Origin: an uncultured Lachnospiraceae bacterium
Lineage (GTDB): Bacteria > Bacillota > Clostridia > Lachnospirales > Lachnospiraceae
DNA length: 43,123 nt
Direction: 5' to 3'
Assembly: GCA_948470905.1 (NCBI GenBank)
Contig: CAOKQK010000024.1
Coordinates: forward strand, 1 to 43,123
Position numbers and translations under genes: made by a program. The notes beneath the pieces are model-generated. The model had not been told where the DNA came from. It ran no database searches and worked only from the letters and a program-made list of their open reading frames with translations. Of the stretch, positions 1 to 43,123 are shown one piece after another (position 1 is the first letter of the stretch; every line of letters starts with the position of its first letter).

Positions 1-432
1 CGCAGGATAAATCCGCATAGACCAGGCGGAAGAAGAAGTCGTACTGGGGTACGGCGACTGATGACAACGAAGGCTATGTGGATTTAGGCAAGCCAGATGT
101 ACAAGTTATTTATCAACAGAGCCTTAGAAACTGTCCATCAATAACTTGTGCATTGACCTGCCGGAATCCACACAGGCGGCGCTGGCCTCTGCTCGCTTGG
201 GTCTGTACTGGACGTGTGTCACTGGCACACAGTACCATCAGTCAGCGCAGCCTGCAGCGTTGTAAGCTTGATACCCTGTTGCCTGCAGCGTGGGCTTTGA
301 GCCTTTGTCATCTGCACAGGTTATTTTCGGACAGTTTGTTAGGGACAGTTCCCTGTGCTGGAAACTGGCAGGGACAGGGGCGTACCTATATGGGGAAACA
401 ATCTGCGGACAAAACGGGAGAGAAAGATAGAA
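1..432. other. Intergenic region with structured repeat
   Basis: I see no convincing gene here; open frames in this stretch lack a ribosome binding site or family motifs. Bases 8-19 can pair with 74-85 (11 Watson-Crick pairs and one G-T), enclosing a hairpin with stem GTAC at 41-44 and 49-52. Bases 24-75 resemble repeats near 19750 and 42966 (listed separately). A TTGATACCCTGTTGCCTG core at 268-285 resembles the short repeats at 4277 and 22609. The leader of the ABC exporter gene lies at the right end. I found no confident promoter. Confidence 0.5.
24..75. repeat. Structured repeat module B, copy 1
   Basis: The layout is GGCGGAAG(A/G)AG, then a hairpin, then CGACTGA and ACAACG. Here AGTC (37-40) can pair with GACT (56-59) around an inner GTAC/GTAC stem (41-44 with 49-52). 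The copy at 42966-43021 keeps the flanking motifs but has a different stem (CGATG/CATCG), so the pairing is kept while the bases change. The strand is unknown. Confidence 0.45.
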
Positions 433-2268
433 ATGGCACAAACAAAACAAAATCAGGGAAATCCGTCTCAAAATTACCGGAATGCGGGCAGTCAGGGCAG
501 GAAGTTTTCTTTATTTCCATACCTGTTAAAATATCTGGGGTATTACATTGCCGGTGTGGCGGTCCTGATGCTGGTAGATGTGGCAAATCTGAATATTCCT
601 CAATATATAGGAGAAATCATAGACGGGCTTGCCAGGGATGGGTTTGGCATGGAGGGCGTGGTTTCGCTGACCTTGAAGATACTGCTGACCGGGCTTGTGA
701 TCATGGCCGGGCGTTTCGGGTGGAGGTACTTTATCGTAGGGGCGTCGAGAGGGATCGAGTATCAGCTCAGGAACGATATGTTCGGGCATCTGGAGACTCT
801 TTCCGCCAGGTACTTTAACAGCCATAAGACCGGAGACCTGATGGCGCATTTTACCAACGACCTGCAGGCTGTCCGCATGGCGGTTGGAATGGCGGTGGTG
901 ACGGCGTTTGACGCGGTAGTCATGACGATTATGGTGCTGGTGAAAATGATTGTGTATGTGGATTTGAAGCTGACGCTCTTTGCCTTTGTGCCATTGACGC
1001 TGGTGGCAGTGGGGTGCTATTATTTCGGCGTGGAGTCCAAGAAGCGCCAGACGAAGCGGCAGCAGGCGTTCTCTGAGCTTTCCGATAAGGTGCAGGAGAG
1101 CATTGCGGGGGTCCGAGTGATCAAGGCTTTTGTCCAGGAGGAGGAAGATTTCAAGGCGTTTGAGGAGTCCAGCAGGAACAACATGGAAAAGAACCTGTCT
1201 GTTGTGAAGATCCGGGCAGTGTTCGGCCCCGCGCTGGACGTTGTCACAGGTATCAGCCTGCTTCTGGCGCTGATCTATGGAGGCAGGATGGTGCTGGCAG
1301 GTCAGATCAGCATCGGACAGTTTGTCTCGTTTAATACATATATTGGCATGCTGGTGTGGCCTATGATCGCCTGCGGGGACTGCATCAATATCTTCAGCCA
1401 GGCGGTTGCGGCTTTTGGGCGGATTGCCTGTATCTTTCGGGAAGAACCGGATATTGTGGACATGGTGCCGGCGGAGCTTCGGGGCGGCGATGTGCATATC
1501 CGGGGCGATATTGTCCTGAACGATCTGACCTTTGCCTATCCTGACGGGGAGGAACCGGTCCTGAAAAATATCAGCCTGCACATAGAGGAAGGAGAGATGC
1601 TGGGTGTCCTGGGGAGGACCGGAAGCGGGAAGTCCAGCCTGGCGGACCTGCTCCTGAGGGTTTACGATTGCGAAAAAGGCAGCCTTCTTGTGGACGGCAG
1701 GCCCATAACGGAATATCCCTTGGCAGTGCTGCACCGGGATATGGCTTATGTGCCCCAGGATAATTTCCTCTTTTCCGATACTCTGGAGGAGAATATCGCC
1801 TTTGGGCTGGAGGAGCGTATCGACGATCACCCGGAGCTGCGGCACAGCATCCAGCAGGCGGCAAGGGATGCCTGCATTCATGACAATATCATGGAGTTCC
1901 CGGAGAATTATATGACTCTTGTAGGAGAGAGAGGCGTGACTCTTTCCGGCGGACAGAAGCAGCGCAGTTCTATCGCCAGGGCGCTTTTGATGGATGCTTC
2001 GGTGCTGATCCTGGACGATTCCCTGTCCGCCGTGGATACAGACACGGAGGAGCAGATCCTGGAGAATCTCATGCGCCTGCGCAGCGGGAAGACCACGATC
2101 GTCATTGCCCACCGCATTTCCACCCTCCAAAAGGCGGATCATATCGCGGTGCTGACAGAGGGGGAGCTGACTGAATACGGCACCCACGATGAACTGATCG
2201 CCTTGAATGGCTTCTATGCCCATATCTACGAGAAGCAGCAGCTGGAGCAGGAATTGACGGCGATGTAG
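433..2268 (+). CDS. ABC exporter half-transporter, BmrC/YheI-like
   Basis: This 611-residue protein is an ABC exporter half: an N-terminal transmembrane domain (about residues 20-310) followed by a nucleotide-binding domain. It has Walker A GRTGSGKSS near residue 394, a canonical signature LSGGQKQRS near 504, and Walker B LILDDS near 526. The catalytic glutamate after Walker B is aspartate. This is the known mark of the degenerate partner in heterodimeric exporters such as Bacillus subtilis BmrC. The next gene supplies the complementary half. It probably exports drugs, lipids or peptides; the substrate cannot be read from sequence. ATG 433 is chosen because a purine-rich GAGAGAAAGATAG precedes it and the membrane-domain alignment begins soon after. 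An in-frame upstream ATG at 355 would add a charged, unconserved-looking tail. Confidence 0.88.
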   Translation: MAQTKQNQGNPSQNYRNAGSQGRKFSLFPYLLKYLGYYIAGVAVLMLVDVANLNIPQYIGEIIDGLARDGFGMEGVVSLTLKILLTGLVIMAGRFGWRYFIVGASRGIEYQLRNDMFGHLETLSARYFNSHKTGDLMAHFTNDLQAVRMAVGMAVVTAFDAVVMTIMVLVKMIVYVDLKLTLFAFVPLTLVAVGCYYFGVESKKRQTKRQQAFSELSDKVQESIAGVRVIKAFVQEEEDFKAFEESSRNNMEKNLSVVKIRAVFGPALDVVTGISLLLALIYGGRMVLAGQISIGQFVSFNTYIGMLVWPMIACGDCINIFSQAVAAFGRIACIFREEPDIVDMVPAELRGGDVHIRGDIVLNDLTFAYPDGEEPVLKNISLHIEEGEMLGVLGRTGSGKSSLADLLLRVYDCEKGSLLVDGRPITEYPLAVLHRDMAYVPQDNFLFSDTLEENIAFGLEERIDDHPELRHSIQQAARDACIHDNIMEFPENYMTLVGERGVTLSGGQKQRSSIARALLMDASVLILDDSLSAVDTDTEEQILENLMRLRSGKTTIVIAHRISTLQKADHIAVLTEGELTEYGTHDELIALNGFYAHIYEKQQLEQELTAM

Positions 2269-2407
2269 ACTTTGACAGCATCAGATGGAAGCATTCAATT
2301 CCGAAGGTTCCATTGCGCATAAATGCATTTAGAAGAACCTGCGGACGGGAAGCCATTTCCCTAAAGGGTGCTGCAGGGATTTTGGACTGTTAAGTTGGAG
2401 GACAGGA

Positions 2408-4186
2408 ATGAGCAAATACACGGACGACAAGCTGGAATCAAATTACAAGGGCAGCGCGCTTCTGCATCTGCTCTCTTATATGAAGCCCTATATTGGGTGG
2501 ATGGCGCTCTGCCTGGTATTGGTGCTTGCGCTTACGGGCTTTGACCTGTACCGCCCGATCCTGATAGGCGATGCCATCGACAATTTCAAGGAGGAAAGAA
2601 ATTTTGACGTGATCCTTGAGATTGCGGTAAAATACGGCATTGTGCTTGTGCTGGGTTTTATTTTCAACATCGTTCAGACATGGGTGCTGCAGAAAACGGG
2701 GCAGAGCATCATACACACAGTACGCCTGGAGCTGTACGCCCACATCCAGAGCCTGAGCAGCCGCTATTTTGACCTGACCCCGGTGGGCAGGCTGGTGACT
2801 CGTGTCACCAACGATGTGGAGGCGCTGAATGAAATGTACTCCGGCATCCTGGTGCGCCTGTTCCGAAATATCGTGAAGATCATCGGGCTTGCGGTGGTCA
2901 TGCTCCTTATGGACTGGAAGCTGGCACTGATCTCCTTTGTGCTCCTGCCGATTGTGGCGGTGCTGACCGTTGTGTTCCGCAAGATTGCCAGACAGACCTA
3001 CCGCCTTACCAGGACCTGCCTGACTGACATCAACACTTTCCTGTCTGAAAATATCTCAGGTATGCGCATTATACAGATTTTTGGCAGGGAGCAGAGAAAG
3101 TATGAAGAATTTGAGGACAAAAACCGTAAGCTCTACAATGCTTATTACAAAGAGATGATGGTCTTTGCCGTCTTCCGTCCCCTGATCTATATTTTGAGTA
3201 TTATATCCCTGGTGATCGTGCTGGGCGTGGGGGCGAAGGAGGTATTGGCGGAGGAGATCATCTCCATCGGGACGCTGTACATCTTTTCCCAGTACATCCA
3301 GTCCTTCTTCGATCCCATACAGGAGCTGGCGGAGCAGTTTTCCACCCTCCAGTCCTCCATTGCCTCTGCGGAGAAGATCTTTACGATCCTGGACGAGGAG
3401 CCTCTGGTGAAAGAGGATGAGAATCCGGTCCTCCTGCCCCAGATCAAGGGAAAGATTGAGTTTTCCCATGTGTGGTTTGCCTATGATGATGAGAATTATG
3501 TGCTGCGGGACGTGTCCTTTGTCATAGAGCCGGGGCAGAGCGTGGCGTTTGTGGGAGCCACAGGAGCGGGAAAATCTTCGATCCTGAACCTGATCGGGCG
3601 TTATTACGATATTCAAAAGGGAAATATCTACATTGACGGGGTGGATATCCGTCGTTTAAGCAAGAAGCAGCTGCGCAGCGCTATCGGTCAGATGCAGCAG
3701 GATGTGTTTATTTTTGAGGGAAATGTGGAGAATAATATCCGTCTGCATGACCAGGATATTACCATGGAGGAGGTCAGGAAAGCCGCAGAGTACGTTAATG
3801 CATCCCATTTTATAGAGAAGCTTCCGGGAGGCTATCAGGAGCCGGTGTCCGAGAGGGGCTCCACCTTCTCGGCGGGAGAGAGGCAGCTTCTGTCCTTCGC
3901 CAGGACTCTGGCCCACAAGCCCAGCATCCTGGTCATGGATGAGGCCACCGCAAATATCGATACGGAAACGGAGATCCTGATCCAGGAGGCGCTGGAGAAG
4001 CTGATGCGGGGACGCACTACCATCATGGTGGCGCACCGGCTTTCCACCATCCAGCATGCGGACTGTATCATGGTAATGCACAAGGGCAAGATCCGCGAGC
4101 AGGGCACCCATCAGGAGCTGCTGGCCCAGGGGGGCATTTATAAGAAACTGTATGAATTGCAGATTCATCATGAGGTGTCGGCGTGA
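2408..4186 (+). CDS. ABC exporter half-transporter, BmrD/YheH-like
   Basis: This 592-residue exporter half pairs with the gene at 433. The transmembrane domain covers about residues 20-310. The nucleotide-binding domain has Walker A GATGAGKSS near 384, an atypical signature FSAGERQLLSF near 488, Walker B ILVMDEATANID near 508 with the catalytic glutamate present, and switch histidine AHRLS near 542. The intact glutamate plus altered signature is exactly complementary to the partner, so one hydrolytic and one non-hydrolytic ATP site are expected, as in BmrCD/TmrAB-type heterodimers. A strong site, GGAGGACAGG, precedes ATG 2408. The 139-bp gap from the first gene holds no gene and no clear terminator, so the two are probably co-transcribed. 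Confidence 0.9.
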   Translation: MSKYTDDKLESNYKGSALLHLLSYMKPYIGWMALCLVLVLALTGFDLYRPILIGDAIDNFKEERNFDVILEIAVKYGIVLVLGFIFNIVQTWVLQKTGQSIIHTVRLELYAHIQSLSSRYFDLTPVGRLVTRVTNDVEALNEMYSGILVRLFRNIVKIIGLAVVMLLMDWKLALISFVLLPIVAVLTVVFRKIARQTYRLTRTCLTDINTFLSENISGMRIIQIFGREQRKYEEFEDKNRKLYNAYYKEMMVFAVFRPLIYILSIISLVIVLGVGAKEVLAEEIISIGTLYIFSQYIQSFFDPIQELAEQFSTLQSSIASAEKIFTILDEEPLVKEDENPVLLPQIKGKIEFSHVWFAYDDENYVLRDVSFVIEPGQSVAFVGATGAGKSSILNLIGRYYDIQKGNIYIDGVDIRRLSKKQLRSAIGQMQQDVFIFEGNVENNIRLHDQDITMEEVRKAAEYVNASHFIEKLPGGYQEPVSERGSTFSAGERQLLSFARTLAHKPSILVMDEATANIDTETEILIQEALEKLMRGRTTIMVAHRLSTIQHADCIMVMHKGKIREQGTHQELLAQGGIYKKLYELQIHHEVSA

Positions 4187-4195
4187 CAGGGGCAT

Positions 4196-4212
4196 GGCAG
4201 GAAATTCCTGCC
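4196..4212. other. Short perfect hairpin after exporter gene
   Basis: GGCAGGA and TCCTGCC flank a 3-base loop, ten bases past the stop at 4186. No T-run follows, so it is not a textbook intrinsic terminator. It may stabilise the transcript end. Confidence 0.4.
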
Positions 4213-4276
4213 CGGAATGGGGGAAAGTAACAGCGCAGCAGCCTGTTTGAACTGTTGCCGTGGAGGATTCTGCGTT

Positions 4277-4301
4277 GCAGGATTGATACCCTGTCAGCCT
4301 G
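4277..4301. repeat. Interspersed 25-bp repeat, copy 1
   Basis: This 25-bp stretch (core GATTGATACCC, then GTCAGCCTG) matches 22609-22633 at 24 of 25 positions, more than 18 kb away. A looser version of the core occurs at 268-285. Confidence 0.7.
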
Positions 4302-4340
4302 AGACGGGGGTGTTGACTTGACCAGATTAGAGGTATCACA

Positions 4341-5006
4341 ATGAAAGCAGTAGTATTTGACATGGACGGAGTGCTCTTTGACACGGAAATCCTCTGCATG
4401 AAAAGCTGGGCTGCCGTAGCGGGAGAGCATGGGCTGAGGGGCATGGAGGAGGTTTTTCCGAAATGCATCGGGTGCAACGAAAGTGGCAGCAAAAAGTATG
4501 TCCTGGAGGCATACGGAGAAGATTTCGATTATGAGGGCTTCCGGAAGGAGGCGTCCGCATGGTTCTGGGCTTATATTGAGAAAAACGGCCTGCCTGTAAA
4601 GCCGGGGGCGGAAGAAATTTTGAAATGGCTGAAGGAAGACGGATGGGTCATTGGTCTTGCCTCCTCTACCAGGCAGTCCACCGTGTTGAGCCACCTGGAA
4701 CAGGCAGGGTTAAGAGAATTCTTTTCCGCCGTGGTCACAGGGGATATGGTGGAACACAGCAAGCCGGAGCCCGATATTTATCTCCTGGCATGCAGGAAGC
4801 TCTCCGCGGAGCCGTCACAGACCTATGCCATAGAGGATTCCCCCAACGGTATCCGGGCGGCGCACGCAGCCGGAATGATGCCTCTGATGGTGCCGGATAT
4901 GCTGGCTCCGGATGAGGAGATGCGGGGCTTAAGCCTGGAGATTTTTGGGGATCTGTACGGGGTGATGGAATACTTTCGGCGGAAATTTGACCATACATCG
5001 GTGTGA
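4341..5006 (+). CDS. HAD-superfamily hydrolase, beta-phosphoglucomutase-like
   Basis: This is a 221-residue haloacid dehalogenase-type phosphatase or phosphomutase. Motif I, DMDGVLFDTE, sits at residues 8-17 and carries the nucleophile and general acid aspartates. The following helical cap fits subclass IA. Motif II is GLASSTRQS near residue 111, the lysine motif is SKPEPDIY near 139, and motif IV is IEDSPNGIRAAHAAGM near 164. The pattern matches beta-phosphoglucomutase and 2-deoxyglucose-6-phosphatase-like enzymes acting on cytosolic sugar phosphates; the exact substrate cannot be assigned. AGAGGT lies upstream of ATG 4341. It sits 94 bp before rsmA on the same strand, which gives no functional clue. 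Confidence 0.85.
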   Translation: MKAVVFDMDGVLFDTEILCMKSWAAVAGEHGLRGMEEVFPKCIGCNESGSKKYVLEAYGEDFDYEGFRKEASAWFWAYIEKNGLPVKPGAEEILKWLKEDGWVIGLASSTRQSTVLSHLEQAGLREFFSAVVTGDMVEHSKPEPDIYLLACRKLSAEPSQTYAIEDSPNGIRAAHAAGMMPLMVPDMLAPDEEMRGLSLEIFGDLYGVMEYFRRKFDHTSV

Positions 5007-5100
5007 AGTTGGAAACTATGCGGCGGTGTGTGAAGCTGCCGCTGTTTGCGCAAAATGGCAAAATATCGGTTCCGGTTTATCCGGATTAGGAGTATAAAAA

Positions 5101-5955
5101 ATGGCAGATTTGGGGATTCCCCGCAATACGATAGAAATATTGCAGAAGTACAACTTTAATTTTCAGAAGAAGTATGGTCAGAATTTTCTGATTGATACCA
5201 ATGTGCTGGACAAGATCCTTTCCGCGGCGGAGATCACCGGGGAAGACTGTGTGCTGGAAATCGGCCCCGGCATCGGCACCATGACCCAACGACTTGCGGA
5301 ACGTGCAGGGGAAGTGGTGGCGGTGGAGATCGACAGGAACCTGATCCCCATTTTGGAGGAAACCCTGTCCCCCTATGACAATGTGACTGTCATCAACGAA
5401 GATATCTTAAAGGTGGACATTGGCAGGATCGCAGAGGAGAAAAACGGCGGCAGGCCCATAAAGATAGTGGCAAACCTTCCATACTATATCACAACCCCCA
5501 TCATCATGGGCTTGTTTGAAAATCATGTGCCCCTGGAGAGCATTACCGTCATGGTGCAGAAAGAGGTTGCGGAGCGCATGCAGGTGGGGCCGGGAACCAA
5601 GGATTACGGCGCCCTTTCCCTTGCGGTGCAGTATTACGCGAAGCCGGAGATTGTGGCAAATGTGCCGCCCAACTGCTTTATCCCCAGGCCCACTGTGGGA
5701 AGCGCGGTGATCCGTCTGACCTGCTATGGGAAGAAGCCGGTGCAAGTGACAGACGAGAGGAAAATGTTCGCCCTGATCCGGGCATCCTTTAACCAGCGCA
5801 GGAAAACTCTGGTAAACAGCATAGGAAACGCACCAGGGCTGGGGATTTCCAAGGAGAAAGCCGCGGCGGCGCTTGAGAGGATGCAGCTGCCTCCAACTGT
5901 CCGCGGGGAGGCGCTGACCTTGGCGCAGTTTGCCGCCTTAAGCGACTTGGTTTGA
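5101..5955 (+). CDS. rsmA: 16S rRNA dimethyladenosine transferase
   Basis: This 284-residue enzyme (RsmA/KsgA) dimethylates two adjacent adenines in the 3' terminal hairpin of 16S rRNA during small-subunit assembly. It shows the family start KKYGQNFLID, the S-adenosylmethionine loop VLEIGPGIGTMT near residue 55, the acidic VVAVEID strand end near 78, and the catalytic NLPYY motif near 126. The C-terminal part (FIPRPTVGSAVIRL, then FNQRRKTL) is also standard. The length equals the family norm. TAGGAG precedes ATG 5101. Loss of this methylation is known to give kasugamycin resistance. It is convergent with the DUF3021 gene 30 bp downstream. Confidence 0.97.
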   Translation: MADLGIPRNTIEILQKYNFNFQKKYGQNFLIDTNVLDKILSAAEITGEDCVLEIGPGIGTMTQRLAERAGEVVAVEIDRNLIPILEETLSPYDNVTVINEDILKVDIGRIAEEKNGGRPIKIVANLPYYITTPIIMGLFENHVPLESITVMVQKEVAERMQVGPGTKDYGALSLAVQYYAKPEIVANVPPNCFIPRPTVGSAVIRLTCYGKKPVQVTDERKMFALIRASFNQRRKTLVNSIGNAPGLGISKEKAAAALERMQLPPTVRGEALTLAQFAALSDLV

Positions 5956-5985
5956 TGCGGTGTGCCCGGCAGGTCCCAGGTATCT

Positions 5986-6450
5986 TTAACTGTTGCCTGT
6001 GTTGGGATCCCGCTCAAGCTCCCGAAGCCTTTTGTTGATCTTTTTTGCTTCATTTCGGTTAAACAGATAGAAGCAGAACCAGATTGCCATGAAAATTCCG
6101 CAAGAGGATAGAAACTGTAAGACGGTGTATAATATCCTGTCCGGATAGAAGGGAATCCAGCCCAGCCAGACCGCCATGGGATAGAAAACACCCATCCCCA
6201 CACAGAAGTGCAGGATTGTTTTCCATAATCCGGAAGGACGGTCGAACTGATAGATGATAGAGGTGCCGCCGCAGGCAATTCCTATGATCATGGAGCCCAT
6301 GGACTGTCTCGCAAAATCTTGGTATATTGCCGTCAATAAATCTTCTCCGCCGCCAAGATAGAAAGACAGGCACATGATCACAAAGGAAGTACACCCCAGA
6401 GAAATACCATAAAAAATATACTTGATAATTAATTTAACCGTTTGTTTCAT
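5986..6450 (-). CDS. DUF3021 family membrane protein
   Basis: This small integral membrane protein of 154 residues has four predicted transmembrane segments, near residues 8-32, 48-65, 75-98 and 108-130, then a charged tail (NRNEAKKINKRLRELERD). Size, topology and position directly after a LytTR gene match the DUF3021 family. Such pairs often sit next to ABC exporters, and the membrane partner is thought to modulate its LytTR regulator. The start codon overlaps the end of the LytTR gene by 4 bases, so translation is likely coupled. No biochemical activity is implied. Confidence is high for the pair and moderate for the family name. Confidence 0.8.
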   Translation of the reverse strand: MKQTVKLIIKYIFYGISLGCTSFVIMCLSFYLGGGEDLLTAIYQDFARQSMGSMIIGIACGGTSIIYQFDRPSGLWKTILHFCVGMGVFYPMAVWLGWIPFYPDRILYTVLQFLSSCGIFMAIWFCFYLFNRNEAKKINKRLRELERDPNTGNS

Positions 6451-6899
6451 TCTAATCCCAGCCTTTCTTTGAAGCTTTTCCGAAAATTTCTGGAAATATA
6501 ATCCGTAACTCCATTCTTCATCACCAGCTCCATGGTTCCATTAAAACTCGCCTCCACATGGTCGATCTGAGTGATATTGACTATGGTTGACTTTGAAATG
6601 CGCACAAAATGAGTGTCCAGCTTGTTTTCCAATTCATACAGAGGCTTGTCCAGCAGGTATCTGTTCTTAAGTTTATCATAACAGACGATCTTCCTGCCTT
6701 CGGTGCGCACCAGAGATATGTCTTCCGGTGTGATAAAAAAGGTTTTTTTCTCCTTTGTGGCAATCAACGTCAGAGTGTCCGCATTCTCCTTTTCCAACAG
6801 GGAAATGATCTCTGCAATGGAGGTGGTCATTTTACTTATGTGAAGAACGGCATACGGTTCTGTGTATGCAGCGCTGATCTTGCATTCGACTTTCATCAT
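6447..6899 (-). CDS. LytTR-family DNA-binding regulator
   Basis: This is a 150-residue transcription regulator. The C-terminal two thirds is a LytTR domain: FITPEDISLVRTEGRKIVCY, then the ELENKLDTHFVRISKSTIVN core near residues 88-107, ending in YISRNFRKSFKERLG. The N-terminal 45 residues are not a receiver domain, so it is not a classical response regulator. This matches the LytTR plus DUF3021 class, in which regulator and membrane partner act together. AGAGGT lies just before two consecutive ATG codons; the second (6896) has the better spacing. It is transcribed divergently from the ABC-2 exporter at 7211, its most likely target. Confidence 0.9.
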   Translation of the reverse strand: MMKVECKISAAYTEPYAVLHISKMTTSIAEIISLLEKENADTLTLIATKEKKTFFITPEDISLVRTEGRKIVCYDKLKNRYLLDKPLYELENKLDTHFVRISKSTIVNITQIDHVEASFNGTMELVMKNGVTDYISRNFRKSFKERLGLE

Positions 6900-6918
6900 C
6901 TGACCTCTTTCTCAAATT

Positions 6919-6927
6919 ATTGTATCA
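6919..6927 (-). promoter_or_regulatory. Extended -10 promoter element for LytTR operon
   Basis: On the minus strand this reads TGATACAAT, an exact TGnTAnAAT extended -10, about 20 bases before the LytTR start. I see no good -35, which extended -10 promoters can do without. Confidence 0.4.
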
Positions 6928-6955
6928 GAATACCCTGCTTCTGTGTAGCGGAAAG

Positions 6956-6976
6956 CAAACGCCCTTGTGGCGTTTG
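6956..6976. other. Perfect 8-bp hairpin in divergent region
   Basis: CAAACGCC and GGCGTTTG flank a 5-base loop upstream of the minus-strand promoter. AAG before and CTT shortly after could extend it through a bulge. Possible regulator site or an end signal for antisense transcription; no T-run follows. Confidence 0.4.
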
Positions 6977-7100
6977 AGTGCTTGCACCGATACCATCTTC
7001 TGTGCCAACATTATAACACGATGAAGCAGTGGATTGCATGTATTTCAAGCATGAAATTCGACATCTTGCGCATTGCAGCCTGCCGCTCCCGCAAATGCCA

Positions 7101-7129
7101 TTGTTTCACCTCGGGGTGCATTGTAGAAT
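7101..7129 (+). promoter_or_regulatory. Sigma-A-type promoter for ABC-2 exporter operon
   Basis: TTGTTT (7101-7106) and TAGAAT (7124-7129) are separated by 17 bases. The spacer holds a CACC-TCGG-GGTG inverted repeat that could be an operator. Transcription would start around 7136, just before the large inverted repeat at 7140-7189. Confidence 0.5.
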
Positions 7130-7139
7130 TGCGGTAAAG

Positions 7140-7189
7140 GTTCAGAGCCAGGTCACAGTATATTCTGTCCGCTCTGTCAGGCTCTGAAC
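7140..7189 (+). promoter_or_regulatory. Long inverted repeat in leader of ABC-2 exporter
   Basis: GTTCAGAGCC (7140-7149) is perfectly complementary to GGCTCTGAAC (7180-7189). A smaller ACAG/CTGT stem lies in the loop. The element ends six bases before the AAGGAGG ribosome binding site, so it could be a regulator binding site or a 5' mRNA structure. Confidence 0.6.
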
Positions 7190-7210
7190 AGCGAAAGGAG
7201 GATACAAATT

Positions 7211-7984
7211 ATGATGTCACAGATCGTACAAGTGGAAGGTCTGAATCTGACTTATAAGAGTCTGCATGCGGTTCAAAATGTCACATTTTCTGTACAATCC
7301 GGGGAGATTCTGGCTGTTATCGGAGCAAACGGTTCCGGAAAGACCTCTACAGTGGAATGTGTGGAGGGTCTGCGGAAACCGGACAGCGGGCTGATTCGGG
7401 TATTTGGAAAGGACCCATGGCTGAAACGCAGCGAGGTATATGAGATGATGGGGATTCAGCTGCAGGAAGCGGAATATTTTTCAAAGGTCAGGGTTGGGGA
7501 GCTATGCGGACTGTTTGCAGCTTTTTATGAAAAGCCTGCCGATTGGAATCTTCTGCTGGCACAGATGGGGCTGGATGCCAGGAGGAAAAGCATGGTCCAC
7601 AAGCTGTCCGGCGGCGAGAAGCAGAGATTGTCCATATTGCTGGCACTTATGGGGCGTCCTAAGCTGCTGGTTCTGGATGAACTGACAACGGGGCTTGACC
7701 CAGAGGTAAGGCAGAATATGCTGGCCAGCTTTGAGAACATAAGGAAAGGCGGCGTAGCCATCATCATGGTTTCTCATTATCTGGACGAGGTGGAAGCGCT
7801 TGCGGATAAGATTCTTTATCTGGAAAAGGGGAAACAGCAGTTCTTTGGATCAAAGCAGGAGTTTCGGCAGTATGTAAGAAGCCGGATCCCTGAGGACGAG
7901 TGGGACGAAAACCTCTCCTTGGAAAAGCTTTATCTGATGATTGCGCCGAAGACGACAGGTCTTACGATGGAGGGAATATTATGA
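7211..7984 (+). CDS. ABC transporter ATP-binding protein
   Basis: This 257-residue cytosolic ATPase powers an ABC-2-type exporter. It has Walker A GANGSGKTS near residue 38, signature LSGGEKQRLS near 133, Walker B LLVLDELTTGLDP near 154 with the catalytic glutamate, and the switch histidine in VSHYLDEVEAL near 186. The C-terminal extension after residue 210 is typical of the drug/bacteriocin (CcmA-like) subfamily. AAGGAGG lies 9 bases before ATG 7211. The permease gene overlaps its stop in an ATGA arrangement. With the divergent LytTR/DUF3021 pair this resembles known exporter-plus-regulator modules for peptide or antibiotic handling. The substrate is unknown. Confidence 0.93.
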   Translation: MMSQIVQVEGLNLTYKSLHAVQNVTFSVQSGEILAVIGANGSGKTSTVECVEGLRKPDSGLIRVFGKDPWLKRSEVYEMMGIQLQEAEYFSKVRVGELCGLFAAFYEKPADWNLLLAQMGLDARRKSMVHKLSGGEKQRLSILLALMGRPKLLVLDELTTGLDPEVRQNMLASFENIRKGGVAIIMVSHYLDEVEALADKILYLEKGKQQFFGSKQEFRQYVRSRIPEDEWDENLSLEKLYLMIAPKTTGLTMEGIL

Positions 7985-8733
7985 GAGGGTTTGCAGTAAT
8001 CTGTAAAATGGAATTGAGGTTGTTCCTGAGGGATTTTTTCAGCTTTTTCTTTGCTCTGGTGTTTCCTGTGCTGATGCTCCTCTTGTTTGGGGGCATTTAT
8101 GGAAATGAGCCCGTTTATGAGGGGGCAGATATCGGCATGATGGATATTTCCGTGCCGGCGTACTCTGTTATGGTGATCGGAGTCACCGGCTTAATGTCCT
8201 TGCCGTTGACATTGGCAGGATATAAGGAGAAAAAGATCTATAAGAGATTTGACGCCACTCCGGTGGGAAAGAAAAGCATCATGCTGGCCCAGGTATTGGT
8301 CAACCTTGCCATGACGCTTATGGGTATTGGGATTCTGCTCCTGGCAGGAAGGCTTCTTTACCAGGTACAGTTGAAGGGAGATTTTGCTTCCGTTTGCGTC
8401 AGCCTGCTGTTTTCCATAACCGCGCTGTTTTCCATGGGATTTTTCTTTACGGCTGTGGGGCGGGATATGAAAAGTACCACCCTGCTCTGTTATCTATTTT
8501 ATTTTATTATGCTGTTTTTGTCCGGCGCCACAATGCCGGATATGCTGTTCCCTGATACAATAAAAAGGATTTCGGCTTTATTGCCCATGACCTATGCGGT
8601 TGACCTCATGCAGGGGACTTTTGCAGGAGACGGTCTTGGTCTGCATGGCAGGGAACTGCTGATCCTGGGGGCGGTGACGGCGGTATGCACCGCGGCGGGA
8701 GCTGTTTTATACCGAAAAAAAGACTGGACATAA
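7981..8733 (+). CDS. ABC-2 type transporter permease
   Basis: This 250-residue membrane protein is the permease partner of the ATPase just upstream; its ATG overlaps the ATPase stop (ATGA). It has six predicted transmembrane segments. The first, near residues 14-38, follows MRGFAVICKMELRLFLRDFF. A cluster lies in residues 60-180, and the last segment, LLILGAVTAVCTAAGAVLYR, is near the C-terminus. The PDTIKRISALLPMTYAVDLMQGTFAG stretch is the usual ABC-2 permease region before the final helix. An upstream in-frame ATG at 7900 lies inside the ATPase gene and is not used here. A strong terminator follows at 8813. Confidence 0.9.
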   Translation: MRGFAVICKMELRLFLRDFFSFFFALVFPVLMLLLFGGIYGNEPVYEGADIGMMDISVPAYSVMVIGVTGLMSLPLTLAGYKEKKIYKRFDATPVGKKSIMLAQVLVNLAMTLMGIGILLLAGRLLYQVQLKGDFASVCVSLLFSITALFSMGFFFTAVGRDMKSTTLLCYLFYFIMLFLSGATMPDMLFPDTIKRISALLPMTYAVDLMQGTFAGDGLGLHGRELLILGAVTAVCTAAGAVLYRKKDWT

Positions 8734-8812
8734 AGCTGATTTGTGACCTCCTTTCTAACATGGGCAAAGGCGGCGTCCATGGACCCATGGTAATCCCTGG
8801 GTTGCGGGCGCC

Positions 8813-8852
8813 AAAACGCATTGCGGATATCTTTTCTGCAATGCGTTTTTGT
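8813..8852 (+). terminator. Intrinsic terminator after ABC-2 operon
   Basis: AAAACGCATTGC (8813-8824) pairs perfectly with GCAATGCGTTTT (8838-8849) around a 13-base loop, and T residues end the stem. It probably ends the 7211-8733 operon and isolates the chemoreceptor gene. Confidence 0.85.
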
Positions 8853-8934
8853 GTGCATCAGCGTAACAATTCAGTGACCTGCCTGGCCTGCTGTGAGAAC
8901 AGTTCCATAAAGATAAAGAATTTCCCTGAAACGG

Positions 8935-8963
8935 TTGAAAAAAACCATATTATATAGTAAAAT
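8935..8963 (+). promoter_or_regulatory. Sigma-A-type promoter for chemoreceptor gene
   Basis: TTGAAA (8935-8940), a 17-base AT-rich spacer and TAAAAT (8958-8963) lie about 65 bases before the chemoreceptor ATG at 9027. Confidence 0.6.
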
Positions 8964-9026
8964 GTTACGCTGATACAAAGAGCATATTTGCTTTGTGAAA
9001 GGATGTAAAACGAAGGGAAAAGATGT

Positions 9027-11066
9027 ATGAAAGAGTTTCAGGAGAAATTGCAGAGTGGAAAGCAGAAAAGCAGTATTAAGCAGATCATTATACGTTATGT
9101 GACCAGGATATCGGTCACTCTGGGGGTGGCGTTAATTTTGCAGATGATTGTTGCGTCAATGATTTCCACATCTTCTGTGCTTTATGACAGCCTTCAGATC
9201 ATAGCCAGGACATCCGCGCAGAATATAGGGTCTAACCTTCATTTGCTGGTTGACCGTATGGATAATCTGGCGCAGAAACCGGAATGGACGGATGCGAAGA
9301 TATCCTTAGCCTCCAAACAGAGATTGATTGAGGAGAGCAAGGAGAGGATTGAGTTTGTGTGGATTGCTGCCTATGATGCCGCCGGCAGCAGGCTGTATGG
9401 TGACGACGAGGCGCCGGCTTCCGTGGCGGACAGGGAGTATTATAATTATTTGAAGGTGACTGATAATCTGACAATTGGAAGCCCTGAATATGACAACGGC
9501 ATCTGGCAGATCTGTGTAGGCGCCCCGCTTATGGATTCGGAGGGACAGCTCTCTGCGTATCTGATAGGCAGCTACAAATATGATCTGTTGAATGATGTGT
9601 TGTCCAACATCAATATCGGCGCCGGCGGCCTGGCTTATATAGCAGACCGGCAGGGGAACGTTATAGCAAATAAAAATATTGGGGATATGGGAAAGACCAT
9701 TAATCTGTATGAAATGTACGGAACTTCACAAAATTCCAAAAAATTTGATAATATGCTGAATTTTCAGTCAGATGCCTGTTCTGTTTTTTTTGGAGCCAAG
9801 CAGCATTACATAGCCTGTTCGCCGGTGCCGGGAACCAACTGGACCCTGCTGATAGCGGCGCCGGGGGTGGATTTCCTGGCTGTGCTTATCGGGACCATTG
9901 TGGTCAGTATTTTGATCATTGTTGTACTGCAGATCTGTGCAAGGAAGATGACGGTGGGAATTGCAGACAAGATATCCGGTTCGCTCTCGCTGGCAACTCA
10001 GAGGCTGAAGCTGCTGTCTGCGGGGGATCTGAAGGAGGAGGTCGTTTTTGCCGACAATAATATTGAGGCGGAAGTGCTGACCACGGCGCTTTCCAGGACG
10101 GTGACGAACCTGGCTGCATATATTGAGGATATTACGGATTATCTGGGGCTGCTTTCCTCCGGGGATTATTCCGGAGAAGTCAAGGACACCTTTGAGGGGG
10201 ATTTTGTGGCGATCAAGGAGGCGCTTTCCTCCATAACCCTGTCCCTGAATGGGACAATGAACCGCATTAATCACGCGTCTCTGGCTGTCCGGAGCAATTC
10301 TTCAGAGACATCCAGATATGCCAGGAAGCTGTATGACGGTTCTATTGATCAGTCTGCTGCCCTGAAGCGTCTTACCGGTAAAATGGATATTATCACTCAT
10401 AAAACAGACGAGATTACTGAAAATGCAAAGCGTGTGAAACAGAGTGCGGATACAGCCGAACAGCGGGTGGAGGAGGGACGCCTCCAGATGGGCGATATGC
10501 TTCAGACTATGGACAGCATCCACGCCGACATGAGGGAGATTGTCACCATCAGCCAGCTGATGGAGGAAATTTCTTCACAGACCAGCCTGTTGTCCCTGAA
10601 TGCGACTATCGAGGCGGCAAGGGCAGGGGAATCCGGCAGGGGCTTCGCGATTGTTGCTCAGCAGATCGGCCAGCTGGCGGATCAGACTGCGGATGCCCTG
10701 CACAAGACGGGAGAAATTATCGAAAAGGTCAGCCGATCTATTGAGCAGGGGATGAGAACGGCGGAGGATACAGCGAAATCCTTTGACAATATAAACAGCG
10801 CAACTGCAGAGTTTACGGAGATTTCCAACAATATGACGCATATTACCATGGAGCAGAAAGAGGCGATCGAAACCGTTTCAGAGGAAGTGCGCACAGTGCT
10901 TTCCATTGCGGACACTAATCAGCAGTTTGCCAAGGAGACGGACGAAACAGCGTCCATATCCCTGAAGCAGGCGGAGGAGTTGGAACAGATTGTGTCGATG
11001 GTAAAGCTGAGAGACCAGGAAAGAGGCGTAGAGGAGTGTGTAAGTAAACTTTCAAATATTGATTGA
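9027..11066 (+). CDS. Methyl-accepting chemotaxis protein with dCache-like sensor
   Basis: This 679-residue transmembrane chemoreceptor has a first membrane segment near residues 28-55, an extracytoplasmic sensor of about 230 residues with Cache-like features ([14 protein letters not shown], then [17 protein letters not shown]), a second segment near 283-305, a HAMP region, and a long signalling helix bundle. The hairpin tip reads [20 protein letters not shown], close to the consensus that contacts CheA and CheW. There is no C-terminal CheR-binding pentapeptide. It would bind a small ligand outside and tune the flagellar motor. No che genes lie in the window. The lipoprotein gene follows after 33 bp, so the two are probably co-transcribed. 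A weak GGGAAAAG precedes the ATG. Confidence 0.92.
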
Positions 11067-11099
11067 TATGCGTGCTGAAGCAGGCAGAGAGGAATAAAA

Positions 11100-11549
11100 A
11101 TGAGGAAAATGTGCAGGAAAATAAAAGCAGGAATTCTGTCGGCGTTTGTATTCTTTACTGTAGCGCTTGCAGGCTGCGGCAGCTCAGGCAATCTGAAGGA
11201 CGGCTATTATACAGCAGAGATGGCGGAATTTTCCCATGGCTGGAAAGAGTACCTGGTGATACAGGTGTGCCATGGAAATATTGTGTCTGCGGAGTTTAAC
11301 GCAAAAAACGAGAGCGGTTTTATCAAGGCATGGGATAATTCCTATATGAAAAACATGGTTTCGGTGCAGGGGACTTATCCCAATAAATATACCAGAGAGT
11401 ATGTGCAGCAGCTTTTGGACGAACAGGCAGATGTTCAGGTGGACGCCGTGACAGGGGCGAGCACCTCCGGCAGTAACTTCGTGAAGCTGGCAGATGCCGT
11501 GCTGAAGCAGGCGGCAAGAGGAGATTCGCAGACCGTCAGGGTGGAATAG
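11100..11549 (+). CDS. FMN-binding domain lipoprotein
   Basis: This 149-residue protein has a lipoprotein signal peptide (MRKMCRKIKAGILSAFVFF, then lipobox LAGC with cysteine near 26), so it is anchored outside the membrane. The mature part resembles the FMN_bind domain of RnfG, NqrC and related extracytoplasmic flavoproteins. The motif DAVTGASTSGSNF near residue 115 fits the D-x-x-T/S-G-A-S/T site where ApbE attaches FMN covalently to a threonine or serine. No ApbE gene is in the window. Lying between a chemoreceptor and a diguanylate cyclase, it may pass redox information to one of them; that is inference. GAGGAATAAAA precedes ATG 11100. Confidence 0.82.
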   Translation: MRKMCRKIKAGILSAFVFFTVALAGCGSSGNLKDGYYTAEMAEFSHGWKEYLVIQVCHGNIVSAEFNAKNESGFIKAWDNSYMKNMVSVQGTYPNKYTREYVQQLLDEQADVQVDAVTGASTSGSNFVKLADAVLKQAARGDSQTVRVE

Positions 11550-11644
11550 TTTGTCATAAATTGCCATGCAGGCTTGTTTGAGCATAGGTTCTCCTGTATA
11601 TTTTAGGGCAGAGGGGACAAAAGAAATGACAGGGAGTGGTGCGC

Positions 11645-13282
11645 GTGGAGAAACGTGTTACTGGGATATATCTTGCAGTATTGTTAATAGGAATAATCTG
11701 TGCTGTTTTTGCGGAGATTTCTTCTCGCAGCGGGATAGCTGTCGGAGCGTCAGACATGGGGGTCGCTGTGTGGGATGACAGCATGGAGATATTCCGCGAG
11801 GGTGACGCATATTGCTACAGGCGGATTCTGCCCCTGGAGGATACAGGCGGGAAAGTGATCGTATACAATACCATACACATGTATTTGGAGGTATTCATCG
11901 GCGGGGAATTGGTCTATGAGCTGAAAGCCGTGGAAGGCGGCATGGTGAAAACCACAGGGTTCTGCTGGAACACAATAGCCCTGTCGGAGGATGACGCAGG
12001 CAGGGAGATTTTGTTCCGGGTAACTCCGGTTTACAGTGACAGCAGGCCGAAAACAGGTTTTTTCTATGGTCCCTATCGGGAGATAGAGCATAAGATTCTG
12101 ACAGAGCGGCTTTTTCAGCTTGCATTGACTGTGGCAATTGCGCTGGCGGGAGTAGTCCTGCTGCTTTATGGTGCTTTAGTGGTAAAGAAGGGGCAGGATG
12201 CGCAGACGATTGTACAGTTCGCCATATTTGCCACGCTGCTTGGCATCTGGTCAATCGTAGAGACGCAGGTTCTGGATTGGATTTTTCCATGCAGCATGGC
12301 GATCGTGTTTATATCGCATCTGACGCTTATGATCCTGCCGATTCCGTTTATGTTGTTCCTGCGGTATATGTATCATAATAAGGACAGCAGGCTGTGGAGT
12401 GCCTGCTGTTATGTAAACTGTGCGGTGATTGCCGTGAGGGTTATATTGCAGGCAGCGGGGATTTGCGATCTGAGGGAGACTTTGCTGCTGACGCACATCT
12501 GTCTCCTGCTGTTTGTGGCGGTCATTGTGGCAATGACGATCCGTGAAATTGTGCTGTATGGATTTGCCGGAAGGGTCAGGATCAACAGTGTCTGTGTGCT
12601 GGTCATTCTGCTGAGCACTGTGCTGGAACTGGCAATCTATCGGTTCAGCAATATGAGTACGCCTCTGGGCAGCATGGGATTTCTGTTCTACATAACGGTG
12701 ATGGGAATTGTAAATGTGCGCAGGACCAGGGAACTCATGGAGCAGGCGCGGGAAAGCGAGCTATACCGTAAGCTTGCCTTTACAGATGAGCTGACAGGGC
12801 TTGCAAACCGTACTGCCTTCAAGGAAGACCTCGAAAAGCGCATGGAGCCGGACAAGGCAAGCGGGAGAGAGACAATATTGCCCACTGTTATCTTTATGTT
12901 TGATTTGAATGACTTAAAAAAATGCAATGATACCTATGGTCATGACTATGGCGATCGTTACATTAAAATGGCTGCGGACATCTTAAAGAAGCTTTTTGCC
13001 CGGGAGGGCAGGTGTTATCGTATCGGCGGAGATGAATTCTGCGGCTGGGCGCCCTATACCTCGTTGGATAAGATCAATGAAAAGCTCCAGACGCTGGAGC
13101 AGAATATCAGAGAGCTGAACGACAGGGGATTTGTGGTGCCTGTCAGCATTGCCGTGGGTTATGCAATCTATGTGGAGGGCGAGGACGGCGGTGGCCTGTA
13201 CAGTACCATGAAACGGGCAGATGCCATGATGTATGAGAGAAAACAGGAGTACAAGAAACAGAAGCTGGGAATAAAAGAATAA
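11645..13282 (+). CDS. Membrane diguanylate cyclase, 7TM-DISM-like, GGDEF
   Basis: This 545-residue protein makes cyclic di-GMP. It has an N-terminal anchor (ITGIYL-like segment, residues 5-24), an extracytoplasmic domain of about 130 residues, then seven closely spaced membrane segments (about 155-360) as in 7TMR-DISM receptors, and a C-terminal GGDEF domain. The active-site loop RIGGDEFCGW is intact near residue 459, and LTGLANRTAF near 385 is also standard. The upstream inhibitory RxxD site is absent (the positions read A and G), so product inhibition is not expected. AGGGAG at 11631-11636 supports GTG 11645; a GTG at 11636 in the same frame would overlap that site. A terminator follows. 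Confidence 0.88.
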   Translation: MEKRVTGIYLAVLLIGIICAVFAEISSRSGIAVGASDMGVAVWDDSMEIFREGDAYCYRRILPLEDTGGKVIVYNTIHMYLEVFIGGELVYELKAVEGGMVKTTGFCWNTIALSEDDAGREILFRVTPVYSDSRPKTGFFYGPYREIEHKILTERLFQLALTVAIALAGVVLLLYGALVVKKGQDAQTIVQFAIFATLLGIWSIVETQVLDWIFPCSMAIVFISHLTLMILPIPFMLFLRYMYHNKDSRLWSACCYVNCAVIAVRVILQAAGICDLRETLLLTHICLLLFVAVIVAMTIREIVLYGFAGRVRINSVCVLVILLSTVLELAIYRFSNMSTPLGSMGFLFYITVMGIVNVRRTRELMEQARESELYRKLAFTDELTGLANRTAFKEDLEKRMEPDKASGRETILPTVIFMFDLNDLKKCNDTYGHDYGDRYIKMAADILKKLFAREGRCYRIGGDEFCGWAPYTSLDKINEKLQTLEQNIRELNDRGFVVPVSIAVGYAIYVEGEDGGGLYSTMKRADAMMYERKQEYKKQKLGIKE

Positions 13283-13374
13283 TATTAAATAATGATAAAA
13301 GGGATTGCAAAAAGTGCTGCCCTCTGTGGGGAAAGGCAGCGTGGGCGGGGTAAGGTTTCCCTTAAAAAATTTGG

Positions 13375-13403
13375 AGGAGTGTGGTTTGATTACACTCCTT
13401 TTT
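13375..13403 (+). terminator. Intrinsic terminator after diguanylate cyclase
   Basis: AGGAGTGT (13375-13382) pairs perfectly with ACACTCCT (13392-13399) around a 9-base loop, followed by TTTT. A weaker GCTGCC/GGCAGC hairpin lies just upstream at 13316-13340. Confidence 0.85.
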
Positions 13404-13483
13404 AATGTGGTATATTTTGTGAATGAATACAAGGCATGCATAATGAACCGTTATTAATTTTTTGAAAATTAAAACTTTTATTT

Positions 13484-13513
13484 TTGACATAAGTATATAT
13501 ACTGTGATACACT
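13484..13513 (+). promoter_or_regulatory. Sigma-A-type promoter for 1404-residue protein
   Basis: A perfect TTGACA (13484-13489), an 18-base spacer and TACACT (13508-13513), preceded by TG at the extended -10 position. The upstream 40 bases are very AT-rich, like an UP element. It lies about 40 bases before the TTG start at 13553. Confidence 0.6.
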
Positions 13514-13552
13514 TAACAATAATGGTGTTGATCAAAATAAGGAGTAATTACC

Positions 13553-16500
13553 TTGGATAATATAGAATATACGATAAAGAAGGATGAGATACGGTCACTG
13601 ATAGCTCAGAAGGAATATGCACAGGCGGCAGAGATAGCGGATACCGTTGACTGGCGCAGGATCAGAAGCGTTATGATGCTGTGTACGATCAGCGATCTTT
13701 ATAAGATTAACAGGCGTTATGAAGACGCTAAAAATATGTTGCTTTTGGCGTATGAATACAGGCCGGGGGGAAGGAGCATATGTTATTCTCTCTGTGAACT
13801 TTGCATTAAGATGGAGCAGTTTGTGGAGGCAGTCGCATATTTTAAGGAATTTGTGCAGGCGGCTCCCAAGGATCCTGACCGATATATCCTGCAGTACAAG
13901 CTTTACGAGGCGCAGGATGTGAGCCTGGAGGAGCGCATTGAAGTTTTAAAGGAACTGAAACAGAAGGAGTATCGGGAGAAGTGGGCTTATGAGCTTGCGT
14001 ATCTTTATCACAGGATAGGGCAGGCGACGCTGTGTGTGGAAGAATGTGATGAGTTGATCCTGTGGTTTGGCGAAGGGAAATATGTGTACAAGGCAATGGA
14101 GCTGAAAATGCTGCATCAGCCTCTGTCGCCTTCTCAGCAGGAAAAATATGCTCAGCGTTCTGACGGTATACGGTTGAAAGAAAGTTTGCCCAAGGCGTCT
14201 CAGAATGTTGTATATCCTCAGTCACGCGAACAGAGCCAGGGGTATGTACCGCAAGCCCATGAACAGTCACAGGGGTATGCGCCGCTGCAAGGGAATGAAC
14301 AGGCTCAAGGTTATGGCCGGCGGCAAACACATGAGCAGCAGGGTAACATACAATTACAGGGCTACATACAGCTGCAGGGCTATGAACAGGGTCAGGGATA
14401 TGTGCAGGACCAGGTCTATGACCAGAGCCAGGGATATGTGCAGGATCAGAGCTATGACCGGAGCCAGGGATATGTGCAGGACCAGGGCTATGACCAGAGC
14501 CAGGGATATGTGCAGGACCAGGGCTATGACCAGAGCCAGGGACATGTGCAGGACCAGGACTATGAACAAGAGTATGGTTATGGGCAAGTCCAGGGATATA
14601 TGCAGGGGCAGAGTTACGGGCAGCTGGAGGGCTGCGGGCATGGGCAAGGATATGTGCAGCAGCCCCAGAATTATGGGCAGGTTCAGGAAGAAGCTGTATC
14701 GCAGGTTGTTACAGATGCATCAGAGCGTTTTTTAAGGGGGCAGTCCTCTCTTGTGGGACAGAATTTTGAAGGCTCACAGAATCTGATCCAGGCGGAGGCG
14801 GGGCAGGGGAATGGCGATAAAGGGAGTGAGGCTGAGATTCAGGTGCCCATAATGGATATGGGCCAGTATAATACCATGAATCTGCAGGCGGAGATTGCGG
14901 CAGGGCTGCAGGAGGTTCTTGAAAAAGAGAACAATGCCCATGATGACATTACACATTCCATTATAGCGCCTATGCTGGAAGCTGATACCGGACAGCTGGA
15001 TGGATTGGATGCGGAAGACACTGAGGAAGAGGAACTTAATCCTGATACTGAAGAAGTAGAGGAGACAGAGGTTTTCTTTGGTGAGACCGGGGAGATCAAC
15101 AGCGCGCGACTTGGAGGCATGGGAGAAATCGTGCCTGAAATAGGATTCGGGGAAGTGCGGGAAATCGTGCCGGAGATGAGTTCTACACAGATCCCTGGAA
15201 TGGATTCTGCACAGATCTCCGGAATGGATTCTGTACAGGCATCGGAAGGGGATTCTGCGCAGGCATTTGATGTCAGCAGCGATACCAAAGTCTTTGAGAT
15301 TGTGCATACGAAAAATAGCACGGCAAAGCAGGAGGGTGTGGCTGGAGCTGACAGTGGTTGGCAGAAAGCTGACAGGCCAGGGGCTGGCAGAGAGAGTCTT
15401 GCCGGAGAAGCTGAGACTGATATGATGCAGGTCGGGACCTTGCCGGATACAGTACAGGCGGCTGATGCGACGGCAGAGTTTGTCATGAATCAGATGCGCA
15501 TGGAGAATAAGGCAGAGGCGCAGGCAATGATTGCGCAGCCGCCCAGGGAGCTTGCTGATGTGCTTTCCCAGGAATCGGATGGCCAGATCAGCCTTGTGGT
15601 GCCGGAGAAGGAAGCCGTTGAAAAGCAGATTACCGGTCAGATGAGCATTGAGGACATTCTTGCGGAATGGGAGCGCATAAAGCAGGAAAGCACAGAGAGG
15701 CGCAAGGCAGAGCTGCAGCAGCGTGTCCAACAGCAGACGGGAAATATGTTTACGGAGTTTGAGGCGGCTGTCAGGGACGGGCTGCTGGAAAGACTTGAGA
15801 GCGAAATGGACCGGGAGCTTGGGGAAAGACCGGCGCAGAAAGGGCAGGAGAGTCTTGGAAAAGCTGAAAATCATGAGGATTATGAGGAAGCTGAAGAACT
15901 GGAAGAGATTCAGGAACAGGATGAAACGGCGGATTTGGAGGACGTTGTCGTTGGCCATAGGACAGAAGGTTCAGAAGCAGCTGTGGATGAGCCGGAGCAG
16001 GCAGGTGAGACGGCACTCTCATTAGAGCCGAAAATATATGAAGGATCAGTGCCAGCACCGGAAAGGACAGAAGGCTCCGTGCCGGAGCGGTATGAGGCAG
16101 GTGTGCCCATTCCGGCGTCAAAGCCGGAAATATCAGAAGTGCCGGAGTCAAGGAAGGAGAAGGATGAAGTGCCAGCACCGAAGCCGGCAGCAGCAATGCA
16201 GGAGCAGCTGGAGGTAGATGAGGAATCAGTACCTGAGCCAAATCCGGAAATGTATGAAGAATCAGGACCTGAGCCAGGGCCGGAAATATATGAAGGATCG
16301 GTGCCAGCACCGGAAAGGACAGAAGGCTCCGTGTCGGAGCGGTATGAGGCAGGTGTGCCCATTCCGGCGTCAAAGCCGGAAATATCAGAAGTGCCGGAGT
16401 CAAGGCGGGAGAAGGATGAAGTGCCAGCACCGAAGCCGGAAGCAGAAATGCAGGGGCAGCAGGAGGTAGGTGAGGAATCAGCGCCTGAACCAGAGCCGGA

Positions 16501-17767
16501 AATGTATGAGGGATCAGTACCTGAGTCAGAGCCGGAAATGTATGAGGGATCAGGGTCTGAGCCAGAGTCGGGAATATATGAAGGATCAGTACCTGAGCCA
16601 GAGTCGGAAATGTATGAGGAATCAGTGCCTGAGCCAAGTCCGGAGATGTATGAAGGATCAGTGTCTGAGCCAAATCCGGAAATCAATGGAGAATCAGGAC
16701 TTGAACCAAATCCCGAAATGTATGAGACATCAGCGCCTGAATCGGAGCCGGAAATAGGAGAGCAGTCTGTGCCGGCGTCGAAACCGAAAATATTGAGAGA
16801 GCCGGCGTCAGCGCCAAGACCGCGGAAGCCGCAAAAACCCATGCCGATGTCAGAACAGAGGCAGCAGAGTTTTGCAGAGTTGGAAGAGTATACATCTTAC
16901 AACACCGGGGAAGCTACAGATTATGTGGCGGAGGAAAGCGAAGGCGCCATATATGATGCAGCAGGGACGGCGCCGTTGGAAGACGGCGGTCAGCCTTATG
17001 GGGAACAGGAACGCCCGGCCATCAGACAGCTTACCATTGAAGAAAGGGAGCTGTATGCTCCCTATATTCAGAGCCGTTCCGCGAAAGAGCAGTTGGTACA
17101 GGCGATTGACAATATCAGCATGGCGGCATATACGGGTAATATCGTCATCACAGGTGACGAGGGCATGAATACCATTACGCTTGCAAAAAATATGATCCGC
17201 GAAGTGCAGATGATGGATCGGAATTTTTCGGGAAAGGTGGCAAAGATATCCGGCCAGGGACTGAACCAGAGGAATGTGAGGGAGACTCTGGAGCAGCTGA
17301 AGAACGGCGCCCTGATCATCCAAAAGGCGTCCGGCATGGAGGCAGGTACGGCTGCGGAGCTGACAAAGTTCCTGCGGCAGGAAAATGTGGGAATCATCAT
17401 TGTCCTGGAGGATACCAGGAAGGCAATTACAAGGCTTTTCGCGGAGTATCCGCATCTGGGGGCAAGCTTTACGGCATGGATGGATGTGGAGTCGCTCAGC
17501 AACGACACGCTGGCCAATTTTGGCATGAAATATGCCCGTCAGAAGGAATACGCTATTGATGATCTGGGCATGCTGGCGCTGCATAGGAGGATAGAGGAGC
17601 TGCAGACCATCGACCATGTGGTGACGGTGGTAGAGGTCAAAAACATTGTGGATAATGCCATCCGTCATGCGAGCAAGAAGTCGCTGGGGCATTTTATGGA
17701 CATTCTTTTGGCAAAGCGCTATGATGAAGAAGATATGATCATTCTGACAGAAAAAGATTTTGTGTGA
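13553..17767 (+). CDS. Giant repetitive protein: TPR-like, Q/G/Y-rich, P/E repeats, degenerate AAA+-like end
   Basis: This 1404-residue protein has no signal peptide or membrane segment, so it is probably cytosolic. Residues 1-200 are helical and TPR-like (YAQAAEIADTVDWRR, YEDAKNMLLLAYEYRP, FVEAVAYFKEFVQAAPKDP). Residues 220-380 are rich in Q, G and Y, with 12-residue units GYVQDQGYDQSQ. Residues 380-800 are acidic. Residues 820-1090 carry proline/glutamate repeats such as PEMYEGSVPEPE. Residues 1155-1404 look like an AAA+ fold: VITGDEGMNTITLAKNM near 1198 sits where Walker A belongs but lacks the lysine, and GALIIQKA near 1253 sits where Walker B belongs but lacks DE. It therefore probably does not hydrolyse ATP. 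AAGGAG lies 8 bases before the TTG start. Function unknown; a scaffold or assembly role is a guess. Confidence 0.8.
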   Translation: MDNIEYTIKKDEIRSLIAQKEYAQAAEIADTVDWRRIRSVMMLCTISDLYKINRRYEDAKNMLLLAYEYRPGGRSICYSLCELCIKMEQFVEAVAYFKEFVQAAPKDPDRYILQYKLYEAQDVSLEERIEVLKELKQKEYREKWAYELAYLYHRIGQATLCVEECDELILWFGEGKYVYKAMELKMLHQPLSPSQQEKYAQRSDGIRLKESLPKASQNVVYPQSREQSQGYVPQAHEQSQGYAPLQGNEQAQGYGRRQTHEQQGNIQLQGYIQLQGYEQGQGYVQDQVYDQSQGYVQDQSYDRSQGYVQDQGYDQSQGYVQDQGYDQSQGHVQDQDYEQEYGYGQVQGYMQGQSYGQLEGCGHGQGYVQQPQNYGQVQEEAVSQVVTDASERFLRGQSSLVGQNFEGSQNLIQAEAGQGNGDKGSEAEIQVPIMDMGQYNTMNLQAEIAAGLQEVLEKENNAHDDITHSIIAPMLEADTGQLDGLDAEDTEEEELNPDTEEVEETEVFFGETGEINSARLGGMGEIVPEIGFGEVREIVPEMSSTQIPGMDSAQISGMDSVQASEGDSAQAFDVSSDTKVFEIVHTKNSTAKQEGVAGADSGWQKADRPGAGRESLAGEAETDMMQVGTLPDTVQAADATAEFVMNQMRMENKAEAQAMIAQPPRELADVLSQESDGQISLVVPEKEAVEKQITGQMSIEDILAEWERIKQESTERRKAELQQRVQQQTGNMFTEFEAAVRDGLLERLESEMDRELGERPAQKGQESLGKAENHEDYEEAEELEEIQEQDETADLEDVVVGHRTEGSEAAVDEPEQAGETALSLEPKIYEGSVPAPERTEGSVPERYEAGVPIPASKPEISEVPESRKEKDEVPAPKPAAAMQEQLEVDEESVPEPNPEMYEESGPEPGPEIYEGSVPAPERTEGSVSERYEAGVPIPASKPEISEVPESRREKDEVPAPKPEAEMQGQQEVGEESAPEPEPEMYEGSVPESEPEMYEGSGSEPESGIYEGSVPEPESEMYEESVPEPSPEMYEGSVSEPNPEINGESGLEPNPEMYETSAPESEPEIGEQSVPASKPKILREPASAPRPRKPQKPMPMSEQRQQSFAELEEYTSYNTGEATDYVAEESEGAIYDAAGTAPLEDGGQPYGEQERPAIRQLTIEERELYAPYIQSRSAKEQLVQAIDNISMAAYTGNIVITGDEGMNTITLAKNMIREVQMMDRNFSGKVAKISGQGLNQRNVRETLEQLKNGALIIQKASGMEAGTAAELTKFLRQENVGIIIVLEDTRKAITRLFAEYPHLGASFTAWMDVESLSNDTLANFGMKYARQKEYAIDDLGMLALHRRIEELQTIDHVVTVVEVKNIVDNAIRHASKKSLGHFMDILLAKRYDEEDMIILTEKDFV
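14390..14570 (+). repeat. In-frame 36-bp tandem repeats (Q/G/Y-rich)
   Basis: About five 36-bp units encode GYVQDQGYDQSQ and close variants. Units near 14468 and 14504 are almost identical at DNA level, which points to recent expansion or slippage. Confidence 0.8.
16030..16492 (+). repeat. In-frame 252-bp direct duplication plus 39-bp P/E repeats
   Basis: The stretch beginning about 16030 recurs 252 bases (84 codons) later with only scattered differences; for example the segment at 16041 recurs at 16293. From about 16480 to 16760 shorter units of about 39 bp encode EPEPEMYEGSVP-like motifs. All lie inside the 1404-residue gene and keep the frame. Confidence 0.8.
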
Positions 17768-17784
17768 AAGGCGGTAACAATGTA

Positions 17785-19692
17785 ATGAAGACAGAGAGAG
17801 AGAAAGTTTTTATTTCCGAGGCTGATCAGTATCTTTTCTCCCAGGGAACCCATTATGACATTTATAAGAAGCTGGGTGCGCATGTATCTGTGGAGGAAGG
17901 CGTGGAGGGCATTTATTTTGGCGTATGGGCGCCCAATGCCAAAGAGGTGCATGTAGTGGGCGGCTTCAACGGCTGGAATGAGTTCGCGCATCCCATGGAG
18001 AAGCTTGGCCCTGTGGGGATATGGGGGCTGTTTATTCCTGAGGTGGAGCTGGGGGAGATGTATAAGTTCCTGATCACTGCACAGGATGGCAGAAAGCTGT
18101 ACAAGGCGGACCCCTTTGCCAATTATGCGGAGCTGCGTCCGGGCACAGCATCCATCATTACGGATTTAAGCGGTTTTGCGTGGAAAGATGAGAAATGGAT
18201 GGAAGAACGGGAAGAAAAGGACATGAACCGGGAGCCCATGGCAATCTACGAGTGCCATATCGGGTCCTTTATGAAGCATCCTGACGGGACGGAAGACGGT
18301 TTCTACAACTATCGTCAGTTCGCGGACAGGATTGTAGATTATTTGAAAGAAATGAAGTTTACCCATGTGGAACTGATGGGTATTGCGGAGCATCCCTTTG
18401 ACGGTTCGTGGGGCTATCAGGTGACAGGCTATTATGCGCCTACATCCAGATATGGAACGCCGGAGGACTTCATGTATCTGGTGAACAGGCTGCACAGGGC
18501 AGGTATCGGTGTGATCCTGGACTGGGTGCCGGCACATTTTGCCACGGACGCCCATGGGCTGGGGCAGTTTGACGGCCAGTGTATTTTTGAGCATCCCGAT
18601 CCCAGGAGGGGAGAGCATCCCGACTGGGGCACCAAGATCTTTAATTATGGCAAGCCGGAGGTCAAAAATTTCCTTATAGCCAATGTGTTGTTCTGGATCA
18701 GGGAGTTCCACATTGATGGCATTCGTGTGGACGCGGTGGCATCCATGTTGTATCTGGACTATGGCAAGCAGGATGGCCAGTGGCTGCCCAACGAGTACGG
18801 CGGCAACAAGAACCTGGAGGCGATCGAGTTTTTCAAGCATTTGAATTCCGTGGTCAGGGGTACTTATCCGGGGTTTCTTACCATTGCGGAGGAATCCACC
18901 GCGTGGCCGGATGTGTCCGGAGACATAGGGACCGACAGCCTTGGTTTCTCTTTTAAATGGAATATGGGGTGGATGCATGACTTCTGTAATTACATGAAGC
19001 TGGATCCTCTTTTCCGTAAGGGGGATCATCACGGTATGACCTTTGCCATGAGTTATAATGAAAGTGAAAAATACATTCTGCCCATCTCTCATGATGAGGT
19101 AGTTCATTTAAAGTGCTCCATGGTGAACAAGATGCCGGGATTTCAGGTTGACAAGTATGCGAACCTGAGAGTGGGTTATACTTATATGTTCGGGCACAGC
19201 GGCAAGAAGCTTTTGTTTATGGGCCAGGAGTTCGGGCAGGAGAGAGAATGGAGCGAGGCGCGGGAACTGGATTGGTTCCTGCTGGGTGAGAAGAACAATT
19301 TAGGGATGCAGACCTATGTGAAGGAGCTCCTGAAAATATATCACAAGTATCCGGCGTGCTACGAGCTTGACGACAGCTGGGCGGGGTTTGAGTGGATGGA
19401 TGCCGATGACGCGGAGAACAGCGTGTATACTTTTGTGAGGAGGTCTTCCGCGGGAACGGGCAGTCTGCTGTTCGTGCTGAACATGACGCCTGTAAAGCGT
19501 GAGGAATATCGGGTTGCCGTACCTCTTAAGAAAAAATATAAGCTGATCCTGAACAGCGACGAAGAACGTTTCGGCGGCTGGGGCAATGAGGTTCCGGCGG
19601 AATTGACGGCGAAGAAGGTTCCTCATAAAAACCAGAAAAACTCAATTGTAGTAGATCTTCCGCCCTACACCGCGCTGGTATTTGCATTCTAG
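17785..19692 (+). CDS. glgB: 1,4-alpha-glucan branching enzyme
   Basis: This 635-residue GH13 enzyme transfers alpha-1,4 glucan segments to 6-hydroxyl groups, making the branches of glycogen. A CBM48-like N-terminal domain (YFGVWAPNAKEVHVVGGFNGW) is followed by the catalytic barrel. The nucleophile aspartate is in GIRVDAVASMLY near residue 315, the acid/base glutamate in AEESTAWP near 368, and the third carboxylate in ISHDEVVH near 436. Length fits enzymes lacking the extra N1 domain of Escherichia coli GlgB. ATG 17785 is preferred over a GTG at 17764 that overlaps the previous stop; AAAGGCGG lies between. No other glycogen genes are nearby, so co-transcription with the large repetitive protein may be incidental. 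Confidence 0.95.
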   Translation: MKTEREKVFISEADQYLFSQGTHYDIYKKLGAHVSVEEGVEGIYFGVWAPNAKEVHVVGGFNGWNEFAHPMEKLGPVGIWGLFIPEVELGEMYKFLITAQDGRKLYKADPFANYAELRPGTASIITDLSGFAWKDEKWMEEREEKDMNREPMAIYECHIGSFMKHPDGTEDGFYNYRQFADRIVDYLKEMKFTHVELMGIAEHPFDGSWGYQVTGYYAPTSRYGTPEDFMYLVNRLHRAGIGVILDWVPAHFATDAHGLGQFDGQCIFEHPDPRRGEHPDWGTKIFNYGKPEVKNFLIANVLFWIREFHIDGIRVDAVASMLYLDYGKQDGQWLPNEYGGNKNLEAIEFFKHLNSVVRGTYPGFLTIAEESTAWPDVSGDIGTDSLGFSFKWNMGWMHDFCNYMKLDPLFRKGDHHGMTFAMSYNESEKYILPISHDEVVHLKCSMVNKMPGFQVDKYANLRVGYTYMFGHSGKKLLFMGQEFGQEREWSEARELDWFLLGEKNNLGMQTYVKELLKIYHKYPACYELDDSWAGFEWMDADDAENSVYTFVRRSSAGTGSLLFVLNMTPVKREEYRVAVPLKKKYKLILNSDEERFGGWGNEVPAELTAKKVPHKNQKNSIVVDLPPYTALVFAF

Positions 19693-19737
19693 TGTTTCAT
19701 TTTCCAATTGGGTACACTTTTTGCAAAGTCCAGGATT

Positions 19738-19802
19738 TCCTTATACAAGGCGTTTGAGGGAGGCGATGCGGTGGCATCGTTGACCGAAAACAACGCTGTA
19801 GA
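19738..19802. repeat. Structured repeat module B, copy 2
   Basis: It shares GGAGGCGATG, GGTGGCATCGT and ACAACGC with 42966-43021. The stem CGATGC (19764-19769) pairs with GCATCG (19774-19779). In the other copy the last pair is T-G instead of C-G, so pairing is kept. No gene is seen in 19693-19921. Confidence 0.55.
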
Positions 19803-19921
19803 AGGGAATTCTGGCAAGCAAAAGGTGTAGTTAATTGGTAAATGGAGCACTGGGGAAAGCAGCACGGCGGCAGTGGGTTTGCGGCTTGGTGTAAAGCAGG
19901 CAGCAGAAGGGAGTAAAGCTT

Positions 19922-20647
19922 ATGAGGAAAAAGTTGGCAGTGATGTTACTGCTGGGTGCGCTTTTGACAGTTACGGCATGTGCGGCGGGGAATGTGGAGG
20001 AGCCTGGGGCGGAGGCTGACCCTGACCGGTTCCCAGTGGAGGATATGGTGTCTCCTGAAAACACGCCGGAACCGAAGGAGACAGCGAAAGCCGACGTGGC
20101 ATCGGCTCCCGGTTCCGGACTGGAATCAAAGGTAGTATGGAAGGCGACACCCTCCCCCAGGCCTGCAGAATTGGATTATACTGTGGAAGAACGCATTGCC
20201 GCCATTAAAATGCCCCAGGAATGGTATGCATTTTCCTGTGACAGGGACAAGGTCATATTTTACAGCAGGGGCGAGGAATACGGATGGCTTGCGCCCTATG
20301 AGTTTACACCTGTCAAAGGGGCTTCTGAGGTCGACAGCATTATCCATGATCTGTCGGGGGCAAACGGTATCACGGAGCTGATAGACACCCGTGAGGAGGG
20401 CAATGCGGTCCGCTATGTGTTTGCAATCCACAGGAGCCGTTACGCCATGGGGGAAGTGGAATTCCTGGCGCAGGCAGGGATCATCTCCGAGGAGGAAGCC
20501 ATGGCACAGGAGCGGACAGAGCTGTTCATAGCATACAAGGTAAACGGAGAACAGTGGTGGGGCTTCAGTGTAAAGAGCGATATATTCGGCGGGGAAGGGC
20601 TTCTGGATGCCCTGAAATTTGAGATCACCTTCGTGGAGATAAATTAA
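19922..20647 (+). CDS. Lipoprotein of unknown function
   Basis: This 241-residue protein has a lipoprotein signal peptide (MRKKLAVMLLLGALLTVTAC, modified cysteine near residue 20). A linker rich in E, P and A follows to about residue 80, then a compact domain containing PQEWYAFSCDRDKVIFYS and ending in KFEITFVEIN. The two-tryptophan stretch GEQWWGFSVKS near 205 is a notable feature. I do not recognise the family. It would sit on the outer face of the membrane. GAAGGGAG precedes ATG 19922. Its stop overlaps that of the convergent phosphodiesterase gene within TTAA at 20644-20647, so neither transcript can end before entering the other gene. Confidence 0.75.
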   Translation: MRKKLAVMLLLGALLTVTACAAGNVEEPGAEADPDRFPVEDMVSPENTPEPKETAKADVASAPGSGLESKVVWKATPSPRPAELDYTVEERIAAIKMPQEWYAFSCDRDKVIFYSRGEEYGWLAPYEFTPVKGASEVDSIIHDLSGANGITELIDTREEGNAVRYVFAIHRSRYAMGEVEFLAQAGIISEEEAMAQERTELFIAYKVNGEQWWGFSVKSDIFGGEGLLDALKFEITFVEIN

Positions 20648-22551
20648 TTCCTTTCTTTTAAAAATGTTATGAACTCGCCGGCTTCTATGGGTTTTGAAAA
20701 ATAGTAGCCCTGGATATAGTCGATACCTAAACCTTCCAGCACAGTCAGCTGCTCGGCAGTTTCCACACCTTCGGCGACAGTTTTTAACTGCATGTCGTGT
20801 ATCATATTGGTGGCTGCCTGCAGCACGAACTGTGCTTTTTCTGTCTCAAAATATGACTGTGTCATGTCATGGTCGAATTTGACAATCTGGACAGGCATAT
20901 CTACAATGTAGTTCAGATTGGACTGCCCGTTTCCGAAGTCATCCAGAGAAAATTCCACGCCATAATCAATGAGCCTGCGCATGTTTTCGAGCAGGATATT
21001 TTTCCTGGCAATGGCGGCGGATTCTGTGATTTCCAGGTTGATGAACCTTGGGGGCAGATCGTGCTTTTTCATGATATTGATGTATTCTTCCGCCAGGGAT
21101 CTGCATTCACACTGGACCACCGAAAGATTCACTTCGATGTACTCAATACCGTATTTTTCAATGTCATTCTCCTTGATAAAGCGGCAGGTTTTTTCAAATA
21201 CGATTGCACCGATCCTGCCTATCAGGCCGGTTTCCTCCGCGATGGGGATGAACAGCCCGGGCGGGATAATGCTGCCGTCAGTACGGCGGATACGCACCAG
21301 GGCTTCCGCAGACACAAACTTCTTTTTTGCGGTGGAATATATAGGCTGGTAAAAAACCTCTACGCGGTCTTCCTTCATGGCGTTAAGGATTGTCTCCAGC
21401 ATTTCTTCACGGGCGCGTTTTTCGGCAATGGTCTTTTCATCCAGGGTCAGTATATAGCTTTCGGAGAGATCCGCGCAGTGCAGGCGGAAATGTCTCAGCA
21501 GTCCCAACATTTCCTCGGCGCTTTTGGCTACGTTCCCGGAGGGGATGAACAGATAATGCGGCTGTATCAACAGGGGCTCCTGGTCGGGACTGTCCGGGCT
21601 ATCCGCCAGCCATCCCTGCTGGAAACGACCGCAGACCAAGGCGCGCACCTTTTCAAATGTCTCAGGATTTTCAAAGGAGAGAGAAAATTCCCGGTCGTCC
21701 GTCTTGAATACCATGGTGTCAGGCAGCTGCCTGATGAATTGTACGATCTCCCCCATGGCGGCTTCTTTTTTGGGAATAGGAATGTTCTGCTTTTGGATAT
21801 TATCAAGGGAGACCATGATGCCATAACAGTTTTTGCCCAGAAGATACTGCTGTTTGATAAATTCTACCAGGGCATAACTGTTGTAAAAGCCTGTGCTCCT
21901 GTCTATGTATATCTCGGGATTTTCAAGCTCAAAAAAGAGGATCATCATACCCATTGCGCCGGCAAAGCCCACCAGAAGAAGCTCGCTGTTCAGAAATTGG
22001 GTGAGGGCGGCAATAATCCATATGATCAGCCAGAGCGCTATGGCGTTGCGTCGTTTGGGGTTCATCTGCCTGCCATGTATGTACAGCTTGCACAGGGTTG
22101 CGGCGATCAGGATCAATGCGCCGATGTAGGTGGCGGTGCATGCAGGCCCATAGGTATAGGCAATGCTGCCGCCTTCATAGAAGATGCTGATAGGGGCGGC
22201 AAAGATAAGCAGGGCAGTTCCCACAACGGCGAAGGTCAGCCGGATAGTGAATTTGTCGGCTTTGGCAAGATGCCGGATGTCGGCGTTGGCGTAGAGGAGC
22301 GCCATATAGCCCGTGGCAACCAGGGAGACCAGGTATGCCTTGCATTCTGTCCTGACGATCCACAGGGGGACGATGTCCTGGTTCACGATCAGCACTATGG
22401 ACAGGATATCCAGCACAAGACAGACGAACGTGACATAGAGCGTGCGCATGAAAAGCCTGCTGATATACAGGCCCAATGTTCCCTGACGCTTATAGAAATA
22501 GAGTAAAAGCAGTAAGATACCGATTCCGCCCAGCTGCATCTGAATGTTCAT
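20644..22551 (-). CDS. Membrane c-di-GMP phosphodiesterase, degenerate GGDEF plus EAL
   Basis: This 635-residue protein degrades cyclic di-GMP. The first 220 residues hold about seven membrane segments. Next comes a GGDEF-like domain whose signature is lost (DDREF near residue 283), probably regulatory, then an EAL domain with SAEALVR near 415. Catalytic features are present: ITESAAIA, LDDFGNGQSNL, KFDHDM, AEGVET and QGYYFSKPI. These cover the metal ligands and the lysine, so activity is predicted. Cytoplasmic catalysis opposes the cyclase at 11645. AAGGGGT lies about 12 bases before ATG 22551. A possible minus-strand promoter (TTGCCA, 18 bases, TAAAAT at 22732-22703) would give a leader of about 145 bases containing the short repeats. 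Confidence 0.9.
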   Translation of the reverse strand: MNIQMQLGGIGILLLLLYFYKRQGTLGLYISRLFMRTLYVTFVCLVLDILSIVLIVNQDIVPLWIVRTECKAYLVSLVATGYMALLYANADIRHLAKADKFTIRLTFAVVGTALLIFAAPISIFYEGGSIAYTYGPACTATYIGALILIAATLCKLYIHGRQMNPKRRNAIALWLIIWIIAALTQFLNSELLLVGFAGAMGMMILFFELENPEIYIDRSTGFYNSYALVEFIKQQYLLGKNCYGIMVSLDNIQKQNIPIPKKEAAMGEIVQFIRQLPDTMVFKTDDREFSLSFENPETFEKVRALVCGRFQQGWLADSPDSPDQEPLLIQPHYLFIPSGNVAKSAEEMLGLLRHFRLHCADLSESYILTLDEKTIAEKRAREEMLETILNAMKEDRVEVFYQPIYSTAKKKFVSAEALVRIRRTDGSIIPPGLFIPIAEETGLIGRIGAIVFEKTCRFIKENDIEKYGIEYIEVNLSVVQCECRSLAEEYINIMKKHDLPPRFINLEITESAAIARKNILLENMRRLIDYGVEFSLDDFGNGQSNLNYIVDMPVQIVKFDHDMTQSYFETEKAQFVLQAATNMIHDMQLKTVAEGVETAEQLTVLEGLGIDYIQGYYFSKPIEAGEFITFLKERN

Positions 22552-22582
22552 GTGTTAAACATACCCCTTGTCTCATAGATTA

Positions 22583-22633
22583 TTCCCGCGGGCAATGATC
22601 TGAAGCCTGCAGGATTGATACCCCGTCAGCCTG
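22583..22633. repeat. Interspersed repeats: CCCGCGGGCAATGA motif and 25-bp repeat copy 2
   Basis: TTCCCGCGGGCAATGA (22583-22598) recurs as TTCCCGCGTGCAATGA at 37141 and, inverted, at 27232-27249. The 25-bp repeat at 22609-22633 matches 4277-4301 at 24 of 25 positions. Having both in one place suggests one composite element of which other copies are fragments. Confidence 0.6.
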
Positions 22634-22751
22634 TTTCGGAGGAGCTGGCTATCGGTCTGATTGTTCCTGTTTTGTAAATCGCAGATTTTATAATGTGCCA
22701 TTATTTTACTATAAAATGCAGAGGTATGGCAAGTGTTACTTATGACATGGG

Positions 22752-22779
22752 TAAAGAAAATCGTTTTTTTCTCCGAAAT
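22752..22779 (+). promoter_or_regulatory. Candidate flagellar sigma-28/SigD promoter
   Basis: TAAA (22752-22755), a 16-base spacer and TCCGAAAT (22772-22779) match the Bacillus SigD pattern TAAA-N15-GCCGATAT at six of eight -10 positions. It lies 45 bases before the flagellum-associated gene at 22824. Confidence 0.45.
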
Positions 22780-22823
22780 ATAAAAAGAATTGATAAAAAA
22801 TTTAAAGATTAGGAGATGACATT

Positions 22824-25800
22824 TTGAAAATAACATTTAACCAGCAACCAACGAAAGAAACAGAGAGGAGACACGTAGACAGGAGATATGCACAGTACGG
22901 CTCCGGAAAGACGGACAGCATGTCGGCGGCGAATGCTGCCTTTGCCAGGGTGGGCGACAGGCAGCTGGACGGTCTGGCAGGCGGAAATGCCGAAAAGGGC
23001 AAGAGCCTGATCGAGCTGCAGCAGGAGGCTGACAACGTGGATGTGGGCGTACAGCGGGATTTTATGACCGTGATGTCAAATACCCTGTCCGAAGAAGACT
23101 ATGCCAAGCTGCAGAAGGAAGGTTTTGACCTTTCTGAGATGGATCCGGAAGAAGTTGTGACGATCGTAGACAGGATCAAGGCGGAGCTGGTACGCGCTGG
23201 CAAGAATATCAAGGGTTATACCGATGACCTGGATATGAAAACCCTTGCGGCCGCCCTGGGAAGTGAGACGCTGGCGAAGGCTGTGGCGGACAGCTTCGCT
23301 AAGGCGGATGTTCCCATGACAAAGGAAAACCTTGCGGCAGTGCAGCAGGCTTGGAACATGGGGAGGAATCTGCAGCCTATAAATGACGGCTCCAGCCAGT
23401 ACCTGATCGACAATGAGATGGATCCCGAGATATGGAACCTGTATGTAGCGGAGAACAGCGGGGCAGGGCAGGGGAGCAGCGTGCCCAAGTTCTATGAGGA
23501 GGATGTCCGGGGATATTACGCACAGCAGTATACCGGACAGAATAAGGGCGTGGGAGAGGACACTGCCCGGACCGCCCAGAGGACGGATGCACAGAAAAAG
23601 GCGCAGGCTGAGAATGCCCGGAAGACAGAGGCCTATAGAGAAGCACAGTCCCAGGGTGCCCAGAGGGCGGATGCCCATGGGGGGGCACAGCCCCAGGGCG
23701 CGTGGGGGAGCGGCGCCCAGAAGGGAACAGTGCATGCTCCGGGGCTTCAGGCACAGATCGACCATGTTATCGAGCGCTCCGGCAGGGAAGTGAACCAGGA
23801 GAGCAGGGAGATGGCGGAGTGGCTGCTTGACAGGGGGCTGCCGCTGACAGAGGAGAATATGGACAGGCTGGAGAGCTTTCGTGAGGTGGATCTGCCCCTG
23901 ACGGAGGAGGCATTTGCCAAAGCCGCGGCTGACGCGGTGGCGGAGGGAAAGAGCCCGGTACATGCTTCCCTGGCGGGAACCGGAGGAAATCTGTATGAGA
24001 AGGCTGCGGCAGTGTCCGAATATTACCACAGCAGTGAAGCATGGGAGAAGGCAGTAGGAGATATCACGGCCAGGCGCCAGCTGGAGGAGATCCGTCTGCG
24101 GATGACGGCCGAGGTAAATGTAAGGCTCTTAAGGAGTGGTTTTGCCATTGACACAGCCCCCATGGAGCGGCTGATTGATGCGCTGAGGCTGGCGGAGAAA
24201 GATCTTGCGCAGCATTACTTCCCCGGGGATGCACAGGCAGTGGAAAAGTACCGTACTTATCAGAATGTCAACGCGGTGGTGTCGGAGATTCCCGGGCTGC
24301 CGGCGGATGTGCTGGGCGGTTTCGTGTCGAGCAAAGGCGATATTGTGGGAGATCCTTTTGCGGAGTTTGGCGAGGGCTACATGGACGAGATCACCCCGGA
24401 AAAGCTTTATACTACAGGTAAGGCGATACAGGAATCTTATGATAAAGCGCAGAACAGATATGAGGAGCTGATGACCGCGCCCCGGGAGGATATGGGCGAC
24501 AGCATCCAGAAGGCATTTGGCAATGTGGATGAAATCCTGGATTCCCTGGGCCTGGAATTCACCGAGGAAAACCGCAGGGCGGTAAGGATCCTGGGCTACA
24601 ACCACATGGAAATGACACATGCCAACATAAGGACGGTGCTTGAGGCTGACAGACAGGTGAAGTCGGTGGTGGATAAGCTGACCCCGGCGGCGACGCTGAA
24701 GATGATCAGGGACGGCGTGAATCCCCTGGAAAAGAACTTTGACGAGTTGGAGGAATATTTTAACAAGCTGCCCAATGAGTACAGGGATTCGGCGCAGAGC
24801 TACAGCCGCTTTCTGTACGGGCTGGAGAAAAATCACAAGATTACGCCCGAGGAGCGTGAGAGCTATATAGGTATCTACCGTCTGGTGAACCAGCTGGAGA
24901 AGTCGGATGGGGCGGCAGTGGGCGCCCTGGTCAATACCCATGCGGAACTCCATTTCGCCAACCTGTTGTCCGCGGTCCGAACCAACAGAATAAGGTCCAT
25001 GGATATACGGGCGGACATAAACGCTGCGGCAGAGATGATGCGCGACGGCGCCAGCATATCGGCACAGATTGCCAAAGCGTTCAGTGCAGGAGCCAGGAAG
25101 GTATTGTCGCAGGTGTCATACAGTGAGGAGGCGCAGAAGGAATATGATGCACAGGAACTGGACACAATGCGGCAGTCTGTAGCTGACGCCGACAGGGAGT
25201 GTGTTGCCATGCTGCAGAGGGGCGAAATCACCCAGAGCGCAGACAACCTGATGGCGGCACAGGCGTTGTTGAACGGCAACGAAAATATTTTCGGGCGTCT
25301 TATGGGCCGCGGGAGAGAAGAACGCTATGACAACAACAGGTATGATTATGATGAAGATCCTGGTATGAAGGGCGGCGACCTCTGGGAGATGCTTGGCGAT
25401 AAGGAGGAATTTGTCCAGGAATATGCCGCCACGGCCAAAGAAGCGGAGGAGGATGTGGAGGAGATGACCTTTGAGGCCAGCTCCAGTGTGGATGTGCGCC
25501 AGATGCAGCTTCTGCACAAGCAGCTCCATGTGGCTTCCTCCCTGGCGAGGACGGAGGAGTATTTCCTGCCCATGTATATGGGAGACACTGTGGCGAGGGT
25601 GCATCTGACCATGAACAGGACCGGCGGGAACCAGGGCAATGTGGCTATAGACGTTAATTTGGGAGAGGAGCGCATTCATGCTGACCTCCGGATGGCAAAC
25701 GGGGTCATTGATGGAATTTTAACAACAGAAAATCCAAATGAGGTAATGAATCTGCGGAGAATAGCCGATATCTTTAAGGGCGTTGCAGGGAGCATCTGGA

Positions 25801-25964
25801 AGGTAGGGGATGTCAGTGTCGCAGCGCCGGGTACTGTAATGCAGGAGACAGCAGCCGGATCGGATGAAAGAACGGAAAGCGTCGAGCTGTACCGCATGGC
25901 AAAAGTGTTCCTGCAGTCAGTGGAGCAGGGAGACATAGGACGGAAATATAAGTCCGGGTTTTAA
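22824..25964 (+). CDS. Large flagellum-associated protein, possibly DUF6240/FliK-like
   Basis: This 1046-residue protein has no signal peptide or membrane segment. A helix-rich body carries recurring (L/V)P(L/M)T(E/K)EN motifs near residues 162, 338, 357 and 578, like a degenerate helical repeat. A low-complexity Q/A/R-rich linker occupies about 245-310. The last 150 residues (YFLPMYMGDTVARVHLTMNR, then NPNEVMNLRRIADIFKGV) have the strand and helix pattern of the FliK C-terminal hook-length domain. This suggests an export-substrate or length-control role, but the similarity is weak. I associate such proteins with DUF6240, from memory only. AGGAGA precedes the TTG start. Flagellin follows after 35 bp, probably in one operon. 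Confidence 0.65.
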   Translation: MKITFNQQPTKETERRHVDRRYAQYGSGKTDSMSAANAAFARVGDRQLDGLAGGNAEKGKSLIELQQEADNVDVGVQRDFMTVMSNTLSEEDYAKLQKEGFDLSEMDPEEVVTIVDRIKAELVRAGKNIKGYTDDLDMKTLAAALGSETLAKAVADSFAKADVPMTKENLAAVQQAWNMGRNLQPINDGSSQYLIDNEMDPEIWNLYVAENSGAGQGSSVPKFYEEDVRGYYAQQYTGQNKGVGEDTARTAQRTDAQKKAQAENARKTEAYREAQSQGAQRADAHGGAQPQGAWGSGAQKGTVHAPGLQAQIDHVIERSGREVNQESREMAEWLLDRGLPLTEENMDRLESFREVDLPLTEEAFAKAAADAVAEGKSPVHASLAGTGGNLYEKAAAVSEYYHSSEAWEKAVGDITARRQLEEIRLRMTAEVNVRLLRSGFAIDTAPMERLIDALRLAEKDLAQHYFPGDAQAVEKYRTYQNVNAVVSEIPGLPADVLGGFVSSKGDIVGDPFAEFGEGYMDEITPEKLYTTGKAIQESYDKAQNRYEELMTAPREDMGDSIQKAFGNVDEILDSLGLEFTEENRRAVRILGYNHMEMTHANIRTVLEADRQVKSVVDKLTPAATLKMIRDGVNPLEKNFDELEEYFNKLPNEYRDSAQSYSRFLYGLEKNHKITPEERESYIGIYRLVNQLEKSDGAAVGALVNTHAELHFANLLSAVRTNRIRSMDIRADINAAAEMMRDGASISAQIAKAFSAGARKVLSQVSYSEEAQKEYDAQELDTMRQSVADADRECVAMLQRGEITQSADNLMAAQALLNGNENIFGRLMGRGREERYDNNRYDYDEDPGMKGGDLWEMLGDKEEFVQEYAATAKEAEEDVEEMTFEASSSVDVRQMQLLHKQLHVASSLARTEEYFLPMYMGDTVARVHLTMNRTGGNQGNVAIDVNLGEERIHADLRMANGVIDGILTTENPNEVMNLRRIADIFKGVAGSIWKVGDVSVAAPGTVMQETAAGSDERTESVELYRMAKVFLQSVEQGDIGRKYKSGF

Positions 25965-25999
25965 AGGAAGAACCCTGGGCTGACAGGGAGGTATAATTT

Positions 26000-27163
26000 A
26001 TGAGAATTAATTACAATGTATCTGCAATGCTGGCGAACAATGCATTGGCAAACAATGATAAGATGCTGGCGCAGTCTTTGGAGAGGTTATCCTCCGGACT
26101 GAAGATCAATCATGCCAAGGATAATCCCGCGGGGCTTGCCATGGCAAAGAGGATGAACGCGCAGCTGAAGGGAGTTGCCGTGGCGAACCAGAATGCAGGC
26201 GACGGTGTCTCCGTGATTGAGATAGCGGACGGCGCAATGTCAGAGATCCATGACATGCTGCACAGGATGAATGAGCTTGCCATCAAGTCCGCAAACGGCA
26301 TTGAGTCGGAGAGCGACAGAAAGATCATCCAGGATGAGGTCGCGCAGCTGAAGCAGGAGATCACCAGGGTTGCCGAGACTACGGAGTTTAACGGGATGCC
26401 GCTTTTAAACGGAGATTTCTCCCTGAAGGGATATACGGACGAAGAAAGTGTCAAGGTGAGCTCTTATTCAAGGGATGTGCCGGCGAAGATTTACGAGCTT
26501 GACGACATGAAGATCGAGGAGGAGATTATCACCAGCATCGACGAGAAGACGGGTGAAGAAGTGCAGACCGTAACTTATAAAGTAGATATTGATTTCGATA
26601 AGAACACTACCAACACGAAATTCCCGGATGGGGCAACTGCGGAGATTAAGGATAAAATGGTCACGATCAAGGCGCCCAACGGCTTTGAGATGAATCTTGA
26701 CCTGAGCAATGCGAATTTTGACGCAATGCCTTTGGAGTATACCAAGATCACCATAGACGCTACCGGTATCGGCCCCATGCGGCTGCAGGTGGGCGCAAAC
26801 GAAGGACAGATCCTGGAGGTGGATATTCCGGAGATTTCCCTGAGACATATGGGAATTGAGGAACTGGATGTGACGACTCCGGAGAGCTCTCTGGATGCCA
26901 TAGAGCGTCTTGACGGCGCTGTCAGCTATGTGTCCCGCGTGAGAGGACAGCTGGGAGCGTACCAGAACAGGCTGGAATCCACAATGAACAGCCTGGATAT
27001 TACATCTGAGAATATGACGGCGGCTTATTCCCGGATCATGGACGTGGATATGGCGGAGGAAATGACCAATTATACCACCAACCAGGTTCTGACCCAGGCG
27101 GGGACTTCCATGCTGGCACAGGCGAATGAAAGGCCGTCTCAGGTGCTGCAGCTGCTGCAATAA
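26000..27163 (+). CDS. fliC: Flagellin
   Basis: This 387-residue flagellin is the filament subunit, exported through the flagellar type III system. The N-terminal D0/D1 part (MRINYNVSAMLANNALANND, then SLERLSSGLKINHAKDNPAGLAMAKRM) and the C-terminal part (SRIMDVDMAEEMTNYTTNQV, LTQAGTSMLAQAN, VLQLLQ) are clear. The middle, about residues 145-285, is a variable, strand-rich, charged region that would face outward. There is no signal peptide, as expected. AGGGAGGT lies 7 bases before ATG 26000. The gene lies 35 bp behind the large flagellar gene and 106 bp before fliS. Two strong hairpins downstream may set the flagellin:FliS ratio or protect the mRNA. Confidence 0.95.
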   Translation: MRINYNVSAMLANNALANNDKMLAQSLERLSSGLKINHAKDNPAGLAMAKRMNAQLKGVAVANQNAGDGVSVIEIADGAMSEIHDMLHRMNELAIKSANGIESESDRKIIQDEVAQLKQEITRVAETTEFNGMPLLNGDFSLKGYTDEESVKVSSYSRDVPAKIYELDDMKIEEEIITSIDEKTGEEVQTVTYKVDIDFDKNTTNTKFPDGATAEIKDKMVTIKAPNGFEMNLDLSNANFDAMPLEYTKITIDATGIGPMRLQVGANEGQILEVDIPEISLRHMGIEELDVTTPESSLDAIERLDGAVSYVSRVRGQLGAYQNRLESTMNSLDITSENMTAAYSRIMDVDMAEEMTNYTTNQVLTQAGTSMLAQANERPSQVLQLLQ

Positions 27164-27170
27164 ACCCACA

Positions 27171-27247
27171 ATCCCGCTGCACACAGCGGGATATGCAGAC
27201 TTCGCGGCATGAGCCAAAATCCTGTGGATTATGGCTCATTGCCCGCG
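27171..27247 (+). promoter_or_regulatory. Two hairpins between flagellin and fliS
   Basis: The first is ATCCCGCTG paired with CAGCGGGAT (about 27171-27192, 4-base loop). The second pairs ATGAGCCA (27209-27216) with TGGCTCAT (27232-27239), continues as AATCC/GGATT across one A-A mismatch around a TGT loop, and can extend outward by CGCGG/CCGCG (27203-27207 with 27243-27247). Neither has a T-run, so partial attenuation or mRNA stabilisation is more likely than full termination. The second overlaps an inverted copy of the CCCGCGGGCAATGAGCC repeat. Confidence 0.6.
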
Positions 27248-27269
27248 GAGACTAATTTGAGGTATCAGG

Positions 27270-27746
27270 ATGACAAGGGAAGATAAACAACAGTTTACCC
27301 GTAGGATTTCACAGGCAAATCCTACGGAGCTGACGGTTATTCTGTATGAGATGCTGCTCTGCTACCTGGAGGACGCGAAGGGGGCGCTTGTCCAGAAAGA
27401 GGATGTGGCGCTGCACGCGGCTGCGCAGAGTGTACGCGGCTGCCTGAACGAGCTGCTGAATTCCCTGCATATGGAATATGCGCCGGCAGCCGAGCTGTAC
27501 AGGCTTTATATGTTTTGCATCAGGCGCCTTGCGCTGGGAGAATACCGCAGGGATGCCGATATTCTGGGAGAGATAGAGCGAGTGATCCGCCCTCTCCGCG
27601 ATGCCTATCAGAGCATAGCCCATAAAAACACTGCAGGGGCAGTGATGAACAATTCTCAGGCTGTCTATGCCGGTTTAACCTATGGGCGGGAAGCATTAAC
27701 CGAAAACATGGCTGACCAGGGTGCGAATCGGGGAATGCTTGTATGA
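27270..27746 (+). CDS. fliS: Flagellin export chaperone FliS
   Basis: This 158-residue helical protein matches FliS, which binds the flagellin C-terminus in the cytosol, prevents early polymerisation and delivers it for export. Recognisable parts are the N-terminal FTRRISQANPTELTVILYEM helix, the ALHAAAQSVRGCLNELLNSLHMEY segment, and the C-terminal AGLTYGREALTEN. It is slightly longer than Bacillus FliS. It directly follows flagellin, the usual partner. GAGGTATCAGG precedes ATG 27270. Its last 51 bases overlap the 3' end of the convergent DUF2508 gene. No FliD or FliW gene is seen. Confidence 0.87.
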   Translation: MTREDKQQFTRRISQANPTELTVILYEMLLCYLEDAKGALVQKEDVALHAAAQSVRGCLNELLNSLHMEYAPAAELYRLYMFCIRRLALGEYRRDADILGEIERVIRPLRDAYQSIAHKNTAGAVMNNSQAVYAGLTYGREALTENMADQGANRGMLV

Positions 27747-27992
27747 GCCCTGTTCGCTTCCGGGGTCCGCTGCCGCAGCAAGATCGGTCAGGTGCTTGTA
27801 TCTTTTTTGGAGCGAATTAATTTCATAAATGTAGCTGTCGATCAGATCGATTTCCACAGCATTGTCAAAACCTGCGTAGGCGATATCCAGAGCTATGCGG
27901 GTTTTTTCTATGGAATCCATCAGGGATATGGGAGTATAGTCCTCCTCAATGACGTTTACCGATTCTTTTTTTTGGCTGTAATATGTTTTCAT
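27696..27992 (-). CDS. DUF2508 (YaaL-like) family protein
   Basis: This small soluble protein of 98 residues is helical. The segment SIEKTRIALDIAYAGFDNAV followed by EIDLIDSYIYEINSLQKRYKHL matches the DUF2508/YaaL pattern. Function is unknown. In Bacillus subtilis and many Clostridia yaaL sits just before bofA on the same strand; here bofA is the next gene but points the opposite way. AAAGGA lies upstream of the ATG on the minus strand. The 3' end overlaps fliS by 51 bp, so its last 17 codons share DNA with the FliS C-terminus. Confidence 0.78.
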   Translation of the reverse strand: MKTYYSQKKESVNVIEEDYTPISLMDSIEKTRIALDIAYAGFDNAVEIDLIDSYIYEINSLQKRYKHLTDLAAAADPGSEQGSYKHSPIRTLVSHVFG

Positions 27993-28119
27993 GGCAAATT
28001 TTTCCTTTCCGGTGGTTTGATTAAATTATAGGCGTGAAACAGGTAAAATATTCCAGTTTCTTCCAAAATAAATTATGAATAATATCTGAAAATGCGGCAT
28101 ATAGTGAAGCAAGGTCGGG

Positions 28120-28332
28120 ATGGGAAGACGGGCGGAAATGGAACGGGTCATCAATTTTGTCATGCGCTGTGTGCTGGGAACGATAGCAATGTATTTTATC
28201 AATACTGTTTTGACAGGAGCAAATATTTACCTGAATGTGGGGATCAATGCGGCAACTGTTTTGACATCCGGATTCCTTGGAATTCCGGGGCTTATCATGC
28301 TTTATGGGATTGGGCTGTACAAAAGTTTGTAG
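28120..28332 (+). CDS. bofA: Pro-sigmaK processing inhibitor BofA family protein
   Basis: This 70-residue membrane protein has two hydrophobic segments: VINFVMRCVLGTIAMYFINT and the C-terminal ATVLTSGFLGIPGLIMLYGI. The NVGINAATVLTSGFLGIPG stretch is the BofA hallmark. In Bacillus BofA holds the SpoIVFB protease inactive in the forespore membrane until late sporulation. Its presence hints at spore formation but is not proof. The start is uncertain: ATG 28120 has AAGG five bases upstream, while ATG 28138 would give 64 residues. It is divergent from the DUF2508 gene; the spacer contains GAAACAGG and CCAGTTTC as an imperfect inverted repeat (about 28035-28059). Confidence 0.8.
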   Translation: MGRRAEMERVINFVMRCVLGTIAMYFINTVLTGANIYLNVGINAATVLTSGFLGIPGLIMLYGIGLYKSL

Positions 28333-28368
28333 GATTTTTACAAAATTGAAATTTCTTTAAAAAGCCTC

Positions 28369-28397
28369 TTGCATTTATGGACAGCTTTGGGTATAAT
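28369..28397 (+). promoter_or_regulatory. Sigma-A-type promoter for Tad/Flp locus
   Basis: TTGCAT (28369-28374), 17 bases, and a perfect TATAAT (28392-28397). It lies about 140 bases before the first Tad gene. The leader contains a GGGAT/ATCCC hairpin near 28480-28496; I found no known riboswitch consensus in it. Confidence 0.75.
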
Positions 28398-28536
28398 GCG
28401 ATCATAGCACAGTAATCCGAATGCTTTCAGGGGTTTTAAGTCAGTGCTTTCAAAATTTTCAGTTTTTCTTATTTTTCCGGGATAGATGTCATCCCTAAAA
28501 CACAGTTTTATAATAAAAGACAAAGGAGATGGTTGA

Positions 28537-29040
28537 TTGGCAGTTTTGTGTGTATTTTTGACGGCGGCCTGCTGCTTTGATTACAGGCACAAAAAAATTC
28601 CGAATTTCCTGATTATTATGATGGGAGTCATGGGAGCCTGTGGGCGTTTCTTTCAGGGAGGGGTCTGGGAGGCAGCCGCCTTTGCTGGAGAGGCGGTTCT
28701 GGCAATGTGCCTGCTCTATCCGCTGTTCAAGGTGGGAGCGGTCGGCGCTGGAGATGTGAAGCTGTTGGGCGTGACAGCGGGTTATTTTCCCTTTCAAAAA
28801 ATTCTGGTTTTCCTGTTTTTGTCTTTGCTGATCGCAGCGGTGGTTTCTCTGATCAAAATGTTGAGAAAAAGTTATTTTCTGGAGCGTATGGAGTATCTTC
28901 TGGATTATCTCAGAGATGTGGCAAAATGCCGCCAATTTAAGCTTTACCTGCAGAATGGACAGGACAGGGGGGCGGTGGGGATCTGTCTGTCGGGGCCGGT
29001 CCTGGCAAGTGTGCTGTTGTACATGGGAGGTGTCTATTGA
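28537..29040 (+). CDS. Prepilin peptidase, A24 family (TadV/CpaA-like)
   Basis: This 167-residue integral membrane aspartic protease should cleave the leader of the Flp pilin and TadE-like pseudopilins. The two catalytic aspartates are in CCFDYRHKKIPN near residue 15 and in the GxGD motif GAGDVKLLG near residue 71. It lacks the N-methylase domain of larger PilD enzymes, as is usual for Tad systems. Several membrane segments are followed by a short cytosolic stretch near 105-140 and a final hydrophobic segment. AAGGAGATGG lies just before the TTG start. The next gene overlaps its stop by four bases, so this is the first gene of the pilus operon. Confidence 0.88.
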   Translation: MAVLCVFLTAACCFDYRHKKIPNFLIIMMGVMGACGRFFQGGVWEAAAFAGEAVLAMCLLYPLFKVGAVGAGDVKLLGVTAGYFPFQKILVFLFLSLLIAAVVSLIKMLRKSYFLERMEYLLDYLRDVAKCRQFKLYLQNGQDRGAVGICLSGPVLASVLLYMGGVY

Positions 29041-30041
29041 AGGCAAAAGCGGATAAGGTGATAGCGCTGTGCGATACGGAGGAAGAATATGCACAGCAAA
29101 TGACGGAATTTATCAAAAAACACAAAAATTTACCCTGGGAGCTGCATACATACACCTGTGTGGAGGATATGTTGAAGGAGGAAAGGGGTTCTGTGGGCAT
29201 GCTTGTAGTGGCGGAGTCGGCATACCGTGACGAGATAAGGGCATTGATGCCGGAACGGCTGGTGGTACTCAGCGAAAGCGGTGTCCTGAGGTGGGAGAAC
29301 CTGACTTATGTGGACAAGTACCAGGAGGCGGAGGAGGTGCTGAAATGCCTGATTGGGATTTATATGGAGATTGTGGATGTACAGCTTCCCAGAATCCCAA
29401 AGAGCCGGAATGCCAAATTTGCATTTATAGGGAATTATTCCCCGGTGCGCAGATGCCTGCAGACGTCATTCTCCCTTGCCATGAGCCAGATGCTGGCAAG
29501 AGAGCATCCCACGCTGTATCTGAACTTTGAGCAGTACGCAGGAAATGCGGATCTGTTGCCCGATATGCAGACACTGGACTTGGCGGATCTGCTTTATTTT
29601 CTCAATGCGGACAGGGACAAGTTCAGGCTGCGGATGCAGACTATGGTGAAACGCAGGGGCAGTCTTGACTATATTCCGCCTATGAAAGCAGGGCAGAACC
29701 TGCTTGCTGTTACCGGTGCAGAATGGCTGGGATTGCTGCAGAAGATTGAGGAGCTGGGTGAATATGAATATGTGATCCTGGACCTGAGTGAATGCATGCA
29801 GGGCCTGTTTGAAATCCTGAGGCTGTGTACCAGAGTGTATACGCTGACCAGGGAGGACAGGATGGCAAAGAGCAAACTGCTGCAATATGAGCAGATACTT
29901 GCCCTGTATGAATATGAGGATGTGCTGGAGAAGACAAGGCAGCTTGATGTCTCCCATATCCGCAGGGTGCCGGGGGAGTTGGAACAGCTGACAAAGGGAG
30001 ATCTGGCGGATCTGGTCAGGAAACTGATCAGGGAGCTGTAA
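29037..30041 (+). CDS. tadZ: TadZ/CpaE-like pilus localisation protein with degenerate Walker A
   Basis: This 334-residue cytosolic protein has an N-terminal receiver-like part (residues 1-115) and a C-terminal ParA/MinD-like ATPase fold, the layout of TadZ/CpaE, which positions the Tad machine. Where the deviant Walker A (GGxGKTT) should be, near residues 127-140, it reads FIGNYSPVRRCLQTSF and lacks the lysines. The later strand YEYVILDLSECMQG near 243 matches the Walker B region. ATP hydrolysis is therefore doubtful. GGGAGGT lies just before the TTG start, which overlaps the peptidase stop. TadA follows after 34 bp. The order matches Tad operons. Confidence 0.78.
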   Translation: MKAKADKVIALCDTEEEYAQQMTEFIKKHKNLPWELHTYTCVEDMLKEERGSVGMLVVAESAYRDEIRALMPERLVVLSESGVLRWENLTYVDKYQEAEEVLKCLIGIYMEIVDVQLPRIPKSRNAKFAFIGNYSPVRRCLQTSFSLAMSQMLAREHPTLYLNFEQYAGNADLLPDMQTLDLADLLYFLNADRDKFRLRMQTMVKRRGSLDYIPPMKAGQNLLAVTGAEWLGLLQKIEELGEYEYVILDLSECMQGLFEILRLCTRVYTLTREDRMAKSKLLQYEQILALYEYEDVLEKTRQLDVSHIRRVPGELEQLTKGDLADLVRKLIREL

Positions 30042-30075
30042 TGAGGCGGCTTTGAGCGGGAGAGGAGGGTATTGG

Positions 30076-31314
30076 GTGGAGTACGCGGAATTAAAAAAGG
30101 AGCTGCGCCGCAGGGTGCAGGAAAAGATGGATTTTGTCAAGGATCTGTCGGATGACGAGGTGGCACAGACCATAGATGAGGTGTTGCTGGAGCAGAGGGA
30201 GCTTATGATATATCCTGTGGAACTGCGCAGGCGCCTGAAAAAGGAACTTTTTGATTCTCTGAGGCGGCTGGATATTCTTCAGATATTCGTGGAGGACAGC
30301 TCGGTGACAGAGATCATGATCAATGGCAAGGACCATATCTTTGTAGAGCAGGATGGGAAACTCAGGGAGCTTGACATCGGCTTTGAATCCGTAGAAAAGC
30401 TGCAGGATGTGATACAGCAGATTGTAGCGGGATGCAACAGGGTCGTAAACGAGGCTTCTCCCATCGTGGATGCCAGGCTGCCAAACGGCGCAAGGGTGAA
30501 TATTGTGATGAATCCCGTCGCGCTTAACGGGCCGATCGTGACCATCCGCCGGTTCCCTGACAAGCCGATCACCATGGAGCGTCTGCTCCAATTGGGTTCT
30601 ATTTCTTCGGAAGCCGCCTGTTTCCTCGAGACTCTGGTAAAGGCAGGCTATAATATTTTCATCAGTGGCGGGACCGGGAGCGGCAAGACCACATTCTTAA
30701 ACGTACTGTCACATTATATTCCGTCGGAAGAAAGAGTCATCACAATTGAGGACAGCGCGGAGCTGCAGCTGCAGGGCCTGCCAAATCTGGTGAGGCTGGA
30801 GACCCGCAACAGCAATGTGGAGGGCTGCAGCGAGATCACGATCCGGGAGCTGATCAAGGCGTCTCTGAGGATGAGGCCTGACAGAATTATTGTGGGGGAG
30901 GTCCGTGGAGCGGAGGCTGTGGATATGCTGCAATGCCTGAACACAGGGCACGACGGGAGCATGTCTACAGGGCATGCCAACAGCGCCAGGGATATGCTGG
31001 CAAGGCTGGAAAATATGGTGCTGATGGGAATGGAGCTGCCGCTTGCCGCGATCAGGCAGCAGATAGCCTCCGGTGTGGATATCCTGGTGCATCTTGGGAG
31101 ACTGCGTGACAAATCCAGGCGTGTGCTGGAGATTACGGAGCTTGTGGGCTGTGAAAACAATGAAATGAAGTTAAATCCCCTGTTTGAATTTGAGGAATCG
31201 GGCGAAGACAGCGAGGGAAGGGTAATGGGAAAGCTTCAGAAGAAAGGAGGGCTTTATTGTGACAATAAACTCAGGGCAGCGGGATTATCGATATTATCAG
31301 TGGCAGAGGGGTGA
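30076..31314 (+). CDS. tadA: Tad pilus assembly ATPase TadA/CpaF
   Basis: This 412-residue secretion ATPase drives pilus assembly from the cytosolic face. The N-terminal helical region leads to DSSVTEIMINGKDHIFVEQDGK, the CpaF family stretch. The motor core has Walker A GGTGSGKTTF near residue 198, an Asp-box region TIEDSAELQLQGLPNLVRLE, Walker B RIIVGEVRGAEAVDML near 272 and the His-box TGHDGSMSTGHANSARDML near 292. All key residues look intact. GTG 30076 is chosen because GAGGAGGG lies 6 bases upstream; a TTG at 30052 in frame has no comparable site. The end overlaps the start of TadB by 56 bp, and TadB's AAAGGAGG lies inside this gene. Confidence 0.95.
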   Translation: MEYAELKKELRRRVQEKMDFVKDLSDDEVAQTIDEVLLEQRELMIYPVELRRRLKKELFDSLRRLDILQIFVEDSSVTEIMINGKDHIFVEQDGKLRELDIGFESVEKLQDVIQQIVAGCNRVVNEASPIVDARLPNGARVNIVMNPVALNGPIVTIRRFPDKPITMERLLQLGSISSEAACFLETLVKAGYNIFISGGTGSGKTTFLNVLSHYIPSEERVITIEDSAELQLQGLPNLVRLETRNSNVEGCSEITIRELIKASLRMRPDRIIVGEVRGAEAVDMLQCLNTGHDGSMSTGHANSARDMLARLENMVLMGMELPLAAIRQQIASGVDILVHLGRLRDKSRRVLEITELVGCENNEMKLNPLFEFEESGEDSEGRVMGKLQKKGGLYCDNKLRAAGLSILSVAEG

Positions 31315-32029
31315 GAAGCTGCGGGCAATACTGGTCTGTGCCGCTGTAACGGTGTTTTTGGCATATTTTTTTTATCGCAGCCTGTGGGCTGTCATTCCGC
31401 TGGGGGTGGCAGGGGTGTATGTCTTTCTGGATATACGGCGCAGAAAGGCGAAAAGAGCCCGCAATGAACTTGCGGCGCAGTTCAGGGAATGTATCTTGTC
31501 GGTTGTCTCTGCACTTCAGGCGGGTTATTCTGTGGAAAATGCTTTTTTGGAATCGGAAAAGGATATGGAGCTGATGTATGGGAAATTTTCCCTGATCGGA
31601 GGAGAATTGAAATTTGTCCGCAGAGGCCTGCAGATTAATTTAACCCTTGAGGAGCTCCTGGCGGATATCGCGGTCAGGAGCGGCAGCAGAGAGATTGGGG
31701 AATTTGCCCAGATATTTGCATTGGCAAAGAGAAACGGGGGAAATATGACAGAGATCATCAAAAATTCAGCGGGGCAGATAGGAAAAAGGATTGAGCTGCG
31801 CCAGGAGGTACAAGTGCTGCTGGGAGGAAGGCAAATGGAGTTCATGATCATGAAGCTGATGCCTTTTGGGATCCTGCTTTATGTGGGAATAGGAAATCCC
31901 GGTTATTTCGAGCCGCTTTACCACAATCTCACCGGGGGCGCCGTGATGACAGGCTGTCTGGCAGTATATTTGGGAGCGTATTTTCTGGGGGAAACCGTCA
32001 TGGACAGGATTGAGGCACAGCTTTTGTAG
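31259..32029 (+). CDS. tadB: Tad pilus assembly membrane protein TadB-like (type II secretion F)
   Basis: This 256-residue membrane protein forms part of the inner-membrane platform of the pilus. An N-terminal pair of membrane segments (about residues 22-60) is followed by the cytosolic type II secretion F domain (AAQFRECILSVVSALQAGYS, then FALAKRNGGNMTEIIKNSAG) and two C-terminal membrane segments (FMIMKLMPFGILLYVGIGN and MTGCLAVYLGAYFLG). The GTG start has AAAGGAGG 8 bases upstream. It begins 56 bp before the TadA stop in another frame, so translation is probably coupled. TadC follows. Confidence 0.87.
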   Translation: MTINSGQRDYRYYQWQRGEKLRAILVCAAVTVFLAYFFYRSLWAVIPLGVAGVYVFLDIRRRKAKRARNELAAQFRECILSVVSALQAGYSVENAFLESEKDMELMYGKFSLIGGELKFVRRGLQINLTLEELLADIAVRSGSREIGEFAQIFALAKRNGGNMTEIIKNSAGQIGKRIELRQEVQVLLGGRQMEFMIMKLMPFGILLYVGIGNPGYFEPLYHNLTGGAVMTGCLAVYLGAYFLGETVMDRIEAQLL

Positions 32030-32083
32030 TGAAAAATCGGAACAAGTTCCTGCAAGAGGAATTTGAAAAAAGGGGGTGTGGAA

Positions 32084-33523
32084 ATGTATTGGATTATGTC
32101 AGTGGTATTGGGGAGCTTTTTGACGCTGCTTCTGCTGGCGCGGAGGGAACAGCCTCCTGAGCAGGCAGGTACTCTGTTAAAACCTTTTTACAGGATTGCA
32201 GCATGGCTCTACAAGCGTATCAGCACTCGTTTTCCGCGCCTGTTTGCCTCCAGGCAGGTGGAAACGGATCTGTCGCAGCTTCATCCGGGGGAGGCAAAGG
32301 GATGCCTGAAAACAGATTATTATGTGAAAAAGACAGCGCTCTCCCTTGCGGTGGTTTTTGCAGGTACGCTGCTCTGCGGTGCGGTACATCTGGGGGTGCA
32401 GGGGGAGGTCATCCTGGGAGAGGACGGGAGGGTTCCCAGAGGCAGTTATGGGGAAGGCAGTTTTGAAATTACCGTAGCTGTGGACTATGAAGGCGAGGAG
32501 ATCACTTTCCAGGTGCCGGTGGACTATAGGAAGCTGAGCAGGGAAGAATCTGAGAAGCTTCTGGAAGATTTTTCGGACAGGCTGCCACAGCTGATTCTGG
32601 GAGAAAACATAAGTCTGGAGTCGGTGAGCGGCAATTTAAAACTGGAGCGGCGCTATGAGGGCTACCCCTTCCTGGTGGAGTGGAACAGCAGCAATCTGTG
32701 TCTGATTGATGCGGGAGGCAATGTATATCCGGAAGATAAGCCGCAGCAGGTAACGCTCTTGGCGCGGTTCACTTATGAAGATTACAGTGATGAGAAGGAA
32801 CTTACAGTGACAGTAATGCAGCCGGAGCTTGACGCGGAGGAAGAACGGTACAGGGAGCTGGAAAAATTAGTGCTGGAGGCGGAAGCTGCAAGCCGCGAAC
32901 AGGACAGCTTTCAATTGCCCCGGGAATTCCGGGGCCGGGATCTGAGCTGGAGGCAGGTGACAGAGGACAATAGTCTTGCGCTGTGGATGGCAGTGATCGC
33001 GGCAGCGGCAACAGTATACATGTTTTCTGACAGGGATCTGCATGAGCAGCTGGAAAAGCGCAGGCAGGCCATGCGGCGGGAGTATCCTGAGCTGGTGCAT
33101 AAGCTGGTGTTGTTTGTGGGAGCGGGAATGACTATCCGCGGAGCCTTTCAGAAGATGGCAGGAGACTATACGGAAAAGCGGAAGGAAGGAGGAGCACTTT
33201 CACCTGCATATGAAGAACTGCTGTATACCTGCAGAGAGCTCTATTCCGGTGCTTCGGAAGGAGCCGCTTATGAACATTTTGGAAGGCGGACCGGACTGCA
33301 GGAATATATCCGCCTCTGCACGCTTCTGACGCAGAACCTGAAACGGGGCAACAGCATGCTTCTGGAAAGGCTGAGGGAAGAAGCGGACCGGGCGGCAGAG
33401 CAGCGCCTGCAGCAGAGTAGAAAGCTTGGGGAGGAGGCGGGCACGAAGCTGTTGATACCAATGGTGATGATGCTCGCAGTCATTATGGTGATGATCATGC
33501 TTCCAGCCTTTTCCGGTATGTGA
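32084..33523 (+). CDS. tadC: TadC-like platform protein with extracytoplasmic Ig-like insertion
   Basis: This 479-residue membrane protein has a C-terminal type II secretion F half (YPELVHKLVLFVGAGMTIRG, LCTLLTQNLKRGNSMLLERL, closing hydrophobic AGTKLLIPMVMMLAVIMVMI). Unusually, about 200 extracytoplasmic residues (about 105-305) lie between a membrane segment near 85-103 and one near 302-318. Part of this insert, VEWNSSNLCLIDAGGNVYPE followed by VTLLARFTYEDYSDEKELTV, resembles atrophied bacterial Ig-like domains. Another part, SREESEKLLEDFSDRLPQLI, is helical. ATG 32084 follows AAGGGGGTG closely; an in-frame TTG upstream at 32063 is less likely. The stop lies inside the first unit of the 72-bp array. 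Confidence 0.85.
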   Translation: MYWIMSVVLGSFLTLLLLARREQPPEQAGTLLKPFYRIAAWLYKRISTRFPRLFASRQVETDLSQLHPGEAKGCLKTDYYVKKTALSLAVVFAGTLLCGAVHLGVQGEVILGEDGRVPRGSYGEGSFEITVAVDYEGEEITFQVPVDYRKLSREESEKLLEDFSDRLPQLILGENISLESVSGNLKLERRYEGYPFLVEWNSSNLCLIDAGGNVYPEDKPQQVTLLARFTYEDYSDEKELTVTVMQPELDAEEERYRELEKLVLEAEAASREQDSFQLPREFRGRDLSWRQVTEDNSLALWMAVIAAAATVYMFSDRDLHEQLEKRRQAMRREYPELVHKLVLFVGAGMTIRGAFQKMAGDYTEKRKEGGALSPAYEELLYTCRELYSGASEGAAYEHFGRRTGLQEYIRLCTLLTQNLKRGNSMLLERLREEADRAAEQRLQQSRKLGEEAGTKLLIPMVMMLAVIMVMIMLPAFSGM

Positions 33524-33740
33524 CAGCAGCGAGGCCATGAAGAATCGTCGAAGAGGCACAGAGTCTACATATATGGAGGTTTGCTGCTGATGTGACAGTA
33601 GAGAGACGGTGAAGAACCGTCGAAGAGGCACAGAGTCCACGTACATGGAAGTTTGCTGCTGATGTGGCAGCAGAGAGACGGTGAAGAACCGCCGAAGAGG
33701 CACAGAGTCCACATATATGGAAGTTTGCTGCTGTGGCAGC
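33519..33740 (+). repeat. 72-bp tandem repeat array before pilin gene
   Basis: Three 72-bp units start near 33519, 33591 and 33663, with a partial fourth. Shared cores are GAAGAACCGTCGAAGAGGCA and GGAAGTTTGCTGCTGATGTG. Units form small hairpins, for example TGCTGC/GCAGCA (33654-33659 with 33667-33672) and ACGGT/ACCGT (33606-33610 with 33616-33620). The array starts on the tadC stop codon and fills much of the 364-bp gap before the Flp pilin. I see no gene in the gap. Spacerless units argue against CRISPR. Confidence 0.85.
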
Positions 33741-33887
33741 GGCGGGATGAACAATTGCCGGAGAGGATGTCTGACAAGGGGGTGGGTGAAAGGGGAAAAT
33801 AGAAGCGTTGAAAAAGCGATACAGATGTGAAATGTAAAGCATAGAAATTAAAATGTTTTGAAATAAAGCAAACCGGAGGGAGCAAGC

Positions 33888-34070
33888 ATGAAAAAAGAAA
33901 ATTTAAAGGGATTAAAAGAGCTTTGGACAGAGGAAGATGGCATGGGAACAGTGGAGGTGATCCTGATTATTGTAGTTTTGGTAGGGCTTGTGCTTATTTT
34001 CAGAAAACAGCTTACGGCGTTGGTAAACAGCCTGTTCAGCAAGATTACAAAGCAGGCGGACAGCATTTGA
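33888..34070 (+). CDS. Flp1-type IVb pilin
   Basis: This 60-residue prepilin is the likely main subunit of the pilus. A charged leader of about 18 residues ends at EEDG; cleavage is expected before MGTVE, leaving glutamate at position 5 of the mature protein as in type IV pilins. The hydrophobic helix VILIIVVLVGLVLIF follows, then a short tail QLTALVNSLFSKITKQADSI. Size and motif match Flp1 pilins. GGAGGGAGCAAGC precedes ATG 33888. It follows the 72-bp repeat array, so it may have its own promoter or be a stabilised processing product; I see no strong promoter. The DUF5702 gene starts just past its stop. Confidence 0.9.
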   Translation: MKKENLKGLKELWTEEDGMGTVEVILIIVVLVGLVLIFRKQLTALVNSLFSKITKQADSI

Positions 34071-34072
34071 GT

Positions 34073-35536
34073 ATGGATAATAAAAAGCGAAGCGTGGACG
34101 CGTATCTGACAGTGTGGCTTGCTTTGTGCCTTATGCTGGTTCTGTCGCTGTTTCTGGTACTGATAGATGGGGCGCGCAGAAACGGCGGCAGGCTGGAGGC
34201 TGAATGTGTGACAGATATCGGGCTGCAGAGCATCCTGGCGGAATACCACAGGGAATTGATGAAACAGTATAACATTTTTGCCATTGACGCTTCTTATGGC
34301 ACAGGAACGTGCAGCAGGGAGAACACAGAGAGCCATCTGAAAGCGTATCTTGAAAAGAATCTGTCAGTGGAAGACGTTTTTCTGTCACAGTTTATCTACA
34401 GGGACTTTCTGGGACTTGAATTGAAAAGAGCGGAATTGTCCGGAGTGTCAATTTTGACAGATGGAAATGGGGCTGTATTTCGTGAAAAAGCAGCAGAGGC
34501 ACTGGAGGAGGATGTGGGACTGGGGCTTTTGGAGGACATTCAGGAGTGGATACAGGTAATAGAGGTCAATGGGTTGGATGATGGGGGCACTGAGAGGGAA
34601 AAGCGTAATCTGGATGCAGAAGTTGAAAGCTATAACGGTATCTACATAGAGGAGGAAAAGGATGTATGGGTCCCTTTTTATGTGGATAACCCTACCGCTG
34701 CCCTGGAGGAAAAGAGATGTCTGGGTATTTTAAAGCTGGTAATGGAGGATGAGGGGCAGCTGTCTCAGAAGATACTTGTGCAGGATCATCTTATCATGAA
34801 CCGAATGGAACAGGGCACCTTTAATCGGGGGAATGTGAAGCTGTCTGAACAATCCGGGCTGGAGGATGCGGCAGAAAGATTTTTGTTCCAGGAATATCTC
34901 CTGAAATATATGGGGCGGTATGGATGTGAAGATGAGGATGATGTACTGAAATATCAGGTGGAATATCTTGTGTCCGGAAAGGACAGCGATGTGGAGAACC
35001 TGAGAAGTGTAGCAGGGCGCTTGTGCGCCATCCGGGAGGCAGCCAATGTATTGTATCTTTTTTCGGATGGCGGCAAACGCACAGAAGCGCAGCTGCTGGC
35101 GGAGGTCACATGCACTTTGCTGTGGGTTCCGGAGCTGGCGCCGGTTCTGGAAGCGGTGATCCTTTTAGGTTGGGCATTTGCTGAGAGTGTGTATGACGTG
35201 AAGTCGCTGCTGAACGGCGGGAGGATACCGCTTATCAAGGATGACGAAAGCTGGCACTATGGTCTTTGGTCCGCGTTGTGGGGAGAGCTCCAGGAGGAAA
35301 CCAGGGAGGGAAGCGGCATGAGTTATGCTGATTACCTGAGGATATTTATGATGTTGACGGATCTGGAAACATTGACAGGGCGCGCCATGAATATGGTGGA
35401 GGCAGATATCAGAAGCACGCCGGGCAACGCGGCGTTCCGGCTGGACGGCTGTCTTGTACAGGTAGAAGCAGATATTCAGATTGACAGTACTTTTGGTTAT
35501 CAGTACACGCTCACAAGGCGGGCGGGATATCATTGA
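34073..35536 (+). CDS. DUF5702 family pilus-locus protein
   Basis: This 487-residue protein has one N-terminal membrane segment (VDAYLTVWLALCLMLVLSLF, residues 7-28) and a large extracytoplasmic part. The stretch LIDGARRNGGRLEAECVTDI followed by LAEYHRELMKQYNIFAIDAS is what I recognise as DUF5702, found in Tad loci of Lachnospiraceae. The N-terminal helix with its serial small residues resembles TadG/TadE pseudopilins, so it may be a minor pilus or anchor component; this is inference. ATG 34073 begins two bases after the pilin stop; a TTG at 34067 with AGGCGG seven bases before it is an alternative. The C-terminus ends in strand-rich DIQIDSTFGYQYTLTRR. Confidence 0.8.
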   Translation: MDNKKRSVDAYLTVWLALCLMLVLSLFLVLIDGARRNGGRLEAECVTDIGLQSILAEYHRELMKQYNIFAIDASYGTGTCSRENTESHLKAYLEKNLSVEDVFLSQFIYRDFLGLELKRAELSGVSILTDGNGAVFREKAAEALEEDVGLGLLEDIQEWIQVIEVNGLDDGGTEREKRNLDAEVESYNGIYIEEEKDVWVPFYVDNPTAALEEKRCLGILKLVMEDEGQLSQKILVQDHLIMNRMEQGTFNRGNVKLSEQSGLEDAAERFLFQEYLLKYMGRYGCEDEDDVLKYQVEYLVSGKDSDVENLRSVAGRLCAIREAANVLYLFSDGGKRTEAQLLAEVTCTLLWVPELAPVLEAVILLGWAFAESVYDVKSLLNGGRIPLIKDDESWHYGLWSALWGELQEETREGSGMSYADYLRIFMMLTDLETLTGRAMNMVEADIRSTPGNAAFRLDGCLVQVEADIQIDSTFGYQYTLTRRAGYH

Positions 35537-35612
35537 AGTATATCCTGGGGGCTGGCTAAGGCATCCGGACAAATTTACAAAGAAATATACAGGGAAAGCG
35601 AGGTGGACAGCG

Positions 35613-36710
35613 ATGGCATTTTTGCAAAACCGCAGGAAAAAATTGAAACTGTTAAGTGATTTCAGGAAACCTTCTCCGACATACCATACATATATGACTG
35701 TTCCGGGTTCTGCCCGAAACCCGGACGACGTTCCTTCAGGCACTGCAAAGATGTCATCGCTGTTTGCCTCACTTTCCAGGGAGTTGAGGGCAGGGATGAC
35801 GGTGGAGGCTGCTGTTGTATTGCCCTTATTCCTGTTTTTCTTTATGAATCTGGCATGTTCTGTTGAGATGATTCGGCTTCACGGCAATCTGCAGCTGGCA
35901 CTGTGGAAAACAGGAAATGAGCTTGCTGTGTATGGGTATGTCCTGGACAGCGGAGTGCAGCCACAGGCAGTGCGGGCAGATGGCACGCAGACAGTCAGGA
36001 TACAGGCTGCCGGGGAATGGGCAGAAGAAGTGCAGCGTCAAGGGGCAGCTTCTGGCGAAATGCAGTCGGGCAGCGGACAAACGGAAGGGGAGCAGGAGGA
36101 AAAATGGTGGGGAAGGTTGTCGGGGGAAATCTTTTCATCTGCCTTTGTGAAGGCGCAGCTGGTATCTCTGCTTGGAAAAGATTATTTGGATGCATCGCCG
36201 CTCAGGAGTGGGGCAGACAGCCTGATGCTGTGGGAGAGCGAGGTCTTTGGAGCGGGGGATACGATAGACCTTGTAGTAACGTATTCCGTAGCGCCGTTGA
36301 CGAAAACAGTTGGCTTCCTGTCGTTTCGCATGGCAAACCGTTATTATGGGCACATCTGGAATGGATATGAAGTTTCAGGGCAGGTACATGTGGGAGAGGC
36401 GGTTTATGTTGCAGAGAATGCACAAGTGTATCATCTGGACAGAAATTGTACTCATCTGAGACTTTCTGTGAAAAAGATCAGGGCAGAGGAGTTAAACGCT
36501 GCAAGAAATAATTATGGGAAAAGATACAGTGTCTGTGAAAAGTGTGTAGATGGTAAGAGGGTTGAAATAATTTACATAACCGGTGAGGGTGATAAATATC
36601 ATTATAATAGGGATTGTCCCGGACTAAAGAGGACATTTTCTGCAATGCTGAAATCAGATGCAGAGAAGCGTTATCGCCCTTGCAGCCGCTGTGGCTGGAA
36701 GGAGGATTGA
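35613..36710 (+). CDS. TadE-like pseudopilin with two C-terminal cysteine-pair modules
   Basis: This 365-residue protein has a TadE-like segment, GMTVEAAVVLPLFLFFFMNL (about residues 60-80), with glutamate four residues after the methionine, as in prepilin peptidase substrates. The middle is polar and partly low-complexity (Q/G/E-rich). The last 90 residues hold two similar modules: YHLDRNCTHLRL with VCEKC (about 275-307), and YHYNRDCPGLKR with PCSRCG (about 331-358). Each has His, Cys and a CxxC pair, suggesting a small metal or disulfide module such as those at nuclease C-termini. ATG 35613 is supported by GAGGTGG six bases upstream; an earlier TTG (35481) would overlap the DUF5702 gene. 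Confidence 0.78.
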   Translation: MAFLQNRRKKLKLLSDFRKPSPTYHTYMTVPGSARNPDDVPSGTAKMSSLFASLSRELRAGMTVEAAVVLPLFLFFFMNLACSVEMIRLHGNLQLALWKTGNELAVYGYVLDSGVQPQAVRADGTQTVRIQAAGEWAEEVQRQGAASGEMQSGSGQTEGEQEEKWWGRLSGEIFSSAFVKAQLVSLLGKDYLDASPLRSGADSLMLWESEVFGAGDTIDLVVTYSVAPLTKTVGFLSFRMANRYYGHIWNGYEVSGQVHVGEAVYVAENAQVYHLDRNCTHLRLSVKKIRAEELNAARNNYGKRYSVCEKCVDGKRVEIIYITGEGDKYHYNRDCPGLKRTFSAMLKSDAEKRYRPCSRCGWKED

Positions 36711-36711
36711 A

Positions 36712-37140
36712 ATGGCGGAGTCATTATTGACAGGATGCTGGCTTTTGGCAGCCAGCACATTGGATATACGCAGTCGGAGGGTTCCTGTCTGGATGCTGGT
36801 GTTGGGAGGAGCTTTTGCAGGTTTGACGGTAGTACACAGGTGTGGATTTACGTTGGTGGAATGGGTGGAGATGGTAAAAGGGTGTATTCCCGGAGCCATT
36901 TTATTGATCCTTGCAGCCGCCACAGGAAAGGCGGGTGCGGCAGATGGTATTGTATTGTCTTTTTTGGGAATCTGTATGGGAGGAAAAGTATGTCTTGCTG
37001 TCTTTATGCTCAGTTTGCTGCTGATATCCATTTTTTCGGGAGTATTGCTTGTGCTTCGCCGCGTTGGACGTAACACAAGGCTTCCGTATCTGCCATTTCT
37101 TTCTGCCGCGTGGCTGTTGGTAAAGACATTGCAATTATGA
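36712..37140 (+). CDS. Second prepilin peptidase-like protein, GAAD variant
   Basis: This 142-residue membrane protein resembles the A24 prepilin peptidases. A first aspartate lies in AASTLDIRSRRVPVW near residue 16. Where GxGD is expected it has GKAGAADGIVLSFLG near residue 72, giving GAAD. The aspartate needed for catalysis is kept but the second glycine is replaced. The rest is four or five membrane segments. AAGGAGG lies just before ATG 36712, two bases after the previous stop. It is the second such enzyme in this locus (the first is at 28537), so it may be specialised for TadE-like substrates or be inactive; the sequence cannot decide. Confidence 0.75.
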   Translation: MAESLLTGCWLLAASTLDIRSRRVPVWMLVLGGAFAGLTVVHRCGFTLVEWVEMVKGCIPGAILLILAAATGKAGAADGIVLSFLGICMGGKVCLAVFMLSLLLISIFSGVLLVLRRVGRNTRLPYLPFLSAAWLLVKTLQL

Positions 37141-37494
37141 TTCCCGCGTGCAATGAGCCACAAGCCCAAGGAAGTAAACTTCCTGAAATTTAACTTCCTT
37201 GAGGTCTTGGCGAATGTGGCGAGAGTCACATACCATAATGTTCTATGGACGCATTGTGATCCACAGTGCAGCAGGCTTGATGCCTCATCGCTTGTAGCGG
37301 GGGTGACTTTGAGATACAGGAGATATCTGAGGAAACTCTGATTATATCAGGGATTCCTCAGTGCAACCGGCAGATGTGCATGGATGTGCTGCGGAAAACG
37401 TTGTTTTGCAACATGAAACCGGCACAGGAAACGCATTAATCAGAGCTTTTTAGTATTTTACAGTGGGGCATTCATGATGGCAGGGGAGGAACAG
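37141..37494. other. Gap in the Tad locus with repeat copies and hairpins
   Basis: No gene is seen. The gap opens with TTCCCGCGTGCAATGAGCCA (repeat copy, 37141-37160). CAAGGAAGT (about 37168) pairs with ACTTCCTTG (about 37194). GCAGGCTTGATGCC at 37271 loosely resembles the 25-bp repeats. TGAGGAA (37328-37334) pairs with TTCCTCA (37354-37360), with CTCTGAT/ATCAGGG inside it across one A-A mismatch around a TAT loop: about 14 pairs in 33 bases. None has a T-run. Confidence 0.55.
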
Positions 37495-37941
37495 ATGAAG
37501 GAAAATGCCTACTTTACAGTGGAAGCCGCATTGGTTTTTCCCACAGCGCTTGGGACAGTTCTCTTTATTGTGTACATGCTTCTGTTCCAATATGACAGAT
37601 GTCTGATGGAACAGGACTTGGGAGCACTTGCCTTATGGGGGAGCCGTGTGGAGGCGGAGGATTCAGAGGAGCTGCAGGATTTAATCCAAAAGCGTATAAG
37701 TGAGATATACAGGGACAAGTATGCAGCCTGGGAGATGCTTGCACTGGATGTCAAGCTGGAGCATGGCCGCTTTGCGGCAGCGGGAAAGGGACAGCTTGCC
37801 GTTCCTTTCCCGGACATGAAATTCTGGAACAGGGACAATGTCTGGGGGACGGAGGCACATTATAGCTTTTGGAGGATTTCTTCAGTGGATTTTGTCAGGC
37901 TGTGCAATAAGGTAAAGATATTGTGGGGAACGGAGGATTAG
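37495..37941 (+). CDS. TadE-like pseudopilin
   Basis: This 148-residue protein has an N-terminal class III-like prepilin signature, NAYFTVEAALVFPTALGTVL, with glutamate at the expected place in the hydrophobic helix (residues 6-30). The rest (about 120 residues) is mixed helical and strand, outside the membrane after processing, and ends in LCNKVKILWGTED. It looks like a minor pilin of the Tad system and shares the TVEAA core with the protein at 35613. ATG 37495 is preferred because GGGAGG lies 5 bases upstream; ATG codons at 37474 and 37477 in the same frame have weaker sites. The FHA gene starts seven bases past its stop. Confidence 0.78.
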   Translation: MKENAYFTVEAALVFPTALGTVLFIVYMLLFQYDRCLMEQDLGALALWGSRVEAEDSEELQDLIQKRISEIYRDKYAAWEMLALDVKLEHGRFAAAGKGQLAVPFPDMKFWNRDNVWGTEAHYSFWRISSVDFVRLCNKVKILWGTED

Positions 37942-37948
37942 AAAGAAG

Positions 37949-39274
37949 ATGCAGAAGGATGAGGTTGGCGGAATGCTGAATACAGAATATGTCAGAAATT
38001 TAAACTGCAATTATGAAAGGATATTATTAGATAAAAAACCAGAGGAAAAAAGGTATCAGTATTGTATTCTGAATCGGGGCGGGATCAAAGGGCTTCTGCC
38101 TTGCAGCCTGCGTTATATAAATGGAGTGGCATATCTGTATTATGATATTTCTTCCAAACAGAATGTGACCCAGCTGTACGGAAATAAGTGTGTCTCCAGG
38201 GCGTGGGTAGTGGACTTTTTGTGGAGTATGCGACAGATCAGGCAGGAGCTGGAAAGATTTCTTTTGGACAGCAAGAACATCATATGGCGACCGGAGCAGA
38301 TTTTCCAGGATTTGGAGAGCAATGTCTTTTCTTTTTTGTATGTGCCCTATTATGAGGGAAATCCAGGATATCTGAAGCTCATGGAATTTTTGATAGATCA
38401 TATTGATTACGAGGATGAGGCGTTAGTGGAATGTGTCTATAGTATGTATGAGCAGCTGGAACGTAATGGGGAGGTCTATCTTCAGGCGCAGATTTATGAG
38501 GATGCAAAACGCCTGGAAGGGCAGGATGCGGAGGAAGAACAGGACTGGGCAGCAGCGGAGCGGGAGGCTGCAATGAAAATGCAGGATGCGGAGGACCAGG
38601 GGGTGTTTGCAGCGGAGGAGCCGGGTAGGGTAAAAACATTAAGGCAGGAAATTGCAGGAGAGAATTCCGGCAGATTGAAGGCGGGAAAAAGGGAAAATAC
38701 GGGAGAGAAGCCCGGTAAGGTAAAAGCGTTGAGAAAAGCACTTGCCCCAGAGGAGGAAAACGCATACAGCAATGAATTTGCGGTAGAGGGACCGGAAAAA
38801 GGGGGAAAGAGAGGTATTCGCAGTATTTTTGAAGGTAAGAAGAAACGCGGTAGAGAATTGAGGGAAGACTACAGGCAGGCTATGCAGCAGGAGATGGAAG
38901 GATATGCCGTGGCAGAGGAGGCGGACTATGAGGGGGAGCCTTACGGGCGGACGGTGTTCATGGATGAGAAGGTAATGGAGGCTGCTCGCCTGCATAGATT
39001 ATTTACGCCGGATGGAATACTTTTGGCTACACTGGATAAGCCTGTGCTTTCGATTGGCAAGAAAAAGGAGGATGCCGATCTGGTATTGGAAAATCCTTCT
39101 GTAAGCAGGATTCATGCCCGCATTATCCAGGACAAAACGGATATTTATCTGGAGGATCTGAACTCTACGAACGGAACCTATAAAAATGGTTTGCGGCTGC
39201 AGCCTTATGAAAAGAGGAAGCTGGAGGAAGGGGACGAGATTAAGTGCGGCGCCGTAATAATGGTTTTCCGCTGA
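37949..39274 (+). CDS. DUF6382 plus FHA domain protein
   Basis: This 441-residue cytosolic protein has an N-terminal domain (about 1-185; LNRGGIKGLLPCSLRYINGV, YYDISSKQNVTQLYG) that matches what I know as DUF6382. A long charged, E/K/Q-rich linker follows to about 330, then a C-terminal FHA domain (about 355-441). The FHA part has SIGKKKEDADLVLENPSVSR, IHARI, and LNSTNGTYKNGLRL. The phosphothreonine-binding SR-x-H and NG residues are present, although the usual GR at the start is GK. It could link pilus activity to Ser/Thr phosphorylation. No Ser/Thr kinase or phosphatase gene is in the window. GAAAGAAG precedes ATG 37949. Confidence 0.83.
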   Translation: MQKDEVGGMLNTEYVRNLNCNYERILLDKKPEEKRYQYCILNRGGIKGLLPCSLRYINGVAYLYYDISSKQNVTQLYGNKCVSRAWVVDFLWSMRQIRQELERFLLDSKNIIWRPEQIFQDLESNVFSFLYVPYYEGNPGYLKLMEFLIDHIDYEDEALVECVYSMYEQLERNGEVYLQAQIYEDAKRLEGQDAEEEQDWAAAEREAAMKMQDAEDQGVFAAEEPGRVKTLRQEIAGENSGRLKAGKRENTGEKPGKVKALRKALAPEEENAYSNEFAVEGPEKGGKRGIRSIFEGKKKRGRELREDYRQAMQQEMEGYAVAEEADYEGEPYGRTVFMDEKVMEAARLHRLFTPDGILLATLDKPVLSIGKKKEDADLVLENPSVSRIHARIIQDKTDIYLEDLNSTNGTYKNGLRLQPYEKRKLEEGDEIKCGAVIMVFR

Positions 39275-39286
39275 AACAGGTTTGTA

Positions 39287-39418
39287 AAATGTGTGTCACA
39301 ATCTGTGGAAAATTAACTTATCTTATAGATAATTTGCCAAATAAAGGGGTTGCAGAGGGCTACACCGACTGAATTTTGTTTAAATATCACACAAGGTGGT
39401 GCCTGCAGCTGGCGGGAA
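39287..39418. repeat. Long structured repeat module A, copy 1
   Basis: It aligns without gaps to 42847-42978 over about 130 bases with about 78% identity by hand count. Both copies can fold as CCAAAT pairing with ATTT(G/T)G around an inner stem; the inner stem is GGTTG/CGACT here and AGTCG/CGACT in the other. It lies between the FHA and rhomboid genes. Confidence 0.75.
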
Positions 39419-39448
39419 TGATTTTTTAAACACGCTCCAGGATACACA

Positions 39449-39482
39449 TTGAAAAGTGTCTGAAATTATGATAGAATTTCAG
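39449..39482 (+). promoter_or_regulatory. Promoter with overlapping palindrome, rhomboid operon
   Basis: TTGAAA (39449-39454), a 17-base spacer and TAGAAT (39472-39477), with TG at the extended -10 position. A perfect inverted repeat CTGAAATT-N7-AATTTCAG (39460-39482) covers the -10, as a repressor operator would. Confidence 0.65.
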
Positions 39483-39498
39483 GCAAGGGGTGAAGCTC

Positions 39499-40092
39499 AT
39501 GAAAAGATTGCAGACTGTTCCCGTTGTCAGCGGCGTATTGGTGGGCATTAACGTGATTGTCTTTTTTGCCTGTATTTTAACCGGCGATACGCTGTACAGG
39601 GAAGGTGTATTGTGGGCGCCGGCGGTGTTGGAAAACAGGGAATACGGACGTATTTTGTGGGCAATGTTCCTGCACAGCGACATAGGACATCTTTTTAATA
39701 ACATGGTGATTTTGTTTTTCTTAGGCGCCATGATTGAGAAGGAAGTCGGGCATGTGAGGTATGGGGTGCTGTACTTTTGTTCCGGCATAGGTGGAAACCT
39801 TCTGTCGCTCCTGGCGAAGGCAGTTACCGGTGATATGTCTGGGAGTATAGGAGCCAGCGGTGCGGTTTTTGGATTGGATGGTGTGTTGCTTGCGATGGTT
39901 CTGTTCTCTGGCAGGAAAATGGAAGGTGTTACGTCGGGCAGGGTGGTCTTTATGGTGTTTTATTCTCTTTACAGTGGCTTCATCGGCGAAAATATTGATA
40001 ATGCTGCTCATGTCGGAGGGCTGGTCATTGGTTTTGTGGCAGCAGCGGTTATGTGTGTGATACAGAGGATATGGAGAGAGGTGCGGCGTTGA
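39499..40092 (+). CDS. Rhomboid family intramembrane serine protease
   Basis: This 197-residue membrane protease has six predicted segments. The catalytic serine lies in GASGAVFGLDG near residue 119 and the histidine in NAAHVGGLVIG near 170. The FLHSDIGHLFNNMVILFFLG stretch near 56 supplies the conserved HxxxN region. Rhomboids cut substrate helices inside the membrane. The substrate is unknown; nearby TadE-like proteins are possible but unproven targets. ATG 39499 has AAGGGG 8 bases upstream; a GTG at 39490 overlaps that site. The stop overlaps the TTG start of the next gene (TTGA), so the two are translationally coupled and share the promoter at 39449. Confidence 0.93.
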   Translation: MKRLQTVPVVSGVLVGINVIVFFACILTGDTLYREGVLWAPAVLENREYGRILWAMFLHSDIGHLFNNMVILFFLGAMIEKEVGHVRYGVLYFCSGIGGNLLSLLAKAVTGDMSGSIGASGAVFGLDGVLLAMVLFSGRKMEGVTSGRVVFMVFYSLYSGFIGENIDNAAHVGGLVIGFVAAAVMCVIQRIWREVRR

Positions 40093-41087
40093 ATATTAAT
40101 ATTTATTATGGTGGAAGAGGATTGATTGATGATCCCACATTGTTTGTCATTAACAAGATGCAGGAGATTTTGGAGGAGCTCAGGGTCAAAGTGACCCGAT
40201 ATAACTTGTTTGAATGTAAAAATACAATACCTACGCTTCCGCAGACGCTGAAGGATGCGGATGGCATTATTCTTGCTGCTACAGTGGAGTGGTACGGTAT
40301 CGGGGGATATATGCAGCAGTTCCTGGATGCATGCTGGCTTTTCGGAGACAAGGAGAAGATGGCAAAAATTTATATGTGCCCTGTGGTGATGTCTACTACT
40401 TATGGGGAGAGGGAAGCGGAGCTGAACCTGTCTACGGCGTGGGAGATTCTGGGTGGTCTTCCCTGCGATGGAATGTGCGGCTATATTGAGAATACGGTCA
40501 CGCTGGAGATGAATGACCAGTATATCAAAATCATAGAAAAAAAGGCTGAAAATATGTATCGCACCATTAATCAGCATATTGCGTGTTTCCCGGCAAGCAA
40601 TCAGGTGGTAAAGCAAAAGATAGCTGTGCCGAAGGGCAATAACCTGACGCCGCAGGAGACGGAACAGCTGTCGCAGTATGTGTCGGATGACAGTTATGTA
40701 CAGCGGCAGAAGCAGGATATTCAGGAGCTGACAAGCCTGTTCCGTGACATGATGAACGGTGACGGGGCGGATGACGAGGAGGAATATCTGGCAGTTTTCA
40801 GAAAGGCATTCAGACCGCAGCCTGGATTCCGTGCTGAATATTCTTTCGCAGTAGAAGAAAAGAAAAAGAAGCTGATTGTGTCTATAGACGGCTCAAAGCT
40901 GGAATGCAGTTATGGGATGTCTGAGCAGCCGGATGTGGAAATGCAGTTGAACAGGGTGACGATGGAGGATATTGTCAATGGCAGGATGACCTTTCAGCGG
41001 GCATTTATGTCAGGTGCAATGAAGACTAAGGGGGATTTCAGAATCCTGCGGACCCTTGATCAGGTGTTTTTGTTTGAAGAAAGATAG
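40089..41087 (+). CDS. Flavodoxin-like and SCP2 sterol-carrier-like fusion protein
   Basis: This 332-residue cytosolic protein has an N-terminal flavodoxin/NADPH-dependent FMN reductase-like fold (INIYYGGRGLIDDPTLFVIN, then ADGIILAATVEWYGIGGYMQ near 62), a middle helical linker, and a C-terminal SCP2-like domain (KKLIVSIDGSKLECSYG, then VTMEDIVNGRMTFQRAFMSG and GDFRILRTL). SCP2 domains bind lipids or other hydrophobic ligands. The usual phosphate-binding loop of flavodoxins is poorly conserved, so flavin binding is uncertain. GAGAGAGGTG precedes TTG 40089, which overlaps the rhomboid stop. An in-frame ATG at 40053 lies inside the rhomboid gene. Its role is unknown; coupling to a membrane protease is notable. 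Confidence 0.8.
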   Translation: MNINIYYGGRGLIDDPTLFVINKMQEILEELRVKVTRYNLFECKNTIPTLPQTLKDADGIILAATVEWYGIGGYMQQFLDACWLFGDKEKMAKIYMCPVVMSTTYGEREAELNLSTAWEILGGLPCDGMCGYIENTVTLEMNDQYIKIIEKKAENMYRTINQHIACFPASNQVVKQKIAVPKGNNLTPQETEQLSQYVSDDSYVQRQKQDIQELTSLFRDMMNGDGADDEEEYLAVFRKAFRPQPGFRAEYSFAVEEKKKKLIVSIDGSKLECSYGMSEQPDVEMQLNRVTMEDIVNGRMTFQRAFMSGAMKTKGDFRILRTLDQVFLFEER

Positions 41088-41116
41088 ACATTAAAGCGAC
41101 CAATTAGACAGGCTGC

Positions 41117-41290
41117 AAGTAAGAAAAAAATTAGTAAGACGGATAACAAGTGAAAAAGATAACCAGTAAGGCGGGCAGCAAGTGAAAAGGAAATCAATAA
41201 GAGGGGTAATAAGTGAAAAGGATAGCCAGTAAGGCGGGCTGCCAGTAAGAAGGATGACAAATAAGGCAGATTACAAGAAGGAAAGAACCC
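41117..41290. repeat. Purine-rich degenerate tandem repeat, unit about 31 bp
   Basis: Five to six units of 31-33 bp resemble AAGTGAAAAGGATAGCCAGT followed by AAGGCGGGCAGC. Strand bias is extreme: A and G dominate the plus strand. I see no gene in 41088-41375. Confidence 0.75.
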
Positions 41291-41375
41291 ATAAGGAAGA
41301 AAAGAAAGAGAGGCCAGTGTAACAAAAGCCATGTTTTTGATGAGCTTTTGACTCACGGCAGAAATGGAGGCTGAG

Positions 41376-41792
41376 ATGAAAATGGATGACTGTATTTTCT
41401 GTAAGATAGCAAACGGACAAATTCCGTCCAAGACATTATATGAGGATGAACGTTTTCGTGTGATTTTGGATTTGGGTCCTGCCACGAAAGGGCACGCGTT
41501 GATTTTGCCAAAAGAGCATTCGGCAAATCTATATGAGCTTCCCGATGATACAGCAGGAGCAGTGATGCAGCTGGCAAAGAAAATGGCATATATGCTGCGT
41601 GAGAAGCTGCATTGTGACGGTTTAAATTTGATGCAGAATAATGGGGCCACAGCCGGGCAGACAGTGGAGCATTTCCACCTCCACATTATCCCCAGATATT
41701 TAGATGATGGGCAGAATATCAATTTTGTACATGGAGAACCTTCGCAGGAGGAGCTGGAGGCCGTGAGGAGTGAGATTGTGGGAAATGATTAG
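41376..41792 (+). CDS. HIT family nucleotide hydrolase (Hint-like)
   Basis: This 138-residue cytosolic protein of the histidine triad family typically hydrolyses nucleoside phosphoramidates or AMP derivatives. The triad HFHLHIIPR is at about residues 95-103, with the catalytic middle histidine. CIFCKIANGQIPSKTLYED at the N-terminus gives two cysteines which, with a histidine in KEHSANL, commonly bind zinc. Length fits Hint. ATG 41376 lies five bases after GGAGG; ATG 41364 would add four residues without a better site. It stands alone between the purine-rich array and the fumarase gene. Confidence 0.94.
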   Translation: MKMDDCIFCKIANGQIPSKTLYEDERFRVILDLGPATKGHALILPKEHSANLYELPDDTAGAVMQLAKKMAYMLREKLHCDGLNLMQNNGATAGQTVEHFHLHIIPRYLDDGQNINFVHGEPSQEELEAVRSEIVGND

Positions 41793-41877
41793 CTGGCAAT
41801 TTGGTGGCCATTTATGTTGCCTGACAGGATGAAAAAATGGAAGCATGAACAAAAAATTGGGGTAAATTCTATTGGCG

Positions 41878-41904
41878 TTGATACACTCAGCTAAAGAATA
41901 TAAT
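41878..41904 (+). promoter_or_regulatory. Candidate promoter for fumarase alpha gene
   Basis: TTGATA (41878-41883) and a perfect TATAAT (41899-41904) are separated by 15 bases, shorter than ideal. It lies 74 bases before ATG 41978. Confidence 0.45.
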
Positions 41905-41977
41905 AGGACTGCCTCGTTAAGTGGTAAAACGGAGAGCATCACTATAAAAAGAACATCATAACATTGCGGAGATTAAG

Positions 41978-42820
41978 ATGAGGACACTGGATGTAAGTGT
42001 AATTACAGAAAATATCAGGGAAATGTGCATTGAGGCAAATCATTTTTTGTCAAAGGACATGAAATGTGCCATGAAAGAGGCGCTAAGGACAGAAGAAGCA
42101 CCGTTGGGAAGGCAGATATTGGAGCAGCTTCAGGAGAATCTGCAGATAGCCGGTGAAGACATGATTCCAATTTGTCAGGATACCGGAATGGCTGTTATTT
42201 TTATGGAGATTGGCCAGGATGTACATTTTGAGGGAGGCAGCCTGGAGGAGGCTATCCAGGAGGGTGTCAGACAGGGGTATACAGAGGGCTTTTTAAGGAA
42301 GTCAGTGGTAAAGGATCCTATTTACCGTGAGAACACCAGGGACAACACTCCTGCCGTCATACACTATGAGCTGATTCCGGGAGAGCAGGTGACAATTACA
42401 GTGGCACCTAAGGGATTTGGCAGTGAAAATATGAGCCGCATATTTATGTTAAAGCCGGCGGATGGCATTGAAGGTGTGAAAAATGCTGTGCTCACGGCAG
42501 TGAGGGATGCAGGACCAAACGCGTGTCCGCCAATGGTAGTTGGTGTAGGCGTCGGGGGTACTTTTGAGAAGTGTGCCCTGATGGCAAAGAAAGCGCTGAC
42601 CCGTCCCGTAGATGAGCGTTCAGAGATTCCTTATGTGTGTGAGTTAGAGAAGGAACTTCTGGAAAAAATAAATTGTTCTGGTATTGGTCCCGGCGGTCTG
42701 GGGGGGACGACTACAGCATTGGCTGTAAATGTCAATACATACCCCACACATATTGCGGGGCTGCCTGTGGCAGTCAACATCTGCTGTCATGTGAACCGCC
42801 ATTCAGTGAGGATGCTTTAG
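41978..42820 (+). CDS. fumA: Fumarate hydratase alpha subunit, class I
   Basis: This 280-residue catalytic-half subunit of a two-subunit class I fumarase (or related tartrate dehydratase) interconverts fumarate and malate with an oxygen-sensitive 4Fe-4S cluster. Three cysteines fit the cluster ligands: IPICQDTG near residue 66, NACPPM near 183 and NICCHVNRH near 269. GIGPGGLGGTTTALAV near 234 is also a family mark. Fumarase and tartrate dehydratase cannot be told apart with certainty from this subunit. The beta subunit should follow, but the next 300 bases hold only repeats, so it must lie beyond the window or elsewhere. GGAG lies about 6 bases before the ATG. Confidence 0.9.
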   Translation: MRTLDVSVITENIREMCIEANHFLSKDMKCAMKEALRTEEAPLGRQILEQLQENLQIAGEDMIPICQDTGMAVIFMEIGQDVHFEGGSLEEAIQEGVRQGYTEGFLRKSVVKDPIYRENTRDNTPAVIHYELIPGEQVTITVAPKGFGSENMSRIFMLKPADGIEGVKNAVLTAVRDAGPNACPPMVVGVGVGGTFEKCALMAKKALTRPVDERSEIPYVCELEKELLEKINCSGIGPGGLGGTTTALAVNVNTYPTHIAGLPVAVNICCHVNRHSVRML

Positions 42821-42846
42821 AGTGTGCGTGAAAAATACTTTCTGCC

Positions 42847-42978
42847 AAATGTGTGTCACAATTTGTGGGAGATTAAATTATCTTACAGGTAATTTGCCAA
42901 ATGAAGGAGTCGTAGCGGGCAGGCTCGACTGAATTTGGTGCAAATACCACGTAAAGTAGTGCGTTCAGGTGGCGGAAG
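42847..42978. repeat. Long structured repeat module A, copy 2
   Basis: Gapless match to 39287-39418 (about 78%). It can form AAATTA/TAATTT, then CCAAAT/ATTTGG enclosing AGTCG/CGACT. Confidence 0.75.
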
Positions 42979-43021
42979 GAGGCGATGTGGTGGCATCGTC
43001 GACTGACAACAACGCAGCGAT
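42966..43021. repeat. Structured repeat module B, copy 3
   Basis: CAGGTGGCGGAAGGAGG, hairpin CGATG/CATCG (42983-42987 with 42994-42998, plus a T-G pair), then TCGACTGACAACAACGC. It joins module A directly here. It resembles copies at 24-75 and 19738-19802. Confidence 0.6.
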
Positions 43022-43123
43022 GGCGTGAGCAGCAAGTGCTGATTACTCAAGAATTAATGCAACACAGTACTAGTACTCCATCCAGTTAGAAATAACACTT
43101 TGCAAATGTGGAAAAATTTGTTA

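Follow-up and report, generated by a model that had tools for sequence, protein, structure and literature searches.

A Lachnospiraceae protein family with a TPR head, an acidic linker and an AAA+ end that has lost its catalytic motifs in one large clade

The described proteins closest to the one analysed here are three AAA+ proteins, EccA of mycobacterial ESX or type VII secretion, CbbX, the activase of red-type Rubisco, and SpoVK, the sporulation chaperone for MurG. In the available extract of PMC10659427, EccA combines N-terminal TPRs with an AAA+ domain of the CbbX-type clade, CbbX is a working Rubisco chaperone, and a GY signature at sensor 1 is a feature of the SpoVK-CbbX-EccA clade.

The window, which is the whole stretch of 43,123 nucleotides that was analysed, comes from an uncultured Lachnospiraceae bacterium (contig CAOKQK010000024.1). 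The gene under study lies at 13553..17767 on the forward strand and encodes a protein of 1404 amino acids, the open reading frame being real as judged by its translation. It begins with TTG, a start supported by alignment: at the position of the first residue of the window protein, 35 of 38 sequences (window included) have TTG and the other 3 have GTG. Upstream is a sigma-70-type promoter, TTGACA-18-TACACT with an extended -10 element (TG), at 13484..13513 on the forward strand. The best promoter-like match has an exact TTGACA in 34 of 38 upstream regions (the window and 37 close relatives), often followed by TATGRTAMACT as read by eye, so the near-consensus promoter proposed in an earlier sequence-only reading is kept among relatives. 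The same reading divided the protein into four parts, a TPR head followed by Q/G/Y-rich and P/E-rich repeats and then an AAA+ fold from which the Walker A lysine and Walker B acids are missing, and this division holds. Its statement that nothing known joins such parts was wrong, because EccA already joins TPRs to this type of AAA+ domain (PMC10659427, available extract), and two proteins of other Clostridia, L186 and L187, join a TPR head to tandem AAA+ domains.

The N-terminal TPR superhelix covers residues 1-203 (13553..14161, forward strand). Pfam TPR matches of the window protein were weak, lay within residues 43-112 and all fell under the curated cut-offs. The family N-domain profile matches designed and natural TPR proteins, with the best E of 7.9e-31 to a designed one, and the AlphaFold2 model of the orthologue L065 has 12 helices across residues 3-203, in a block whose pLDDT stays above 90 as far as residue 200. 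Profile and orthologue model together give tandem helix pairs of the TPR type and bear out the TPR-like N-terminus.

The other end, residues about 1155-1404 (17015..17764, forward strand), is a degenerate AAA+ domain of the SpoVK/CbbX/EccA type. AlphaFold2 gave the window C-domain an AAA+ fold (pLDDT 85, pTM 0.70), and the best PDB match to this model is CbbX (3syk, 3zuh) at an identity of about 14-16 %; a non-AAA fold is therefore not what the model and the PDB comparison give. Compared with the PDB as a single sequence, the window C-domain produced chance-level matches only, so a profile was needed, and the family C-domain profile matches EccA1 (PDB 9lur) at E 2e-7. Among the 20 C-domains scanned, 15 match the EccA model and all 20 match the SpoVK model TIGR02881 at E up to 0.01, the window reaching 20.9 bits against a curated cut-off of 422.95. 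With homology detectable by both profile and fold, the C-domain belongs with the SpoVK-CbbX-EccA chaperones. The protein nevertheless differs from each of them. The EccA plan of an N-terminal TPR followed by a same-clade AAA+ domain is found here, but the available extract of PMC10659427 describes a beta-helix and no long acidic linker in EccA, which acts on T7SS substrates, whereas the recurrent neighbours of this gene are housekeeping and flagellar genes; in addition, the catalytic residues are missing from the AAA+ domain of the window. CbbX chains of 289-309 residues are too short for this TPR head or linker, and SpoVK differs in that the motifs are lost here. The TPR heads of L186 and L187 match the family profile (E 8.5e-12 and 2.1e-15, respectively) and precede AAA+ domains of the same type, but these proteins lack a long linker and have two to four AAA+ domains, five of the six carrying GNPGTGKT or GNAGTGKT with FIDEAY as read by eye. 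They are the two TPR and multi-AAA+ proteins with intact motifs that were found, beside weak TPR matches, in the order and class samples outside the family.

In the window the degenerate Walker A reads GDEGMNTI, with the lysine lost (17153..17176, forward strand), and the degenerate Walker B reads NGALIIQKAS, with no acidic pair (17303..17332, forward strand), so the AAA+ end is indeed dead in these motifs. The Walker A lysine is present in none of 85 rows in the window's clade (SH-aLRT 99) versus 31 of 32 rows next to that clade, and it has been lost in that one large clade and in scattered others; a lysine in the row of L131 was rejected as an alignment coincidence and not a P-loop. Because the tree was a quick one, with weak support for many branches and with long-branch warnings, independent losses can be counted only roughly. 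None of 179 family C-domains has the Walker B Asp-Glu pair. GK[TS] is kept in 76 of the 179, five of which also have an acid and Glu at Walker B, so ATP may be bound, or even hydrolysed, by some relatives, and the dead state describes the window's clade and not the whole family. The sensor-1 GY signature is likewise found in 0 of 179 (VLEDT in the window versus ILAGY in L186). At columns that we chose from the alignment to L186, the Asn upstream of the first Arg finger is present in 81 of 179 and absent in the window (YPHLGASF), and Arg at the first-finger position is present in 8 of 179 and absent in the window. The region of the second Arg finger and sensor 2, where the alignment is uncertain, reads VVTVVEVKNI in the window and has no Arg. 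Measurable dN/dS values were 0.02–0.11, and both folded ends are conserved and under purifying selection.

The protein might still belong to an ATP-dependent chaperone, either as a degenerate subunit that joins an active AAA+ partner or as a nucleotide switch without the usual lysine. Its fold and ancestry come from a chaperone clade, the P-loop is intact in the 76 relatives above, and L187, outside the family, carries one divergent AAA+ domain alongside three canonical ones in a single chain. Against this, the window protein lacks the Walker A lysine and the two Walker B acids, and neither the sensor-1 GY nor the Asn nor the Arg finger is present; its genome (about 90 % complete) has no over-cutoff SpoVK, and the four other TIGR02881 matches in that genome are weak and partial. 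We consider this reading unlikely.

An N-domain match was found in 284 of 299 Lachnospiraceae genomes, mostly as a single-copy gene. The match is absent in 15 of the 299, 13 of which gave none even by profile at E up to 10, so those genomes either can do without the function or have a head that has diverged too far to be matched. Of the relatives with uncut genes, the first 95 to be examined (91 distinct) all carry both ends in one open reading frame. The N- and C-parts lie in two neighbouring open reading frames in L175, L180, L182 and L183, splits that could be sequencing frameshifts, and are fused in L178; an apparent split in L177 was not counted because a run of unknown bases lies inside it, and in L176 and L181 an N-domain open reading frame was found without an AAA+ core. 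Alignment A2 contained 20 of 21 rows (L050 left out), A3 contained 73 of 75 named relatives (L108 and L112 left out), and A4 contained the window and 70 of 75 (L088, L091, L093, L100 and L103 left out). No Pfam or NCBIfam model scored above its cut-off for the window protein, and among three relatives scanned against Pfam one passed a cut-off, with a generic TPR model only. The papers listed by a literature search included none on a TPR–pseudo-AAA+ family, and this is apparently a large and undescribed family of Lachnospiraceae proteins. A viral origin was rejected after the window C-domain, run once against viral contigs as a single-sequence query that can detect only close relatives, gave no match. 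A defence system was also rejected, PADLOC giving nothing for the window protein or L065 and, for L044, three weak matches that did not extend beyond the P-loop region.

The gene is followed by glgB (1,4-alpha-glucan branching enzyme; 17764..19692, forward strand), as had been read from the sequence, with a 4-nt overlap if the GTG start of glgB is right. The other recurrent neighbours identified were ksgA, tatD, DUF6240, flagellin and FliS. A scaffold or regulator that is co-translated with GlgB and holds branching and phosphorylase enzymes on the glycogen or alpha-glucan particle would fit the presence of glgB directly downstream on the same strand in 87 of 96 loci (window included; of the nine exceptions, two are truncated by a contig end), with gaps of -26 to +173 nt when the starts are those of a simple caller. 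In five loci without adjacent glgB (L042, L047, L252, L264 and L266) the gene is flanked by one for a carbohydrate phosphorylase, and in two others (L191 and L194) the next gene is of the alpha-amylase family, these neighbours being Pfam-confirmed in six of the seven loci (L047 unscanned). Against such a role, the phosphorylase loci need just four changes on the tree, so there were few independent events, and across the family glgB lies within 3 kb downstream at just 58 of the 99 loci that could be assessed, and at 0 of 11 divergent loci. Moreover, an N-domain match is retained in every one of the 16 genomes that lack an over-cutoff GlgB, although it is weak in G020; two of these genomes, G216 (95 % complete) and G254 (99 %), also lack over-cutoff GlgA. 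The 15 genomes in which the gene has no match all show strong matches to GlgB, and their GlgA matches pass the cut-off. As a clue to function glgB is thus not supported; the link is mainly positional, and an alpha-glucan scaffold is a doubtful explanation.

The linker between the folded ends is an acidic tether that evolves fast and contains two conserved islands. Island 1, with the consensus DIQVKTxDVGQYNTINLQxELA, is at residues 428-457 (14834..14923, forward strand) and is a predicted helix in the orthologue; island 2, with the consensus LSQEYDGQISLVVPE...EKQITGQLSIEDIMAEWE..., is at residues 670-753 (15560..15811, forward strand) and has predicted short strands and a helix in the orthologue. 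The P/E-rich tandem repeats (16024..16755, forward strand) consist of a 252-nt duplication (2.1 copies by TRF) and 36-nt units (7.9 copies), residues 801-1130 containing 79 E and 52 P among 330. This part is acidic, in agreement with the extended spacer suggested for it, and low-complexity acidic linkers are found family-wide. The Q/G/Y-rich tandem repeat, residues 218-380 (14204..14692, forward strand), has 47 Q, 26 G and 21 Y among 163 residues, and at 5.3 copies of a 36-nt unit with 91 % match (TRF) it is not due to chance. A condensate- or amyloid-forming protein with this tract as its main role would agree with the strong repeat composition, which is evidence of composition only, and with Q/Y repeats of other units in L056 and L128 and a Q/P/V/Y repeat in L040. 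However, Q/G/Y reaches at least 50 % over 100 residues in only 4 of 175 linkers, with a median maximum of 18 %, and Tyr is almost absent from the linkers of near relatives such as L053 and L054, so a prion-like tract is not supported as a defining part of the protein; it is a local embellishment of the linker, and the condensate or amyloid role is improbable. Least probable of all is a sporulation role as a family-specific SpoVK, to which the TIGR02881 matches and a SpoIVA match in 80 of 120 family genomes point, since TIGR02881 is restricted to sporulating Firmicutes and this gene occurs without a SpoIVA match, being carried by all of the named 20 of the 40 genomes lacking one (and by the other 20, if the draw was G000-G119), while the sole non-carriers within G000-G119 (G018, G051 and G115) have SpoIVA.

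The explanation we favour, by a little over even chances, is a pseudo-ATPase that acts as a non-hydrolysing cytosolic adaptor or scaffold and derives from a TPR and AAA+ chaperone of the SpoVK-CbbX-EccA clade. The cytosolic scaffold had already been suggested from the sequence; its multi-domain, scaffold-like make-up is supported, and the role, probably that of a scaffold, is taken from the architecture alone. In such a core Lachnospiraceae protein, descended from a chaperone of that kind, the TPR head would hold a client, the linker islands would serve as docking sites for additional partners or for the two ends of the protein itself, and the acidic tether would set the reach and keep the assembly soluble. 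The pseudo-AAA+ end would have been retained for protein binding or self-assembly and not as a motor, and the Q/G/Y and P/E repeats would be lineage-specific linker expansions that may tune clustering without being the core function. A wider and more speculative extension, which we hold only tentatively, is a family-wide cytosolic organiser in which a chaperone ATPase became, stepwise and in at least two lineages, a dead structural end that a tether with conserved islands links to a TPR head. Such a protein could bring metabolic enzymes together in assemblies, perhaps including the neighbouring alpha-glucan ones, with Q/G/Y-type expansions tuning the clusters.

The family is a nearly universal Lachnospiraceae protein for which no Pfam or NCBIfam model provides a name. 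It also offers a natural series from motor ATPase to structural module, in which the motifs are intact outside the family, the Walker B Asp-Glu pair is missing from the 179 family domains and the Walker A lysine from one large clade and scattered others, yet selection still acts. Lachnospiraceae rank among the chief bacteria in the mammalian gut, and the identity of the client would reveal which cytosolic task they organise in their own way.

The gene at window 13553-17767 (+ strand) is an uninterrupted reading frame with a TTG start that encodes a 1404-residue protein, and the four parts assigned to it by the sequence-only reading (TPR-like, Q/G/Y, P/E and degenerate AAA+) were all borne out. 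TPR matches at the N-terminus are weak and under the Pfam cut-offs in a single-sequence scan, the Q/G/Y stretch of 163 residues contains 47 Q, 26 G and 21 Y, E- and P-rich tandem repeats are present, and the Walker motifs of the C-terminal domain are degenerate. No Pfam or NCBIfam model scored over its cut-off for this protein. Dead AAA+ domains are a known kind of protein module. Combinations of TPR and AAA+ domains are also a known kind (PMC10659427). No family-wide protein linking these two kinds by a long tether with islands was found in the literature searched.

Both domains lie within a single ORF in 95 of the 100 relatives first examined (91 distinct proteins), the gene being truncated at a contig end in the other five. 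A larger set gave 181 loci with both domains, of which 179, the window's among them, are from the family (175 distinct proteins) and two, L186 and L187, are from Clostridia outside it. The N-domain stands alone in 13 ORFs; six of these run into a contig end, one (L177) meets an assembly gap, and an AAA+ core was looked for in L176 and L181 and none was found. The C-domain is located in an adjoining ORF in four divergent genera (L175, L180, L182 and L183). Because the two parts are fused in most relatives and adjacent in four, they probably act together. Unusual forms include the 347-residue L181, in which a portion of the TPR head survives and the last lid helix with the EDDF tail is matched weakly (E 0.007); L184, a 2474-residue open frame with an AAA+ core near residues 518-633 followed by about 1800 residues; and L187, in which a TPR head is combined with four AAA+ domains, the first one divergent.

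The 175 distinct linkers range from 116 to 995 residues (median 493) with an acidic fraction of 0.18-0.48 (median 0.29), and that of the window ranks fifth by length and first by Q/G/Y content. The Q/G/Y tract is restricted within the family, with Q+G+Y reaching at least 50 % over 100 residues in four linkers (window, L056, L128 and L063), and the repeat units of L056 and L128 differ from those of the window. Two islands stand out within the linker in the full-length alignment, at window residues 428-457 and 670-753; the strict motif YNT[LIM]NLQ is present in 67/96 sequences and I-x-GQ[MLI] in 89/96. In the AlphaFold2 model of L065, a short family orthologue, linker pLDDT is mostly below 50, island 1 is a predicted helix (block means 60-74), and for island 2 the model shows a helix along with short strands, where block means reach 84.

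Catalytic motifs were compared in 179 distinct family C-domains plus L186, the only one of these 180 with a Walker B DE pair. The first Walker B acid is D or E in 138/180 and the Glu position still holds Glu in 16/180, L186 being included in both counts. GK[TS] is retained in 76 of the 179 family C-domains, and together with an acid-Glu pair in five. In a tree built from the N-domain, hence without the Walker A motif, GK[TS] occurs in none of the 85 rows of the window clade, and the next node brings in 32 further rows, all but one of which (31) carry it; this quick tree implies eight GK[TS] changes in all, including others elsewhere, and many of its branches are poorly supported. Of 33 pairs chosen, 16 were listed and 11 of these were measurable, with C-domain dN/dS between 0.024 and 0.105; synonymous sites are near saturation in many pairs. 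All 11 pairs are without the lysine, and the sole listed lysine-keeping pair was not measurable.

Of 299 genomes in the GTDB family to which the window belongs, 284 were matched in a single-sequence search with the N-domain (199 residues), 280 of them exactly once. Part of these matches were weak (for example G020, E 1.1e-4), and profile re-testing of 12 weak matches upheld all 12, with E no higher than 5.8e-16; G180 was matched by profile at E 1.0e-14. When the 15 family genomes lacking a match were searched again with the profile at E up to 10, two showed weak matches. The order sample gave matches in 36/196 genomes, 22 of them family members, and of the 14 outside the family G354 (8.5e-12) alone was better than 1e-6. 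The class sample gave 31/291, ten of them family members, and of the 21 outside it G646 (2.1e-15) alone was better than 1e-7. The best 80 relatives of a longer list, many of them MAGs, are mostly labelled Lachnospiraceae, and also Acetatifactor, Butyrivibrio, Blautia, Eisenbergiella and others.

Among 38 sequences (window included) aligned to the window's first residue, the start codon is TTG in 35 and GTG in three. The predicted near-consensus promoter was confirmed by comparison, the best promoter-like match containing an exact TTGACA in 34 of 38 upstream regions (missing in L074, L077, L085 and L088). By eye, a leader like AATAGTGGGATA is common to many relatives (L052-L092) directly 3' of the conserved promoter, with a less clear window counterpart at about 13515-13552, and is a possible regulatory site or leader RNA.

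The common gene order, with neighbour representatives identified by Pfam, is tatD-ksgA-gene-glgB-DUF6240-flagellin-fliS. Counts over 96 loci are lower bounds because many loci are cut short: a ksgA relative is near the gene in at least 71 (62 of these at -1), DUF6240 in at least 69, flagellin in at least 64, FliS in at least 57 and tatD in at least 46. The downstream glgB pointed out by the sequence-only reading is at +1 in at least 87 of the 96 loci, but not throughout the family. A same-strand glgB follows within 3 kb in 129/191 loci family-wide (within 300 nt in 124), in 58/99 assessable loci from outside the named relatives, and in 0/11 divergent loci. The adjacent GlgB has 642 residues, versus a 914-residue open frame for the second over-cutoff GlgB of the window's genome (G000:C139:4202-6040). 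A GGDEF gene (11636-13282) lies directly upstream, where 62/96 loci have the ksgA relative, and glgB is separated from the DUF6240 gene by an EAL gene (20644-22551, - strand). This is a local rearrangement involving c-di-GMP genes. The DUF6240-flagellin-FliS block (22824-27746) is mostly two to four genes after the gene in relatives, and DUF6240 is possibly one of the late flagellar genes. Further along (30052-39274) is a pilus locus, which we take to be Tad-like, encoding T2SSE and T2SSF proteins, DUF5702 and DUF6382-FHA.

The gene order suggests a link to alpha-glucan metabolism, and among loci with no following glgB, five have phosphorylase genes flanking the gene and two have alpha-amylase-family genes after it; the link is weakened by the phyletic pattern, in which the gene is not tied to GlgB or GlgA across genomes. 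A sporulation role is weakened by the presence of the gene in genomes that gave no SpoIVA match, and the neighbour genes identified at the loci gave no support for a role in secretion. We infer a scaffold or adaptor role, and the safest statement is that the gene encodes a conserved tethering protein with two ends, of which the ATPase end has turned structural in the window's clade.
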